A DNA stretch of 64,000 nt from Mesocentrotus franciscanus. Taxonomy: Eukaryota; Echinodermata; Echinoidea; Camarodonta; Strongylocentrotidae. The notes beneath the pieces were generated by a model. It was given only the letters and a program-made list of their open reading frames with translations, searched no databases and had not been told where the DNA came from. Shown here piece by piece: positions 1-64,000 of this stretch (its first letter is position 1; every line of letters starts with the position of its first letter). The DNA is taken from positions 25,235,906 through 25,299,905 of the forward strand of contig CP137668.1 in assembly GCA_037976565.1 (NCBI GenBank), given 5' to 3'. A program made the translations under genes and the position numbers.

Positions 1-31
1 ATCATATCACCGGTGAGTTCAGATCAGTGTG

Positions 32-48
32 TGTGTGTGTGTGTGTTT
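32..48. repeat. (GT)n microsatellite
   Basis: Uninterrupted GT dinucleotides. The copy in the duplicate near 26013 is slightly shorter, which is the main length difference at this end of the two units. Confidence 0.85.
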
Positions 49-59
49 GAGTTTTTACA

Positions 60-214
60 GACGTGTATCAATCAGATATGATTATTTACGTCTGGGACCG
101 ACCTTTAACGTCACCATCCGAAAGACGTGACCAGGGCTCGAACCTCGAACCTTTGAATCAATTCGTAACTTCCCCACGCAGCTTGGATTACAGGCGCACG
201 CCACAACGCCCAGT
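60..214 (-). mobile_element. SINE with 7SL/Alu-like head and tRNA-like B box (copy A)
   Basis: Read on the minus strand, the head (from about 214 down) runs CTGGGCGTTGTGGCGTGCGC then CTGTAATCCAAGCT, close to the 5' Alu domain of 7SL RNA. Further 3' is a pol III B-box-like GGTTCGAGCCC (about 131-141), then a GACGTTAAA...GGTCCC stretch of the kind shared by many invertebrate tRNA-type SINEs. Boundaries are approximate. A related sequence at 11820-11884 (inverted) lacks this block, which supports insertion. Confidence 0.6.
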
Positions 215-1695
215 TGTACATGTAGTCTTTGCTGCAGCCCGGTTTTACTCACTTATCGTGAAAATGACGGAACTACAGTGTAAAACGTAAAGTCGCGTCC
301 GGGCCCCCCGGGCCCCCCGGGATCCGCCACTGAATAGTAAAGTGGTGTCCATGACTAAAGTTAGCCCCCAATCGTGTAATTTTCGGCAAAGTTTAGTTAT
401 GCAAATTTTTATTTAATGCTTGATATGAAGAACCAAGTATATGTTCACCGTGAATAGCTGACAAGACTAGTAACACTAACTGAATCCGGAAATCGTCCAT
501 TTGTTTCTTTGTTCTTGTCATGAAATATACACTAAACATACAGGCCAAGTGCTGAAATTGTGCACTTTACAGAACAATACATACATAATATACAACCCAA
601 GATTGAAATCAACAACAGAAATACTGTCAATATCAAACATTAATATTTTGAAAATTTAATTAAATTTTAAGCAGTTTTACAAAAATATCTTAACTCAATT
701 ATAAAAAAAGCCTGTGAGTTATCTTAGTAAATATCAGTTACCACTGGGTACTATTCGGTTGTTTGTTTGTTTTTAAGCGCTTTATATTATCCATGGGCGT
801 ACGGGCACATTTTTGCGAGGGGGCGGGCTGACATCTTTTCAGTTTCTTCATGCCCGAATTTCATGCGGTGGTTGGCTGAATTCCGAACATTAAAATCTGG
901 GGGTGAAGCTGCAGTCGATAGCCACCGCCTACCCCGCGCCTTTTGCCCCTATGCCATTATTACCATGATATTGGAGCTTCCTATCCATGATTTTCTCTTG
1001 TATAATAGGTCCATGCTTCCACCACGGGGAATACCCACTCACTGCATATCATTACGCGATAGTCTTGTTTCGTGCCGTTTTGTAGTTAGGGAGTAATAGT
1101 ATAGTCTAACAGATTTCCCAAAATTTCTATTATCGTCATTCATCTCTTTTGGTACAATTTGAATTAAAAAGCGATGGGAATAGGAAAAGTGGCCGCGTTG
1201 AAACCCCGATAGAGATAGAGAGATAAATAAAACAGACTGTGGTGAGGTCACTCATTAATATAATTCCTGCGTCAATCGCAACGAAAATTGCCAATTCTAT
1301 ACATTTCATTCAACAGGTCTTTACGTTTGATTTCGTTTCGTATGAATTATTCTTCATTGCTGTTAGATTTGAGGTTACGAGGCCTATTCATTATTTTGAC
1401 TCCATACGGCGCCATTGCTTGGCCTTTTAACGGGAAAAGATCGAAGATAGCAGCGAAGATTATATAACTTGTCGATGATTTTGAAAGGCGGTAAGAATCT
1501 TTTATCACTCTAATTTGATGTCAAAGGCTATAAGATTCCTGTCTTTTATATTCTTAGGAAGAATACCAAGGCTCCATCCGCTCGCGTCACATACCAGCGG
1601 AGAAGCGAAGCGCAAGAACGCGTACAGAAAGTAAAAAGTGTTCACATCAATCCAATATTATCATGATAATATATACTACAAAATACGTTATCATG

Positions 1696-2195
1696 NNNNN
1701 NNNNNNNNNNNNNNNNNNNNNNNNNNNNNNNNNNNNNNNNNNNNNNNNNNNNNNNNNNNNNNNNNNNNNNNNNNNNNNNNNNNNNNNNNNNNNNNNNNNN
1801 NNNNNNNNNNNNNNNNNNNNNNNNNNNNNNNNNNNNNNNNNNNNNNNNNNNNNNNNNNNNNNNNNNNNNNNNNNNNNNNNNNNNNNNNNNNNNNNNNNNN
1901 NNNNNNNNNNNNNNNNNNNNNNNNNNNNNNNNNNNNNNNNNNNNNNNNNNNNNNNNNNNNNNNNNNNNNNNNNNNNNNNNNNNNNNNNNNNNNNNNNNNN
2001 NNNNNNNNNNNNNNNNNNNNNNNNNNNNNNNNNNNNNNNNNNNNNNNNNNNNNNNNNNNNNNNNNNNNNNNNNNNNNNNNNNNNNNNNNNNNNNNNNNNN
2101 NNNNNNNNNNNNNNNNNNNNNNNNNNNNNNNNNNNNNNNNNNNNNNNNNNNNNNNNNNNNNNNNNNNNNNNNNNNNNNNNNNNNNNNNNNNNNNN
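1696..2195. other. Assembly gap (500 N)
   Basis: Exactly 500 undetermined bases, a size often used for gaps of unknown length. ORFs drawn across it are meaningless. Confidence 0.99.
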
Positions 2196-2700
2196 GTAGC
2201 GTAAATGGGCGTTGGGTCTAAGCACCGGCGGGGTCAAGGGCGGAGCCCCAGGAAGCTCAGGGCGTATGGGCATTTAATTACGGTCAGATGGCATTTTTAA
2301 TACTTTATTTGTGACACTGGCAGGACAATAATTGGCGTTTGGTCCAGGGGCGGGCCGGGGTCCCTAGGGTTGGGGCATTAAATTACCGTCAGGTGAGCAT
2401 CCAGGGGCCGCCTTAGGGCCCTAGGTTGGGTCCAGGGGCAGAGCCCCGTAAGCTCAGGGTTTTAGGCATTTAATTACGGTCAGATGAGCATATTTTGATA
2501 CCTTATTTGTGACTCTGGCAGGTCACTAATTGGCGTGGGGTCCAGGGGCGGAGCGGAAACTCAGGGTTTTATGCATTACGATCAGATTAGCATCAAAGGG
2601 CCTGCCTTAGGGCCCTAGGTGGATTCCAGGGCAGAGCCCCGTAAGCTCAGGGGTAGGTATTAAATAACGGTCAGATAAGGGAGGCAGGGCCAGCCGCCCC
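2196..2700. repeat. GC-rich tandem/minisatellite-like repeat
   Basis: Degenerate units of roughly 65-130 bp recur, each with a variant of GGGTCCAGGGGCGGAGCC, then a stretch with CTCAGGG, then ATTTAATTACGGTCAGAT. No coding signal. Confidence 0.75.
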
Positions 2701-3300
2701 CGATCCACACCTTGTTGGCGGGAAAATCACTCATGATCTCCCTACCTTTCTTCTTCCTCTTTTTTCCTTTCCCTTCTTTCTCTTTTAAGTTTGCAGGGGA
2801 GAGGGCAAGGGCCTTTCGGTCCCCGATCCATACATTGTTGGCCGAATTAATCGCAACTGATCTCCCCTTGTTTTCTTCTTCCTCTTTTTTTGTTCCCTTT
2901 TAGCTCTCCTCTTTCCCTTTCCTTTCCCCTTTTTTATTTTTGGCGGGGGGAGAAGGCAAGGGCCAGGTCCCATCCCAGATCCACAACTTGTTGGCGGGAG
3001 AATCGCAATTTTTTTTTTCTTCGTCCTCTTTATTTCATTCCCTTTATCTCCTTTTTCCTTTTTTTTCTTTCCATTTCCTTCCTTCTCTCTCTTATTTTTT
3101 GCTGGGGGAGCAACAACCTGGGAGACAAGGCCCTTTCGCCCCCGATCTCCTTTTCCCTTTTCTTTTCTGCTTCCTCTTCTTTCTTTCCCTTTCTCTCCTC
3201 TTTCCCTTTCCCTTCTTTTCCTTCTCTCTCTCTCTCTTTTATTCTTTTTGGCGGGGGCCTAGGCCTGCCCTGGATCTGCGCCTGGGGAGGCAACTGCCAA
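2700..3300. repeat. Pyrimidine-rich tandem repeat (~110-160 bp unit)
   Basis: Four or five degenerate units, each with a GATCC..A.TTGTTGGCGGG core followed by long CTTTTTCC runs. The ORFs on both strands arise from the low-complexity pyrimidine tract and are not genes. Confidence 0.8.
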
Positions 3301-4195
3301 TGTCCACATTTCCTGAAACATCCCAGAGTACAGAAGAAGAACTTATCAATTGCACTCAGCGCTCCAAATCCTTTGAACTTTCTGCACTACTAAATGTCTA
3401 ATCACTTTTGTCCAGTTAATATACCGAGATACTGGCCAAAATCAGAGGAATATCTACAATAAAGCACCTTTTGGCTCAAAATTTATATTTCACACACTAC
3501 ATCACTCATTGAAATTGATATCAGGATGAAGGTATTTTAATTATCCATCTTTTGACACCAAATACATGGTGATTAGAGGTTTTAGTTAAAAGTTATCTTT
3601 AAAACTCGATGTAAACACGCCAAACAGGTCCTTAATACACTAATGCACGTATATGCATACAGTTAATACACATGTGGGCAAAAATGTTGTTTTGTGGAAA
3701 TCAAATCAATGACTTTGGATTGCTATAACTTTTTATTGAAAAGATATATAAACCTCTCCCTCGCACAGGATATTGTCATTGTACATAAGCAAATTCCTGG
3801 AAAGTTATGAAAAAATGCACCTCTCAATTTTGATATATGGAAAATAATCTTTTTTGATAAAATTCAATATTTCGAAAAAAATCACCAAAAATCATGTTTT
3901 TAACTTAAATTTGCTATGTAAATTAATCTTAATTTCGTTGAAATAGGTATCAAAATGTAGATAATTTAATTTTCTTTCATATGACACCAAACTCATGGTG
4001 GTTCAAGGTTTCCTTACAATATTATTTACAAAATACTAATTTGTCGTCAAAGGGCCGCTTTTTGGGAGGGGCTCCCCTGGCCACACCCACCACTTAGAAC
4101 ATGCCAGACGGTCGATTTGTTATATGGAGCTATGCGATCTTTACATCTGTGGACATGAAAATTGGTTTCCCTTCCAGCTAGGTTGACCCCCCCTG
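3301..4195. other. No recognisable gene (AT-rich)
   Basis: AT-rich sequence with no ORF of note, no Cys-rich exon on the minus strand and no repeat structure I could define. This is where intron 1 and exon 2 of the metallothionein copy at 4.4 kb would be expected, and nothing resembling exon 2 is present. Confidence 0.6.
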
Positions 4196-4205
4196 GCTCC
4201 CGGAC

Positions 4206-4262
4206 TATAACTCCGGGGAGCTCCGAAGCAGACGCCGGCGTCGGAGCTCCCCGGAGTTATAA
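4206..4262. repeat. Perfect inverted repeat (21-bp stem)
   Basis: TATAACTCCGGGGAGCTCCG and its complement flank a short spacer (AGCAGACGCCGGCG region). The stem is about 21 bp and GC-rich, in an otherwise AT-rich neighbourhood. It lies just beyond the edge of the block shared with 61.68 kb, so it may be a small MITE at that breakpoint. Confidence 0.7.
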
Positions 4263-4388
4263 AGAGAGGAGCCGCCCCTACCCAAATCAGAGGCTAACGA
4301 ACGAAAGAGACAGAAATCTTCAGTCTACGTACACGCTAACCCGCAACCGGGTAGTTAACATTGTGATAAATTTCGACTTTTTTCTTAC

Positions 4389-4419
4389 CCGTGCAGCAGA
4401 CACACTTGACGTCAGGCAT
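4389..4419 (-). pseudogene. Orphan metallothionein exon 1
   Basis: Minus strand: start codon at 4419, ten codons reading MPDVKCVCCT plus one base, then a GTAAG donor, identical to exon 1 of the intact gene at 61798-61828. Exons 2 and 3 cannot be found below it before the gap or the window edge. The immediate promoter, including two metal-response cores (4551-4557 and 4586-4592), is kept, so the piece could still be transcribed, but no complete protein can be assembled from this window. Either a partial gene duplicate or a gene whose rest lies elsewhere because of misassembly. Confidence 0.75.
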
Positions 4420-4550
4420 GGTGATAAAATTGAGCTCGTCGAGTCGTACGTTTAAGAAGGTAACTAATATAAATCTCACTCGTTCGCTTTCTTTACTTCT
4501 GACAATCTCTCGTAAAATTCGGGTTTTTATGTGTTATCATACCAAAATCC

Positions 4551-4592
4551 GTGTGCAAAAAAAAAAGGTAAACACGATACGTACCGTGTGCA
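4551..4592 (-). promoter_or_regulatory. Metal-response element cores upstream of orphan exon 1
   Basis: Two TGCACAC cores on the minus strand (4551-4557, 4586-4592) fit the MRE core TGCRCNC bound by MTF-1, about 130 and 170 bp upstream of the start codon. The third core of the block (7542-7548) is separated from these by the foldback insertion. Confidence 0.6.
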
Positions 4593-4636
4593 CGCAAAAT
4601 AGACAACCTGTTAGCGGTGTGGAGGTCGATTAATAT

Positions 4637-7506
4637 GGTAGGCAATGTTTTGGAACATCAAGTAGGCTGCGCACGTCACTACATGAAGGAAATGTCGACG
4701 CCCCCTAATGAATATGCATTATGCCTTTGCCTGCACGGCGTGTGTGCTGTACATGTACCGTACACGCTGTGCACACTATCTAGGATATTTCAGCACCTCT
4801 GAACTATAGTATAGCCTGGTCTATATGTATTTCACTACACTTGTATAGTTTTGAATCATTCATTACATCTATACTTGCATCAATTATAAGTTATTGCCTT
4901 TCTATATTTGTATTGTATTATTTTGACGTTTGACTACATACTTGCATCAATTAAGTAATTGCATCTTACCTTTTCCAAGCTGCATTTTGCGTCAGTACGT
5001 GTTCAAAAATTTCTATCTTTGGGTGATTATATATATTGTTTTGCCTACACACTTGCATCAATTAAGTAATTGCATTCTACCTGTTCCAAGCTGCATTGTA
5101 CCTGTTCCAACATTTCGATCTTTGTGTGATTATTTTGTTTTTCCCTACACACTTCCTTAAATCAAGTTATTGCATTCTACATATTCCAACATTTCCATCC
5201 TTTGTATATATTACATGGTTTTGACTATACACACTCGTACTATAACTCCCTTCAATTAAGTAATTGCATTAATTCTACCTATTCCAAGCTGCATTGTACC
5301 TGTTCCCAAATTTCGATCTTTGGGTCCAAATTACGATAGGATTATATGTGTGATGTTTTACTTTATTTTTCGTCACCACAGGAGCGGGGCAAATATATAA
5401 GCTAGGTTATGGGGATGTCTCTATAACTTTATCAAAGATAAAAGGTAAAATATAATTAAAAAAAAGACATAATAGTAGGGAACGCCACCGTTCGCATAAC
5501 GCCTAAAGGTCACAAAATCGTATCTTATTTGGCTTAAAATCGTGAAAAAAATAACTTCCTTACTTATATGGGAAATATATCGTGCAATATTGTATATTTA
5601 CGAAAAGCTTAAATATGGTATATAACTACAACCTCCTCTCGATCCGTCACTTCCTTCCTTTGCTGAGCGCTAGGGACATGATAGATCAGTCCCGTGATGG
5701 CAACGCTGCTGCACCCCGCAGAAACACAGGCTACGCCATCTAGGAACTACTTTGACAAACAATTTTATGAATAGCGCCCCTCATTCCGTGTTAAGAATAG
5801 CGACCCTTCTCGTATTTTGAATATAGCGACCCTCTTCTCGTTTTATGAATAGCAACCCTCTTCTCGTATTATGAATAGCTTGGAACAGATAAAATGCAAT
5901 AACATGATCGATGCAAGTGTGTAGTCTACTAATCTAATCTAGATACAAACTCCTAATCTACTACTATTACTACTAATCCTTGTTTGAATAAAGTTTCCCT
6001 TCCGCGCGAAGTGCGGAACCTGTGCCGTTTCATTTGATTTTTCAGAGAAAGAAGACGATTCGTTGTAACGTTCTCGACTCTTAATCCTTGTTTGAATTCA
6101 GTTCCCCCCTCCCTTTGACGTTACATCAAATTATTAAAGAACTTATTTTCTGACAAAACATGGGGGGGGGGGGACATTTCAACACCTAAAATTCGTGGGG
6201 ACGTGTCCCCCCGTCCCCCCTAGGATTGACGCCCATGAGTACGAGTGTGTATAGTCAAAACCATGTAATAATATACACAGGATGGAAAATTTGGAACACT
6301 TATTAAAATGCAGCTTAATTGGAACAGGTAGAATGCAATATATGCAAGCGTGTAGGGAAAAACAATATAATCACCCAAAGATCGAAATGTTGGAACAGGT
6401 ACAATGCAGCTTGGAACAGGTAGAATGCAATTACTTAATTGAAGGGAGTGTATATAGTACGAGTGTGTATAGTTAAAACCCTGTAATTATATACAAAGGA
6501 TCGAAATGTTGGAACAGGTACAATGCAGCTTGGAACAAGTAGATCTAGAGTGCAATTACTTAATTGAAGGGAGTGTATATAGTACGAGTGTGTATAGTCA
6601 AAACCATGTAATATATACAAAGGATGGAAACTTGGGAACACTTAAAATGCAGCTTGGAACAGGTAGAATGCAATAACTTGATTGATACAAGTTTGTAGGG
6701 AAAAACAATATAATCACCCAAAGATCGTAATTTTGGAACAGGTACAATGCAGCTTGGAACAGGTAGAATGAAATAACTTAATTGATGCAAGTTTGTAAAA
6801 ACAATATAATCACCCAAAGATCGAAATGTTGGAACAGGTACAATGCAGCTTGGAACAGCTAGGTAGAATGCAATAACTTGATTGATGCAAGTTTGTAGGG
6901 AAAAACAATATAATCACCCAAAGATTGAAATGTTGGAACAGGTACTATGCAGCTTGGAACAGGCCGGTAGAATGCAATTACTTAATTGAAGGGAGTGTAT
7001 ATATTACGAGTGTGTTTAGTCCAAACCATGCATGTAATATATACAAAGGATGGAAACTTGGGAACACTTAAAATGCAGCTTGGAACAGGTAGAATGCAAT
7101 AACTTGATTGATGCAAGTGTGTTTTAGGCAAAACAATCACCTATAATAAAGATAGAAATTTTGGAACACGTACTGACGTAAAATGCAGCTTGGAAGAGGT
7201 AAAATGCAATTACTTGATGCAAGTAAATGTAGTCAAAAGTCAAAATAATACAATACAAATATAGAAAGGCAATAACTTATAATTGATGCAAGTATAGATG
7301 TAATGAATGATTCAAAACAATACAAGTGTAGTGAAATACATATAGACCAGGCTATTCTATAGTTCAGAGGTGCTGAAATATCCTAGATAGTGTGCACAGC
7401 ACACGCCGTGCAGGCAAAGGCTAATGCATATTCATTAGGGGGCGTTGACATTTCCTTCATGTAGTGACGTGCGCAGCCTACTAGATGTTCCAAAACATTG
7501 CCTACC
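4637..7506. mobile_element. Foldback (long inverted repeat) transposon, copy 1
   Basis: Begins GGTAGGCAATGTTTTGGAA and ends with its complement. The arms are several hundred bp and carry repeated ~100-bp units with TGGAACAGGTAGAATGCAAT and ATAATCACCCAAAGATCGAA. Flanked by TAATAT on both sides (4631-4636, 7507-7512), and the paralogous site near 62040 is empty, proving insertion. No transposase ORF, so non-autonomous. Architecture resembles the TU foldback elements described in sea urchins, with subrepeats in long terminal inverted repeats. Confidence 0.9.
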
Positions 7507-7541
7507 TAATATATCTAGGTACGGTGGGCGTGTTCTAGTTT

Positions 7542-7548
7542 TGCACAC
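7542..7548 (+). promoter_or_regulatory. Displaced distal metal-response core
   Basis: TGCACAC followed by GCTCC, a strong match to the MRE core. In the other copy (62075-62081) this motif is about 250 bp from the metallothionein start codon; here the foldback element pushes it about 3.1 kb away. Confidence 0.45.
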
Positions 7549-8560
7549 GCTCCTCTCAGGAATAGTGACAAGCTGTGTCGGATGAATAAGCGAAATCGGT
7601 AAAATAGCATATAGATGAATAATATTCCTGCTATTCGATGGGGGACGCCCTCCCTCCCCATACGCTTGCCCTCAAAGAAAAAGTGTTGCTGAAATAGTAC
7701 GAAAGTGAAAGATAAAGGTAACACTGTCATTAAGACGTAAAGTTTCAAAACCAAATAGTATTTCAAAATCAAATAGCACAATGACAATTGTAGGCATGTA
7801 ATTGATAGGCGAATGATTAATTACACTGATTAAGAAAGGGAAGAAGAAGAAGAAAAAAAAGGGGTGGAATAAAAGAAACGGATGCCCGACCTCAATATCA
7901 CCGCCAGAAAGTATACCTCTCCAGTTCGAAATGTTCATGGTATACTACTGCATTATGTTATATTGATGATCAACCTATAATAAAATGGTTGTTTTTCTCC
8001 TACATTTTCTCCATGCTAGATTACGTAGTCCTGTCAAAATTTGCAGTGGGCGTATATTGGAGACACTTGCCCCCAGTCAAATTGCCATAGTCATCATGCG
8101 CACCAGGCACCCCCCCTAACTGCCAAAGAATCCTGGATCCGCCCCTGATATTTACCCAGCATTCTTACAGCTATTAAGTTTAAAGGCATATTGAGTGGAA
8201 ATGTTGCGATATCTACAACCGTGAAGAAATAAAGCTTTTAAAGCCCCACTGCATTACTTGTAGCTACTTGCTCCTCTATAGTAGCAAACAATGCCTAAGC
8301 GGTGACCGTTGGTCCCCCATGATCCCCTTTTTCTTATGTTAATTGAGAGCTAAGTTGATGAGATAACCACCTGTCAGTGACCACGCTGGGAGGTCTGATC
8401 CCTCCTGGCCAAACTTGTGCAGAAAGGCTTTAAAGAAAAAGGTAATAAACATCGAGGCAGTCTCAATATTAACCCCTGGTAGGCCTATACTAGAAAAATG
8501 CACCCTCCTCCCCTTTCAGATGGTACTACGCGTTCTCAACGGGCCTACGCTTTCAATCAT

Positions 8561-8660
8561 ATATATATATATATATATAAACCAACAACCACCACCAACA
8601 ACAACAACCAACAACAAACCACCACCGCCACCACCACCACCACCACCACCATCAACACCG
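8561..8660. repeat. (AT)n and (CAA/CCA)n microsatellites
   Basis: An AT dinucleotide run followed by CAACAACCA and CCACCACCA triplets. It recurs at 63830-63910 with different repeat numbers, and it generates artefactual poly-Pro, poly-Thr or poly-Gly ORFs. Confidence 0.9.
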
Positions 8661-8729
8661 GCAACACAAATTTCGCTTTCCCTACCCGCCCTGGGGAGGG
8701 GGGATACAACTATAGTTGTGATCTGTTTT

Positions 8730-11390
8730 CTGTCATAATTTGTGATAAAGATTAAAACACCGTAAGCATAGAGACTAGAGAGTGTTGAGGTTTGCACTCG
8801 AGTAATGCTAGCCTGCTCGAGCTCATTATATTGCACACGAATGTTTGAATATTCAAGATTATTTAAATACGTGACACGAACAGTGTAGCTTTTATGAGTT
8901 TGGCTGGGTTGAATCATGTGACCATGCAGCCTTGTGTGGTTTAAATAATCCTGGTTGAACTGCTCTTGTTTTCTAAAATTCGCTGAATAATCATCCTTTT
9001 AGCCGAAGCTCGAATACAAATAAACTATTCATAATACCTGTATGTTATGGATCACCATTTGTAATTGGCTTTGGGCTTCGGACTGTATGAAGGACACCTA
9101 AATATTTCAATGCAATTCCATTTCAGTTTGGAATAATAAGTTATTCGCAAAAAGGGTAGTTGTAGTTAATCTGTCAAAATTTAATGAAAGTTAATTATTA
9201 TTCGAAGCTGAAATTAATTCAGAGAATCGCAAGCCAATTAAGGGATCGAATGCCTCCCCTCAAGTACTAGCTCCATGCTCCCCTCTATTATGACCCTGGA
9301 GTACCGGGCATAATATACCACCCCTCCCGGTCATATGCCAACCATGTGTAGATACAGAAGCCTTCTGAGGAGTTACATTAAATAATAACGTTGAGTACTA
9401 TTCATGGAATATCAGTATCACTGAAAGTGTCTGGACGTTACCATTCACGTTATGCAGCAAATAGAAATAATAATTGTATGTTGGAAATCATCTGGCCTCA
9501 TGCATGGTTTATGACAAATTGCTGAAATCGCAAATAATCAGAGGTGGCATTTTACTTTGAGAAAATGCGCCCAAGTTCCTTTGTAAGAATTGCCCCTTCC
9601 CCTTCAAAAAAGTGCCCCTCTTATTTTGACATGTGCCCATTTTCCTTTATAATAATTAGCGCCCTTGTACCATGTGATAAGTACCCCTCCCCCATTTTTT
9701 AAAAATAAAAGCCTCTCATATCCTTCTCATAAATGCCCCTTTTCATCTCTGGTAAGTGCCCCTTACAACCTCTGATAAGTGCTCCTTCACCTGATGATAA
9801 TATTGCACCAATTCAAATCTGAGAGGTACACGTTTTACTCAGTTGACAAGTGCCCCTTTTCCTGTGTAATAAAAAGTAGCGCGGCTGCATACACATCCGA
9901 CTTAAAATTTCTTCCAAAATGTGCATAGTTTTTCCCAAATCGACCTTTCAGAAAAACCTTCAAAAAAGAAAGCCTCTCCCCGACTCGCATTTATTGTTGA
10001 TATAATTATTTTACTTATAAACGTTTTTTTAGTCTGTTATTATTAGATTGTGCTTAAAACTCATCAGGATGTGCTTTTAACCTCTATTATAATACAAACT
10101 CACATGAACTACATGCTACCTCAAAGATCTTAAAAATGTTTAACTAATATTTAGATCATCACACCTAACTGCAAAATTGATATCATCCCCGATAATGTGG
10201 AGATTAATGAAACTTTATCCTCTAGAAATGTTAATTTTTTAGAAATCATCGTTTTCCTTTTCTTTTGTGTGTGTGGAGAAAACGCACGTCTGTAGCTGTC
10301 AATACAGGAGCGTCAAAAATTTGCACTCGAGCCGCAGCTTTTTTTGTGGTGCCCCGAGTGCACACAATAACATAATGAATATTCATATACCGTACCGTGC
10401 CCCGTGACTATCCTCGTATATAGAGCACCTGTGCGTGCGGTCTCACGTTCTGAGTGCATAAAACTAATTAGGATTAGTGGATATTATACAGGTCACGTTC
10501 AAATATTTTGTATCGACTATTTTTGCTTGTATTTTCAAACATTAATACATATTTGACGCAATTCGTACACATATATAATGAGGGGGCTTATCCCGGTGGC
10601 TTATCCGCTAGACTATCCGCTCTGCACACGACGCTAACACCGCGGATAATGAGTGCGATGCACTCGGCGGTCTGCTACAGATTTAGCCTTTAACGAAGGC
10701 GCACTCACCGAATTCTCAAATTCTGAATCATCTTGAGAATAGTAAAATTAGATTGTATATTTCAATCTTACCTTTTACATTTTCATTTCAAGTAAACGTC
10801 TATTTCTCCTTTCATCATGGGCTAGATCAATCATAGCATGCGGAATTAGGAATAACGGTATCTTTTCATAATTTTCTGGAAAAAGAAACACTCGATCGAC
10901 TCCGGTAATATACTTATTGTCTTATTGTCATCATTGTATTATACATGTCTAAGAGTATCAGCCCTGCATTGTTAATGATAAAACATGACCTGTGCTTTTT
11001 TTCTAATGCTACTTTTATATACTTTTTTTGTAGTATATATGCCTATACAAGTTTATGTAGGCCTATATACTATTACTTCCTTTGTTGATAATCAGGAGTG
11101 TTAATAAAGTGACATTGAAACATTATTATTATTATTGTTATTATTATTATTACTATTATTAGTAGTAGTATATGCCTACCTGTAGTAGTTTTGATCATAG
11201 GCATACTGTATGTGCATGCGATAAAGACTATAATTTATATACTATGCAGTTTTTCAGTTTTGCACACGGTTCCAAATAGTCTGCAACTGCAGACCTGAAT
11301 ATTGTTCTTAATCCAGTTAACAAATTGATTTCCTAATGATTTTCTTTGTAAAATTTAGGCCTATCATTAGCCATCGACAATTCGGAATTA
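8730..11390. other. Non-coding stretch with degenerate GTGCCCCTT repeats
   Basis: No ORF or exon recognised. At 9545-9870 a degenerate ~30-bp unit (variants of AAGTGCCCCTTTTC) repeats about ten times; the complementary unit (AAAGGGGCACTTATCAGA) repeats at 27895-28375. A (TTA)n run lies near 11120-11160. The rest is AT-rich without visible structure. Confidence 0.6.
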
Positions 11391-11392
11391 TA

Positions 11393-11447
<55 letters not shown>

Positions 11448-11450
11448 TGG
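11393..11450. repeat. (TA)n microsatellite
   Basis: Interrupted TA dinucleotide array with TACATA breaks. Confidence 0.9.
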
Positions 11451-11529
11451 TATTACAGAAGAAAGAAAATCAAATCTTCAACACGTCCCCCGGCCTCCCC
11501 ATCAAATGGACCTGTATGTTATAGAATAG

Positions 11530-11884
11530 TATCAGGGCGGATCCAACCGGCGGCAGGGAGGGGCAAAAAAAGGGGCCCATTTCGTGCGAAAATTTGAAAA
11601 ATTTCCGCTCAGTGGGGGTGGGAAGTGAGCACAATTTGTTTGTTTTGTTGCTCAACTGGGGGAAAAGTGCTGTTTTTCCACCACCCCCTTGAACCCAGGA
11701 AGGGGCCCATCTTCTTTTTTTACAAGAATTAAGGTGTGTTTTTGCCTGTTTTTTTCTAGGGAGGGGGTCCGGGCCGCGACTTTACGTTTTACACTGTAGT
11801 TCCGTCATTTTCACGATACCTAAGTGAGTAAAACCGGGCTGCAGCAAAGACTAGTACTTCATGAACAGCGCGCCTGATCTGAAC
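11530..11884 (-). repeat. Inverted relative of the 1-330 repeat, lacking the SINE
   Basis: 11777-11851 is the reverse complement of about 225-290, and GTTCAGATCAG of the 14-24 region is found, inverted, at the foldback target site. The 7SL-like SINE present in both ~1.7-kb units is absent here, so this is a pre-insertion relative. CAGGGCGGATCC at 11536 resembles a hAT terminal repeat. Confidence 0.6.
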
Positions 11885-14800
11885 GGTAGGCAATGTTTTG
11901 GAACATCTAGTAGGCTGCGCACGTCACTACATGAAGGAAATGTCGACGCCCCCTAATGAATATGCATTATGCCTTTGCCTGTACCGTAAACGCTGCATGG
12001 CTGTGCACACTATCTAGGCTATTTCAGCACGTCTGAACTATAGTATAGCCTGGTCTATATGTATTTCACTACACTTGTATAGTTTTGAATCATTCATTAC
12101 ATCTATACTTGCATCAATTATAAGTTATTGCCTTCCTATATTTGTATTGTATTATTTTGACGTTTGACTACATACTTGCATCCATTAAGTAATTGCATTT
12201 TACCTCTTCCAAGCTGCATTTTACGTCAGTACGTGTTCCAAAATTTCTATCTTTATTATAGGTGATTTGTTGTTTTGCCTACACACTTGCATCAATTAAG
12301 TAATTGCATTCTACCTGTTCCAAGCTGCATTGTACCTGTTCCAAAATTTCGATCTTTGGGTGATTATATTGTTCCCTACAAACTTGCATCATTCAAGTTA
12401 TTGCATTCTACCTGTTCCAAGCTGGCATTTTAAGTGTTCCAAAATTTCCATCCTTTGTATTACATGGTTTTGACTACACACTCATACACTCCCATCAATC
12501 AAGTAATTACATCGTATATTGTACGGTTGTACCTGTTACAAGCTATTCATAATAAGAGAAGGGGGTCGATATTCATAAAACGAGAAGAGGGTCGCTATAT
12601 TCAAAATACGAGAAGGGTCGCTATTCTTAACACGGAATGAGGGGCGCGCTATTCATAAAATTGTTTGTCAAAGTAGTTCCTAGATGGCGTAGCCTGTTTG
12701 TGCGGGGTGCAGCAGCGTTGCCATCACGGGACTGATCTATCATGTCCCTAGCGCTCAGCAAAGGAAGGAAGTGACGGATCGAGAGGAGGTTGTAGTTATA
12801 TACCATATTCAAGCTTTTCGTAAATATACAATATTGCACGATATATTTCCCATATAAGTAAGGAAGTTATTTTTTTCACGATTGTAAGCCAAATAAGATA
12901 CGATTTTGTGACCTTTAGGCGTTATGCGAACGGTGGCGTTCCCTACTATTATGTCTTTTTTTAATTATGTACCTTTTTTTATATTACCTTTTATCTTTGA
13001 TAAATTTATAGAGACATCCCCATAACCTAGCTTATATATTATATAATTGCCCTGCTCCTGTGGTGACGAAAAATAAAGTAAAACATCACACATAATAATC
13101 CTATCGTAATTTGTCCCCCTTAATTAATTGTAGGAAATTTTGCCCCCGACTGATCTTATATTGGCTGCGCCACTGAGACATTAAGTATAGAACAAGCAGG
13201 CCCATGATATTTTAGAAACTCGTATACGACAATGATGTTTTAGTGGAAGTAGCTTTCACCTACAAATTATATAGCCTTATATAGCCATATCCAGTGCCAA
13301 AATAGTCAAGGACCAGGCCCCCAAAAGCTCTTCAATTTCAATGTTTAGCCAATGAAGAGTTTCAAGATTTTAGTTTTTCCAGGAATTAGCATACTCAGGG
13401 TACTAGGAATCATATTAATTAACCTAACTTAACTATGTATACAATTGCATACAGGTTCACACACGAAATATAAAGAATCAATTACTTAAATAGCCAAATA
13501 AAAAATTACAAATAAGGGAACAAAACAAACGAACGAGGGCTAAGGCTGACGTGAATTGTCATGGAAGAAGATAGAGAATTACAGAACAAACACATCATTA
13601 CATATGATGAAATATCCCCCCCCCCCTGCCTCGTAGGCCTATGATGATGACTCGGACATTCAGATGTCAGACATTTATATTTTATTTGTGGGGGCCGGTC
13701 GTATTATAAATAGCAACCCTCTTCTCGTATTATGAATAGCTTGGAACAGATAAAATGCAATAACTTGACCGGTGCAAGTGTGTAGTCTACTAATCTAATC
13801 TAGATACTAACTCCTAATCTACTACTACTACTACTACTAATCATTGTTTGAATAAAGTTTCCCTCCCGCGCGAAGCGCGGAACTACTGTGCCGTTTCATT
13901 TGATTATCAGAGAAAGAAGACGATTCGTTGTAACGTTCTCGACTCTTAATCCTTGTTTGAATTCAGTTCCCCCTCCCTTTGACGTTACATCAAATTATTA
14001 AAGAACTTCTTTTGACAAAACATGGGGGGACATTTCACCACCTGAAAATTCGTGGGGGTCGTGTCCCCCCGTCCCCCCTAGGATTGACGCCCATGAGTAC
14101 GAGTGTGTATAGTCAAAACCATGTAATATATACACAGGATGGAAATTTTGAAACACTTATTAAAATGCAGCTTGGAACAGGTAGAATGCAATATATGCAA
14201 GCGTGTAGGGAAAAACAATATAATCACCCAAAGATCGAAATTTTGGAACAGGTACAATGCAGCTTGGAACAGGTAGAATGCAATTACTTAATTGAAGGGA
14301 GTGTATATAGTACGAGTGTGTATAGTCAAAACCATGTAATATATACAAAGGATGGAAACTTGGGATCACTTAAAATGCAGCTTGGAACAGGTAGAATGCA
14401 ATAACTTGATTGATACAAGTTTGTAGGGAAAAACAATATAATCACCCAAAGATCGTAATTTTGGAACAGATACAATGCAGCTTGGAACAGGTAGAATGCA
14501 ATAACTTGATTGATACAAGTTTGTAGGGAAAAACAATATAATCACCCAATTAAAGATCGAAATGTTGGAACAGGTACAATGCAGCTTGGAACAGGTAGAA
14601 TGCAATTACTTAATTGAAGGGAGTGTAATAGTACGAGTGTGTATAGTGGTCAAAACCATGTAATTATATACAAAGGATCGAAATTTTGGAACTGGTACAA
14701 TGCAGGTTGGAACAGGTAGAATGCAATAACTTGATTGATGCAAGTTTGTAGGGAAAAACAATATAATCACCCAAAGATCGAAATGCTGGAACAGGTACAA

Positions 14801-15296
14801 TGCAGCTTGGAACAGGTAGAATGCAATTACTTAATTGATGCAAGTGTGTAGGCAAAACAATCACCTATAATAAAGATAGACATTTTGGAACACGTACTGA
14901 CGTAAAATGCAGCTTGGAAGAGGTAAAATGCAATTACTTAATTGATGCAAGTATGTAGTCAAACGTCAAAATAATACAATACAAATATAGAAAGGCAATA
15001 ACTTATAATTGATGCAATTATAGATGTAATGAATGATTCAAAACAATACAAGTGTAGTGAAATACATATAGACCATGCAGGCTATACTATAGTTCAGAGG
15101 TGCTGAAATAGCCCAGGGAGGTGGGAGTTACTCCCACCTCCCTGAATAGCCTAGATAGTGTGCACAGCGTGTACGGTACATGTACAGCACACACGCCGTG
15201 CAGGCAAAGGCATAATGCATATTCATTAGGGGGCGTCGACATTTCTTCATGTAGTGACGTGCGCAGCCTACTAGATGTTCCAAAACATTGCCTACC
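11885..15296. mobile_element. Foldback transposon, copy 2, with 9-bp target duplication
   Basis: Same termini and subrepeats as the copy at 4637. Flanked by a perfect 9-bp direct repeat GATCTGAAC (11876-11884 and 15297-15305). The left arm runs to about 12545 and the right arm from about 14090. The middle (12545-13100) matches 5340-5880 of copy 1 in inverted orientation, followed by sequence absent from copy 1. No transposase ORF. A 31-bp hairpin element sits in the right arm (15114-15144). Confidence 0.92.
15114..15144. mobile_element. 31-bp perfect hairpin element with 7-bp direct repeats
   Basis: CAGGGAGGTGGGAG, loop TTA, then the exact complement: a 14-bp stem. Flanked by AATAGCC on both sides (15107-15113, 15145-15151). 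The same place in the left arm of this element (RC near 12019) and in copy 1 (7375) has one uninterrupted site, so this is a real insertion. A 37-bp relative sits inside the deaminase gene at 29018. Confidence 0.8.
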
Positions 15297-15353
15297 GATC
15301 TGAACTTGCCAGGTTATTCTCGCATTCTTGACGTTATATTTCATTAATGGTTG

Positions 15354-15616
15354 ATTTATGTCATAATCTGCCATGGAAGACATTACGCAAACAACGCTTC
15401 CTGATCCATTGCAGGTATGTAAATGAAAAATTTAAAATAAAAAAACGTTTTATCATACGTCTCGCAGATAGTAGATAGATGTAGACTAGTCCCACATGTG
15501 GATTTTTTTGTAGTGTAACTGTATTTATGTCATAATCTGCCATGGAAGACATTACGCAAACAACGCTTCCTGATCCATTGCAGGTATGTAAATGAAAAAT
15601 TTAAAATAAAAAAACG
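15354..15616. repeat. 94-bp tandem duplication containing a small exon-like unit
   Basis: 15354-15447 and 15523-15616 are near-identical. Each holds ATG plus 13 codons (MEDITQTTLPDPLQ) followed by a GTATGT donor at 15415 and 15584, so each looks like a short first coding exon on the plus strand. Linkage to the SWIM gene downstream is possible, but the phase does not match the next known exon directly (phase 0 against a needed phase 2). Confidence 0.55.
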
Positions 15617-15620
15617 ATGG

Positions 15621-16248
15621 TGTGACCAAAGTTCGCGCGTGACCAAAGTTCGCTTTCTCAAAAAATCGGTAAGATTTCGAAAATCTGATATCACCAATGG
15701 AAAGAGGATCATAAAATTACCCAGAAACGAAATTTTCTTTGGAATTGGGTGCGAAATTGTGAAAATATTGACAAAAGATCGGCAAATTTTGCAGTCATTT
15801 GCATCCGTTCCGACAAATTATCAACTTACCGAGAAGGGTTTGGAAATCTTCATTTTGAGAGCAGATATCCTCAAAATTGTAAGTAAAGAGTGGTACCAAC
15901 TGATTGTATGATATCTTGCCTTGCAAATTATGAAATTACCTTATTTTTGATGTATCGCATTTTTGTATAAATCAGCTGTAACCCCCCGTGCGTGAACTTA
16001 GGTCTCGTTGTTTTAAAGACTTTTTTAGATGCAGCGCGCACGCACGATCGGACATCGAATTTTTAGATCGCGATATCTCCGAAATCCTTCGACGATAAAT
16101 TTTCTAGTTGACCCAATTTGTAGTAAAGAAACTTTGCCGTTCGTTTGGTAATAATTGAAATAAACAAATTTGTGTAGAATATGAGAAATCATAGATCGAA
16201 TATCACATTTTGTGATATGTTCTAAAATGTCCGCGAACTTTGGTCACC
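15621..16248. mobile_element. MITE-like element with GTGACCAAAGTTCGCG ends
   Basis: Left end TGTGACCAAAGTTCGCG (with an immediate second copy) and right end CGCGAACTTTGGTCAC are complementary. The interior is AT-rich with no recognisable product. No clear target duplication could be defined. Confidence 0.6.
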
Positions 16249-16668
16249 CCTTCATACTATAGTGTAAGACGATGAAATCACCCAAGAAATCTCCAAAGAA
16301 AGTGGAGGGATCAACCAAGAGAGAGAGAGAGAGATGATGATGTTGGCTGCTGCTGATGATGATCAAGTTCAGGCAATAAATAATTGTTTAAAAAAAAATC
16401 AATTTTATGGATGTTTTTTTAATTTTTTTAATTTTGTTATTTTTTAATTCTCTTGCCTTGGGTTCTTGGCCTGGGAAGTACGATTACGATATCTGAGGAA
16501 CTTTTTAACATCTATAATAATGGTAATGAACTTGATTGAAGTGAATAATTTTGTTCAGTAGGAACTTGTAAATAGCTAAATTATGTTATGGTACAAAATA
16601 TAATAAATTTGTTTTCTTTTATGCCATTCTTGTTATGGTTCCTATGAAACTCTTGTCATTATTTTTAG

Positions 16669-16978
16669 ATATCCTGGTTTTGCCACGCACTTGGAAACAT
16701 TGTATGACAGGCGCCAGGTGTGGGCACAAGCCTTTAGGCTAAATCTTCGAATTCGTGGAAACAACACAAACAATTACGCAGAGGCAGCCATGCGGGTGCT
16801 AAAGGAATCAGTGATGCAGCGGTCAAAGGCTTTCAACATTCCACAGCTTCTGGATTTCTTGTTATCCAGACTAGAGGGATTCTACCAACGAAAGCTGTTG
16901 GCTGTTGTTAACCAACGCCCCCTGAAGTGGCAGCCCCACTTAAATAAGACAACAATCAACAAAGAAGATGTATCTAAG
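16669..16978 (+). CDS. SWIM/MULE-derived gene, exon A
   Basis: Acceptor TTTTTAG before 16669 and GT donor at 16979. It encodes about 103 codons beginning YPGFATHLETLYDRRQ and including RGNNTNNYAEAAMRVLKE. This TNNYxEAxxRxLK pattern, followed by a region ending in YQRKLL, is typical of the segment between the catalytic core and the SWIM finger in MULE-type transposase-derived proteins. The upstream exon needs to supply two bases, and none is recognised in the window. Part of a four-exon model with matching phases (16669-16978, 17378-17594, 18186-18431, 20411-20901). The MULE catalytic domain is not seen, so the gene is either 5' truncated here or continues in unrecognised exons. Confidence 0.75.
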
Positions 16979-17377
16979 GTATTATCTTTTTCCTAGATTC
17001 CTTTATCTTCTTTTAATATACCAAATGGATAATGTTGTGACATGAAGAATTTGTGTGCATTGATGACTCTGAACACAGGATGCTATTCCTGTTAGAGATA
17101 TCATATATCAATCTGAAATGTTCTGTTATTGTTTCTAAGTTACCCTGTTTCATACCAGATTGATAATTCTTGTCCTGTATTAATTAGGTTCATGATTTTT
17201 CCATTTGTACTGCCATTATTATTTATTATCATCATGTGATTGTCCCGATTTATCAATGTATTTTTGGTTGGTTGTTTTAACAATGCTCTAAGAGAACAGC
17301 ACCATGTATAACAGAAATGACCTAAATAATAGAAAGAAAAATAAGCAAGTGCCTTTTTTTTCTCAAAATAATTCTAG

Positions 17378-17594
17378 ACTGGAGAGAACACATACAAAGT
17401 AGTCAGCCAGACAGACAGCGAGGTGGTGTACGAAGTTGACATGGCTGTCGGGGTTTGTGCCTGTCGCCAAGGCCGGACAGGTGGTGCCTGTAAGCATCAG
17501 CAGGCTGTTGTCAAGTACTTCAACATTACTTCGGACAATTATTTGCCTTCATCTGCCAGTCAAAGGAAGGTTCTGCTACACGTTGCAACAGGAT
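17378..17594 (+). CDS. SWIM/MULE-derived gene, exon B (SWIM zinc finger)
   Basis: Follows exon A in phase 0, acceptor ATTCTAG, donor GTAAGT. It encodes TGENTYKVVSQ and then the SWIM finger CAC..CKH (GVCACRQGRTGGACKHQ, CxC-x8-CxH), a zinc-binding module found in MULE transposases and in some nuclear proteins. Ends after one base of a codon, which exon C completes. The intron that follows contains a repeat element with GTCTCGCCTG ends. Confidence 0.8.
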
Positions 17595-17605
17595 GTAAGT
17601 TGATT

Positions 17606-17905
17606 TTTTTGTCTCGCCTGAACGAAGTTCGGCAGAGACCTAGTAATCACTTTTCTTTTTTTCTCCTCCTGTTAGTCTGTTGGTCTGTTAGTCTGTTACA
17701 AAAATCATAAAGTTTTTGTTTAGTTTACTCTCATTTCTTTATTTCTGCATCAATTGCGTTCAAACTTGGTACAAATGATCCTTGGGTAATACCACATTTG
17801 TGTTGATGAGGATGATGATGTCAAAGGTTATCAAGGGGTCAAAAGGTCATATTCCTTGTTTTATTGATCGCAAAATCAGGCGAGACCTGTGGTTCGCGAA
17901 CCACC
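17606..17905. mobile_element. Repeat element with GTCTCGCCTG ends in intron B-C
   Basis: Starts GTCTCGCCTGAACGAAGTTC and ends ...AGGCGAGAC followed by a GGTTCGCGAACC palindrome. The interior contains TTATCAAGGGGTCAAAAGGTC. The same end motif bounds 52770-54141. It lies 11 bp after the exon B donor. Confidence 0.55.
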
Positions 17906-18185
17906 TTGGTTTTTTTTCATATTCAGAGAGTATTGGGTGTACAAGATGTATTTACAGGGTTGAAAAGAACCAGAAAGAGATCTACCATGTCATGTCTTAC
18001 ATTTGGTTAACAATGAACATAGAAAAAACCAAGCCTGAGCAAATAATCAAATAATAACTTCCTGAATTGTAGATGTTGTTCTCTCCTGTGAAGAATACTG
18101 TACTTTAAAGACAGTATGCAGTGCATTTGTTGTCCAATGTAATGTTTTCTAAATTGGGTAGTGATATATAATTATTGAATTTCAG

Positions 18186-18431
18186 CAACAAGCAATGTGC
18201 CATCAGGATGGCTTGGCCCTCTCCAGTCATCTGAGCCCACAGCTGAGGATGTGCCCGAGCCTGATGTAGATGAGCCCGAGCCTGATGTAGATGAGCCAAT
18301 GTCTAGTAGCCATCTTGATGACCATGCTTCAATCGAAGATCCTCAACTAGTCAGGCTAGAAAGCCTGCATGCCCAGAGAGATCTACACAACCAGTTTGCC
18401 CAACGTATGCATAGACATTACTCCACCAAAT
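18186..18431 (+). CDS. SWIM/MULE-derived gene, exon C (acidic linker)
   Basis: Acceptor TTTCAG, donor GTAAGC; begins in the phase left by exon B and ends with one base over. It encodes a hydrophilic linker with two copies of EPDVDEP, then a helical segment ending HRHYSTK. No catalytic residues. Reading frame is intact through the exon, and phases on both sides agree. Confidence 0.75.
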
Positions 18432-20410
18432 GTAAGCAATGACTTTCATTTTTTACTGCATGCATTATAAGATCGTTCTATTTTTCCATTTACGCTTAAC
18501 CCTCATCCCATTTTTTTTTGTTCACTTGAGTCCATGGAGGGGGAAGGGGCATTTTGCCCCCTTCAGATCTCAACCGCCAATCGCGCAATCTCCACGAAAA
18601 TTTGCATGATAGTAGTGTGCGATGTGATCTACAAGAATGTAAAGTTAGTCTTTCGAAATAATGTCTTTTTATTTTATGTTAATTATGTTAATTTATGCAC
18701 GAAATCATACTTTTGCTCTAAATCACTAAATAAAGCTCATAGAATTCTAATTTTTGGTGTAAATATTCTTTGTAGCATTCCAAAAATTATACTTGAAGAA
18801 AATTCCTGGTATCAAAATTAATTTCTTATGTATTTCTTCTTTCGCGACCTTTTGTTTTTGTTTGTTTTGGGGCAAAATTTATTGCAGAAACTTTTCGAAG
18901 CATAATTATGCTGAAACAAAATAATTTTAGCCAATGAGCTGTTTTTGGTTTGACGGATATTTGTTTAAATCGTGCAACGTCGTAACGGTATGCCCGTTTT
19001 CGTGAAAATGTTTTTTTGAAAGTAAAAAGTCAGCGAGCGCCGCGTTCAAAAATTTCGCGTCAGAATGGTCGTGGAAAATGTTGATGGGCCCCCTCCATGT
19101 GGTTAGAGTTAATTTTTGTTTTTCTTGGCATTTCAATATCTTACAACATTGGAATAAATCAAATTTGTTTACATAATAATGGCTATCATTTGCATGCTAC
19201 AGAAAATTTGCATATTACATCCATGCGGATGGATACACAGGTGCGGATGCAGTAGGGAGCCAATTGTGCGCCCAGTCCTTGTTCAACCCTGTGTCCGCAC
19301 CTGATTTCCTGAGAATTTACATTATTGTTTATCCCTGATGATACATGTTGCATTTTATTGTTAATTATTAATATTCATGATAACAGTTGTTGAATCTAAT
19401 TTGCATGTTATAGTTATTAATATTCATGATGATGTATGTTGCAGAGAATCTATATGTTACTGTTAATTATTACTATTAATGATAAAATATATTGAATAGA
19501 AGTTGCATTTTATAAATTATTATGTTCATGGTACATGTTTCAGAAAATTTGCATGTTGCATGTCAGACCAACCACCCCCAAAAAAAAAAAATTGTATTGG
19601 CATAACAGCCAACTGAAAAATATGGTTGACAATTACAATTTTTTTTTGACTGAGTAATTCCATATTTGCTGCTTGCCCTACCTTAACAAGTGCATGATAA
19701 AAATAGATTAGCCAAAATGAGGACCATACTTCTTTTGGTTTTTATTTTTCCAGAGATTCTTGTATATATTTTGGAATAAAAACAAATCCAGGGTATGTGG
19801 TACTATTATGTTAGGTCAGGTTATGCCAATTCAACATCTTTCCTTGAGGGGTCTTATCTTGATTATTAATGTTCATGACATAACAAATTCTTCTGTTTGT
19901 TTTTTTATTTTTCTTCCATCTGTTAACTCACACCTTGTCTATTAATGATTGGATACAGATGTAGCAAACAAGTAAGTATAATACAGTTTTATTTCATTTT
20001 CAGCATATTCCATTTTATATCTAGTTTGTAAATGAATGTCGCCAAGGCGCACATTTCAGCACTCCTGCTTACAGTAGTAAACAAGTGGATACTGCCATCA
20101 ACAAAAGTTGACGATGTGTGCTCCTCTTATGTTATATGTTTTTGGACATATTTCTTACCATTGTTATTATAACATTTAAGGGCTAACATGTTTACAGAGA
20201 AAAATTATAATTGAAACAAAACTCAAGCAAAATAGAATTGAGTTGTATTTACATCTTGTTTGTAGATACTTCTTTGACAGTGGCCAGTCACTTTAAATTA
20301 ATGAAGGAAAGTGTAAAATGCTAGTTAACTGATAGTGAGTATGTAACCAAATAGAACTGTTATGTGAGATTTTGTCTTACTAGGTAATTTTTCTTGCTTT
20401 TTGTTTTCAG
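18432..20410 (+). other. Intron C-D with MITE-like inserts
   Basis: AT-rich intron. About 18530-19105 is bounded by CCATGGAGGGGG and CCCCCTCCATG, consistent with a MITE. About 19241-19301 is a 61-bp segment with 10-bp ends CAGGTGCGGA/TCCGCACCTG. The rest shows no structure. Confidence 0.5.
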
Positions 20411-20901
20411 CTCCACAGAGAGACAACAGGATTTTGGAGGATGTCCATCATATGTTTGTGGACATGGAGGAAAAACTAAAACAAGATCCAACCACCTACG
20501 TAGAATCGTACAAGGCTATGCTCAGAGCATATGGTCGTTTAAAAACAGACAGTGCCCTTGTATCAGCAATCCGAATGTTTGGCAGGTATAGCGGAGTAAA
20601 TCTTGCTAAAAGGAAGGTGAAGTCGAAGGCAGGAGTCTCGGGTGGACTGCTACAGTCATCTGGCCCCAGCATCCCTGTTCAGCCCTCAGCCATATCACGC
20701 CGTCGACTGAAACTCGGAGGGAGGAGGAAACTAAATAAGGGACGTCCAACCAAACAGTCTGCCATGAAAGAGCAAGCCTTTTCTAGACCATCTTCATCAG
20801 CCATAATTCCATCCAAGAAAAAGCGTGTTGCTGCACCACATTCCCTTGGACATGCAGTGACTATGTGCCAATCTTTAGGGAAGACACATAGTGCAAAATA
20901 A
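20411..20901 (+). CDS. SWIM/MULE-derived gene, exon D (C-terminal)
   Basis: Acceptor TTTTCAG; the first two bases complete the codon from exon C. It encodes SPQRDNRILEDVHHMFVDME, a helical region, then a basic tail (RRRLKLGGRRKLNKGRP) resembling the arginine-rich tails of related transposase-derived proteins, probably a nuclear or DNA-contacting segment. Ends at TAA (20899-20901). The same frame continues open for 55 codons after this stop, so the stop may be recent (see 20902-21069). Complete over the visible part; function as a transposase is unlikely without its catalytic exons. Confidence 0.75.
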
Positions 20902-21069
20902 TTGAGTATGCTCAACCAAACACCTTCATCTTCAGGCGAATTACCAGAAGATTATATACCAGAAGCCGTGGCCCGCTGCATGAATAAGGCACAGCGGGAT
21001 TATATGCCAGATATACCGATCCTCTATAATTCTTCCAATGACTTAGGAGGATTAGTACATCCGGTATAA
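20902..21069 (+). CDS. In-frame extension after the exon D stop
   Basis: Directly after the TAA, the same frame reads LSMLNQTPSSSGELPEDYIP and on to ...GGLVHPV, with ATG at 20908 and a stop at 21067-21069. Composition looks coding-like. Either the original C-terminus cut off by a nonsense change, a readthrough extension, or chance. Not a stand-alone gene that I recognise. Confidence 0.4.
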   Translation: MSMLNQTPSSSGELPEDYIPEAVARCMNKAQRDYMPDIPILYNSSNDLGGLVHPV

Positions 21070-23060
21070 AATGCTGTTTTGCGGTTTTCCGCAGTGGGCC
21101 GCAGCTTTATCTTTTGGTAAGTCACCTAAGCTGTCATTATGCACTGGATGTGTCCCAAAAAAGTATTATTTGGACTATATTTGGGATAGTTATGACTTTT
21201 GTTTTTCAATTCTGCTGATGTCATATCTTTGCAAACAAATTACCACCTTGAAAGCTATTTCTTATTTGCTAACAATTGCCTGATTTTGTGATACTTTTTC
21301 CCTTTTTAGTCTCACTTTCATGATAATCAACATCCATAAAAAAATACAAATTAAACCTAATAACAAGGCATTAGCGATGTTGTGTCTCGACCACTTGTGA
21401 AAATGACTAGAAATATCGCGATCTCCCTTGCCATCCATGAGAATTGTATATGAGAGTCATACAGGTAAACTTTAAACGTTTTACCTGAAATGACCTATGA
21501 CTTCACCATGTGACCTCTGAAGGCACGAATATATCCTAAATTTTGTTTGCCATTGCAGCAACATGTGCAGAGTTATTTATTTTGATTTATTTATTTATTC
21601 ATATATTCATATTCCACAAATCATCAAAGTACATTTCATAATAAAACATTTCCATTGAAAAAAATACATCAACTGCATAACATATGCAGATTTGAAACAT
21701 ACCAATAAAATGAAAATGTGGAGGGGCCTACTGAAAAGCATAGCTTGTAAGATGTAGACCCCCTATCGAGATTTTATACAAGGGTAATATGATATAAATT
21801 TAGCAAAATAATCAGCAAAATTCTATAAATTTATATAGATATAAACATTGTAACATGAATGTATATAAACTATATACAAAATTATGTAGATATTGACTTT
21901 AAAATAATCAACACTACCGTGGATAAGTATAAAGTTCACGAGATATTTGATTAAATCAATAAGAATTCAGAAGAAATTTTTTGATGAGTATTCTAAATCG
22001 GTTCAGATTTTGGGTCCTGTGAAAATACAGTTTTGCTAGAAAATACTGTTCTGCTTTTAGGTATTAAGTGATAGTCATTTGATTGTCTAGTATTATAGGA
22101 ATGCAAAGTATTATTTCTCATAAATTTTATTTTGTAGGACATAAGGTATACTATCTGTATCTAGCTGATACATGAATTGGAATAGTTGTAGAGGTCACTG
22201 ACTTTAAGGATACGTTTCTGACAAAACTATTCATCCGTATGAGCTCTAAAGGGCTTATTGCATATCATTCTCAGTACTTTTTTTGAAGTAGAATGACTTT
22301 GTTGAGTCTCGTGTGAGAGGCATTTCCCATGCCAGAATCTCATAATTAAGATATGGTAAATTTATTGCACAATACCACATGGATAGTGCCTGTGCTGGAA
22401 GAAAGCTTTTAAGCTTGTTGATGACTCAATATTTCTTGCCACAAGAGAGTCTTGCAGGTAAATTTTAACATATGACCTCAAACGACCTTTGAACTCACCA
22501 TGTGACCTCTGACAGCACTGCAACATGGTGTTATCCCTATTACAGGAAACTGAAACATTGTGAGAAAATAAGTACTTGTTTTGCTACTTAGTAACATAAT
22601 AATTACGGTATGCATGCATTGAGTAGTGAATTAGTGGGCCTATATCATAAGACTACACTGCTCAGAATGTTGCATTATGGATTAGTAACCGGGCCAGATT
22701 TGAGTAGTTGAGGAATTGAGGTGGTGCTATACAAGGCTGCTGGTTCGTATTGGGTTTAAAAGGCGACGTACAGAAATTAGAGCCAATCCTAGATGAGATC
22801 TGTAATCTCGAAGATTAGATAATCAGATTTGTGTAAAATGTTATGTTTATATTATTCAGTTGAGCTACTCACCGTTCATGGGCATGTGCATTGGGGTTAA
22901 TTCATTAATTGATGTAACTTGATTGTTATGCCATGCTACTGTACTTTGTGCAGAAAATGGACTCAGTAACTCAGCTTGCAAGCATCCTAAAATATATATA
23001 TATTGATTGCTTTTGCATGAAACTGCCAGTAGCCATGATCAACAGAAGTATTCCATCTTC
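21070..23060. other. Non-coding AT-rich stretch with TGACCT-rich repeats
   Basis: No gene recognised. Near 21480-21530 and 22440-22520 two copies of a dispersed repeat share TGACCT..TTTGAACTCACCATGTGACCTCTGA-like text, related to the tandem repeat at 53.4-54.1 kb. 21570-21740 is rich in TTTATTCATA and resembles the 3' end of a retroelement. Confidence 0.45.
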
Positions 23061-23063
23061 ACA

Positions 23064-23118
<55 letters not shown>
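23064..23118. repeat. (TA)n microsatellite
   Basis: About 27 uninterrupted TA dinucleotides; the poly-Ile/Tyr ORFs over it are artefacts. Confidence 0.95.
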
Positions 23119-23120
<2 letters not shown>

Positions 23121-24162
23121 TTTAAATCTAAATCACTTAATACTAATGTATCTTGTTCAGATATTCTATGTACTATTTGGCAAAATTGTTTGAAAGGTTC
23201 ATGTCTTAAACCATGTTAAAGTTGCTTGAAACTTTGAGAAAACAACTTGTGAAATTGTGTGATAAGGCCATTGCACAATGCATAACTATTGTGCAAAACA
23301 TTGATGATCAATGGTCGAACCCCCCTCCATCAGTTACAATAGGGTTAAAATATGCATGCATTTACTACGTTTTTTTTTTGTTTTTTTTTGTTTTGTTTTT
23401 GGTATTGAGTCTAAGTTCTGATTATAAGATGTTGAAAAGTCTGTCATACATTTTGAGATGAGATTGTGTGTCCGCGTAAATAAAAATTGAGGTTCAATGA
23501 AGTGAGTTTCTGTTGATAAAACATTTGCTGGTTTCATCTCTTTTTTTAATTTTGTCACTGTTAATTCAGCTTGTGCAGTTCCTATAAAAGCACTGTCCTT
23601 GATTTTTGTGTGTATATTTTAGGCAATAATTTACAGGGTTATTGTGTATCATGGCACCGTGACATTGTATAGTTTTATGAACTCTACATGCATGCCAAAT
23701 ATGAAGATAATAAAAGGAGTTAGTGAGGGGGACACTGTGAAGCCAAATATATGTCCCCCCTTCTTTGGGCCTGTGAATGGACAAAATGCCTTGGGCTGAA
23801 TATAGTTAATTACTCACAAATAAATACATGCAATTGAAAACTTGTGAAAGGAGTTAAGAGCACTGTGCTTTTCATGTGATAATTTCTTTGTTTTTTCTAC
23901 CCTGATATGATATAACAGGGTTCTTGGAATAATTACAATTTACATAATAATATAATCATAAATTTAGAAATTATGGTTAAGATATAGATCAACATTACTC
24001 AGAATATAAATTCCGAGTTGGTATGAGCTGTAGCCTTTATGACTAGACTATTAGCAAAACAGTTTTTGATCTCATAAATGTACATGCTTAATATAGGATG
24101 ACAAAAAGGGCTGGGGTCACTTCTTGTATAATATGGGAAAATCATTGATTGTTTTTTTTAAT

Positions 24163-24244
24163 ATACCTGGCTGAATGAAGTTTTATGGTCAGTTATTCAG
24201 AAATAACTCGCCCTAAAATTATAAAACTTCATTCAGCCTGGTAT
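24163..24244. repeat. Inverted repeat, 24-bp arms (MITE or hairpin)
   Basis: ATACCTGGCTGAATGAAGTT (24163 on) and its complement ending at 24244 form arms of 24 bp with about one mismatch, with a further inner inverted repeat AGTTATT..AATAACT. Could be a small MITE or a structured transcript. Confidence 0.7.
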
Positions 24245-25480
24245 TTACTTTTTACCATCCTTAATTTGCAACAAAAAAAGTGTTATAACAAAAGCTAGTG
24301 AATGAACTTTTGTGATTGCTCTTTCCATTGTGATCCATAGTTTGCGTATATTAGATGTGAAGTAACTGGATTTTTGGGGGACACCCTGAATGTTATACGG
24401 AAAATAATACAGAACAGGCACGTCAATCAAAATATTAACATTCCGGTTAAATGTCAATTGTGTATGAATTCAATTAACATGTATATGTGCACTTTGTGTA
24501 CTTGGCAATTCCGATGTAATGTGGGCTAGATATTGATTATTTCAGTCATTTAAAGACCATGTGCAACCAATAACAAGTTAACTGCTTTTGAACCATATGA
24601 TCGTCCACATTTGTAACATTCTGAATGTAATAAATGAATTATACATTTATTCAGTGATTTGCAAAGTTGATATATGTGTGTCGCTTATTGTGGAATTGCC
24701 ATGTACTATTTGTGAATGTTACGATTGTGTCATAGATGCTTGCTTTTGTTTGCAAACTCATTTATTTAGGGGGAGGGGGTGGGGTACTCAGATTTGTCAC
24801 CAATGGGGTGTATGGAGCCTCTCAACCCATACTATTTTATTAAGACTCAGTTGCCCCCTCCCCAAAAAAAATGTAGGCCTAACATTTATTAGGGATTCTA
24901 GATCATATTTACAAATAGAAATTTACAGATTTTTTAAAAACAAAAATGTGGAAAATGGGGGCATGTTTTTTTGTGTGCGTGCTTTCGTGTGTGTGTGAGG
25001 GTGTGTGTGTGTGTGTGTGTGGTTGTCGGCCAATGTGTGCCAAATTGCAATACCAATTAAATATTTTGACAGCCACACTGTCACAGATCAAAAAGAGACT
25101 ATGAATGATATCATTAATACACACACCGCCCCCACCATGCACCCCTCCAAATGCAGAATAGTAATTTTCTAGGGTTTTTTTTTTGTATATTTTTTATCTT
25201 GTTTATTTTTTTTCTTTTGAGCAGCTAGTTGGGTATACAGCGTCGATATCTACACACACACACACAAGAAAACTGGAGAGAAAAAAAAAACGGCTTCGTA
25301 TTTAGGGTGGGGGTCGATCTCCCCTTTATTATTCTTTATATTTTGATTAGATGGGCTGCTATTGCCACCCCCACCCCTCCCCTTCCCATGCAAGCCCCAA
25401 AACAACAATAAGGAAGTAATTATTTCGTCTTAGCTCTGTGTGATTATTGTGCTCCTTTTATATATTATCTGTAAACTGAT
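24245..25480. other. No gene recognised; GT/CA microsatellites
   Basis: (GT)n near 24990-25020 and (CA)n near 25250-25265 with otherwise low-information sequence. The 136-codon ORF at 24588 has no recognisable domain and ends in microsatellite. Confidence 0.5.
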
Positions 25481-25499
25481 CATATTTACTGTTTGAAAG

Positions 25500-25870
25500 T
25501 TTAGTTTGAAAGTTTATTTATTTACTTATCGACAACCCATTCTGGGTATCGGAGTCCATTACAAATACATTAGAATAATTTACATAACAGCATTTGAATA
25601 ATACATATTCAAACAAGCAAATCGAAAGTACATTAAAAAAGCAATATGTACAAAATAACATTAAATAAACAAATTATTTGAGTGATATAAAATTAAGAAA
25701 AAAAGGAAAGAAAGAAAGAAAGAAGTATGGAAATATATTACAAGAAAGGAAATTTGAAGGGAGTGAGAGTGAAGGTGGTGGGGTGAAATGTGACTCTTGA
25801 TTGTAAGTCCATATATCTGATGTTCACATTATGTCAATTGTTATGACATACAGGAAATAAATGAATGAAA
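25500..25870. repeat. Probable retroelement 3' fragment
   Basis: Begins AAAGTTTATTTATTTACTT, then text with CCCATTCTGGGTATCGGAGT, and ends in an AT-rich tail. Similar AAGTTT-ATT-rich starts occur near 21580, 30510 and 47120. Assigned by style only. Confidence 0.35.
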
Positions 25871-25988
25871 TAAAATAATAATAATGAAGAATAATCTCTG
25901 CGTACCGAAAAATATAACAGTAGTGGCGCATGCGCAAAGCTATCTTCCGCATGTCCATAGTGAAGTCGCATACGTCTACATGGTATCT

Positions 25989-27690
25989 ATCATATCACCG
26001 GTGAGTTCAGATCAGTGTGTGTGTGTGTGTGTTTGAGTTTTTACAGACGTGTATCAATCAGATATGATTATTTACGTCTGGGACCGACCTTTAACGTCAC
26101 CATCCGAAAGACGTGACCAGGGCTCGAACCTCGAACCTTTGAATCAATTCGTAACTTCCCCACGCAGCTTGGATTACAGGCGCACGCCACAACGCCCAGT
26201 TGTACATGTAGTCTTTGCTGCAGCCCGGTTTTACTCACTTATCGTGAAAATGACGGAACTACAGTGTAAAACGTAAAGTCGCGTCCGGGCCCCCCGGGCC
26301 CCCCTGGATCCGCCACTGAATAGTAAAGTGGTGTCCATGACTAAAGTTAGCCCCCAATCGTGTAATTTTCGGCAAAGTTTAGTTATGCAAATTTTTATTT
26401 AATGCTTGATATGAAGAACCAAGTATATGTTCACCGTGAATAGCTGACAAGACTAGTAACACTAACTGAATCCGGAAATCGTCCATTTGTTTCTTTGTTC
26501 TTGTCATGAAATATACACTAAACATACAGGCCAAGTGCTGAAATTGTGCACTTTACAGAACAATACATACATAATATACAACCCAAGATTGAAATCAACA
26601 ACAGAAATACTGTCAATATCAAACATTAATATTTTGAAAATTCTAATTAAATTTTAAGCAGTTTTACAAAAAAATATCTTAACTCAATTATAAAAAAAGC
26701 CTGTGAGTTATCTTAGTAAATATCAGTTACCACTGGGTACTATTCGGTTGTTTGTTTGTTTTTAAGCGCTTTATATTATCCATGGGCGTACGGGCACATT
26801 TTTGCGAGGGGGCGGGCTGACATCTTTTCAGTTTCTTCATGCCCGAATTTCATGCGGTGGTTGGCTGAATTCGGAACATTAAAATCTGGGGGTGAAGCTG
26901 CAGTCGACCCCTAGCCACCGCCTACCCCCGCGCCTTTTGCCCCTATGCCATTATTACCATGATATTGGAGCTTCCCTATCCATGATTTTCTCTTGTATAA
27001 TAGGTCCATGCTTCCACCAAGCGGGGAATACCCACTCACTGCATATCATTACGCGATAGTCTTGTTTCGTGCCGTTTTGTAGTTAGGGAGTAATAGTATA
27101 GTCTAACAGATTTCCCAAAATTTCTATTATCGTCATTCATCTCTTTTGGTACAATTTGAATTAAAAAGCGATGGGAATAGGAAAAGTGGTCGCGTTGAAA
27201 CCCCGATAGAGATAGAGAGATAAATAAAACAGACTGTGGTGAGGTCACTCATTAATATAATTCCTGCGTCAATCGCAACGAAAATTGCCAATTCTATACA
27301 TTTCATTCAACAGGTCTTTACGTTTGATTTCGTTTCGTATGAATTATTCTTCATTGCTGTTAGATTTGAGGTTACGAGGCCTATTCATTATTTTGACTCC
27401 ATACGGCGCCATTGCTTGGCCTTTTAACGGGAAAAGATCGAAGATAGCAGCGAAGATTATATAACTTGTCGATGATTTTGAAAGGCGGTAAGAATCTTTA
27501 TCACTCTAATTTGATGTCAAAGGCTATAAGATTCCTGTCTTTTATATTCTTAGGAAGAATACCAAGGCTCCATCCGCTCGCGTCACATACCAGCGGAGAA
27601 GCGAAGCGCAAGAACGCGTACAGAAAGTAAAAGTGTTCACATCAATCCAATATTATCATGATAATATATACTACAAAATACGTTATCATG
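25989..27690. repeat. Direct duplicate B of the ~1.7-kb unit
   Basis: Counterpart of 1-1695, with sequence continuing beyond the shared end (27691 on). It includes the SINE at about 26046-26200 and the same short ORFs. Confidence 0.9.
26046..26200 (-). mobile_element. SINE with 7SL/Alu-like head (copy B)
   Basis: Same as 60-214, part of the duplicated unit rather than an independent insertion. Confidence 0.6.
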
Positions 27691-27894
27691 TAATAATAGT
27701 AATGATTTTGATCATAACCACGGCAATTGCTGTCGACATTGGTTCTACTTTTTTTTTGTGGGGGTAATTACACCTCTTACCCGAATATCAATGTTCTTTA
27801 AATATTGATAACTTTTGCCCCTTTCCAAACAAGAAAAATAAGAGAGATATTTTACAATTCAAAACGAAAATGTTCACTAATTTATCAAAAGTAA

Positions 27895-28375
27895 CGAGGG
27901 GAGCTTATCATATTTGAAAGGAGCACTTATCAGAGGACTGGTGAAAAGGAGCATTTATAAGAAGGGAAAGGGGCACTTATTAGAAAGAAAAAGGGGTCAC
28001 ATATCAGAAGGAAAAAGGAACTTGTTAGAAAAGAAAAGGGCAACTGTCCAGTAAACGGGTTACCTATCAGAAATGGATAGAGGCACTTATCGGAGGTGAA
28101 AAAAGGGCATTTATTAAAACAGAAAAAGGGGCACCTATCAGAAGGGAAAGGGAACTTATTAGAAAGGAAAATTGGTACGTGACAAAGTAAAAGGGCCACT
28201 TATCAGAGGTGAAATAGGGCCTTTATAAGAAGTGAAAGGGACACTAAATAGTCAAAGTGAAGGGCATCTATCAGATATGAAAAGGGGCACTTATGAGAAG
28301 GGGAAGGGGTACTCATTAGAAAGAAAAAAAAGGACACTTATCTGAAGTATAACAAAGTGGCCCTTTGGGGGTACT
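27895..28375. repeat. Degenerate ~30-bp tandem repeat
   Basis: Units of AAAGGGGCACTTATCAGAAG type repeat about 15 times, ending about 160 bp before deaminase gene 1. The complementary repeat is at 9545-9870. Confidence 0.75.
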
Positions 28376-28537
28376 TGGAAAAGTGTGGGGGCGTGGCCTC
28401 TGCCTATATTATGTCGGGACAACCAAACTGTCCAGACGCACAACGCGTGTGTATACGCCTGTGGTTTTAACGCCCTATTTATGGTTTTACTAAAACAGGA
28501 GTTCGAGTTCAGAAGTCATCTTACTGAATTCAAAAAA

Positions 28538-29350
28538 ATGGAGTTTAGTAGCAACACTGAGATGAACGGAGATGTTCATCGAGAGCGGCCTCCATGCTGT
28601 AGGGAATACTCGAGTTAAATGGAAGATTCCTGCAATGTGTGTCAGCATTGTGACGCTCGTAAGCGGAGCAAAAACACTCCTCATCCATAGGAGCGGGACC
28701 AGACATCACGCCGAACATGGAGTAATAACATTTATTGAAGAGAACATGAACAAAATAAGTTCAGTAAAGATTATAAGCAAATATTCACCATGTAGCAATC
28801 CTGGTGTCGACTGTTGCAGCAGAATTCGAGAGATCAAGGAAAAGCTGATGAAGGGTGATGGTAAGGAAATTAATTTTGAGTTGGTCTTTTCGAACTTTTA
28901 TAAAATAAACAGACCATCTTGTTTGAAACGAGGTTGCTTTGAGGGCAATGTGAGTGGACATACCCCAACAGAAGAACACGACGGCAGTATCGACAATCTC
29001 GTTTCACTTGGGTCAAGCAGGGAGGTGGGAGTTACAAAAAAATCCACCTCCCTGGGTCAAGTATCAGAAGCTTCGAAACAGGCGATTGGGCTGAGTTAAT
29101 AGAGCTCCTAGCTCTATGGGATGCTTCACATCGGGTGGCAGCGCCTGGTCTGGCAGCAACCCAGTTCGGAGACAAATACGGCCATTGGCGCGACTTTGAG
29201 GACGCCGAACTCAAGAGAGATTTTGAGATTTTAAAGCAGCGATTACAAGGAGTAACGAGAGTTACAGAAAATTCACTGCGCAACATTGACATAAAGATTT
29301 TAGAAAAAGAAGTTTCTAAAATTAAAGAGGCTTTAGCGAAGTTACACTAG
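28538..29350 (+). pseudogene. AID/APOBEC-like cytidine deaminase 1, interrupted
   Basis: Zinc-dependent deaminase of the AID/APOBEC type, which converts cytosine to uracil in nucleic acid. The segment 28572-29099 carries HAE (residues 46-48 from the ATG at 28572) and SPC...C (P73, C74, C81; PCx6C), the three zinc ligands plus the catalytic Glu. Relative to paralogue 2 there is a net 14-bp deletion just after the ancestral ATG at 28538, so only the ATG at 28572 opens the deaminase frame, shortening the N-terminus. A 37-bp hairpin element plus a 7-bp duplication (29011-29061) shifts the frame by two; the C-terminal segment DWAELIELLALWD ... AKLH (about 29084-29350) is therefore out of frame, and the open frame stops at 29097-29099. 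Single coding exon. The N-terminal part could still yield a truncated 175-residue protein. Confidence 0.75.
29018..29054. mobile_element. 37-bp hairpin element inside deaminase 1
   Basis: CAGGGAGGTGGGAGTTAC...CCACCTCCCTG: 11-12 bp stem with an A-rich loop, flanked by GGTCAAG on both sides (29011-29017, 29055-29061). Shares its first 18 bases with the element at 15114. Removing the element and one repeat restores a frame matching the paralogue (SLGSSIRSFE against SLGRSIRSFE). Confidence 0.85.
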
Positions 29351-29455
29351 ACCATTTAAAGACTAAAGGGGCAATTAAAGAGGGGGCAAGTCATGTAATT
29401 CAACAGAAGTTGAATATTATAATATTGATGATGATATTAAATATACTACTACTAG

Positions 29456-29488
<33 letters not shown>

Positions 29489-29920
29489 ATGATTATAATA
29501 ATATTATTGATAATGATCACAAAACTTATGTTAATCATAATGATAACTATAATAATACTGATCATGACGATGATAGGCGTAACAATAACAATAATGAAAA
29601 TAATTTATATATTTAGAGGAACCAACAAAACCAGTCCGAATCTAACGAAGTTATGCTAGTAATGTTATGTAAAGCGTATGCCAATTACATGTGCAAATAT
29701 TATTGTGGAATGATGATCAAAATATCTTATACTATACTATCATTACAATGTTTCGGTTTACTGAAAAAGCACATTTCTGGCAATTTTACTCACCACCAAA
29801 TTCATGGCGAACAGCGAATAAGGTTAGGCGAGTCATCTGCATGGGTATCACAAACTGAAAACGAAAGGGAGAGGGCACATTTGCGATGTATTATTAGCTC
29901 ATGCGCATTATCATGAAGTT
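29351..29920. other. No gene; (TAC)n-like simple repeat
   Basis: Contains an ACT/CTA triplet run at 29440-29485 and AT-rich low-complexity sequence. ORFs here are not gene-like. Confidence 0.6.
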
Positions 29921-29924
29921 TTTA

Positions 29925-30110
29925 AGCAAAGCATACCTGGCTGGAATAGCTGGCTGGCATACTCCCCAGGGAGTGGAGATTGTGCACACAGTGTGCGCGG
30001 GCAAGAATCAATGACCACGGAAATAGTATATCTGTAAAGCGCTTAGAGATATCGTAGATGTATTAAGCGCTATATAAAAGCGGAATATTATTATCATTAC
30101 TCTAGTGTTT
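29925..30110 (+). mobile_element. SINE/LINE 3'-tail-like element
   Basis: Contains TGTAAAGCGCTTAGAGATAT and later AAGCGCTATATAAAAGCGG before an ATT-rich end, a tail pattern common to many marine invertebrate retroposons. The 5' boundary is uncertain. Confidence 0.55.
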
Positions 30111-30380
30111 GCATTTATCGTGTTGTCAAAGCAACTTTTAGGTAAGGCATGACAATTTCCTTTAAAAATACATCACGATTGATTGAAGGAGATTATAGAC
30201 TTTTAAATTGTTTGCACTAACACAGTTAAAACACTATAAACAAAAACAAAAAGAATGAACCAACCGTAGTTCTTGCGTTTTGTAACCCATGAGCACTACA
30301 AATAAATGAATAATTAAATGTAAAGTTTATAATGTAATATATTGTACCGGTATATGAATGATTGCATATTGAAATTATCT

Positions 30381-30464
30381 GGGCCCTGTCTTATAAGAGT
30401 TGATATTAATCGCAACTTATTTACGATTGATATCAATCGCAACTATGTACATAAGACGGGGCCC
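30381..30464. mobile_element. 84-bp palindromic MITE
   Basis: GGGCCCTGTCTTATAAGAGT at the left and its imperfect complement (ATAAGACGGGGCCC) at the right, with inner inverted TTGATATTAATCGCAACT-like repeats. The whole folds on itself. Confidence 0.7.
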
Positions 30465-30499
30465 TGATGTGCATGCTATCATGGTTAGTTTATAGTCGA

Positions 30500-32030
30500 T
30501 ATTTCAAGTTTCAAGTTTCAAGTTTTATTTGTTCCACATTTTACAAAATATATAGATATAGGCCTACATATAAAATAAAAATTATACAATACATGTAGTA
30601 TATTATGAGCACGTCTCAATGATTCTTAATTCATATAATAGTTAGTAGAATGTGAGGAACCTATTAAAAAGCAGTGCTTTTATATTATATATTAAATATT
30701 GTAGATAAAAAAAGCCGTAGCAGTAGAGAAAGACGTAATTTAGACGGGAGAATTTAAAACACGATGGAATAAGGATATTTGTACACAAAATAATGCATTA
30801 GCACCAATACCCTGAGTCACCCGGTTAAAGTGCGTAGTCAAAATGCGCATAGTCACCCGAGCAATAAGTTAGAATAGCACAAAGTAATATGTTTTTATAC
30901 ATTAAAAAACCGGAACATACATCATTAATTAAATTAAGATTATGCCAAATTTCTGGAAGGCAACGTTTGTATTTTGCTATTCAGTTATAATTGATCTATA
31001 CAAAAAACATCACTGTAATACCTATATCTCGTATCTCGATTTCAATTTTCTTGGATAGTTTTAAGTCTTTCCCCTACCATGTTTAGTATTATCAGGATAC
31101 TACATTTTCTGTGTTTATAACCATTTCATTTTAGCTGTGCACTAGTCAAGGCCCGAGATCTGCTTTCATGAAAGCTAGAGAAAATTGAAAGTTTAAGAAA
31201 ATTCGACTAACGATTCTATTAGGAAAGTTGTCCACACAAAAAAAATCATTGATCAAAAACAAATGAGCAACTTTGTGATTTCGCTTGCAACCAGCCTTCT
31301 ATTGTTTTGTAGGAATATGAAATTATTAGATAATCCCTCCTTTTGGGGTGTTAATAATTATTGCGGAATTTAACTGTTTCATAGATTAAAAGAAAGATGT
31401 TAAAGGATCCATATTAGGGCCAAACAACACGCTCGAGGGAGTATACTATTATCAGAATCCTTGCAAGGTGTTAGGACTGGGAAAGATTTTCTCTATAATT
31501 CCTTTCAGAAGATGATAACAGTTTTATTTGAGGATAAACAAGAATTACAACAACAACAATTTATAGAAAAAGATAGATTTTGGGAAATTCTTTGTTAACA
31601 AAAATGAAAAGCTGCTCCCTTGGGAAATCACAAAATTGCAATGTTTGATGGAACCTAACATTATGCAAAAAAAAAATCACAATTTTGTCAAACTTTCACT
31701 GATTTCTGTCTTTCATGTTTTGTTATAAATTATGAAAGTAAATCTAATTCTAGGTGGATTTTTCTTTGCAGTTACGGAACGTAGCTATATTATGGGAAAG
31801 GTTATCTGACATAATTCACAATGTTGTCTCTTGTTTTGTACAAACTAATTTGTACGTAAATACTGTGATGAAGATGTTAAAACTCAGAACTTCCTCATAA
31901 TATTGAAATAAATATATTACTGAAAGGAAAAAGACAGAATAAACCTCTTTGTTATGTTCTGTACCGACTGTCATATGATTGTGTAGGCCTTCGTATATAC
32001 TATACTTTGGCTGCACTGAACCTTCTCATA
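30500..32030. other. No gene recognised (AT-rich)
   Basis: 30506-30600 starts with three AAGTTTC repeats and resembles a retroelement tail. The remainder is AT-rich with no exon or repeat structure that I can support. Confidence 0.45.
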
Positions 32031-32033
32031 GAA

Positions 32034-32159
32034 AAAAGTCCGGACGATAACCACATCAAGGCTGGACAACTAGCCCAATACAGCTACCTAGGAATATTAC
32101 TCACAAAAAGCTGCCACCTGGCAACCTCAACCCTCTCTGAATGTCTAAATTAATCCTCT
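32034..32159 (+). pseudogene. LINE reverse-transcriptase fragment
   Basis: One frame reads KSPDDNHIKAGQLAQYSYLG then ILLTKS...LSECLN, stop. The YSYLGILLT segment preceded by a polar stretch fits the late part of non-LTR retrotransposon RT domains (…YLGI…). Only about 41 codons remain; no start, no catalytic motif, 5' and 3' parts missing. Confidence 0.5.
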
Positions 32160-32164
32160 CGATG

Positions 32165-32475
32165 TTCAGACGACTAGGGTCTACTAAGGCAAATACGCCT
32201 TCACTCGATCCCCCCTTTTAAATTTTTTAAATTTTTAATTCTTTTATCTTACGGTACTTCATTTTGTGTATGTTTGGTGGTTTGTATTACCTGACTGCTA
32301 GGAAAGCATGTTTATGCTCGTAAGTAAGCAGCCAGAGGACCGTCTGCTTAATTCCTCTCCGAGGTACTTGGTAATTCGAATTGATGCCTTATCAAAGGCA
32401 CCAGCGCGTTGATTTGGTTTCGGACCCGGTCCTCCTGGCTACGAGACTATACCTATCTACCACCGAACCATATCG
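32165..32475 (-). mobile_element. tRNA-type SINE candidate
   Basis: On the minus strand: GGTTCGGTGGTAGATAGGTA, then a B-box-like GGTCCGAAACC, then GGTGCCTTTGATAAGGCATC and CTCGGAGAGGAATTAAGCAG. The order and the 'GCCTTTGATAAGGC' block match the general form of tRNA-derived SINEs in marine animals. Ends are approximate. Confidence 0.5.
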
Positions 32476-33049
32476 CGATTTGTTCTTTCATATATACACG
32501 TATATATTAATTAAACACATGAAAAGTTATCGAAATAATAAATAATTGATAATACAGGATGATGGGACGAGCCTGCAAATCGATGCAGTGATTGCGTATC
32601 TAAACTGACTAAACATACAACTGCCAGACATTGCGAAAGACCGGAATCGTCAGACGAGTGACGTTATCGGATTTTGCAACAATTCGTACACTTGGAGTTC
32701 TGGTGCGAATCGGTTGTGCCTCTGTTCTAAATTCACGATAACATATGATTTACTTACAACCAGGCCTGCTTACAACAATATGGATCAACAAATATAAACC
32801 AAAAAGTAGCCTAATTGTTTATCTCCTACCCTACAGAAAAAGAATGCAGTAAAAATAGAAATAATTCACATGACATTTTCCTTGACAATAAACGACTCGA
32901 AACACGACATCTAAATGTTTGGTGACTAAATAATTATATACGGAAGTTGGAATTCCCACAGCATACGAATTGTTTAAATATGCAAACACGGTATACCTGA
33001 CTATTGTTTTGTGCTTTCACCCGATCATTTCCTCTCCTAATCACTCATT

Positions 33050-33148
33050 GTTTTAATAAGTTGTCATTCTTGAGATATTTTTTTCCTTTTGTATTAAAAT
33101 TAATCCTCGCGTCAACAAATAGGAATCATCGTACGTTGTGAGGACTTG
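33050..33148 (+). other. Possible 5' non-coding exon of deaminase 2
   Basis: A strong donor TTG|GTAAGT at 33148/33149 and an acceptor (TTCTTGATCAG) before 33852 would join a leader exon to a 45-nt 5' UTR ahead of the ATG at 33897. Deaminase 1 has a similar acceptor-like AAAACAG about 45 nt before its ancestral ATG. Inferred only from splice motifs; the exon's 5' end is a guess. Confidence 0.3.
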
Positions 33149-34431
33149 GTAAGTTATTTTCTTCTTCTTAATATTTCATTTATATAAAAAGCTTTAGCGT
33201 CAATCAAGACGTGGTTGCTCAACCGAATCCTTTCTGTACCCAACACTAAATTCGAATATAGGAATACGGTTTTTATCGTGGATAAATCGCAACGTAATTA
33301 ATTTCTTTGCCAAATTGTTCTATATTTCTCGTAGGGCCTTTATTTACTTTTTTTTGTTTACAAAAGGGCCGGGAAAGAAAGACATTATCCCAATGTTTTT
33401 TCCACTGCAAAGATTAAATCCTCTGGAGACAGATCTTCATAGATCGTCAACTTCAGGGAAACTGTGAACGGTTGCCCGTCTTTGTGAAGAATACCATAAC
33501 TATTTGAAATAACTTACACATTAATGTACGAGGTATATCTGTGGGTGAATAGTGTTGTTTAAGCAAGTCAGCCACCTCGGTTGCTTATCTTTTCGACCAT
33601 TGATCTTTGCAAGTGTTTACACGCACTCATGACACTGTCAAAATTACGACTTGATAATAAAGTAATATCGTCAGCTGTCTGAGGTAGTGTTGCAACCAAT
33701 AGGATTTCATGATCGTTTGTTGCTCTTCTTGCGTTTATAAAATAATAATTTCTATCTTTGTTTATTGGGAGGGGAGAGCAAATGTATATAGACACATTAG
33801 TTTATGCTAGACATTAAGTTGATTTGGTGTACTTGTGCATTTCTTGATCAGGATAAAGAGCGGAACCGGGTACGAAGTTGATTTGCCAAACACAAGATGG
33901 AATACATCAGCAATACACAGCTAAACGGCGCGGAAATTTTGAAAATATTCGTCGAGAGCGGACTTCCCACCGTCGGAAATATGAGAGTCAACTGGACGAA
34001 ACCCGTTGTTTGTGTCTGTCATGTGACTTTCTTGAATTGGAGAAAGGCACTTCTCATCAGGCAGAACACACCCCTCTTACATGCCGAACATTTCATCATA
34101 GAGTTCCTTAGAATCAACATCCCAAGGATACGTTTCGTCAGGATTTTCTGCAACTACTCACCGTGCAGTAAACCAGGGTACGAATGCTGCAACTTGATTG
34201 GCAAGATCAAGGAAGATCTGAAGACCCAGGAAAGGATGAGGGGTGATGATGTGAGGGCGTCACTCACTTTCGTTTTTTCACACCTGTATAACATAGCGAG
34301 ACCATCTTGCTGGAAAAGAGGTTGCTTCGAGACGGGTCGAAACGAGCATATTCGACCTCAAGAAAACGACACCAGTTTGTGCAATCTCTGTTCTTTGGGC
34401 CGCAGCATTAGAAGCTTCGAGATGGCCGACT

Positions 34432-36716
34432 CAGCAGGGGTGTCGATCACGGGGATGGGGGATATATCCCCCAATATTTTAGGTGGGGGGATGGCCTGTA
34501 CAATCATCCCCCCTAATAATTCACCATCAAAAAAAAAAAAAAATGAAGAGAAAATTAACGATGAGAGCCCGATGAGAGTAGTTAATGGTTATTACTCGCA
34601 AGATGACCATCAATATACACACATATACGGCTTCATCACGAATTGATGAATTTATTCAATTTATTCAATCAACAGCATCATAGAAATGCAGTGCGCCAAA
34701 TGCAAAGCCGCAGCGTTAAAAAGCAACGAGCTAAATGTTAAGCGCGAAGCGCAAAAGTGCAAAAAGAAGTAGAAAGTGGGAGAGAGAGATAATGAGAGAC
34801 AGAGAGGATAATAACCCAGGTAGCAAGCCCATGTGGGACCCACATGGATCCCATATTCTCTGAAACATGGGCCCCATATGGAAAACCATCTGGGGCCCTA
34901 AGGCATCTGCACCCAAGAAGCATATGGGACCCATATAAGACAGATGGGACCCATACCAAACTGGGCCCAAATGGGTATGCCCAGCTTAATCCCATCTGGT
35001 ACCCATATTGGTTAACCCAGATATATCCCATGTGGGTTAACCCAGATTTTCCCATGTGTTACCCATATGGGCATATTCATATTCTACCAATATGTGTACG
35101 CCCAGCTCATTCCCATCTGGAACCCATAAGGGCTGGCCCGGATAGATCCCATATGGGTTACTAAATATTGGCCCCATATGGGATACATATATGGGTTCCA
35201 TTTAATAGCCCAGATGGCACAAGTGACCCAGATCATCCCCATATGGGCCCCATATGGGCTTGCTACCTGGGAAAAGGGAAAAGGGGAAGAAACGGGCAGA
35301 AGAAAAAGGAAGGGGAAGAGAAAAGGAAGAAAGACAAGAGAAAGAGGGACATATATATTCCAGCATTTCTTTCAGGGAACTGATGTGAATGGGCGATGAA
35401 AAAGAGGTTGACTTTAAAGTAACCTACAATGAAATATTGCTCATGTTTATTTCTTACAATGTCAAAATTACTTTACGGGATCCCCTCCTAAAAAGCTTAG
35501 GCATGGGTGATGGTAGGTATGAGGTTAATGCATGATCAGGAATTAGTTGAGTGGATGAAAAGAAGTGAGAAATAAGCTGAAAGAAACATGGAAAATTGCC
35601 ATGGAATGATGGAAGGCAATGTGAGACAGGCCCAACATGTTCTAAAACAAGTAATAATATTCAAGAATAGTTATGATTTCTTTCACCTAGGAGTTCTTCA
35701 AAAACTAATTAAAAACGAGTAAATAATCAATGTCACATTATTGACAGGGCTTAAAAGGAAAGTGAAAAGAAAAACAAGAAACAAAAAGATTGAATGAAAT
35801 TTGGGACTTTTTGTTTATAACACCCTTAATGCAATAATAATGCACCTTCTAAGACTGGTTATAGTTTTTGAAAAAAAATAGTGCTCTGGTCAGGGCCTTT
35901 TAATAGGGGAATATTATGCTTATATTTTAGAGCGTATCTGGTGTGATAAGTATATCTGGGTGAAGAAGGAGATAATGGAAGTTTGTTGTTTGGTAGTTGG
36001 AACGTAAGTTTTATATTATGTTTTTAAGAAACAGACAGTTTGTATGAGATCAGGAGTGGAAATTTTCTGTCATTTTGAGAACCAAATTTTGCATCAGTGA
36101 TATTCTGTTTCATTGAATTGAGTTTCCCGCAGAGAGGATTCAGTTGGTTTAATTAAAGAAGGAAGAGAGTCAAATGAAGAACCAAAAGCAATATGTTTTT
36201 CATTTACTAATGAGAACTATGTTTTTTGAGATCTCCTTACACAGAATATTGGAATGGGTTTTCACGATGAATGTTGTTTGGAGACATCAATATTCATAAA
36301 ATGTATGTTTCTATCACCAGGAAATAAAGAATTTTCTGTCTACATGAACCTTTCCTGGTTGCTTATTAATGCATTTGCCCACTGGTAACATAATACTTTC
36401 ACAAGTTGATATCCCTCACCATTGGATTTTTTTTGTTTGGTAATGTCTAAATTTCGTTTAAAAATAGATGATATCAGTCTGGTAGGCCTACACTGCAGGC
36501 AAGAGTCAGGACTAACATTTAGCATGTTATTAATTTTAGTACCACTCTTATATTCTCTGAAATGTTATCTTTATTGAGGGTGACTTGAAAAAGTTAATAA
36601 CTCGGGAGGGGGTGCAACCTGCCACACGCTTCTACCTCTTGGTTGCTTTGATCCATTGCCGAAAATATTTTGGCACCTATCATCCCCCCAACCACGGATA
36701 CAAATCGACACCCCTG
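34432..36716. mobile_element. Non-autonomous hAT element, copy 1 (in deaminase 2)
   Basis: Ends CAG-CAGGGGTGTCGAT and ATCGACACCCCTG, flanked by GCCGACT (34425-34431 and 36717-36723; an eighth base differs). Its inverted sister at 42829-45954 shares most of its length; this copy has internal deletions. Nested inside is the CCCATATGGG-tiled element (34815-35271). No transposase ORF. Near its right end is an ORF (from 36585) that reads through into the deaminase C-terminus. Confidence 0.85.
34815..35271. mobile_element. Nested element tiled with CCCATATGGG palindromes
   Basis: Terminal repeats CCCAGGTAGCAAGCCCAT and its complement. The interior consists of some twenty variants of the self-complementary decamer CCCATATGGG separated by short spacers, so it can fold in many registers. 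Also present in the sister hAT copy at 44523-45004, so it inserted before that copy was made. Confidence 0.8.
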
Positions 36717-37058
36717 GCCGACTGGGTGGCGCTGATTGAGTTATTGGCTCTTTTGGACACTAAACGCGGTGTAGAAACTGGTATTCTGACATCGTTTCGT
36801 TTTGGAGAGAAGTACGGCTTCTGGCGTGACTTGGAGGATGCAGAGCTGAAGAGGGACTTTCAAATATTAAAAGATAATTACAACGGACTATGAAATGCGC
36901 TCCTTTATCACAATGCCATTATAAACAAATCTCATTCTTGTGAGGGTAAAAAGGGTGTACTCTTTATGACCAAAAATACATAGTGTATCCCTGTTACAGC
37001 CAACATTAAATTGTGTAGAACTTTGCAGGAATAATGAATGTGTCACGTATGTCCTATC

Positions 37059-38356
37059 CAGGGGCGGCACCAGGTTATTTTTTTTAGGGGGCGAATGGGC
37101 CCCGGGGCTCAGATTTGGTTTGGACGGGTGTGTGCCGCTCAAGCCCTCGAAACCCCTACCCATTTTTAGGGGTCATTTTGGGGGATTTTTCGAAGTAAAG
37201 CCCATTTTTGACAATTTACGGGTGTTCGCATTGAAAATTTTGGAAATTTTGTAAAAACGGATCTATTATTAGGGTTATTTTTGTAAAAAATGGGACCCAT
37301 GTTTAGGATTTTTTGTGAAAAAGTGACCCATTCGATCGACACACCCCGTATGTCTTAACATGTGAGTCTCCCCTTCCCCCCTGTGGAATGGACTCGCTTG
37401 CGCGACGATGGAGATGTGCCCCGCTCAGAAGTGGAGGATTTTTGAAATTGATGCATAATGGTTCGATTTGGTGCATACTTTTTGCCAAATTAAAAAGAAA
37501 AGTTCAACTAACAAGAACAAGCTCAAATCAAATGTGGGCTGGCTTTAATACCTTTAATGATGGGAAATGCTAATGACAGCATCACAAACATGCACTACTT
37601 TTGATTTTCTTCTGTCAAAAGGAACTCCAATTTACGGGATGTTTTCGGGCGTCAATCACTTTGTTTATATCTATATCAATATCTCTGTTCAAATTTATAA
37701 CCAGAAGTGAAGACAAACGTCCTTGGGTCATTGTTGATCTCAACTTCTCAAGTACGTTTTCACCAATCGAAGTTCACTAAAATAATGAACGCTCAGCAGA
37801 AACACTAGTAAGTGCGAAGGTCACCATAATTTTCAGAAGGGTTTTTATAGATGAATATGTCGTTTCCTTTGAACAATCAGCCATGAGGTTTAGGAGATAC
37901 AAGGGATTAATTTGATTTTTTTCAGTTGGTGAAAGGTTCTTCATCGTCAACCAATGTTTGAACTGCCGGTAATGTGAATGTAATAATGACGCTTCTATTT
38001 CTGGATTAGGATGACTTCCATAGTTATCATTGACATGGGCGGGCAAAGGACTGTGTTCAGTCACTCAGTAGGCCTATAATAACTGCTAATAAGCTGATCA
38101 CCTGATTCGGCTTGCTTTTCTCTCCTTTTCTTTATTTTCTCTATCTTTATTTTTTTCTTTCCCTCTCCCCCGCCCTCCCTTACGTCATAAATATTTACAT
38201 TTTATAGTTCTCTTCCTCCTGGCCTTCCTCCTTCTCTTCCCCTTCCCTTTCTTTTCTTCTCCTTCTTTTCCTTTTCTTTTCCTTCTCCCTTTCTTCTTTC
38301 TCCTTCTCTTACTCTTCCTTTTTTTGAAAATGATAGGAGGCGGCCGGCCGCCCATT
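37059..38356 (-). mobile_element. Degenerate hAT transposon with 8-bp target duplication
   Basis: Left end CAGGGGCGGCACC, right end ...GGCCGGCCGCCCATT (imperfect complement), flanked by GTCCTATC on both sides (37051-37058, 38357-38364). Contains a minus-strand hAT transposase remnant. Most of the transposase is missing. Confidence 0.7.
37650..38064 (-). pseudogene. hAT transposase C-terminal (dimerisation) fragment
   Basis: Minus strand: an open frame ending ...LLKIMVTFALTSVSAERSLF at 37777, the conserved hAT C-terminal block (SxSAERxFS type), then a stop; after a frameshift the pattern continues as LRLVKTYLRS and, in another frame, STMTQGRLSSLLVINLNRDI, matching the RST…RLS…L…I..DI tail of the same domain. 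The N-terminal BED finger and catalytic core are absent, so it is dead. Confidence 0.75.
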
Positions 38357-38390
38357 GTCCTATCTGTGAAAGTTAAACATTAGCAGTGTG

Positions 38391-38603
38391 CAGGCGCGGA
38401 TCCGCGGGGGGAGAGGGGGTGGAGCGACGGGCCAGGGCCCCCACCCCTGGCAAAAAAGTTTTTAAAAAAGATGGTAACCACAAATTTACCTATGTTACTT
38501 AGTGCTCACACTACTCTACCCCCGCCCCCACTGACCGAAAGATCCGGCGCGATTTTCAAATTTCAGTCCCCCCCCCCATTGGAAAATCCTGGATCCGCCC
38601 CTG
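38391..38603. mobile_element. hAT-like MITE
   Basis: CAGGCGCGGATCC at the left, GGATCCGCCCCTG at the right, flanked by GCAGTGTG/GCAGTGTC (7 of 8). The same GGATCCGCCCCTG end occurs at 8141 and 62694. A short distance from the hAT fragment. Confidence 0.65.
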
Positions 38604-38619
38604 GCAGTGTCCTAGTATT

Positions 38620-40640
38620 CAAATTATGCAAGGAAACCCGTTTACTTTCTAGACTTCACTGTCAGACACTATTGAGTAACTGACTGACTTTTTTTTCTTT
38701 GGTAATAACGTACATAAAAATGAGCTGTAAAGGGTACATGAGCATTTGTCTACATCAATAACCCACTTCTCGTAATGGCCAAAATTAAACTGCTCGAAAG
38801 TTTGCGTAGCACAAAACGTACGACCATTCGGTACAAAGGGTCTGAAAATCAGACTATTTAATTAAACGAGCGCGCTCGGTAAATTCGATTCGACAACTAA
38901 CGGTCGTTATTTTCCCACAAAAAGACATTTTCAAGCCCTTTTGTTTGGAGGGAAGTTCTAAATTAGTTTTAGCTTTCAAATGCCGTTGGAATTTAACCTT
39001 TTCATTTGTTTTGCCTGCAAATGGGACATACTGCCTTTAAATGAGAGTATGCCCATTTGTGTTTTTTGTGTCTTTGGCATTTTCTTCTATGCATTCATTT
39101 ACAGACATGAGCATGTCATGACTTGCTTCACTGATTGTGTCCACCCCCTGAACTGTATGAGTTTGTAATGTATTTTCACATGTTTTAATGTATTTTACAT
39201 GTTTTTGACGTCTGTACAGCATAATAATTTTACTTGGTTTACCTGTATCACAATTTATCTTAATCTGTGGCTGGTATTCGTGAATGTGGATTTAGTAAAC
39301 CTGTTTAAATGGACCACTTGTTTATGGATTGCCAAGTGTCAAACTGTTTTTGTTCCGTAAAAGATGAAATTAATTTATGTGCAGAATGAGGAAACGAAAT
39401 GAATCCAATTACGAACCGAAAACAGGACATTTATTTCATGTAGAAATTAATTTTCTATATATTTAGTCACAGAATTGTGTTAATGTAAACGGAATGAAAA
39501 GATTGTCAGTGGGAGCACCATAGATCTTTAATTCTAGGTTTGGTTACTATATGTGAAGGTTTTTAAATTTGAACAATTTCGAAAATGACTTGCTGTAGAC
39601 CTATATCTTATATATATATATATATATATACATACATATGATGAATGATAATTGTATCAACTATATTACTGTAAAGCAAGTAGGCAAATCAGGGCACATT
39701 TACAAGATCAAAGTAAAACTTCAGAACAAAGATCGAACGCATCATAAAAATAATTCATATTTTAAACATTTCATTTCATAACTTCAATTATTTAGGCCCG
39801 GCAGACACGTGATGAGATTTACACTAGCATAGAAAGAAATTGATAAGAAAGGGGTGGAACCCTTTCGCAAGGAAGGAGTGAGGGAAACGAGGTCTGAAAA
39901 ATTGGCAGAACGAACTTAACGATGAGTCTGAATAGTCTACAATTATTACACTACATGATTCCCTTTAACTACAACATGACACACGATTTAGAATGATAGG
40001 CAGTGTAATTCAAATTGAATTTTTGTTTTAATCCCTTTGTAGTTCTCTATTTTGTAATTTTCACATTCAAATGGAACATTGCCATAAGTTTCAAACTTTA
40101 TTATTTATAAACACTTTCTCTACGATAATGTAATGATATAGGTTTTGTATTTATAATATTCTTGAGAAGGCAACGAACATAAAAAGAAAAAGGAGGTATG
40201 CATAAATATTGTATGAACTAGTCGAGATACAAGTTTGAATGATGCCATTATTAACATACATTATTTTTTCGTCAAGTTTTATATTGTCATTTTATCATGT
40301 TGATAGCATTATACGAATTGGGCCAGTCCAAAGTATTTGGTATTTGGTGCCCCATACGTCACCAAGTCGTCGTCAGTTGTGTCTTTCCACTTCATATTTT
40401 GGTCCGATAAAAGCTCTATAATATAGAAGGTCTATCGAGTATCGACTAAAAACCACGATCAGATATACTTACAAAATTATGAGAAGTGATATGTGACGTA
40501 TTGTACATAATACCTTTGACTTGATTGATTTTTGATAGATTGAAAGTTTTATCATCCTTCAAACTTCAAAGGCAGCCAGTGGCTGAATTGTGAAGATTTA
40601 CAATAACACATATTCAGCAAATGAAAAATTACATAGTTGC
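38620..40640. other. No gene recognised; (TA)n at 39610-39630
   Basis: AT-rich. ORFs at 38980 (62 codons) and 40239 (60 codons) have hydrophobic stretches but no family signature, splice context or repeat. Confidence 0.5.
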
Positions 40641-40647
40641 AAACTAT

Positions 40648-40884
40648 TGGGGCTTGTTCAGATATGACGAGGTATACCGCCGCAAAAAAATAATAATAAT
40701 AACGCCGCGGTTTTTGCTCAACTTGTAAGTGATCGGCAACTGCGCTCAAGAAATGTCCTCCACGTACTCACAAAGCTCTGTGTTTAAGCAAAGAGATATG
40801 TGAAACGTATTACACTTTTCGTCATAATGAGAGAAAGAGAGAAAAAAACCGCGGTTTTGCATCGTCATATCTGAACGCGGCTTT
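40648..40884. mobile_element. MITE with TTCAGATATGACGA ends
   Basis: GGGGCTTGTTCAGATATGACGA at 40650 and TCGTCATATCTGAACGCGGC at 40862 are complementary, with a second inner pair CCGCGGTTTT/AAAACCGCGG. About 237 bp, no ORF. Target duplication unclear. Confidence 0.7.
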
Positions 40885-41890
40885 ATGAAGGCATAACATA
40901 AATATTACAAATAAATTCATGTGATTTAACATCTTGCATTATTCTATGGGTGAAAATATTATTACCATTGAATCTTTTAATGAATCGAAACGCGGCTAGA
41001 AAAAGAAAATAGATTTTTAAATTCGAGCTGAGTTGATGTCCGTAGACGATATTATGAAGTGAATAGTGCAGATACAACTGAACTTAATAGTAACCTATTT
41101 TCCTAAGTTATAAATTAACTGAATTTCACAAATAATGATAAATACTGATAATATTGATATTAACATTAATATAATTCATGAACTGATTAAGACTAACTGG
41201 TCAACGACCATAGTTTGTCGTCTTCTGTGTAGCACTGTTCCCTTTAGCCCGACCACTTGAACCTCACCTTGAGTTTGAGAATGATGAGCGTTAGGGAGTG
41301 GTAAAAAACCACTTGGCTGCAGACGATGATGTAGTCAACAGCCTGGTCCGACTCTAATTCAGGTAAGGGATGGGGTAAAGAGTGGTAAGATGAGAAGGGT
41401 AATTTAGTAGTTAGTAGATGGGGCAGAGTTGAAATTAGGGACAACCATTGACCGTTAACAAAAAAGAGAGAGAGAGACAGACAGAATCGAGAGAGAAAGA
41501 CAGAGGGAGAGAGAGAGAAAGAGACCGGGGGAGGGGAGGGGGGATAATGAAAAAATTCAAATTTAGGACCATGGACCCTCCCGCGTTATTGGTGTGGTCA
41601 AGGAAAACGTGAAGGTTTCATGTACGATTCTTCGATTCGTTTTTAAAATTTACTATAGGCCTAACTATAATACCGTGAAGGTAGGAAATAAAGAGTAAAA
41701 ATACCACCCCCCCCAAAAAAAAAAGAGAGAAAATCACAGAAATATACTCAACAGTCTTTATCGTCAGATGAATGACATAAAATGAACGCTACAAAATGTG
41801 AAAATAATAGTCAATACCGTTTCATGTTGCAAACATAGTTGGATCTCTACGGAAGCCCATAAGTGCAACCATGTGAATTAAAGAGGAATT

Positions 41891-42381
41891 AATTTAAGAG
41901 GAATTATCTGGCGGCCGCCACTATCTGGCAGCCGCCAGATAATTAACATAGTACAGGAGCGGTACAGGTATAGCCTTTTAGGTTCTAGGACAACTACCTC
42001 CTGGGCAATCACCCCCCGGCCAATTATACCAGCGGGATAATTACCCCCGACTCACGATTACCCCCCGGAAAATTACCCCCCGTGGACAATAAGCCCCGAG
42101 GACAATAACCCCCTGAAAATTACCCCCACAATCGCCCCTTCCCCCGACGACAATTACCCCTGAAAATAAAATCTGCTTTTATCAAAACCAACTTATTATC
42201 AGGGTGGACTCCCCTGTATTAAACAGGGGAATAATTTTCGGGGGCAATTGTCCTCGGGGTGGTTGTCCTTGGTTGTCCTGGGGGTAATTGTCCACGGGGT
42301 TTGTCCTGATTATTCTAGAACCTAAAAGGCTATACCTTTACCGCTCCTGGGCTATGACCGCCAGATAATTCCTCTTAAATT
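41891..42381. mobile_element. Foldback MITE with GGGGGTAATTGTCC tiles
   Basis: Outer inverted repeat AATTTAAGAGGAATTATCTG(GCGG), second inverted repeat TATAGCCTTTTAGGTTCTAG. The interior consists of tiles such as ACAATTACCCCC on the left and GGGGGTAATTGTCC on the right half. Confidence 0.75.
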
Positions 42382-42469
42382 TTAATCTACAAGGTGGCAC
42401 TAACGGGCTTCCGTACCTCTTTGCGTCTAGTCTGCGATTAATTGGGCAGGAAACCCGTACGTCGGATGT

Positions 42470-42793
42470 ATGGGTCTGCACGTTTATTCTACTCGCGCAT
42501 TAGCACGCAAAGAGGCTGTTGGATTTGGACACGTCCAACATTTTCTGCGTGTGATGAACGCACCTGACACATGCAGTCGTCATGATCGTTCTTTGCATAC
42601 ATCGCAAGGTCTTCTTGCGAGTATCGCACGGGCTACTTCCGGTGGTCTACAGAGTCGCCTGGCGCAGTACACAACAACACATCATTTAGCGGTTGCAAGG
42701 CATCTGCTCGAGGGGGTCGTGAGTTCACCTCAAATTTGCTTGCAGGTAGGGGGTGTATATGTGAGGACCGCAGCTGCGAACCGTACCCCGTAA
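42470..42793 (+). CDS. Hypothetical ORF, 107 codons
   Basis: MGLHVYSTRALARKEAVGFG..., with a region TSQGLLASIARATSGGLQSR and AVARHLLEGVVSSPQICLQV that looks protein-like and is GC-richer than its surroundings. I do not recognise the family. It ends 28 bp before the target repeat of hAT copy 2. Could be the remnant of an older mobile element or a host exon; there is no clear splice site at the start. Confidence 0.3.
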   Translation: MGLHVYSTRALARKEAVGFGHVQHFLRVMNAPDTCSRHDRSLHTSQGLLASIARATSGGLQSRLAQYTTTHHLAVARHLLEGVVSSPQICLQVGGVYVRTAAANRTP

Positions 42794-42828
42794 AGTACTG
42801 CTTCAGTACATCTTCCAATGTCCCTATT

Positions 42829-45800
42829 CAGGAGTGTCGATTTGTATCCGTGGTTGGGGGGATGATAGGTGCCAAAATATTTTCGGCAATGGATCAAAGC
42901 AACCAAGAGGTAAAAGCGTGTGGCAGGCCTTTGCACCCCCTCCCTTCCAAGTTATTAACTTTTTCAAGTCATGCACCCTCAATAAAGATCACATTTCAGA
43001 GAATATAAGAGTGGTAATAAAATTAATAACATGCTAAATGTTAGTCCTGACTCTTGCCTGCAGTGTAGGCCTACCAGACTGATATCATCTATTTTTAAAC
43101 GAAATTTAGACATTACCAAAAAAATCCAATGGTGAGGGATATCAACTTGTGAAAGTATTATGTTACCAGTGGGCAAATGCATTAATAAGCAACCAGGAAA
43201 GGTTCATGTAGACAGAAAATTCTTTATTTCCTGGTGATAGAAACATACATTTTATGAATATTGATGTCTCCAAACAACATTCATCATGAAAACCCATTCC
43301 AATATTCTGTGTAAGGAGATCTCAAAAACATAGTTCTCATTAGTAAATGAAAAACATATTGCTTTTGGTTCTTCATTTGACTCTCTTCCTTCTTTAATTA
43401 AACCAACTGAATCCTCTCTGCGGAAACTCAATTCAATGAAACAGAATATCACTGATGCAAAATTTGGTTCTCAAAATGACAGAAAATTTCCACTCCTGAT
43501 CTCATACAAACTGTCTGTTTCTTAAAAACATAATATAAAACTTACGTTCCAACTACCAAACAACAAACTTCCATTATCTCCTTCTTCACCCAGATATACT
43601 TATCACACCAGATACGCTCTAAAATATAAGCATAATATTCCCCTAAGGCCCTGACCAGAGCACTACTTTTTCTCAAAAACTATAACCAGTCTTTATAGAA
43701 GGTGCATTATTATTGGAAGGGTGTTATAAACAAAACTTCAAACTTAATAACATTCTAACTTTCAAAAACACCTTAACTATCTCATGCCTGTTACGTTTGA
43801 ATACAATACATAGGCCTACATCAGCTTTTCAATAAAACAAAAATAAGTTGTGACATAATCTTTCTCCAAAATATCGAACTGGAGTATTCTGTTGTATTGC
43901 TTTTTATGTACATACAAAGAGCTTATTTTCAAGAGGCACATTCTGCGCGAATGCCTGAGCTTGTAAATTTCGCGTATTGAAATTCACAATCAGTCCCAAA
44001 TTTCATTCAATCTTTTTTTGTTTCTTGTTTTTCTTTTCACATTCCTTAAAGCCCTGTCAATAATGTGGCATTGATTATTTATTCGTTTTTAATTAGTTTT
44101 TGAAGAACTCCTAGGTGAAAGAAATCACAACTATTCTTGAATATTATTACTTGTTTTAGAACATGTTGGGCCTGTCTCACATTGCCTTCCATCATTCCAT
44201 GGCAATTTTCCATGTTTCTTTCAGCTTATTTCTCACTTCTTTTCCATCCACTCAACTAATTCCTGATCATGCATTAACCTCATACCTACCATCACCCATG
44301 CCTAAACTTTTTAGGGAGGGGGATCCCTAAAGTAATTTTGACATTGTAAGAAATAAACATGAGCAATATTTCATTGTAGGTTACTTTAAAGTCAACCTCT
44401 TTTTCATCGCCCATTCACATCAGTTCCCTGAAGAAATGCTGGAATATATATGTCCCTCTTTCTCTTGTCTTTCTTCCTTTTCTCTTCCCCTTCCTTTTTC
44501 TTCTGCCCATTTCTTCCCTTTTCCCAGGTAGCAAGCCCATATGGGGCCATATGGGGATGATCTGGGTCACTTGTGCCATCTGGGCTATTAAATGGAACCC
44601 ATATATGTAACCCATATGGGGCCAATATTTAGTAACCCATATGGGATCTATCTGGGCCAGCCCTTATGGGTTCCAGATAAGAATGAGCTGGGCGTACACA
44701 TATGGGTAGAATATGAATATGCCCATATGGGTAACACATGGGGAATATCTGGGTTAACCCACATGGGATATATCTGGGTTAACCAATATGGGTACCAGAT
44801 GGGATTAAGCTGGGCATACCCATTTGGGCCCAGTTTGGTATGGGTTCCATCTGGGTCCCATCTGTCTTATATGGGTTTACCCATATGGGTCCCATATGCT
44901 TCTTGGGTGCAGATGCCTTAGTGCCCCAGATGGTTTTCCATATGGGGCCCATGTTTCAGAGAATATGGGACCCATGTGGGTCCCACATGGGCTTGCTACC
45001 TGGGTTATTATCCTCTCTCTACTTCTTTTTTTTTTGCACTCTTGCCCTTCGCGCTTAACATTTAGCTCATTGCTTTTTAACGCTGCGGCTTTGCATTTTG
45101 CGCACTGCATTTCTATGATGCTGTTGATTGAATAAATTGAATAAATTCATCAATTCCTGATGAAGCCGTATGAGCGAGAATTCAATTTATTCTTGTCTCA
45201 TATACGGTTGTCGCATTTACTTCGTTTTCCATTTATATATGTATGTATTATGAAAATGAGATAGCAAAATGTGTATATTGATGGTCATCTTGCGAGTAAT
45301 AACCATTAACTACTCTCATCGGGCTCTCATTAAAGGTAATGCAAAGTTTTGGGAAATTCTGAAATTGAATCGACAGTAATTCTTTAAATTTTTGAGATAT
45401 TTGGATGCCCCTGTGGATGTATAATAAGCACTAAAATAATTAGCCCCTAAAACACTTTTGCTTTCGAGCAAATTGAATAATACAAATTTACCGGTGCTCC
45501 CGGTAAATTTCAAATATTTCAAATAGCGCCTAAGGCCATTCCATGATAGCTGTGACCATGATAATCTCAGAATATGCAGTTCTAATATATAATTTCCAAA
45601 CGGGAATAGCAAATCGGTCGATTGTAGTCAAGAAACATTGTTTTAAAGCTAAATATCAGTCTTGAGAGGGCGCTGTACAACATAAAGAGTTTATTATTTA
45701 CAATTTCATCACTTTAGACTCGATTTCAACCGCGACAACGATCATCTAATATTGTAAAATCGCATATACTTCCAATATGTTCATTTGAACCAAATTCATG

Positions 45801-45954
45801 ACCCCATACCAAAACTTTGTAATACCTTTAATTTTTCTCTTCATTTTTTTTTTGTTTTGATGGTGAATTATTGGGGGGATGATTGTACAGGCCACCCCCA
45901 CCTGAAATATTGGGGGAGGGGATATATCCCCCCCCCCCGTGATCGACACCCATG
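42829..45954. mobile_element. Non-autonomous hAT element, copy 2 (inverted), with perfect 8-bp TSD
   Basis: Left end CAGGAGTGTCGATTTG, right end GATCGACACCCATG, flanked by TCCCTATT at 42821-42828 and 45955-45962. Relative to 34432-36716 it is inverted and about 840 bp longer (extra sequence near 45215-45840). Same nested CCCATATGGG element. No transposase frame. Confidence 0.88.
44523..45004. mobile_element. Nested CCCATATGGG-tiled element, second copy
   Basis: Inverted counterpart of 34815-35271, same terminal repeats, small differences in tile number. Confidence 0.8.
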
Positions 45955-45962
45955 TCCCTATT

Positions 45963-46690
45963 ACTATACTTTCTTTGTCTCTAGCTCCGGCAATCGTTCA
46001 GGCAACGGTGCCTTTCATGGGAAAATCCTTCCAGGTATACTGACTTGAAGGTAAAATCAAAATAATGTCTCAGTGAATGAAGTAGCAGCAACGCTATTGA
46101 AATGGCTAGCACTCCAACCCTGTACCTTGTAATCCCCAGCCCCTTGTCACTAGGCCACGAGACCTCTGCGATTGGATAGTTTGTTAAATCTGTAATTTGC
46201 AGGTTTCTACTAACCGATATGGTCTACACTCTTCCACTGGTTGATGTTCAGAAGTTCATAGGCCCAAGGTAACCAGTCCAAAAACAGGATAGGTTTGATG
46301 TACACCGGAATAGACCTGGAAAGAACAAATTGTATACAGTGTGAGTAATACAAATTATTTACAAAAATAAAGAAAAAATTAAAGAAAAGAAATTCATATT
46401 CGCGCTCCAAAATCTGCAAAAGCCAAGTGAACTGGCTGGAGAAATAAATTGAAAAGGTGAAGGAGAATAGGACGAGACTCAAGATGCCTGGACTGTCTCC
46501 CGCACCCTCCCTATAATCAGTAACTTTAATTCCAATTTCATTTTCAAAGTAAATTTAAATGAATTCAATTTATTGATTATCTGTCATTTAACAGAAATTT
46601 TTCTTCCATTAGTTTAATATAACAGAAAACCAATCAATGGTGTTTGCCAGAGCTATACCTAAACCTTTGTTTCCGTTGGTCACAATACGG
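45963..46690. other. No gene recognised
   Basis: Mixed sequence with short ORFs lacking any family signature. Confidence 0.5.
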
Positions 46691-46696
46691 CGTATA

Positions 46697-47076
46697 TCCA
46701 TTTCGTCGGTTGCCCGGTAAAAGGTCGCGTAGCGTGCGCGCTGGTAAAAAAAGTCGTACCGAGAAAACGCTTTTGAAGTATTAACACCTACTTCAAGTGC
46801 TGAAAACGACATTGTTTTTATGGTCCATTTAGCCAAAACTATTCTTAGAGAAAGATATTTACCTGATATATTATGTTCTCAAATTAATTTGCATATATAT
46901 CTTTCATTTGCACGTATATTAAGGTATTTTAGCTACACGACGTTTTGCTGGGAACAAAAAAACCCAAACGCGCAATTTAACTTCCCGGCAAAAGGTCGTG
47001 TAGCGCTACGCGACGTTTGCCGGGAAATGAAATGTGTGAAATTGACTGTTTATTTCCCGGCAAAACGTCGCGTAAA
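46697..47076. repeat. Cluster of CCGGCAAAACGTCGCGTAG palindromic repeats (left)
   Basis: At least four copies in both orientations (about 46709, 46932, 46983, 47053). The one at 46983-47030 is a near-perfect palindrome, CCCGGCAAAAGGTCGTGTAG...CGCGACGTTTGCCGGG. A matching cluster lies at 56700-56985. Confidence 0.7.
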
Positions 47077-47119
47077 CTAAGTTGCATACTGGTCTATGCA
47101 CTATACGCGTTATATATGT

Positions 47120-47620
47120 ATGTTTATTATTATTATTATTGTTATTTATTATTTATCATTATTTATCATTATGTCGTACAAAGAATTCGATCTCTTTTCC
47201 AAAGATGTCAGTAAACAAGGCAAAATTTAATCGAATTACATTACATCACATTATATAAGATTACAGAGTTTGATTTCATCACCAATGCTGATCGTATTCA
47301 ATCAAAATACATTACGTTACAATGAATTACATTAAACAACATGAAGATAATAAAGTGGAAATAGTAAATCAGGTAAATGAATAAATAAATAAACAGACTG
47401 TCTATTTACTATTGAATTAAAATGTACATAACATCACATTATTTTATTAGATGAGAGAGTTTGAATTCATAACCAAAACTGGTGGTATTCAATCAAAATA
47501 CATAACATTACAATAAATTACATTAAATAACATTAAGAGATTATAGTGAAAATGTACAAATAAATTAGGTGAATATATAAATAAATACATAAATAAACAG
47601 ACTATTTACAATTTTATATT
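47120..47620. repeat. Two tandem ~180-bp AT-rich units
   Basis: 47225-47400 and 47420-47600 share ATTCAATCAAAATACAT(T/A)ACGTTACAAT and flanking sequence. Retroelement-tail-like composition. Confidence 0.55.
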
Positions 47621-48780
47621 TACACAATAACTTAAATGACAGGTTCACTCACTGTACTGAAATATCTTTCAATAAACAAATGAATCTTTTGACCTGCACT
47701 TATTGATTTCTATCATGTTTGTAAGAAAACATGTATTCTTTTTTATTTGACAATATCATGTCATTGATTTGTCCTGTTTTTTTTTCTAAATTCAATTTTA
47801 GTTATGTCCTTTTTATTGCAGCCAAAAAAGGAATTTGGAAGATAAGTAAGACAACTGGAATACAGATACAAAAACATAATTTTTGCTTTTATTAAAATAT
47901 CATTAAAAACATCATGAAAGCTGAGGACTAAAAACAACCCAACTATCCCCTTAATTCCCTATCCTCATCCCAACCCCTTATGTCCATCTGTCGGAATACA
48001 TTCATTACTTCAAGATTTTATTTCACTTCATTAAACAATTACAGCATAACAAACATCAAGACTATAAATGTTTAGATTTTATAGTGAACAAAAAACTAAA
48101 AGTTGAATGTGTTTTGACAGAATACCTTATAAAATAATGGGTAATTAACAGATCATTGTGAACAGCTTCCTGGACTTAGTCAAATCAACTGAATTTTTAT
48201 CCAGTACCTAGATAAATGTATATAATCAATGATTTTATAAATGCAAATTCAATATAAACACTACTAGGCATTGAAAATTGAATAATAATTGAATACATTT
48301 AATCAAAGTGATACAAATGTCAACATTATGTGTCATTTTCAGATAACTCTCAATTTTTCTTTAAAATGGATGAAGAAAAAAGTAAACCCTCAGAATATTA
48401 CAATGTTACGATAATGATGATCTGGAAGATAACATTGTTTGTCTAAATATTCAATTAATGCAAATTAAATTAGTTCCCCCATTTAATAAGTCATGTCGGG
48501 AATGCTATGAAAGGAATGTCAAGCCTTATTGTAAGAATGAATATTGCACAATTTTGTTGACAAAAAGACCTCATAGATGGACACTGTCAAAAGTTGTAAA
48601 TAATTGCTATGCTATGCTAGATGCCTTATCCTGAGATGCTTGCGATCATGCTCTGCCACAGCCCTCTATCTTTACACATCTGTAATATCTTCCCTCCTTT
48701 CAGAATATTTCCTTTTTCCATGGACCTACTATACACATGGACATTCGTCTTTTCGTTAATTAATTCATGCACCTGTCTCT
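47620..48780. other. No gene recognised (AT-rich)
   Basis: No ORF above background and no clear repeats. Confidence 0.5.
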
Positions 48781-48889
48781 ATTCAAAGTGTCACAAAAGC
48801 ATTTGAAACATGTATCCCTGCTTTGATCTCATGAGACCATGGACCTATTACGGATGGACATTCGACGTGATTCTTTCTTTGATCCAAGG

Positions 48890-50140
48890 AGTTCCACCGC
48901 CTTCTGATTATGTGCATCTTAATGAGAACATTCAGCTGTTCTAACAATAACGACTGCTCAAGCATTATCGGTCATTGACAAGGGAGCAGTTTCCCTCTTT
49001 TGGGTTTTGTTTGGATGGTGTGCTCTGTAAGAGTGTGTCTTTTAAAAAAAGCATCCCCAATGGGGAGCAGCAAAGTGGAAAAGCAGACGATTTTGGTTAT
49101 ATGAAATGTATTATTACTGATTCGCACACTTTCGCATAAAAACAATTATAATAATTATAAAACAATTAGAAGGCCAGGATCTTTATAAGCCCTGTGCATT
49201 GTAACTTTGGAATATTATGAGGAAATTGGGGAAACGGGATTTTAAATCACAACCAATCCAAATATAACCTCTATCTGGAAATATAAACGTGTTTTTCAAA
49301 ATAAAATACAGTACACGGAACAACAATTTCCGATTATAAACCAGAACTGCACATCGATTTTCCATGATTTAAGCGAGTTATTATCTTCTGCGCATGATGA
49401 TTAACATGTGTAAAATCACTATCTTGATTCTGTCCCGGCTTTTTGGCGGTGGACCTCATGAGATCAAAGTGAAGAAACATGTACGGAATGTTATTGAAAC
49501 GACATTGACGGAGACAATCACAATGAATTCGTTAAGAAAACGACGAATGTCCATCCGTAATAGGTCCATGATGAGACCCATCGCCAGCAAGCCGATGTAA
49601 AAACAAGACTGTGTTTTGAGACATATATAAACTACATGCGCAGAAGATAATAAATCACTTAAATCATGTAAAATGCATGTGCAGTTGTGGTGCACAATGG
49701 AAAATTGTCACTCAAGCAATTTCTTTGGCGAAATGCAGGTACTTTACAAGAGAAAGCTAAAATGTTGGCAGAATGATTGTGATTTGTAATCTATTTTCCC
49801 CCCGTTTTCCGCACAATATTTCAGAGTTAAAAGGTGCAGTACAGGCAGAGGACATGTATTTCTTACCATTAGGAAAGGTCAAATGCGTGTGCGAAAGTGC
49901 GCGAATCAGTAATTACCCATCTTAGATCACAAAAATTTGTCATGTTTTGAGGTTAGCTGCTCCTCATAAATAGTGTTTATTCACAGACTGAAAGTTTGAA
50001 TAGGCACATCAGCCAAATAAGACCGACATGAGGGAAACAGTTCTTTTGTCAGTGATGATGCACGATTACACAATCCTCATTGTCCAGCCATCTGAATGTG
50101 CTCATTAAGGTGCACATAATCAGTTGGCGGCGGATCAGCT
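48890..50140. repeat. Nested foldback of inverted segments
   Basis: Several inverted pairs are arranged concentrically: 48896-48935 with 50101-50130 (CTGATTATGTGCA type), 49111-49136 with 49888-49913 (ATTACTGATTCGC), and 49386-49400 with 49633-49648 (CTTCTGCGCATG). Additionally 48829-48868 pairs with 49545-49585 (GGACCTATTACGGATGGACA). No ORF of note. Confidence 0.65.
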
Positions 50141-50746
50141 CACTTCAAAGAAAACCTGTTCGTCAAAAGTCCATGCTCTTTCTAAGAATTAACAAAGTGT
50201 ATCTCCACTCCTCAGTGAATGAACATTGTTAAAGCTATCACAATCGTGTAAGTTTCAATATTGCCATCTTCAAAGCATGATTGGTAATAGCTATTTTATT
50301 CAGGATTGAAATTGCATCCTACAAAAACATCTAAATATCCATGTTAACAACTATTTGCAAATTTCAGAAATGAATTTACATGCATTCCAGTCATGAGTGT
50401 GCTACAATGTCAACACGTTTAATGTTATGTTCAACATTGAGGACAAGAAATCACTTTTCAGACTATAAATACTCTGGGATACCATCTCATTGTTTGCAAT
50501 CGGTCAGATTTGTGAATATAATATCCAGGAAAGAATACGTCTTTTCAATCAATTGCAGACAACCTGTGGTGCTGACTACCTACTATTACCAAGGCGCTTC
50601 ATCTATCTGTTGAAGAAGATTATTTAAGTCCCATTTATTTTGCTAGACAAAACTGATTTTGATTTTATTGACTAACATTGTCTTTCTTGAAGTTAAAGAT
50701 GCCCAAACATGTGAAGTGACCAAAGAAATGTTTACAAGTGAGTATT

Positions 50747-51580
50747 CTACTCTTCAACAAGCAAGCAATCATCACTGTCCACATCAGCAGCACCATGGGA
50801 AGGCAGGTTTCTGTAAAACTCATGGTAGTGGACTGGAATGACATTCGATTGACACAGACTGAGCAAATCCTGCTTCTTTGCTGCACTGATCGGGAGCAAA
50901 GAAGTGTAAAGGCAATCAAGATGAGATCTCCTCATGTTCCTCTCTGAAGCAGACACCCTCAGCTCATGAAAAGGACCATCAAAATCAGATCTGAATTTAA
51001 TCAGAAGTGGTGATGACTTTTCAAAGTGGAAGTGTCTGATCCTAGACCACTGGACCTTTTGCCCGGACACATCACGCTGTGTATTTTGCAGAATGTCTGC
51101 TGCAAGCTTTTTCAAGTCATAGAAGTCCTCATAATGCAACTGGTGCACAATGTATGGCTTCTGTACCCTTGCCATTTCTGCAATCATGGTCCACTGATCA
51201 GGATGAAAAACCTGCATCTTTTTCTTAACACCTTCAATTGAACTGTGGATGGAGTCGACTTCCATCTGAGTATGACCTGGGGTTAAAAACTTCTGGTCAA
51301 TTTTACAGATAGTCGAAGTTCGTACAACGTGTAGGAGGGCAGCAGCTACATATTTATTCTTGTTCTGACCGCTGCATGAATCACTAAAAAGTGAAACATT
51401 GGTATTTTCAGGTGCCAGAGACTCTAAATGTTTCACCAGGCATGTGCCAATGTCATTGGCACCTCGTTTTCCATTTGTTTCGTCCCATACATAACAATGC
51501 CCTTCTCCATTTGCTTGATCATAAAGGCATAAATTGTACGTGGAAAGTTTTCTTTTGGAGAACAGGACAGAGGACGTAGA
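50747..51580 (-). pseudogene. DUF7869-type transposase-like gene, C-terminal part
   Basis: An open frame of 229 codons (51436-50747) with LFSDSCSGQNKNK, then FLTPGHTQMEVDSIHSSIE, the conserved Asp and DxxHSxIE blocks of a transposase-like family widespread in invertebrates that I know as DUF7869. The frame continues upstream past the first Met through YNLCLYDQANGEGHCYVWDE (conserved 'YN..iyd…cyxWdE' region), but a TAA interrupts it in the DL*QV motif near 51603. It ends with EFYRNLP, as in relatives. Probably a mobile-element-derived gene; inactive. Confidence 0.65.
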
Positions 51581-51700
51581 GGAAGGATATGAGAGGACCT
51601 GTTAGAGGTCAAATGTAAATGCAGCAATTGTTGGGCATGTCATTCATTGCCTCTTGCTTATCTCTCGCTTTTTCTCCGCGCGCTCTATCTTTATCCCTTA

Positions 51701-51966
51701 AGGCCCCATCTCACTGAGCGGCGAATGCTTGCGAACATTGCGAATTTTTGATTTTTGGATCAAAAAGAACTTCAGCGACACCGTCTTACAACCGTTTGCA
51801 AAGGCTTACGACTGTTTTGCAAAGGCCTACGACTGTTTTGCGACGAGAAAAACTGTTTGCGACAATGAAAACTGTTTGCGAGCTTTCTTGCAACCGTTTA
51901 CGAACCCTGGCGAAATCCCAAATTCGCCACGTTCGCAAGCATTCGCCGCTCAGTGAGATAGGGCCT
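51701..51966. mobile_element. PIF/Harbinger-like MITE with TTA duplication
   Basis: Ends AGGCCCCATCTCACTGAGCG and complement, with GGCGAATGCTTGCGAAC continuing the ~35-bp inverted repeats, flanked by TTA (51698-51700, 51967-51969). 266 bp. The interior repeats ACGACTGTTTTGC. Three-base TWA duplications are typical of Harbinger. It splits the DUF7869 gene. Confidence 0.85.
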
Positions 51967-52745
51967 TTACATGTTCTCGGAATGCTTCGTTGTCGTCATC
52001 GTTGTTGCATGGGCTATTTTTGAATGCTAGGCAAGTTTTGCACTCGTCTTTTTTTGATGCATGAAATGAAAGATTGAATTCAGTGTTAAACACTTTTCTG
52101 TAAATTTTCTCTGATGCTGGGTTCTGTACTTCTGATTGGTACATGTGATACATTTTCTGATGCTTAGTTCTGAGGGCAAATATTCTCGTTTTGATGAAGC
52201 CCTGCAGTAGTGCGACTTCATCACATTGAATTTTTTTAATGTGGCTTCGTATGCCATCAAGGATATCTGTGGAAGATTTGTTTGGAGGGGGACACTTCCC
52301 TCGCCTGTCAGCAGCACAGAAATTGCCCTCTTTTTTGTTGATTGTGTACAAGACTGTTCTTTGAGTTATTCCAAGTGTATTGATGAAGAATGACTGGCAC
52401 ACTTTTTTGCTTTGAGTTGTTCACAGGAAGGCAGTAATTATTCCTCTTCACTCTTTTTGTACTGTCATTTCTCTCAACATGAGAACAAATGAAGTCTCTT
52501 TGTCTTTCATAATCTCTCACATTCCAGTACGACAAGTAAATTTCCTGTCTTTGAAGTTCGTTAAGTTTTTTGGCACACTCAAACTTACAATGTTTACAAA
52601 CAGGTCCGATTTGCCTTCCCGGTCTTGCCTGTCCTCTTCTGGAGTGGTATGGAAGGCCATGAGCTCGTTTCTCCTTCTGCAAATTTTGGTCCCACAAATG
52701 TGGTTAAGCCTGGCGCTTCCTCGCAGTTGATTTCTGTCAAATTAA
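51967..52745 (-). pseudogene. DUF7869-type gene, N-terminal zinc-rich part
   Basis: Two overlapping frames joined by a frameshift near 52395: HLWDQNLQKEKRAHGLPYHS ... VCKHCKFECAKKLNE (52700-52400), then CQSFFINTLGITQRTVLYTI ... FHASKKDECKTC (52402-51970). The order GP.C..C…, 'F..TLxIT…', D.RG, YR.xFN..FNLSF, KKDxCxxC is the usual architecture upstream of the DUF7869 block. A TAA lies just upstream (RKRQA*PHLW). At least two stops, a frameshift and a MITE make it a pseudogene. Confidence 0.65.
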
Positions 52746-52767
52746 ATTTAAAACAAGTGAAACGCTC

Positions 52768-54141
52768 TCGGCGGTCTCGCCTGCATTACGCAATTCGGCA
52801 TTACGCAATTCGATATGATGAAAAATTGAGGTTGGGACATTATTTTTATAGGCAGGGTGGCCCATTTGCAGACCCCCGAAAATGAAATCCCCTGAATATA
52901 ATAATCATTTTGAAGTGAATATTGATTATGAATCATCAGAATAATTATTTACTGTATCATAAGAATACAATATAATGAGATTTAGTGTATGGGTAAGACT
53001 ATAAATGTTTCAATGCTTGTCAGTAATTTACAAATAAAGTTATCTAATAAACTTTTTAAGAAAAGAGGATTTTTCAGCACTTTGTGTAAAAACAATTGGA
53101 AGGTAGAGCCCATCTACATCACATCACGTCTCATTAGCATAATGAGAACATTATTATGAGATATACTCCAATATATATTATCGAAACATCAATATTGTCA
53201 CCTAGCTGTAACTGATCATGTACATACTAGGCCTGGGATCAAATACTAAAATTACTATTAGAATATTCATGGGAAAGTACTCGAATGATTCGAATATTTA
53301 CTTTCATGAAATATGAACAAATAACAACAATTTATTTATTAATTCTCATATTAAATTTTGAGAACATAATCCAAGTCTACTGACCTAAAATGACCTTTGA
53401 CCTTGACTTTGTGACCTGGAATTTGTGTCACATGATTTGTGATACTTGATAGCCCTTGGGTACAAGTTTCATGGAATTTGAACAAACACTTTTGAAATTA
53501 TGCTAAAATTTCAAAATCTTGATGTTGATGCCACAACAAAGTCTAAGTTTCCAGACCTGAAATGACATTTGACCTTTACTTTGTCACCTAAAAGACTAAT
53601 AACATGATTGGTGATACTTGATAACCCTTATGTTCAAGTTTCATGGAATAGGAATGTATACTTTCAAAATTATGATAACAATTAAAAAATCTTAGCCTGA
53701 TGCCACAACATAGTTAAGTTTGTTGACCTGAAATGACCTTTGACCTTGACCTAGTGGGCTGAAATTCTACTCACATGATTGGGGATACTTGATAACCCTT
53801 TAGTCTAAGTTTCATTGAATAAGAACTTATACTTTCAAAATTACATTACAAATTCAAAAACTTAACCTCAGGTTAAGTTTTTGATGATGATGCCACAACA
53901 TAGTCTAAGTTTGTTGACCTGAAATGACCTTTGACCTTGACTTTGTGACCTGAAATTTTCCTCACAGGATTGGAGATACTTGATAACCCTTTAGTCCAAG
54001 TTTCATTTAATAGGACCTTATACTTTCAAGATTATATTAACAATTCAAAAACTTAACCTTAGGTTAAGTTTTGATGTTGACGCCGCCGCCGCTACCGGAA
54101 AAGCGGCGCCTATGTCTCGCTTTTTGCTATGCAGGCGAGAC
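52768..54141. mobile_element. Repeat element with GTCTCGCCTGCAT ends and TGACCTTTGACC tandem core
   Basis: Left GTCTCGCCTGCAT (52773) and right ATGCAGGCGAGAC (54130) form 13-bp inverted ends. 53370-54080 holds four ~170-180-bp tandem units, each with TGACCTGAAATGACCTTTGA and TACTTGATAACCCTT. Ends resemble 17606-17905. Lies between exons of the DUF7869-like gene. Confidence 0.65.
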
Positions 54142-54589
54142 AAAAACAGTTCAGTAAATCAAAGCATTCACTCTATGCTCTCAAAATTGTATCCTGGAAT
54201 AATCTCTTTTTTAAACTGGAAGAGGAACAAGATGTTCACTGGAGAATCAAAGCTCTTTTGTCCACTCAACAAATTTGCCTTATAAATGCAGATGATAAAC
54301 AGTGTTTTATTACAAGTATTGCAGTACTCAGGAAGAAGCATGATAATTAATGCACACCATAGTTTGGTTTACTAGTTTGACTGGGAAGAGTCCTAGATCT
54401 TGTACAACAAAATGTGTTCAAAATATCAAAATGCTTCATTATGATAGAAATAAAGACAACTATATGCACACAGTATTGATTGGATGGAATTATAACATAG
54501 TGACACTCAGGAAAAGCATGTGCATTTCATTCAAAAGTTGACTCAACAATTTATTTTAGCCAAGAAATATAGAGGCCTTGACTGAAAAT

Positions 54590-55400
54590 CTGGTCCTGGA
54601 TAAGAAAACTACTAAGAGAAAATGTATTCACTTTTCATGTAATGATAGGTCATTTTATACTTACACATACATCACAAAAGATGTGTCATAGAATAATAGG
54701 TTTATGGCGACAACATATACATATTTTAAAAAGCTTATGGCGACATGAAACTTACGTCACAGGGTGTTGGGTGCTCATCTCCTACGTGCAGATGAGAGAG
54801 TGCAACTGGTTCCATTTGCTGTTTGAAAAAAGAAAAATCAGAGTTTTCAAATTCTGTAAAAGATAATAACACACTAATAGCTCCAGTAAATCATTCAAAT
54901 ACAAACATACATTTAAACATTAACAAAGACTAAACAAGTAACAAGAAAATATGCCAAAGATATATTGCACAGATAATGTATAATTAAGATGATATTGAAC
55001 TGAAATCTGGTCCTGGATAAGACAATTAATGAGACTACTATTATTTACTTTTCATGTCATATGATAGATCAGTTTATACTTACATAAACATCACAAGATG
55101 TGTCATTGAATAATAGGTTTATGGCGACAACATATAAATATTTAAAAAAGCTTATGGCGACATGAAACTTACGTCACAGGGTGTTGGGTGCTCATCTCCT
55201 ACGGGCAACTGGTTCCATTTGCTGATTGGAAAAAAAAGAGAAAAATCAGAGTTTTCAAATTCTGTAAGCGATAATAACATACCAATAGCTCCAGTAAATC
55301 ATTCAAATACAAACATACATTAAAACATTAAACAAAGATTATACAACAAGAAAATATGCCAAAGATATATTGCTCAGATAATGTATATGATGATATTGAA
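54590..55400 (-). repeat. Tandem duplication of an exon-containing ~410-bp unit
   Basis: 54590-54960 and 55003-55400 match. Each has a minus-strand exon-like piece ending ...CACCCAACACCCTGTGAC|GTAAGT. In 54756-54818 it is 63 nt and open (QMEPVALSHLHVGDEHPTPC); in 55173-55221 a 14-bp loss breaks the frame. Confidence 0.65.
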
Positions 55401-55522
55401 CTGAAAAAGAAACAGTGAGCTAAATTAATTATTCTGAAACCTATTACCCAACTGCTCTGATGGTTCTTTTAATCATATGTGGAGGTATAGCAGAAGAATG
55501 AGCAATAATAAAAAAGAGTACC

Positions 55523-55912
55523 TCATCATCGTCTAGCTCCATTGGCTCCTCCATTGGCTCCTCCACTGGCTCCTCCGGGCAAAGCGAAGAGCTGCCAGCT
55601 ACCCTGCTGGTGTTAGCCTATTAAACCAAACATACACATTATATACATGCAGGACCATTACTGGGGAATATTAGAGGGTCCTATTGTACCACAATTAAGA
55701 AGTAAACATCTCCCAATGCTCGCATAAAATTGATATTTTGAAAATGTTTGCATAACTAATAACCTCTACATTTAGGGGATAAATAAAAAAAAAAAACAAA
55801 ACAAATATAATTCTCTTTCTTATTAACTTACCTGCTTTCAATCTCGATAGGGGAATGTTGTCCTCTTCCTCATCCTCCTCCTCATCTTCATCGTCTTTGC
55901 TTATTGCCTGGT
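55523..55912 (-). pseudogene. Upstream acidic exons, probably of the DUF7869-like gene
   Basis: Exon 55832-55912 (acceptor TTCCAG, donor GTAAGT) encodes ISKDDEDEEEDEEEDNIPLS plus RLKA. Exon about 55523-55606 encodes SSLCPEEPVEEPMEEPMELD plus DDE, followed by a GTACTC donor; its acceptor is uncertain, because the first candidate (55617) gives an immediate stop while CAGGGTAG at about 55607 keeps phase. Acidic N-terminal stretches followed by 'NIPLSxLK' fit the same family. Inference from order and strand. Confidence 0.45.
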
Positions 55913-56696
55913 CTGGAATATATAAATTGAAAAAAACTTATTACAAATAATATAAACAGTGTTTCTCAATTTTTGAAATTGTTTTTCTGTTTCGTAGGTG
56001 TCATTAATTGTCACTAAAGTACCAATTTTGAGTGAAATCAGTTGAGTTTTGTACAGTGGTGTTTGAAATGTCGAGTATCAACAGACAATAGACTATAGAG
56101 CAGGTGTTAATACACCAGGATAGTAATGCAGCTAGATATGTATGGGTTGTACTTGTAGTTGTAGATCTAGGCCTACTAACTTACTCGTAGTGAAGTTGTA
56201 CTAGGTCTACTACTAGTTCAGTAGGTCTGTACTTGTAGATCTAGTTGTAGACCCTGGTCCCTACCCTAGTCCCTAGGCCTAGGCTAGACCCTACTTCTTC
56301 TGTTTTTAAATCTGACTTTACCAATGCGATCTTAATGTTAGGATTTATATATACAAAAGAATAAGCCAGGAAGTCACCTTGTCTCCTGGGTACTGGGTCT
56401 AACGTTAGATACCGCGTTATACAGGCACTGCACTGCGCGTACAGTATTAATAAAAACTACGGTTACCGCTACACAACCAAGTACGGGTGGGACTGATCTC
56501 GTATGACGAACAGGCACACACAAAAAGTAATACACAATAAACCCTAATTCACGCTTTTTACTTCCGAACAAGGTATAGAATATCTGCTTAACTAACAACT
56601 TAAACTATTTATAAAATACTGTTGCTTTATATTCCAATAATGTTCTATATTTGTACTATTTTGTACACTTACCTCAACCAGCACCGAACGCTGCAG

Positions 56697-56985
56697 ACGA
56701 TATCCACTCGCAAACTTCGCTAGGCAACCTTTTACCGGGAAAATTTGTCGCTTTCTGTACGTACGTCCGCGCAAAGGTCGTGGGCTACTACGCGACCTTT
56801 TGCTGGGAATAAACTTGAGCGTTCGCGTGCCCACGACGTTTTGTTATTGGCTCACAACGTCATAATGACGTCATATTAGAATTCGCGAGTGGTACCAAAT
56901 TAAAGAGCACGAAAATCTCTATCAACGGACAACAAAGTTGAAAAGTGAAAATTTTATCAGAAATGTCCCTACGCGACGTTTTCTC
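56697..56985. repeat. Cluster of CGGCAAAACGTCGCGTAG-type repeats (right)
   Basis: Copies at about 56725, 56772-56812 (palindromic pair), 56832 and 56968, in both orientations. Partner of 46697-47076; together they bracket the DUF7869-like remains. Confidence 0.65.
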
Positions 56986-56989
56986 TCGT

Positions 56990-57735
56990 CCACGTCTTTT
57001 TGTTCTCTTTCTCTCTCTCTCTCCCTTTTCTCACTCCTATCTGGTCATACTCTCTCTCGTCCACGTCTTTTGTTCTCTTTCTCTCTCCCTTTTCTCACTC
57101 CTATCTGGTCATACTCACTCTCTCTCGTCCACGTCTTTTTGTTTTCTTTCTCTCTCTCTCCCTTTTCTCACTCCTATCTGGTCATACTCACTCTCTCTCT
57201 CGTCCACGTCTTTTTGTTTTCTTTCTCTCTCTCCTTTTCTCACTCCTATCTGGTCATACTCACTCTCTCTCGTCCACGTCTTTTTGTTTTCTTTCTCTCT
57301 CTCCCTTTTCTCACTCCTATCTGGTCATACTCACTCTCTCGTCCATGTCTTTTTGTTTTCTTTCTCTCTCTCTCTTTCCCTTTTCTCACTCCTATCTGGT
57401 GATACTCACACACTCTCTCTCTCTCTCGTCCATGTTTTCTCTCTCTCTCTCTCTCTCAATTTTCTCACTCCTATCTGGTCATATCACTCTCTCTCTCTCG
57501 TCCACGTCCTTTTGTTTTCTCTCTCCCTCTCCCTTTTCTCACTTCTATCTGGTCATACTCACTCTCTCGTCCATGTCTGTTGTCTCTCTCTCTCTCTTTC
57601 CCTTTTCTCACTTCTATCTGGTCATACTCTCTCGTCCACGTCTTTTTGTTTTCTTTCTCTCTCTCTCTTTCCCATCTGGTCATACTCACTTGTTCTCTCT
57701 CTCGTCCACGTCTTTTTTTTCTCTCTCTCTCTCTA
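56990..57735. repeat. (TC)-rich minisatellite, ~60-65-bp unit, 12-14 copies
   Basis: Unit: CTCTCTCGTCCACGTCTTTT, TCTCT tract, CTCACTCCTATCTGGTCATA. Small length variation (54-70 bp) among units. Long ORFs in several frames (up to 267 codons, poly-Ser/Leu) are products of the repeat. Confidence 0.92.
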
Positions 57736-59390
57736 ACCCGCAGTACATGTATAGCTCTGGCCTGCACCCGTCTTTCTGGCCTCCTCACTCCTTCTCTTGC
57801 TAGTTTGTAATTACCAAGGAATTCTGAGGCTGTTTGCCTGCAATGTTATCATAATTGTTCTTTCACCATTTGAGCTTTTTATTTAATCTCCCACATTTCT
57901 TCCACAGCACTCAATTCTCTGAATTACACTTTGTTAGTTTAATTCCTCATCTCTCTTTTCTTCAAAGCACCTCAATAATCTCCTTATTTCCTCAGTATAT
58001 ATCATCTCAAATTAATTTATAAGAAAAAATAAGCAATGCATACTGAATACAGTATTATTTAAATTTAATCATGAGTGAGTCTGCCATATTTGACAATTTT
58101 ACAGAAGTTATAAACAGACTGAAGAATTTACTAAACAGGGCAGTAACAAATGAAGTAAAGTTCTAACAGGCATTACTGTCAGCCTTAATTAATTAAAGTT
58201 TTTTTTTATAAAGTAGTCCTATTAATGCCAATTAGTCTCATATTTAAAAAAAAAAAAAATGGCAATTTATATAACTTAATTTGTTTTTACAATATACAAC
58301 TATTTTACAACAAAAATATACAAATTCATTGGATCAAAATATACAAATTCATTTCTGCTTGCAGCATGTTGGCAGAAGCACTGACTGGTTTCATCAGCTG
58401 TATGCTCAATCTGCAGAAGAGAAACAGACACAGAGAGAAGAAGAAAAAAAATGCTTGAAAATATTTGTACAAAAAAAAAAAAAATCACAGAAATGGTTAA
58501 TGAATTTGTTCCGTTTGTTGAAAAAAACTATACAAAAGTCACAAAAGACAGGAAGGGCTGTGCATATTTTCATAACTTGCAAAGATTTTCGAATTGCCCT
58601 TTTTATATATCACAATGCAGTAATGTCAATCTTATTTTTGTTTGGTATTACTTTACTGACATTTTAATGAACATTAGATCAACATTCAAATTAATTCAGT
58701 GACACAATTGTTCCATTTCATTTCATGAAAATAACTGTTTCTTAACTAAGCTAAATTGGATATGAGAGCCTCTCAGGATATTATATATATTCCTTCAGTT
58801 CATATATATTAGCATAATTCTCTTTAATGAAAAGGCGATCTTATTTTAGTACAATATAGAATGTAAGTCTACAAAGTAAAACCATCAATATTTTCAGGGT
58901 ATGGATCATTAAAAAAAATCTTACGGTATGATTCAAATGAATGTGACACAATATTCATTGGTATTAAATAACAACTGCTGTGTTATAAGCAATTCTTCAA
59001 CTATTGAAAGTACTATGCACCAGTTGCTGTCCTACAATGAAATTTCTGCAGGAGAGGACTCTATTTTACACTCAACACAATTCCATAACGGACTTAGCCA
59101 AGCTAAACTTCAACCATCTCTGGCTGTGTCTGGCAGGTGAAACATAGGCCTTATAAATCGTATTAATAAAATAAAATAACACATCAAAACTTTGTATATA
59201 GCTATGTCAGGCACAAGCAGCTAAAACAGAGGTCCTATTGATGCTGTGCACATCTACAGTCTTACATTTCAGACCCTGTAATATCTATTATGACTGGCAC
59301 AAATGTTTGTGCCTGGAAACAATTTTACTATATAGCCATAAGTACATTAAAACCTCACCTTCCATCCCTATAGCTAAGGGCCCTGCTCGT
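57736..59390. other. No separate gene; downstream of metallothionein
   Basis: The part adjoining 59390 probably includes the metallothionein 3' UTR (minus strand). I could not fix a poly(A) site. ORFs at 58225-58700 are AT-rich and unsupported. Confidence 0.45.
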
Positions 59391-59623
59391 CTAGCATGCA
59401 CAGTTCCCCTCAATGCATGAGCAGCCGCTTCCAAACTTGCAGTCATCAACACACTTGCATGCAGCATCTGTGAAGAAAAAAAAAATTAATTAATTTCACA
59501 TCAAATTATAATGTCTCTATTGTTGGTATAACTGCATTTTATCTTTCATATAGACTACACTGCAAGATTTATAATGGGCACAACCAGGCATACATGAAAA
59601 TTGCACCCCCCTTCCCACAAAAA

Positions 59624-59654
<31 letters not shown>

Positions 59655-61828
59655 CAGGCACATATTTGTGCCACCTTGACTTGGCAGACCCAAATCAATT
59701 ATTTTTCTTAAGCTTGTCAGTGATTTTTTAAATATTTAATTATAATGACAAACCTAGGAGATGTGAAATTCTCATCTTCCTGACAAATCATTATTATCTG
59801 GGCTGTCAACATTTTTTCAGATTTGTGCCCCCATCCCATAACAAAACCATGGATCCACCAGAATAGTTGATATTGTGCACAAATAATCATTGCCAGTTTG
59901 TCTGAAAATTAAGCCTATACACCCATTTAAAGGTGATAGTATAAAGAAATTAATGAAATGCATGAGCATTTAAATATCACAACCACCTTTTCTATGTAAC
60001 ATTGACCTATCCTTAACCTTATGAAGTTATGAGAATAAAATTGAACTTAATGCGTTTAAAGATTTTCTAATCTTTAAACGTATTTAAGATGAAGGGAAGC
60101 TTGGGCATTTGTAATTGAAATCGAACATGGATTTAGCATCAAGTTAAAAGTAATGATTATGCACATTAAAAAAGGGGACATGCAATTGGATCAATTTTTC
60201 CCCTATGGGCTATGAATATAAATTTTAAAAGCTTTGTGTAAAGAGTTTAGTAAAACCTAAAGTCCTACTAGGAGGCACTTTAAGGGTTCACTGAAAATGA
60301 TGAAAGACTCACTTGTGCATTTTCCACAGCAGGTTCCATCTTTGCAGCATTCGCCAGTTTTACAGCAATCCTGTCCCGTGCAGGCACACTCCTTGCCCTC
60401 TGTGTTCAGAATTTAAAAAGGAGAAAATATAATAACATAAATTAATTTAATAAAAGTAACAACAATTTTGAAACCACAAATCCATCATCACTTGTTGGTA
60501 AAAACTGTTATTGACAGTACTGTTGGTGTAACAAGAATGAAAGAAACAGGCAAGAAAACATGACACAACTCATTTTTCACATACATTTGCAACGTACACC
60601 ATGCACCATTGAATGCAAATTTCCATGTGCACATCTACACACTTGACACTCATTTTGGGGTCCGTATAATTCAGACTAAATGTAGATTGTGCTTAGAAGT
60701 CTCATTAGCATAATATATGCATGAAGAGTAGGAATATTCTCCCTTTCTACCTAAATATTTGCCTCGATGAATAGATATTACGTAATCCTGTGTAATAATA
60801 GTATGATTAAATAGGGTTTCTTTTAATTTAAAAGAAACCCTATTTCACACCGTATGCCGGTTGCAGGCAGGCTGTATTGTGATCGGGCGCCTCTCATGGC
60901 CTGGCCTGGCCGCGTATGCACGTAAAAATAAATCGAGCGGTGTGTTTAGCTAGAATTTAGAAACGCTACACCGTACACGCTAGACCGAAAATTTCTGTCT
61001 CTTTCCTTCGTTAGCCTCTGATTTGTGTAGGGTCGGCTCCTCTCTTTAGAGACAGAAGCCGACCATAGCGGCTGCATTGCAAACTAATGCTCGCGTCCGA
61101 GCAGTAAACTTATACCCAAAATACTACATTTTACCCGATGCATATCCGATGCATTTATTATTGTAAATTAGGCCTAGGCTAAACTACATCGGTTCTACTT
61201 ACCAGATTGACTGTATGATTGATGCGTTTAAGGGTCTTTTTTTCCGGATTTTCATCGCCGAAATTGAGCTCCGTGTTGAAATTCTTGCATCGGGTAAAAT
61301 GTAGTATTTTGCTCGGACGCGAGCATTAGTTTACAATGCAGCCGCTATGCAAATTATGCAAACTTCTCGTATGGTTTTATGCGCATGGTATCGTGCAGCA
61401 CGTGCGCGTAATACCATAAACCATACAGTTTGCATAATTTTTGACTGATAGCTTCAGTTTGAGGTGCAGAGCGAAAGCGTAGAGACGGTACTGAGCGACG
61501 ACGTCGACATCGAAGCCCTAAACGGAGGATTCCCGATGTCGGATGTGATCCAAATCCAGGTGGAAAATGCAATATATGATTATGATTAAAATTAGTAAAA
61601 AATTGGCCTAAAATTCCTTTGATAAGATTGGATATGAAACTGCTAAAAAAATGGATACGAAGCTGCACTAGCGCCGCCGACCCTACCCAAATCAGAGGCT
61701 AACGAACGAAAGAGACAGAAATCTTCAGTCTACGTACACGCTAATTAACCCGCAACCGGGTAGTTAACATTGTGATAAATTTCGACTTTTTTCTTACCCG
61801 TGCAGCAGACACACTTGACGTCAGGCAT
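59391..61828 (-). CDS. Metallothionein (three coding exons)
   Basis: Binds zinc, cadmium and copper in the cytosol through Cys thiolates. Exons on the minus strand: 61828-61798 (31 nt, MPDVKCVCCT), 60399-60313 (87 nt, EGKECACTGQDCC through CCGKCT) and 59467-59391 (77 nt, NAACKCVDDCKFGSGCSCIE to CAC, stop). Introns are both phase 1 with GTAAG and GTGAG donors and CACAG acceptors; total 195 nt = 64 residues, the usual echinoid length. I count 19 Cys against the 20 I expect of the family: residue 51 is Phe (TTT) where the pattern CxCxxxCKCGSGCSC calls for Cys. Promoter lies at 61830-62085 with a TATA-like sequence and metal-response cores. A second exon 1 with its promoter is duplicated at 4.4 kb. 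Intron 1 holds nested inverted repeats (60960-61745). Confidence 0.95.
59634..59655. repeat. (TA)n microsatellite in metallothionein intron 2
   Basis: About eleven TA units after an A-run. Confidence 0.9.
60054..60081. repeat. Short hairpin CGTTTAAAGATT
   Basis: CGTTTAAAGATT, TTCT, AATCTTTAAACG: a perfect 12-bp stem with a 4-nt loop inside intron 2. Confidence 0.7.
60807..60845. repeat. Perfect 19-bp palindrome in intron 1
   Basis: AAATAGGGTTTCTTTTAA immediately followed by its complement, nearly without a loop. Probably a tiny palindromic element. Confidence 0.75.
60960..61745. repeat. Nested inverted repeats in intron 1
   Basis: Outer arms: about 60975-61045 (containing CCTTCGTTAGCCTCTGATTT) and 61681-61745 (AAATCAGAGGCTAACGAACG). 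Inner arms: 61064-61150 and 61290-61352, sharing ACTAATGCTCGCGTCCGAGC and TACTACATTTTACCCGATGC. The outer right arm is part of the duplicated block and is also found at 4280-4345. Confidence 0.7.
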
Positions 61829-61872
61829 GGTGATAAAATTGAGCTCGTCGAGTCGTACGTTTAAGAAGGTAA

Positions 61873-62081
61873 CTAATATAAATCACACTCGGTCGCTTTC
61901 TTTACTTCTGACAATCTCTCGTAAAATTCGGGTTTTTATGTGTTAATCATACCAAAATCCGTGTGCAAAAAAAAAGGTAAACACGATACGTACCGTGTGC
62001 ACGCAAAATAGACAACCTGTTAGCGGTGTGGAGGTCGATATATATATCTAGGTACGGTGGGCGTGTTCTAGTTTTGCACAC
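61873..62081 (-). promoter_or_regulatory. Metallothionein promoter: TATA-like box and metal-response cores
   Basis: A TATA-like ATTTATATTAG (61873-61883) lies 45-55 bp upstream of the start codon. MRE cores (TGCRCNC): TGCACAC on the minus strand at 61961-61967 and 61995-62001, overlapping TGCACGC on the plus strand at 61998-62004, and TGCACAC on the plus strand at 62075-62081. MTF-1-type metal induction is inferred. Confidence 0.65.
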
Positions 62082-62859
62082 GCTCCTCTCATGAATAGTG
62101 ACAAGCTGTGTCGGATGAATAAGCGAAATCGGTAAAATAGCATATAGATGAATAATATTCCTGCTATTCGATGGGGGACGCCCTCCCCTCCCCCATACGC
62201 TTGCCCTCAAAGAAAAAAGTGTTGCTGAAATAGTACGAAAGTGAAAGATAAAGGTAACACTGTCATTAAGACGTAAAGTTTCAAAACCAAATAGTATTTC
62301 AAAATCAAATAGCACAATGACAATTGTAGGCATGTAATTGATAGGCGAATGATTAATTACACTGATTAAGAAAGGGAAGAAGAAGAAGAAGAAGAAGAAA
62401 AAAAAAAAGGGGGGGGGTGGAATAAAAGAAACGGATGCCCGACCTCAATATCACCGCCAGAAAATGCAACTATACCTCTCCAGTTCGAAATGTTCATGGT
62501 ATACTACTGCATTATGTTATATTGATGATCAACCTATAATAAAATGGTTGTTTTTCTCCTACATTTTTCTCCATGCTAGATTACGTAGTCCTGTCAAAAT
62601 TTGCAGTGGGCGTATATTGGAGACACTTGCCCCCAGTCAAATTGCCATAGTCATCATGCGCACCAGGCACCCCCCCTAACTGCCAAAGAATCCTGGATCC
62701 GCCCCTGATATTTACCCAGCATTCTTACAGCTATTAAGTTTAAAGGCATATTGAGTGGAAATGTTACGATATCTACAACCGTGAAGAAATAAAGCTTTTA
62801 AAGCCCCACTGCATTACTTGTAGCTACTTGCTCCCTCTATAGTAGCAAACAATGCCTAA

Positions 62860-63566
62860 AGCCCCAGTCCCATATAAAGCCGGACCAGCACGGACGAGCA
62901 CGGACCACTCCGGACCATCCCGGACCATGGTCTGGGGTGATCCGGGATGGTCCGGGATGTTTTGTTCAAAAAATCGCAACCGCCGACCGTCTCCCCGGAC
63001 CCAACACGGTACCACTACGGACCGCCCCGGACCGTCCGGGCATAGCCCCGGCAGCAGTACAGATCATTCCAGACCCAGCACGGAGCCGCCACGGACCGTC
63101 CCGGACCACCCCGGTGCCAACACGGTGCCAACACGGATGACACCGGACCATCCCGGTGCCGGTCCGTGCTGGTCCAGGGTGATCCGTGTCGCCACCGTGC
63201 TGGGTCCGGGATCATCCGTAGGGGCGCCGGGGTGATCCGGGGTCAATAACTCACTCCCGGACTGCCACGGATCAACACGGACCGCCCCGGCGCCACTACG
63301 GATGACCCCGGACCCAGCACGGTGGCTACACGGATCACCCTGATCAAACTATTGTCCCGGACCGTCCCGGACCACCCCGGCAGTTTTTGACCGTCAAAAA
63401 CATCCGGGGTCGACTCCCGGACCGCCCAGGACCATCCAGGACCATCCAGGACCATCCAGGACCACCCCGGTGCCAACACGGTGTCAACACGGACCGAATC
63501 CCGGATCACCCCGGATGGGGTCCGGGATGGTCCGGGACGGTCCGGGACGTATATGGGACTGTAGCT
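62860..63566. mobile_element. GC-rich MITE with TAA duplication (Harbinger-like)
   Basis: Ends AGCCCCAGTCCCATATA and TATATGGGACTGTAGCT, flanked by TAA (62857-62859, 63567-63569). The paralogous site at 8296-8298 has one TAA and no insert. The interior is tiled with CGGACCACCCCGG and GGTCCGGGATGG variants, so ORFs on both strands are artefacts of the tiling. Confidence 0.88.
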
Positions 63567-63829
63567 TAAGCGGTGACCGTTGGTCCCCCATGATCCCCTT
63601 TTTCTTATGTTAATTGAGAGCTAAGTTGATGAGATAACCACCTGTCAGTGACCACGCTGGGAGGTCTGATCCCTCCTGGCCAAACTTGTGCAGAAAGGCT
63701 TTAAAGAAAAAGGTAATAAACATCGAGGCAGTCTCAATATTTAACCCCTGGTAGGCCTATACTAGAAAAATGCACCCTCCTCGCCTTTCAGATGGTACTA
63801 CGCGTTCTCAACGGGCCTACGCTTTCAAT

Positions 63830-63915
63830 CATATATATATATATATAAACCAACAACCACCACCTACAACAACCAACAACAAACCACCACAACCACCACC
63901 ACTACCACCACCACC
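63830..63915. repeat. (AT)n and (CAA/CCA)n microsatellites, duplicate
   Basis: Counterpart of 8561-8660 with different repeat numbers. Confidence 0.9.
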
Positions 63916-64000
63916 ATCAACACCGGCAACACAAATTTCGCTTTCCCTACCCGCCCTGGGGGAGGGGGGGGGGGGATACAACTATAGTTGTGATCTGTTT

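Follow-up and report, generated by a model that had tools for sequence, protein, structure and literature searches.

AID-type mutators, which arose from innate antiviral enzymes, are the basis of vertebrate antibody diversification. The window (the whole stretch of 64,000 nucleotides of Mesocentrotus franciscanus DNA analysed here) holds two regions, copies A and B, which a preliminary description had presented as a pair of single-exon AID/APOBEC-like deaminase genes in an echinoid. Do they belong to that family, and are they genes? We read both as decayed members, pseudogenes in the assembly, of an echinoid AID/APOBEC clade whose intact members would be zinc-binding C-to-U deaminases (probability roughly 0.77). 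What computation shows directly is membership of the family, the predicted fold, conservation of the zinc set, the lesions and the existence of intact sisters in the same genome.

Two broken copies in the window

The motif pattern H[ACPSVGT]E-x(20-40)-SPC-x(2-8)-C gave just two six-frame matches in the window, one in copy A and one in copy B, and was found in 0 of 200 first-order Markov windows. The copies share a strand, with 5,359 bp from start to start, in agreement with the described spacing of about 5.4 kb. Both carry the described HAE and SPCx6C signature and its flanks (RPSC.KRGCFE, LIELLAL.D and DAELKRDF.ILK). The features of the locus (copy A, 28538-29350) are:

28538..28569, + strand: start codon and first residues of copy A (MEFSSNTEMNG), from comparison with sister A2
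28569..29013, + strand: N-terminal and catalytic part of copy A, one open frame, EMFIESGL to NLVSLG
28707..28817, + strand: zinc/catalytic motif of copy A, HAE-x24-SPCx6CC, from the six-frame pattern search
29018..29053, + strand: 36-bp inverted-repeat mini-element with GGGTCAAG on both flanks, shifting the frame of copy A
29060..29350, + strand: C-terminal part of copy A, SIRSFETGDWAELIELLALWD...DAELKRDFEILK..., to the stop, in a frame different from the N-terminal part
33897..34434, + strand: N-terminal and catalytic part of copy B, open from ATG to the insertion
34080..34190, + strand: zinc/catalytic motif of copy B, HAE-x24-SPCx6CC, from the six-frame pattern search
34435..36716, + strand: 2,282-bp hAT-like element within copy B, ends CAGGGGTGTCGAT / ATCGACACCCCTG
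36717..36893, + strand: C-terminal part of copy B, ADWVALIELLALLD...DAELKRDFQILKDNYNGL, to the stop
26283..39487, no strand assigned: stretch common to C3:25302989-25314133 (pair 2), 94.9-98.5% in four pieces

The two copies are 47% identical in their N-terminal parts and 57% in their C-terminal parts. Their differences fall 73/59/109 by codon position over 208 codons (dN 0.39, dS 1.79), and this excess at third positions is expected of former coding sequence.

Two lesions, each a frameshift, interrupt copy A. A 14-bp deletion at 28569/28570 puts the start out of frame with the remainder (A2 keeps the 14 bp), and the mini-element shifts the frame again; the latter is present in A2, is represented by its right end in A4 and has an empty site in A3. 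The N-terminal and catalytic part matched P0005 at 80% and P0008 at 68% in tblastn, and its protein is identical to that of A2 across 148 codons.

Copy B has P at position 24, unlike all the remaining eight rows of alignment A6, which have H. The 2,282-bp element splits it after 34434, so it is only by bridging the insertion that the DAELKRDF block near 36840 can be assigned to B. An 8-bp target duplication flanks the element (GCCGACTG, 36717-36724; its left counterpart carries two extra bases), which also has short terminal inverted repeats; we take these features to fit hAT DNA transposons. A second copy in the window is flanked on both sides by AATAGGGA (8-bp target duplication) and differs from the terminal repeats by one base per end. 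The insertion site is empty in pairs 2, 3 and 4, with the empty-site sequence displayed for pairs 2 and 3. No transposase was recognisable in the element, whose longest open stretch is 122 aa and repeat-like by eye. The term "single-exon paralogues" therefore fits neither copy, and "genes" is too strong for two loci that are broken in the assembly, though intact sisters exist.

Family assignment from fold, motif and profiles

The AID/APOBEC identity proposed earlier is supported by structural comparison. A predicted model of an intact relative matched AID/APOBEC structures at ranks 1-49 among the best 50 Foldseek matches listed and in 50 of the 50 best VIA matches listed; the N-terminal part of copy B itself likewise gave 50 of 50 among the best VIA matches listed. 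The core of the model runs b1 b2 a2 b3 a3 b4 a4 b5 a5 a6 plus some short additional elements, and the predicted helix 4 lies between strands 4 and 5, as in the deaminase fold. In the predicted structure helix 63-77 begins around H62-E64, helix 97-115 opens with C97/C98, and C90 occupies the loop just before this second helix, which is the AID/APOBEC arrangement. No unrelated fold matched better, and the modelled zinc residues fall in AID/APOBEC positions, so neither finding that would have counted against the assignment was made.

The model is 11-14% identical to APOBEC3F, APOBEC3H and AID, in which the cysteine spacing is PCx2C. Both window copies and 15 of 15 PCx6C rows carry HxE...SPCx6C. 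Published motifs include H[AVS]E-x(24-36)-PCxxC (PMC5956068) and PCx2-4C (PMC11004436); a spacing of x6 is covered by neither, but falls within the wider PCx2-6C range set by APOBEC4 (PMC4889046). Judged from the alignment, the four-residue insertion between the putative zinc cysteines is a trait of the PCx6C clade, and the clade is a sea-urchin variant of the known AID/APOBEC family with an unusual predicted zinc-site spacing.

Profile searches matched AID/APOBEC-type families for the window proteins, but all Pfam scores of copies A and B were under cut-off (APOBEC_N, cut-off 25 bits: 18.7 and 17.7), and their C-terminal pieces gave no relevant match. Among the 11 PCx6C proteins, scanned individually, three passed APOBEC_N (P0008, P0009 and L012), and A3 (L010) matched no Pfam family at E <= 0.01. 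Best hits of the PCx6C members were spread across APOBEC_N, APOBEC4, SNAD4 and NAD1; the subfamily is therefore unsettled by Pfam. Searching PDB sequences with a PCx6C-only profile brought up a designed TIM barrel but not APOBEC; once the PCx2C protein P0012 had been added to the profile, APOBEC3G was found (E 0.0018), still ranked behind that TIM barrel. In phmmer against PDB, copy B returned importin alone (E 0.5). The query P0012 returned itself and P0013 only. No match was obtained for three proteins in NCBIfam or for the window in Rfam.

Two relatives in Lytechinus variegatus support the echinoid origin. A viral origin was rejected: among 19 IMG/VR stretches matched by pattern none encodes a relative, and a viral structure library gave no match at E <= 0.001.

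Intact sisters, duplicated pairs and paralogues

The intact relatives that the preliminary description had proposed seeking exist in the same genome: A3, B2 and B3 run uninterrupted through the conserved C-terminus. A search with the single query P0004 recovered at least 20 loci (PCx6C and PCx2C together). Ten are of the PCx6C clade, five of them broken; intact members are 234-264 aa, with frames open from their own ATG. A3 and B3 make up pair 3, in which both partners are intact, and the clade has further copies at C3:39.41 Mb and on C15. Four A+B pairs, linked and in the same orientation, lie inside 253 kb, and the 26283..39487 stretch (query window 24000-48000; pieces of at least 300 bp starting before 37500) is a recent segmental duplication carrying the A+B pair. 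Intact A3 and B3 are saturated at dS with dN/dS 0.12; intact copies of one type give dN/dS 0.43-0.82, and changes counted by structural region were too few for placing selection.

In intact members zinc would be bound via H62, C90 and C97, with E64 as proton shuttle. The substrates would be single-stranded DNA or RNA from viruses or from mobile elements, deaminated from C to U in the cytosol. New loci would arise when an A+B pair is copied in a segmental duplication, and would be lost through frameshifts and transposon insertions.

The SpAIDL1-9 loci of Strongylocentrotus purpuratus likewise form a multi-locus echinoid AID/APOBEC family in which about half of the loci are broken (5/9, against 5/10 in the PCx6C clade) (PMC5956068). 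SpAIDL1 and SpAIDL4a are PCxxC proteins of 193-194 aa (PMC5956068); with its different spacing and greater length, the PCx6C clade is set apart by published description from a group defined by PCxxC and about 193 aa. PCx2C paralogues occur in the M. franciscanus genome itself (L014-L023; C7:21.72-22.09 Mb and C2:27.98-29.47 Mb). They share the domain, the C-terminal RYG...W/R...ED block and the R-x-SC...C motif with the PCx6C clade, and group with it in a 28-row tree (P0011 and pair 4, L011, left out). Whereas intact PCx6C frames open from an ATG, a polypyrimidine tract and CAG precede the exon at all 10 PCx2C loci. All eight scanned PCx2C paralogues (L022 and L023 were outside the scan) exceeded the APOBEC_N cut-off. 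We found no account of the PCx6C clade in open-licence papers, a scope outside which Krishnan et al. 2018 falls. Ten loci, half of them dead, whose zinc loop is remodelled and whose intact pairs have known coordinates, offer directly testable enzymes, and the PCx2C paralogues, some with catalytic losses, form a contrast set.

Alternative readings

The clade could consist of pseudo-enzymes, whose AID/APOBEC fold would still bind nucleic acid or a protein partner but would have lost deamination. The zinc-loop insertion is unusual, APOBEC4, also PCx6C, shows no deaminase activity in published tests as given in the available part of PMC4889046, and 4 of 10 PCx2C paralogues lack a zinc or catalytic residue in the alignment with the frame still open. 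Nonetheless, every one of the 15 PCx6C rows retains H62, E64, C90 and C97, unexpected had catalysis been given up, and we consider this reading unlikely while taking it seriously.

The clade also has a remodelled zinc loop (SPC-S-x-x-G-x-x-C-C) and invariant C138/C143/H151; no comparable cluster is known in APOBEC3F, APOBEC3H or AID. Conceivably, though we would wager little on it, A and B are long-diverged deaminases that duplicate as a linked cassette and may act together, as a heterodimer or a two-substrate restriction system, in which case the loop and C138/C143/H151 would provide another metal site or widen the choice of substrates to new ones, and the fast change between intact copies of one type would reflect conflict with viruses or transposons.

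It is improbable that the window copies still function, A as a short protein of 175 aa begun at an internal ATG, and B as one ending in element sequence or with the element partly spliced out. The zinc motif is kept in the open frames 28572-29099 (175 aa) and 33897-34646 (249 aa), and A1 (the window copy) and A2 differ at 0 non-synonymous and 1 synonymous sites over 148 codons, too few changes for a decision. Against this, copy A is without most of helix 1 of the intact fold, helices 5 and 6 are missing from both copies, and A3, B2 and B3 reach the conserved C-terminus. The lesions are private (the A1 deletion, the B1 element) or confined to broken copies (the mini-element). Partial splicing of the 2.28-kb element in copy B, for which visual reading suggests a weak donor and an acceptor in frame, is unlikely.

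The earlier likeness to APOBEC4 holds for the spacing, the published motif being HxEx30PCx6C in the accessible part of PMC4889046, and APOBEC4 is the best Pfam family of P0004 and P0005. The likeness goes no further: spacing from HxE is 24 in the window copies rather than 30, and all 11 PCx6C proteins, scanned individually, score under the 27.2-bit APOBEC4 cut-off (top score 24.0, P0005). The closest same-genome relatives have PCx2C, PCx6C marking one clade of an otherwise PCx2C family, so the spacing is most simply of separate origin. We rejected APOBEC4 orthology as very improbable.

Least probable of all are secreted SNAD-type deaminases, despite sub-threshold SNAD4 matches in PCx6C members and 8 of 8 scanned PCx2C paralogues passing SNAD4: all individually scanned PCx6C members stay under its cut-off (27), copy A coming closest at 20.0, and the intact proteins, which start MEY/MEF..., show no hydrophobic leader to the eye. 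Visual inspection of MEYISNTQLNGAEILKIF... likewise revealed no signal peptide, to which upstream exons might add sequence. In the parts of PMC11004436 and PMC8201067 available, SNADs carry signal peptides, SNAD4 is reported solely from sponges and NAD1 from vertebrates. The SNAD and NAD1 clades (Krishnan et al. 2018) resemble PCx6C members in being AID/APOBEC-like, with sub-threshold Pfam matches; SNAD/NAD1 matches in the 8 scanned PCx2C paralogues were above cut-off. One of these paralogues, L017, also exceeds the cut-off of the Pfam bacterial Toxin-deaminase family.

Two broken deaminase copies in the window

Two AID/APOBEC-like copies lie on the same strand of the window, with a start-to-start distance of 5,359 bp.

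28538-29350, +, copy A, AID/APOBEC-like
33897-36893, +, copy B, AID/APOBEC-like, interrupted

Each carries HAE-x24-SPC-x6-C-C (28707-28817 in copy A, 34080-34190 in copy B). In a six-frame scan, the pattern H[ACPSVGT]E-x(20-40)-SPC-x(2-8)-C matched the window at these two places only and was absent from Markov windows (0/200). Both the paired HAE...SPCx6C motif and the ~5.4 kb spacing of the preliminary description are thereby borne out. No third copy was found in the window by tblastn with 14 collected proteins as queries (E <= 0.01).

Both window copies are broken. Relative to its sister A2, copy A lacks 14 bp inside codon 11, so that the ATG and the remainder of the copy are in different frames. 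It also holds a 36-bp inverted-repeat insert (29018-29053) with GGGTCAAG at both sides, so that the C-terminal part (29060-29350) falls in a different frame. In copy B the frame stays open from the ATG up to 34434, a 2,282-bp element then interrupts it, and the C-terminal part restarts at 36717. Because copy A is frame-broken and copy B is interrupted by the element, the earlier claim of single-exon paralogues is wrong for the window, though five sisters in the genome do run from ATG to stop without interruption. In a 9-row protein alignment, copy B has Pro at codon 24 (33966-33968) and all 8 remaining rows have His; the Pro is shared by B2, which has an intact frame.

Protein identity between copies A and B is 47% for the N-part and 57% for the C-part. 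Over 208 codons, dN is 0.39 versus a dS of 1.79, and differences at codon positions 1/2/3 number 73/59/109, indicating that both copies were constrained at the protein level for much of their past.

The PCx6C clade and its PCx2C paralogues

One search of the 773-Mb assembly (21 contigs) with the relative protein P0004 gave 26 matches, grouped into 20 loci, and located the window at C3:25235906-25299905.

C3, in the window, +, pair 1 (A1 and B1)
C3:25.306/25.311 Mb, pair 2
C3:25.367/25.372 Mb, pair 3
C3:25.517/25.510 Mb, opposite strand to the other pairs, pair 4
C3:39.41 Mb, PCx6C single copy
C15:20.61 Mb, PCx6C single copy
C7:21.72-22.09 Mb and C2:27.98-29.47 Mb, PCx2C paralogues (L014-L023)

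The PCx6C clade accounts for 10/20 loci; A4 is included on the basis of the C-terminal part only, as no catalytic part turned up for it. The domain frame is uninterrupted in five (B2, A3, B3 and the C3:39.41 and C15 copies) and broken in five (A1, B1, A2, A4, B4). Pair 2 aligns with window 26283-39487 over four pieces at 94.9-98.5%, marking a recent segmental duplication. Among intact copies, dN/dS is 0.43 for B2-B3, 0.75 (B3) and 0.82 (B2) against the C3:39.41 copy, and 0.66 for A3 against the C15 copy; A3-B3 gives 0.12, with dS saturated. These values fit fast or relaxed evolution inside each type, A and B; when changes were counted per structural region, the numbers were too small to place it.

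In a 28-row tree (midpoint root, for drawing only), 15 PCx6C rows, including the long row P0010, form one group (support 99/98). A second group (100/99) takes in the 25 echinoid-type rows and leaves the PCx2C-type P0012-P0014 outside. On the simplest reading of these sequences, PCx6C arose once in this clade via a four-residue insertion. The likeness to vertebrate APOBEC4 (no rows of which were in the tree) is therefore most likely convergent. PCx6C is common to both, whereas the APOBEC4 motif, as given in PMC4889046, is HxEx30PCx6C and the window copies have HAE-x24.

The other 10/20 loci have PCx2C and are 26-39% identical to P0004 over the matches. All 8 of these 10 that were scanned with Pfam passed APOBEC_N, SNAD4 and NAD1. 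An upstream exon is likely, since a polypyrimidine tract and CAG directly precede the exon in 10/10. By alignment, 6/10 keep all four zinc/catalytic residues; the residues lost are E in C2_2, H in C2_3, and both H and one C in C2_4, while C7_4 carries D in place of the H, with an H one residue earlier. Loss with the frame still open thus affects 4/10 paralogues, 3/4 of them in the C2 group, and these are possible pseudo-enzymes. The SPC proline is serine in 6/10.

AID/APOBEC-like genes of sea urchins, frameshifted copies included, are already published. In the open-licence papers searched, which did not cover the family's main survey (Krishnan et al. 2018), we found none describing the PCx6C clade, the A+B pair duplication or the PCx2C catalytic losses.

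Predicted function of intact members

Intact members would be cytosolic, judging from a MEY/MEF start and no leader by eye, and are predicted to be zinc deaminases with single-stranded nucleic acid as substrate. Their role would probably be in defence, as proposed for the SpAIDL proteins of Strongylocentrotus purpuratus. In PMC5956068, five SpAIDL proteins were tested and two, SpAIDL1 and SpAIDL2, gave a significant increase in E. coli mutation; SpAIDL transcripts were highest in gut, and SpAIDL2 rose upon Vibrio injection. Copies A and B most likely contribute nothing to such a function.

The remodelled zinc loop could instead be a sign of a pseudo-enzyme, as APOBEC4 reportedly had no activity in published tests (PMC4889046); against this, H62, E64, C90 and C97 are kept in 15/15 PCx6C rows. 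C39, C98, C138, C143 and H151, likewise invariant (9/9 rows of the 9-row alignment), are candidates for a second metal site or for disulfides; the predicted model is weak over residues 141-160 (block means 56 and 67).

Insertions and other features

42829-45954, -, second copy of the 2.28-kb element, 3,126 bp, with an exact 8-bp flanking duplication AATAGGGA
C3:25340727-25343083, -, pieces matching the element (genome comparison)
50747-51601, -, open frame matching DUF7869 at E 7.3e-11, perhaps belonging to a mobile element
1696-2195, 500-N run, probably an assembly gap

The element in copy B has terminal repeats CAGGGGTGTCGAT / ATCGACACCCCTG and is 92.5% and 95.9% identical to the window's second copy over the main pieces. 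The 8-bp duplication and terminal ends fit the hAT superfamily. Alignment of the window to three sister copies passes over the element; its empty site is GAGATGGCCGACTGGGTGG in B2 and B3, and among the cluster's four B copies only B1 holds it. Within it, a CCCATATGGG-type repeat stretch (34815-35271) with 33-nt inverted repeats of 91% complementarity on either side is perhaps a nested element.

The 36-bp insert is common to A1 and A2, its right end is left in A4, and A3 is without it. A second tiny inverted-repeat insert (about 31 bp, at about 15114-15144) has nearly the same ends. Direct repeats of 7-8 bp flank both (GGGTCAAG and, for the second, AATAGCC), and the two resemble transposon derivatives of extremely small size that may have kept the ability to move.

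A short open frame at 37777-38064 (-) resembles by eye the end of a hAT transposase and had no match in Pfam. A long repetitive stretch at 56869-57803 reads as three overlapping low-complexity open frames.
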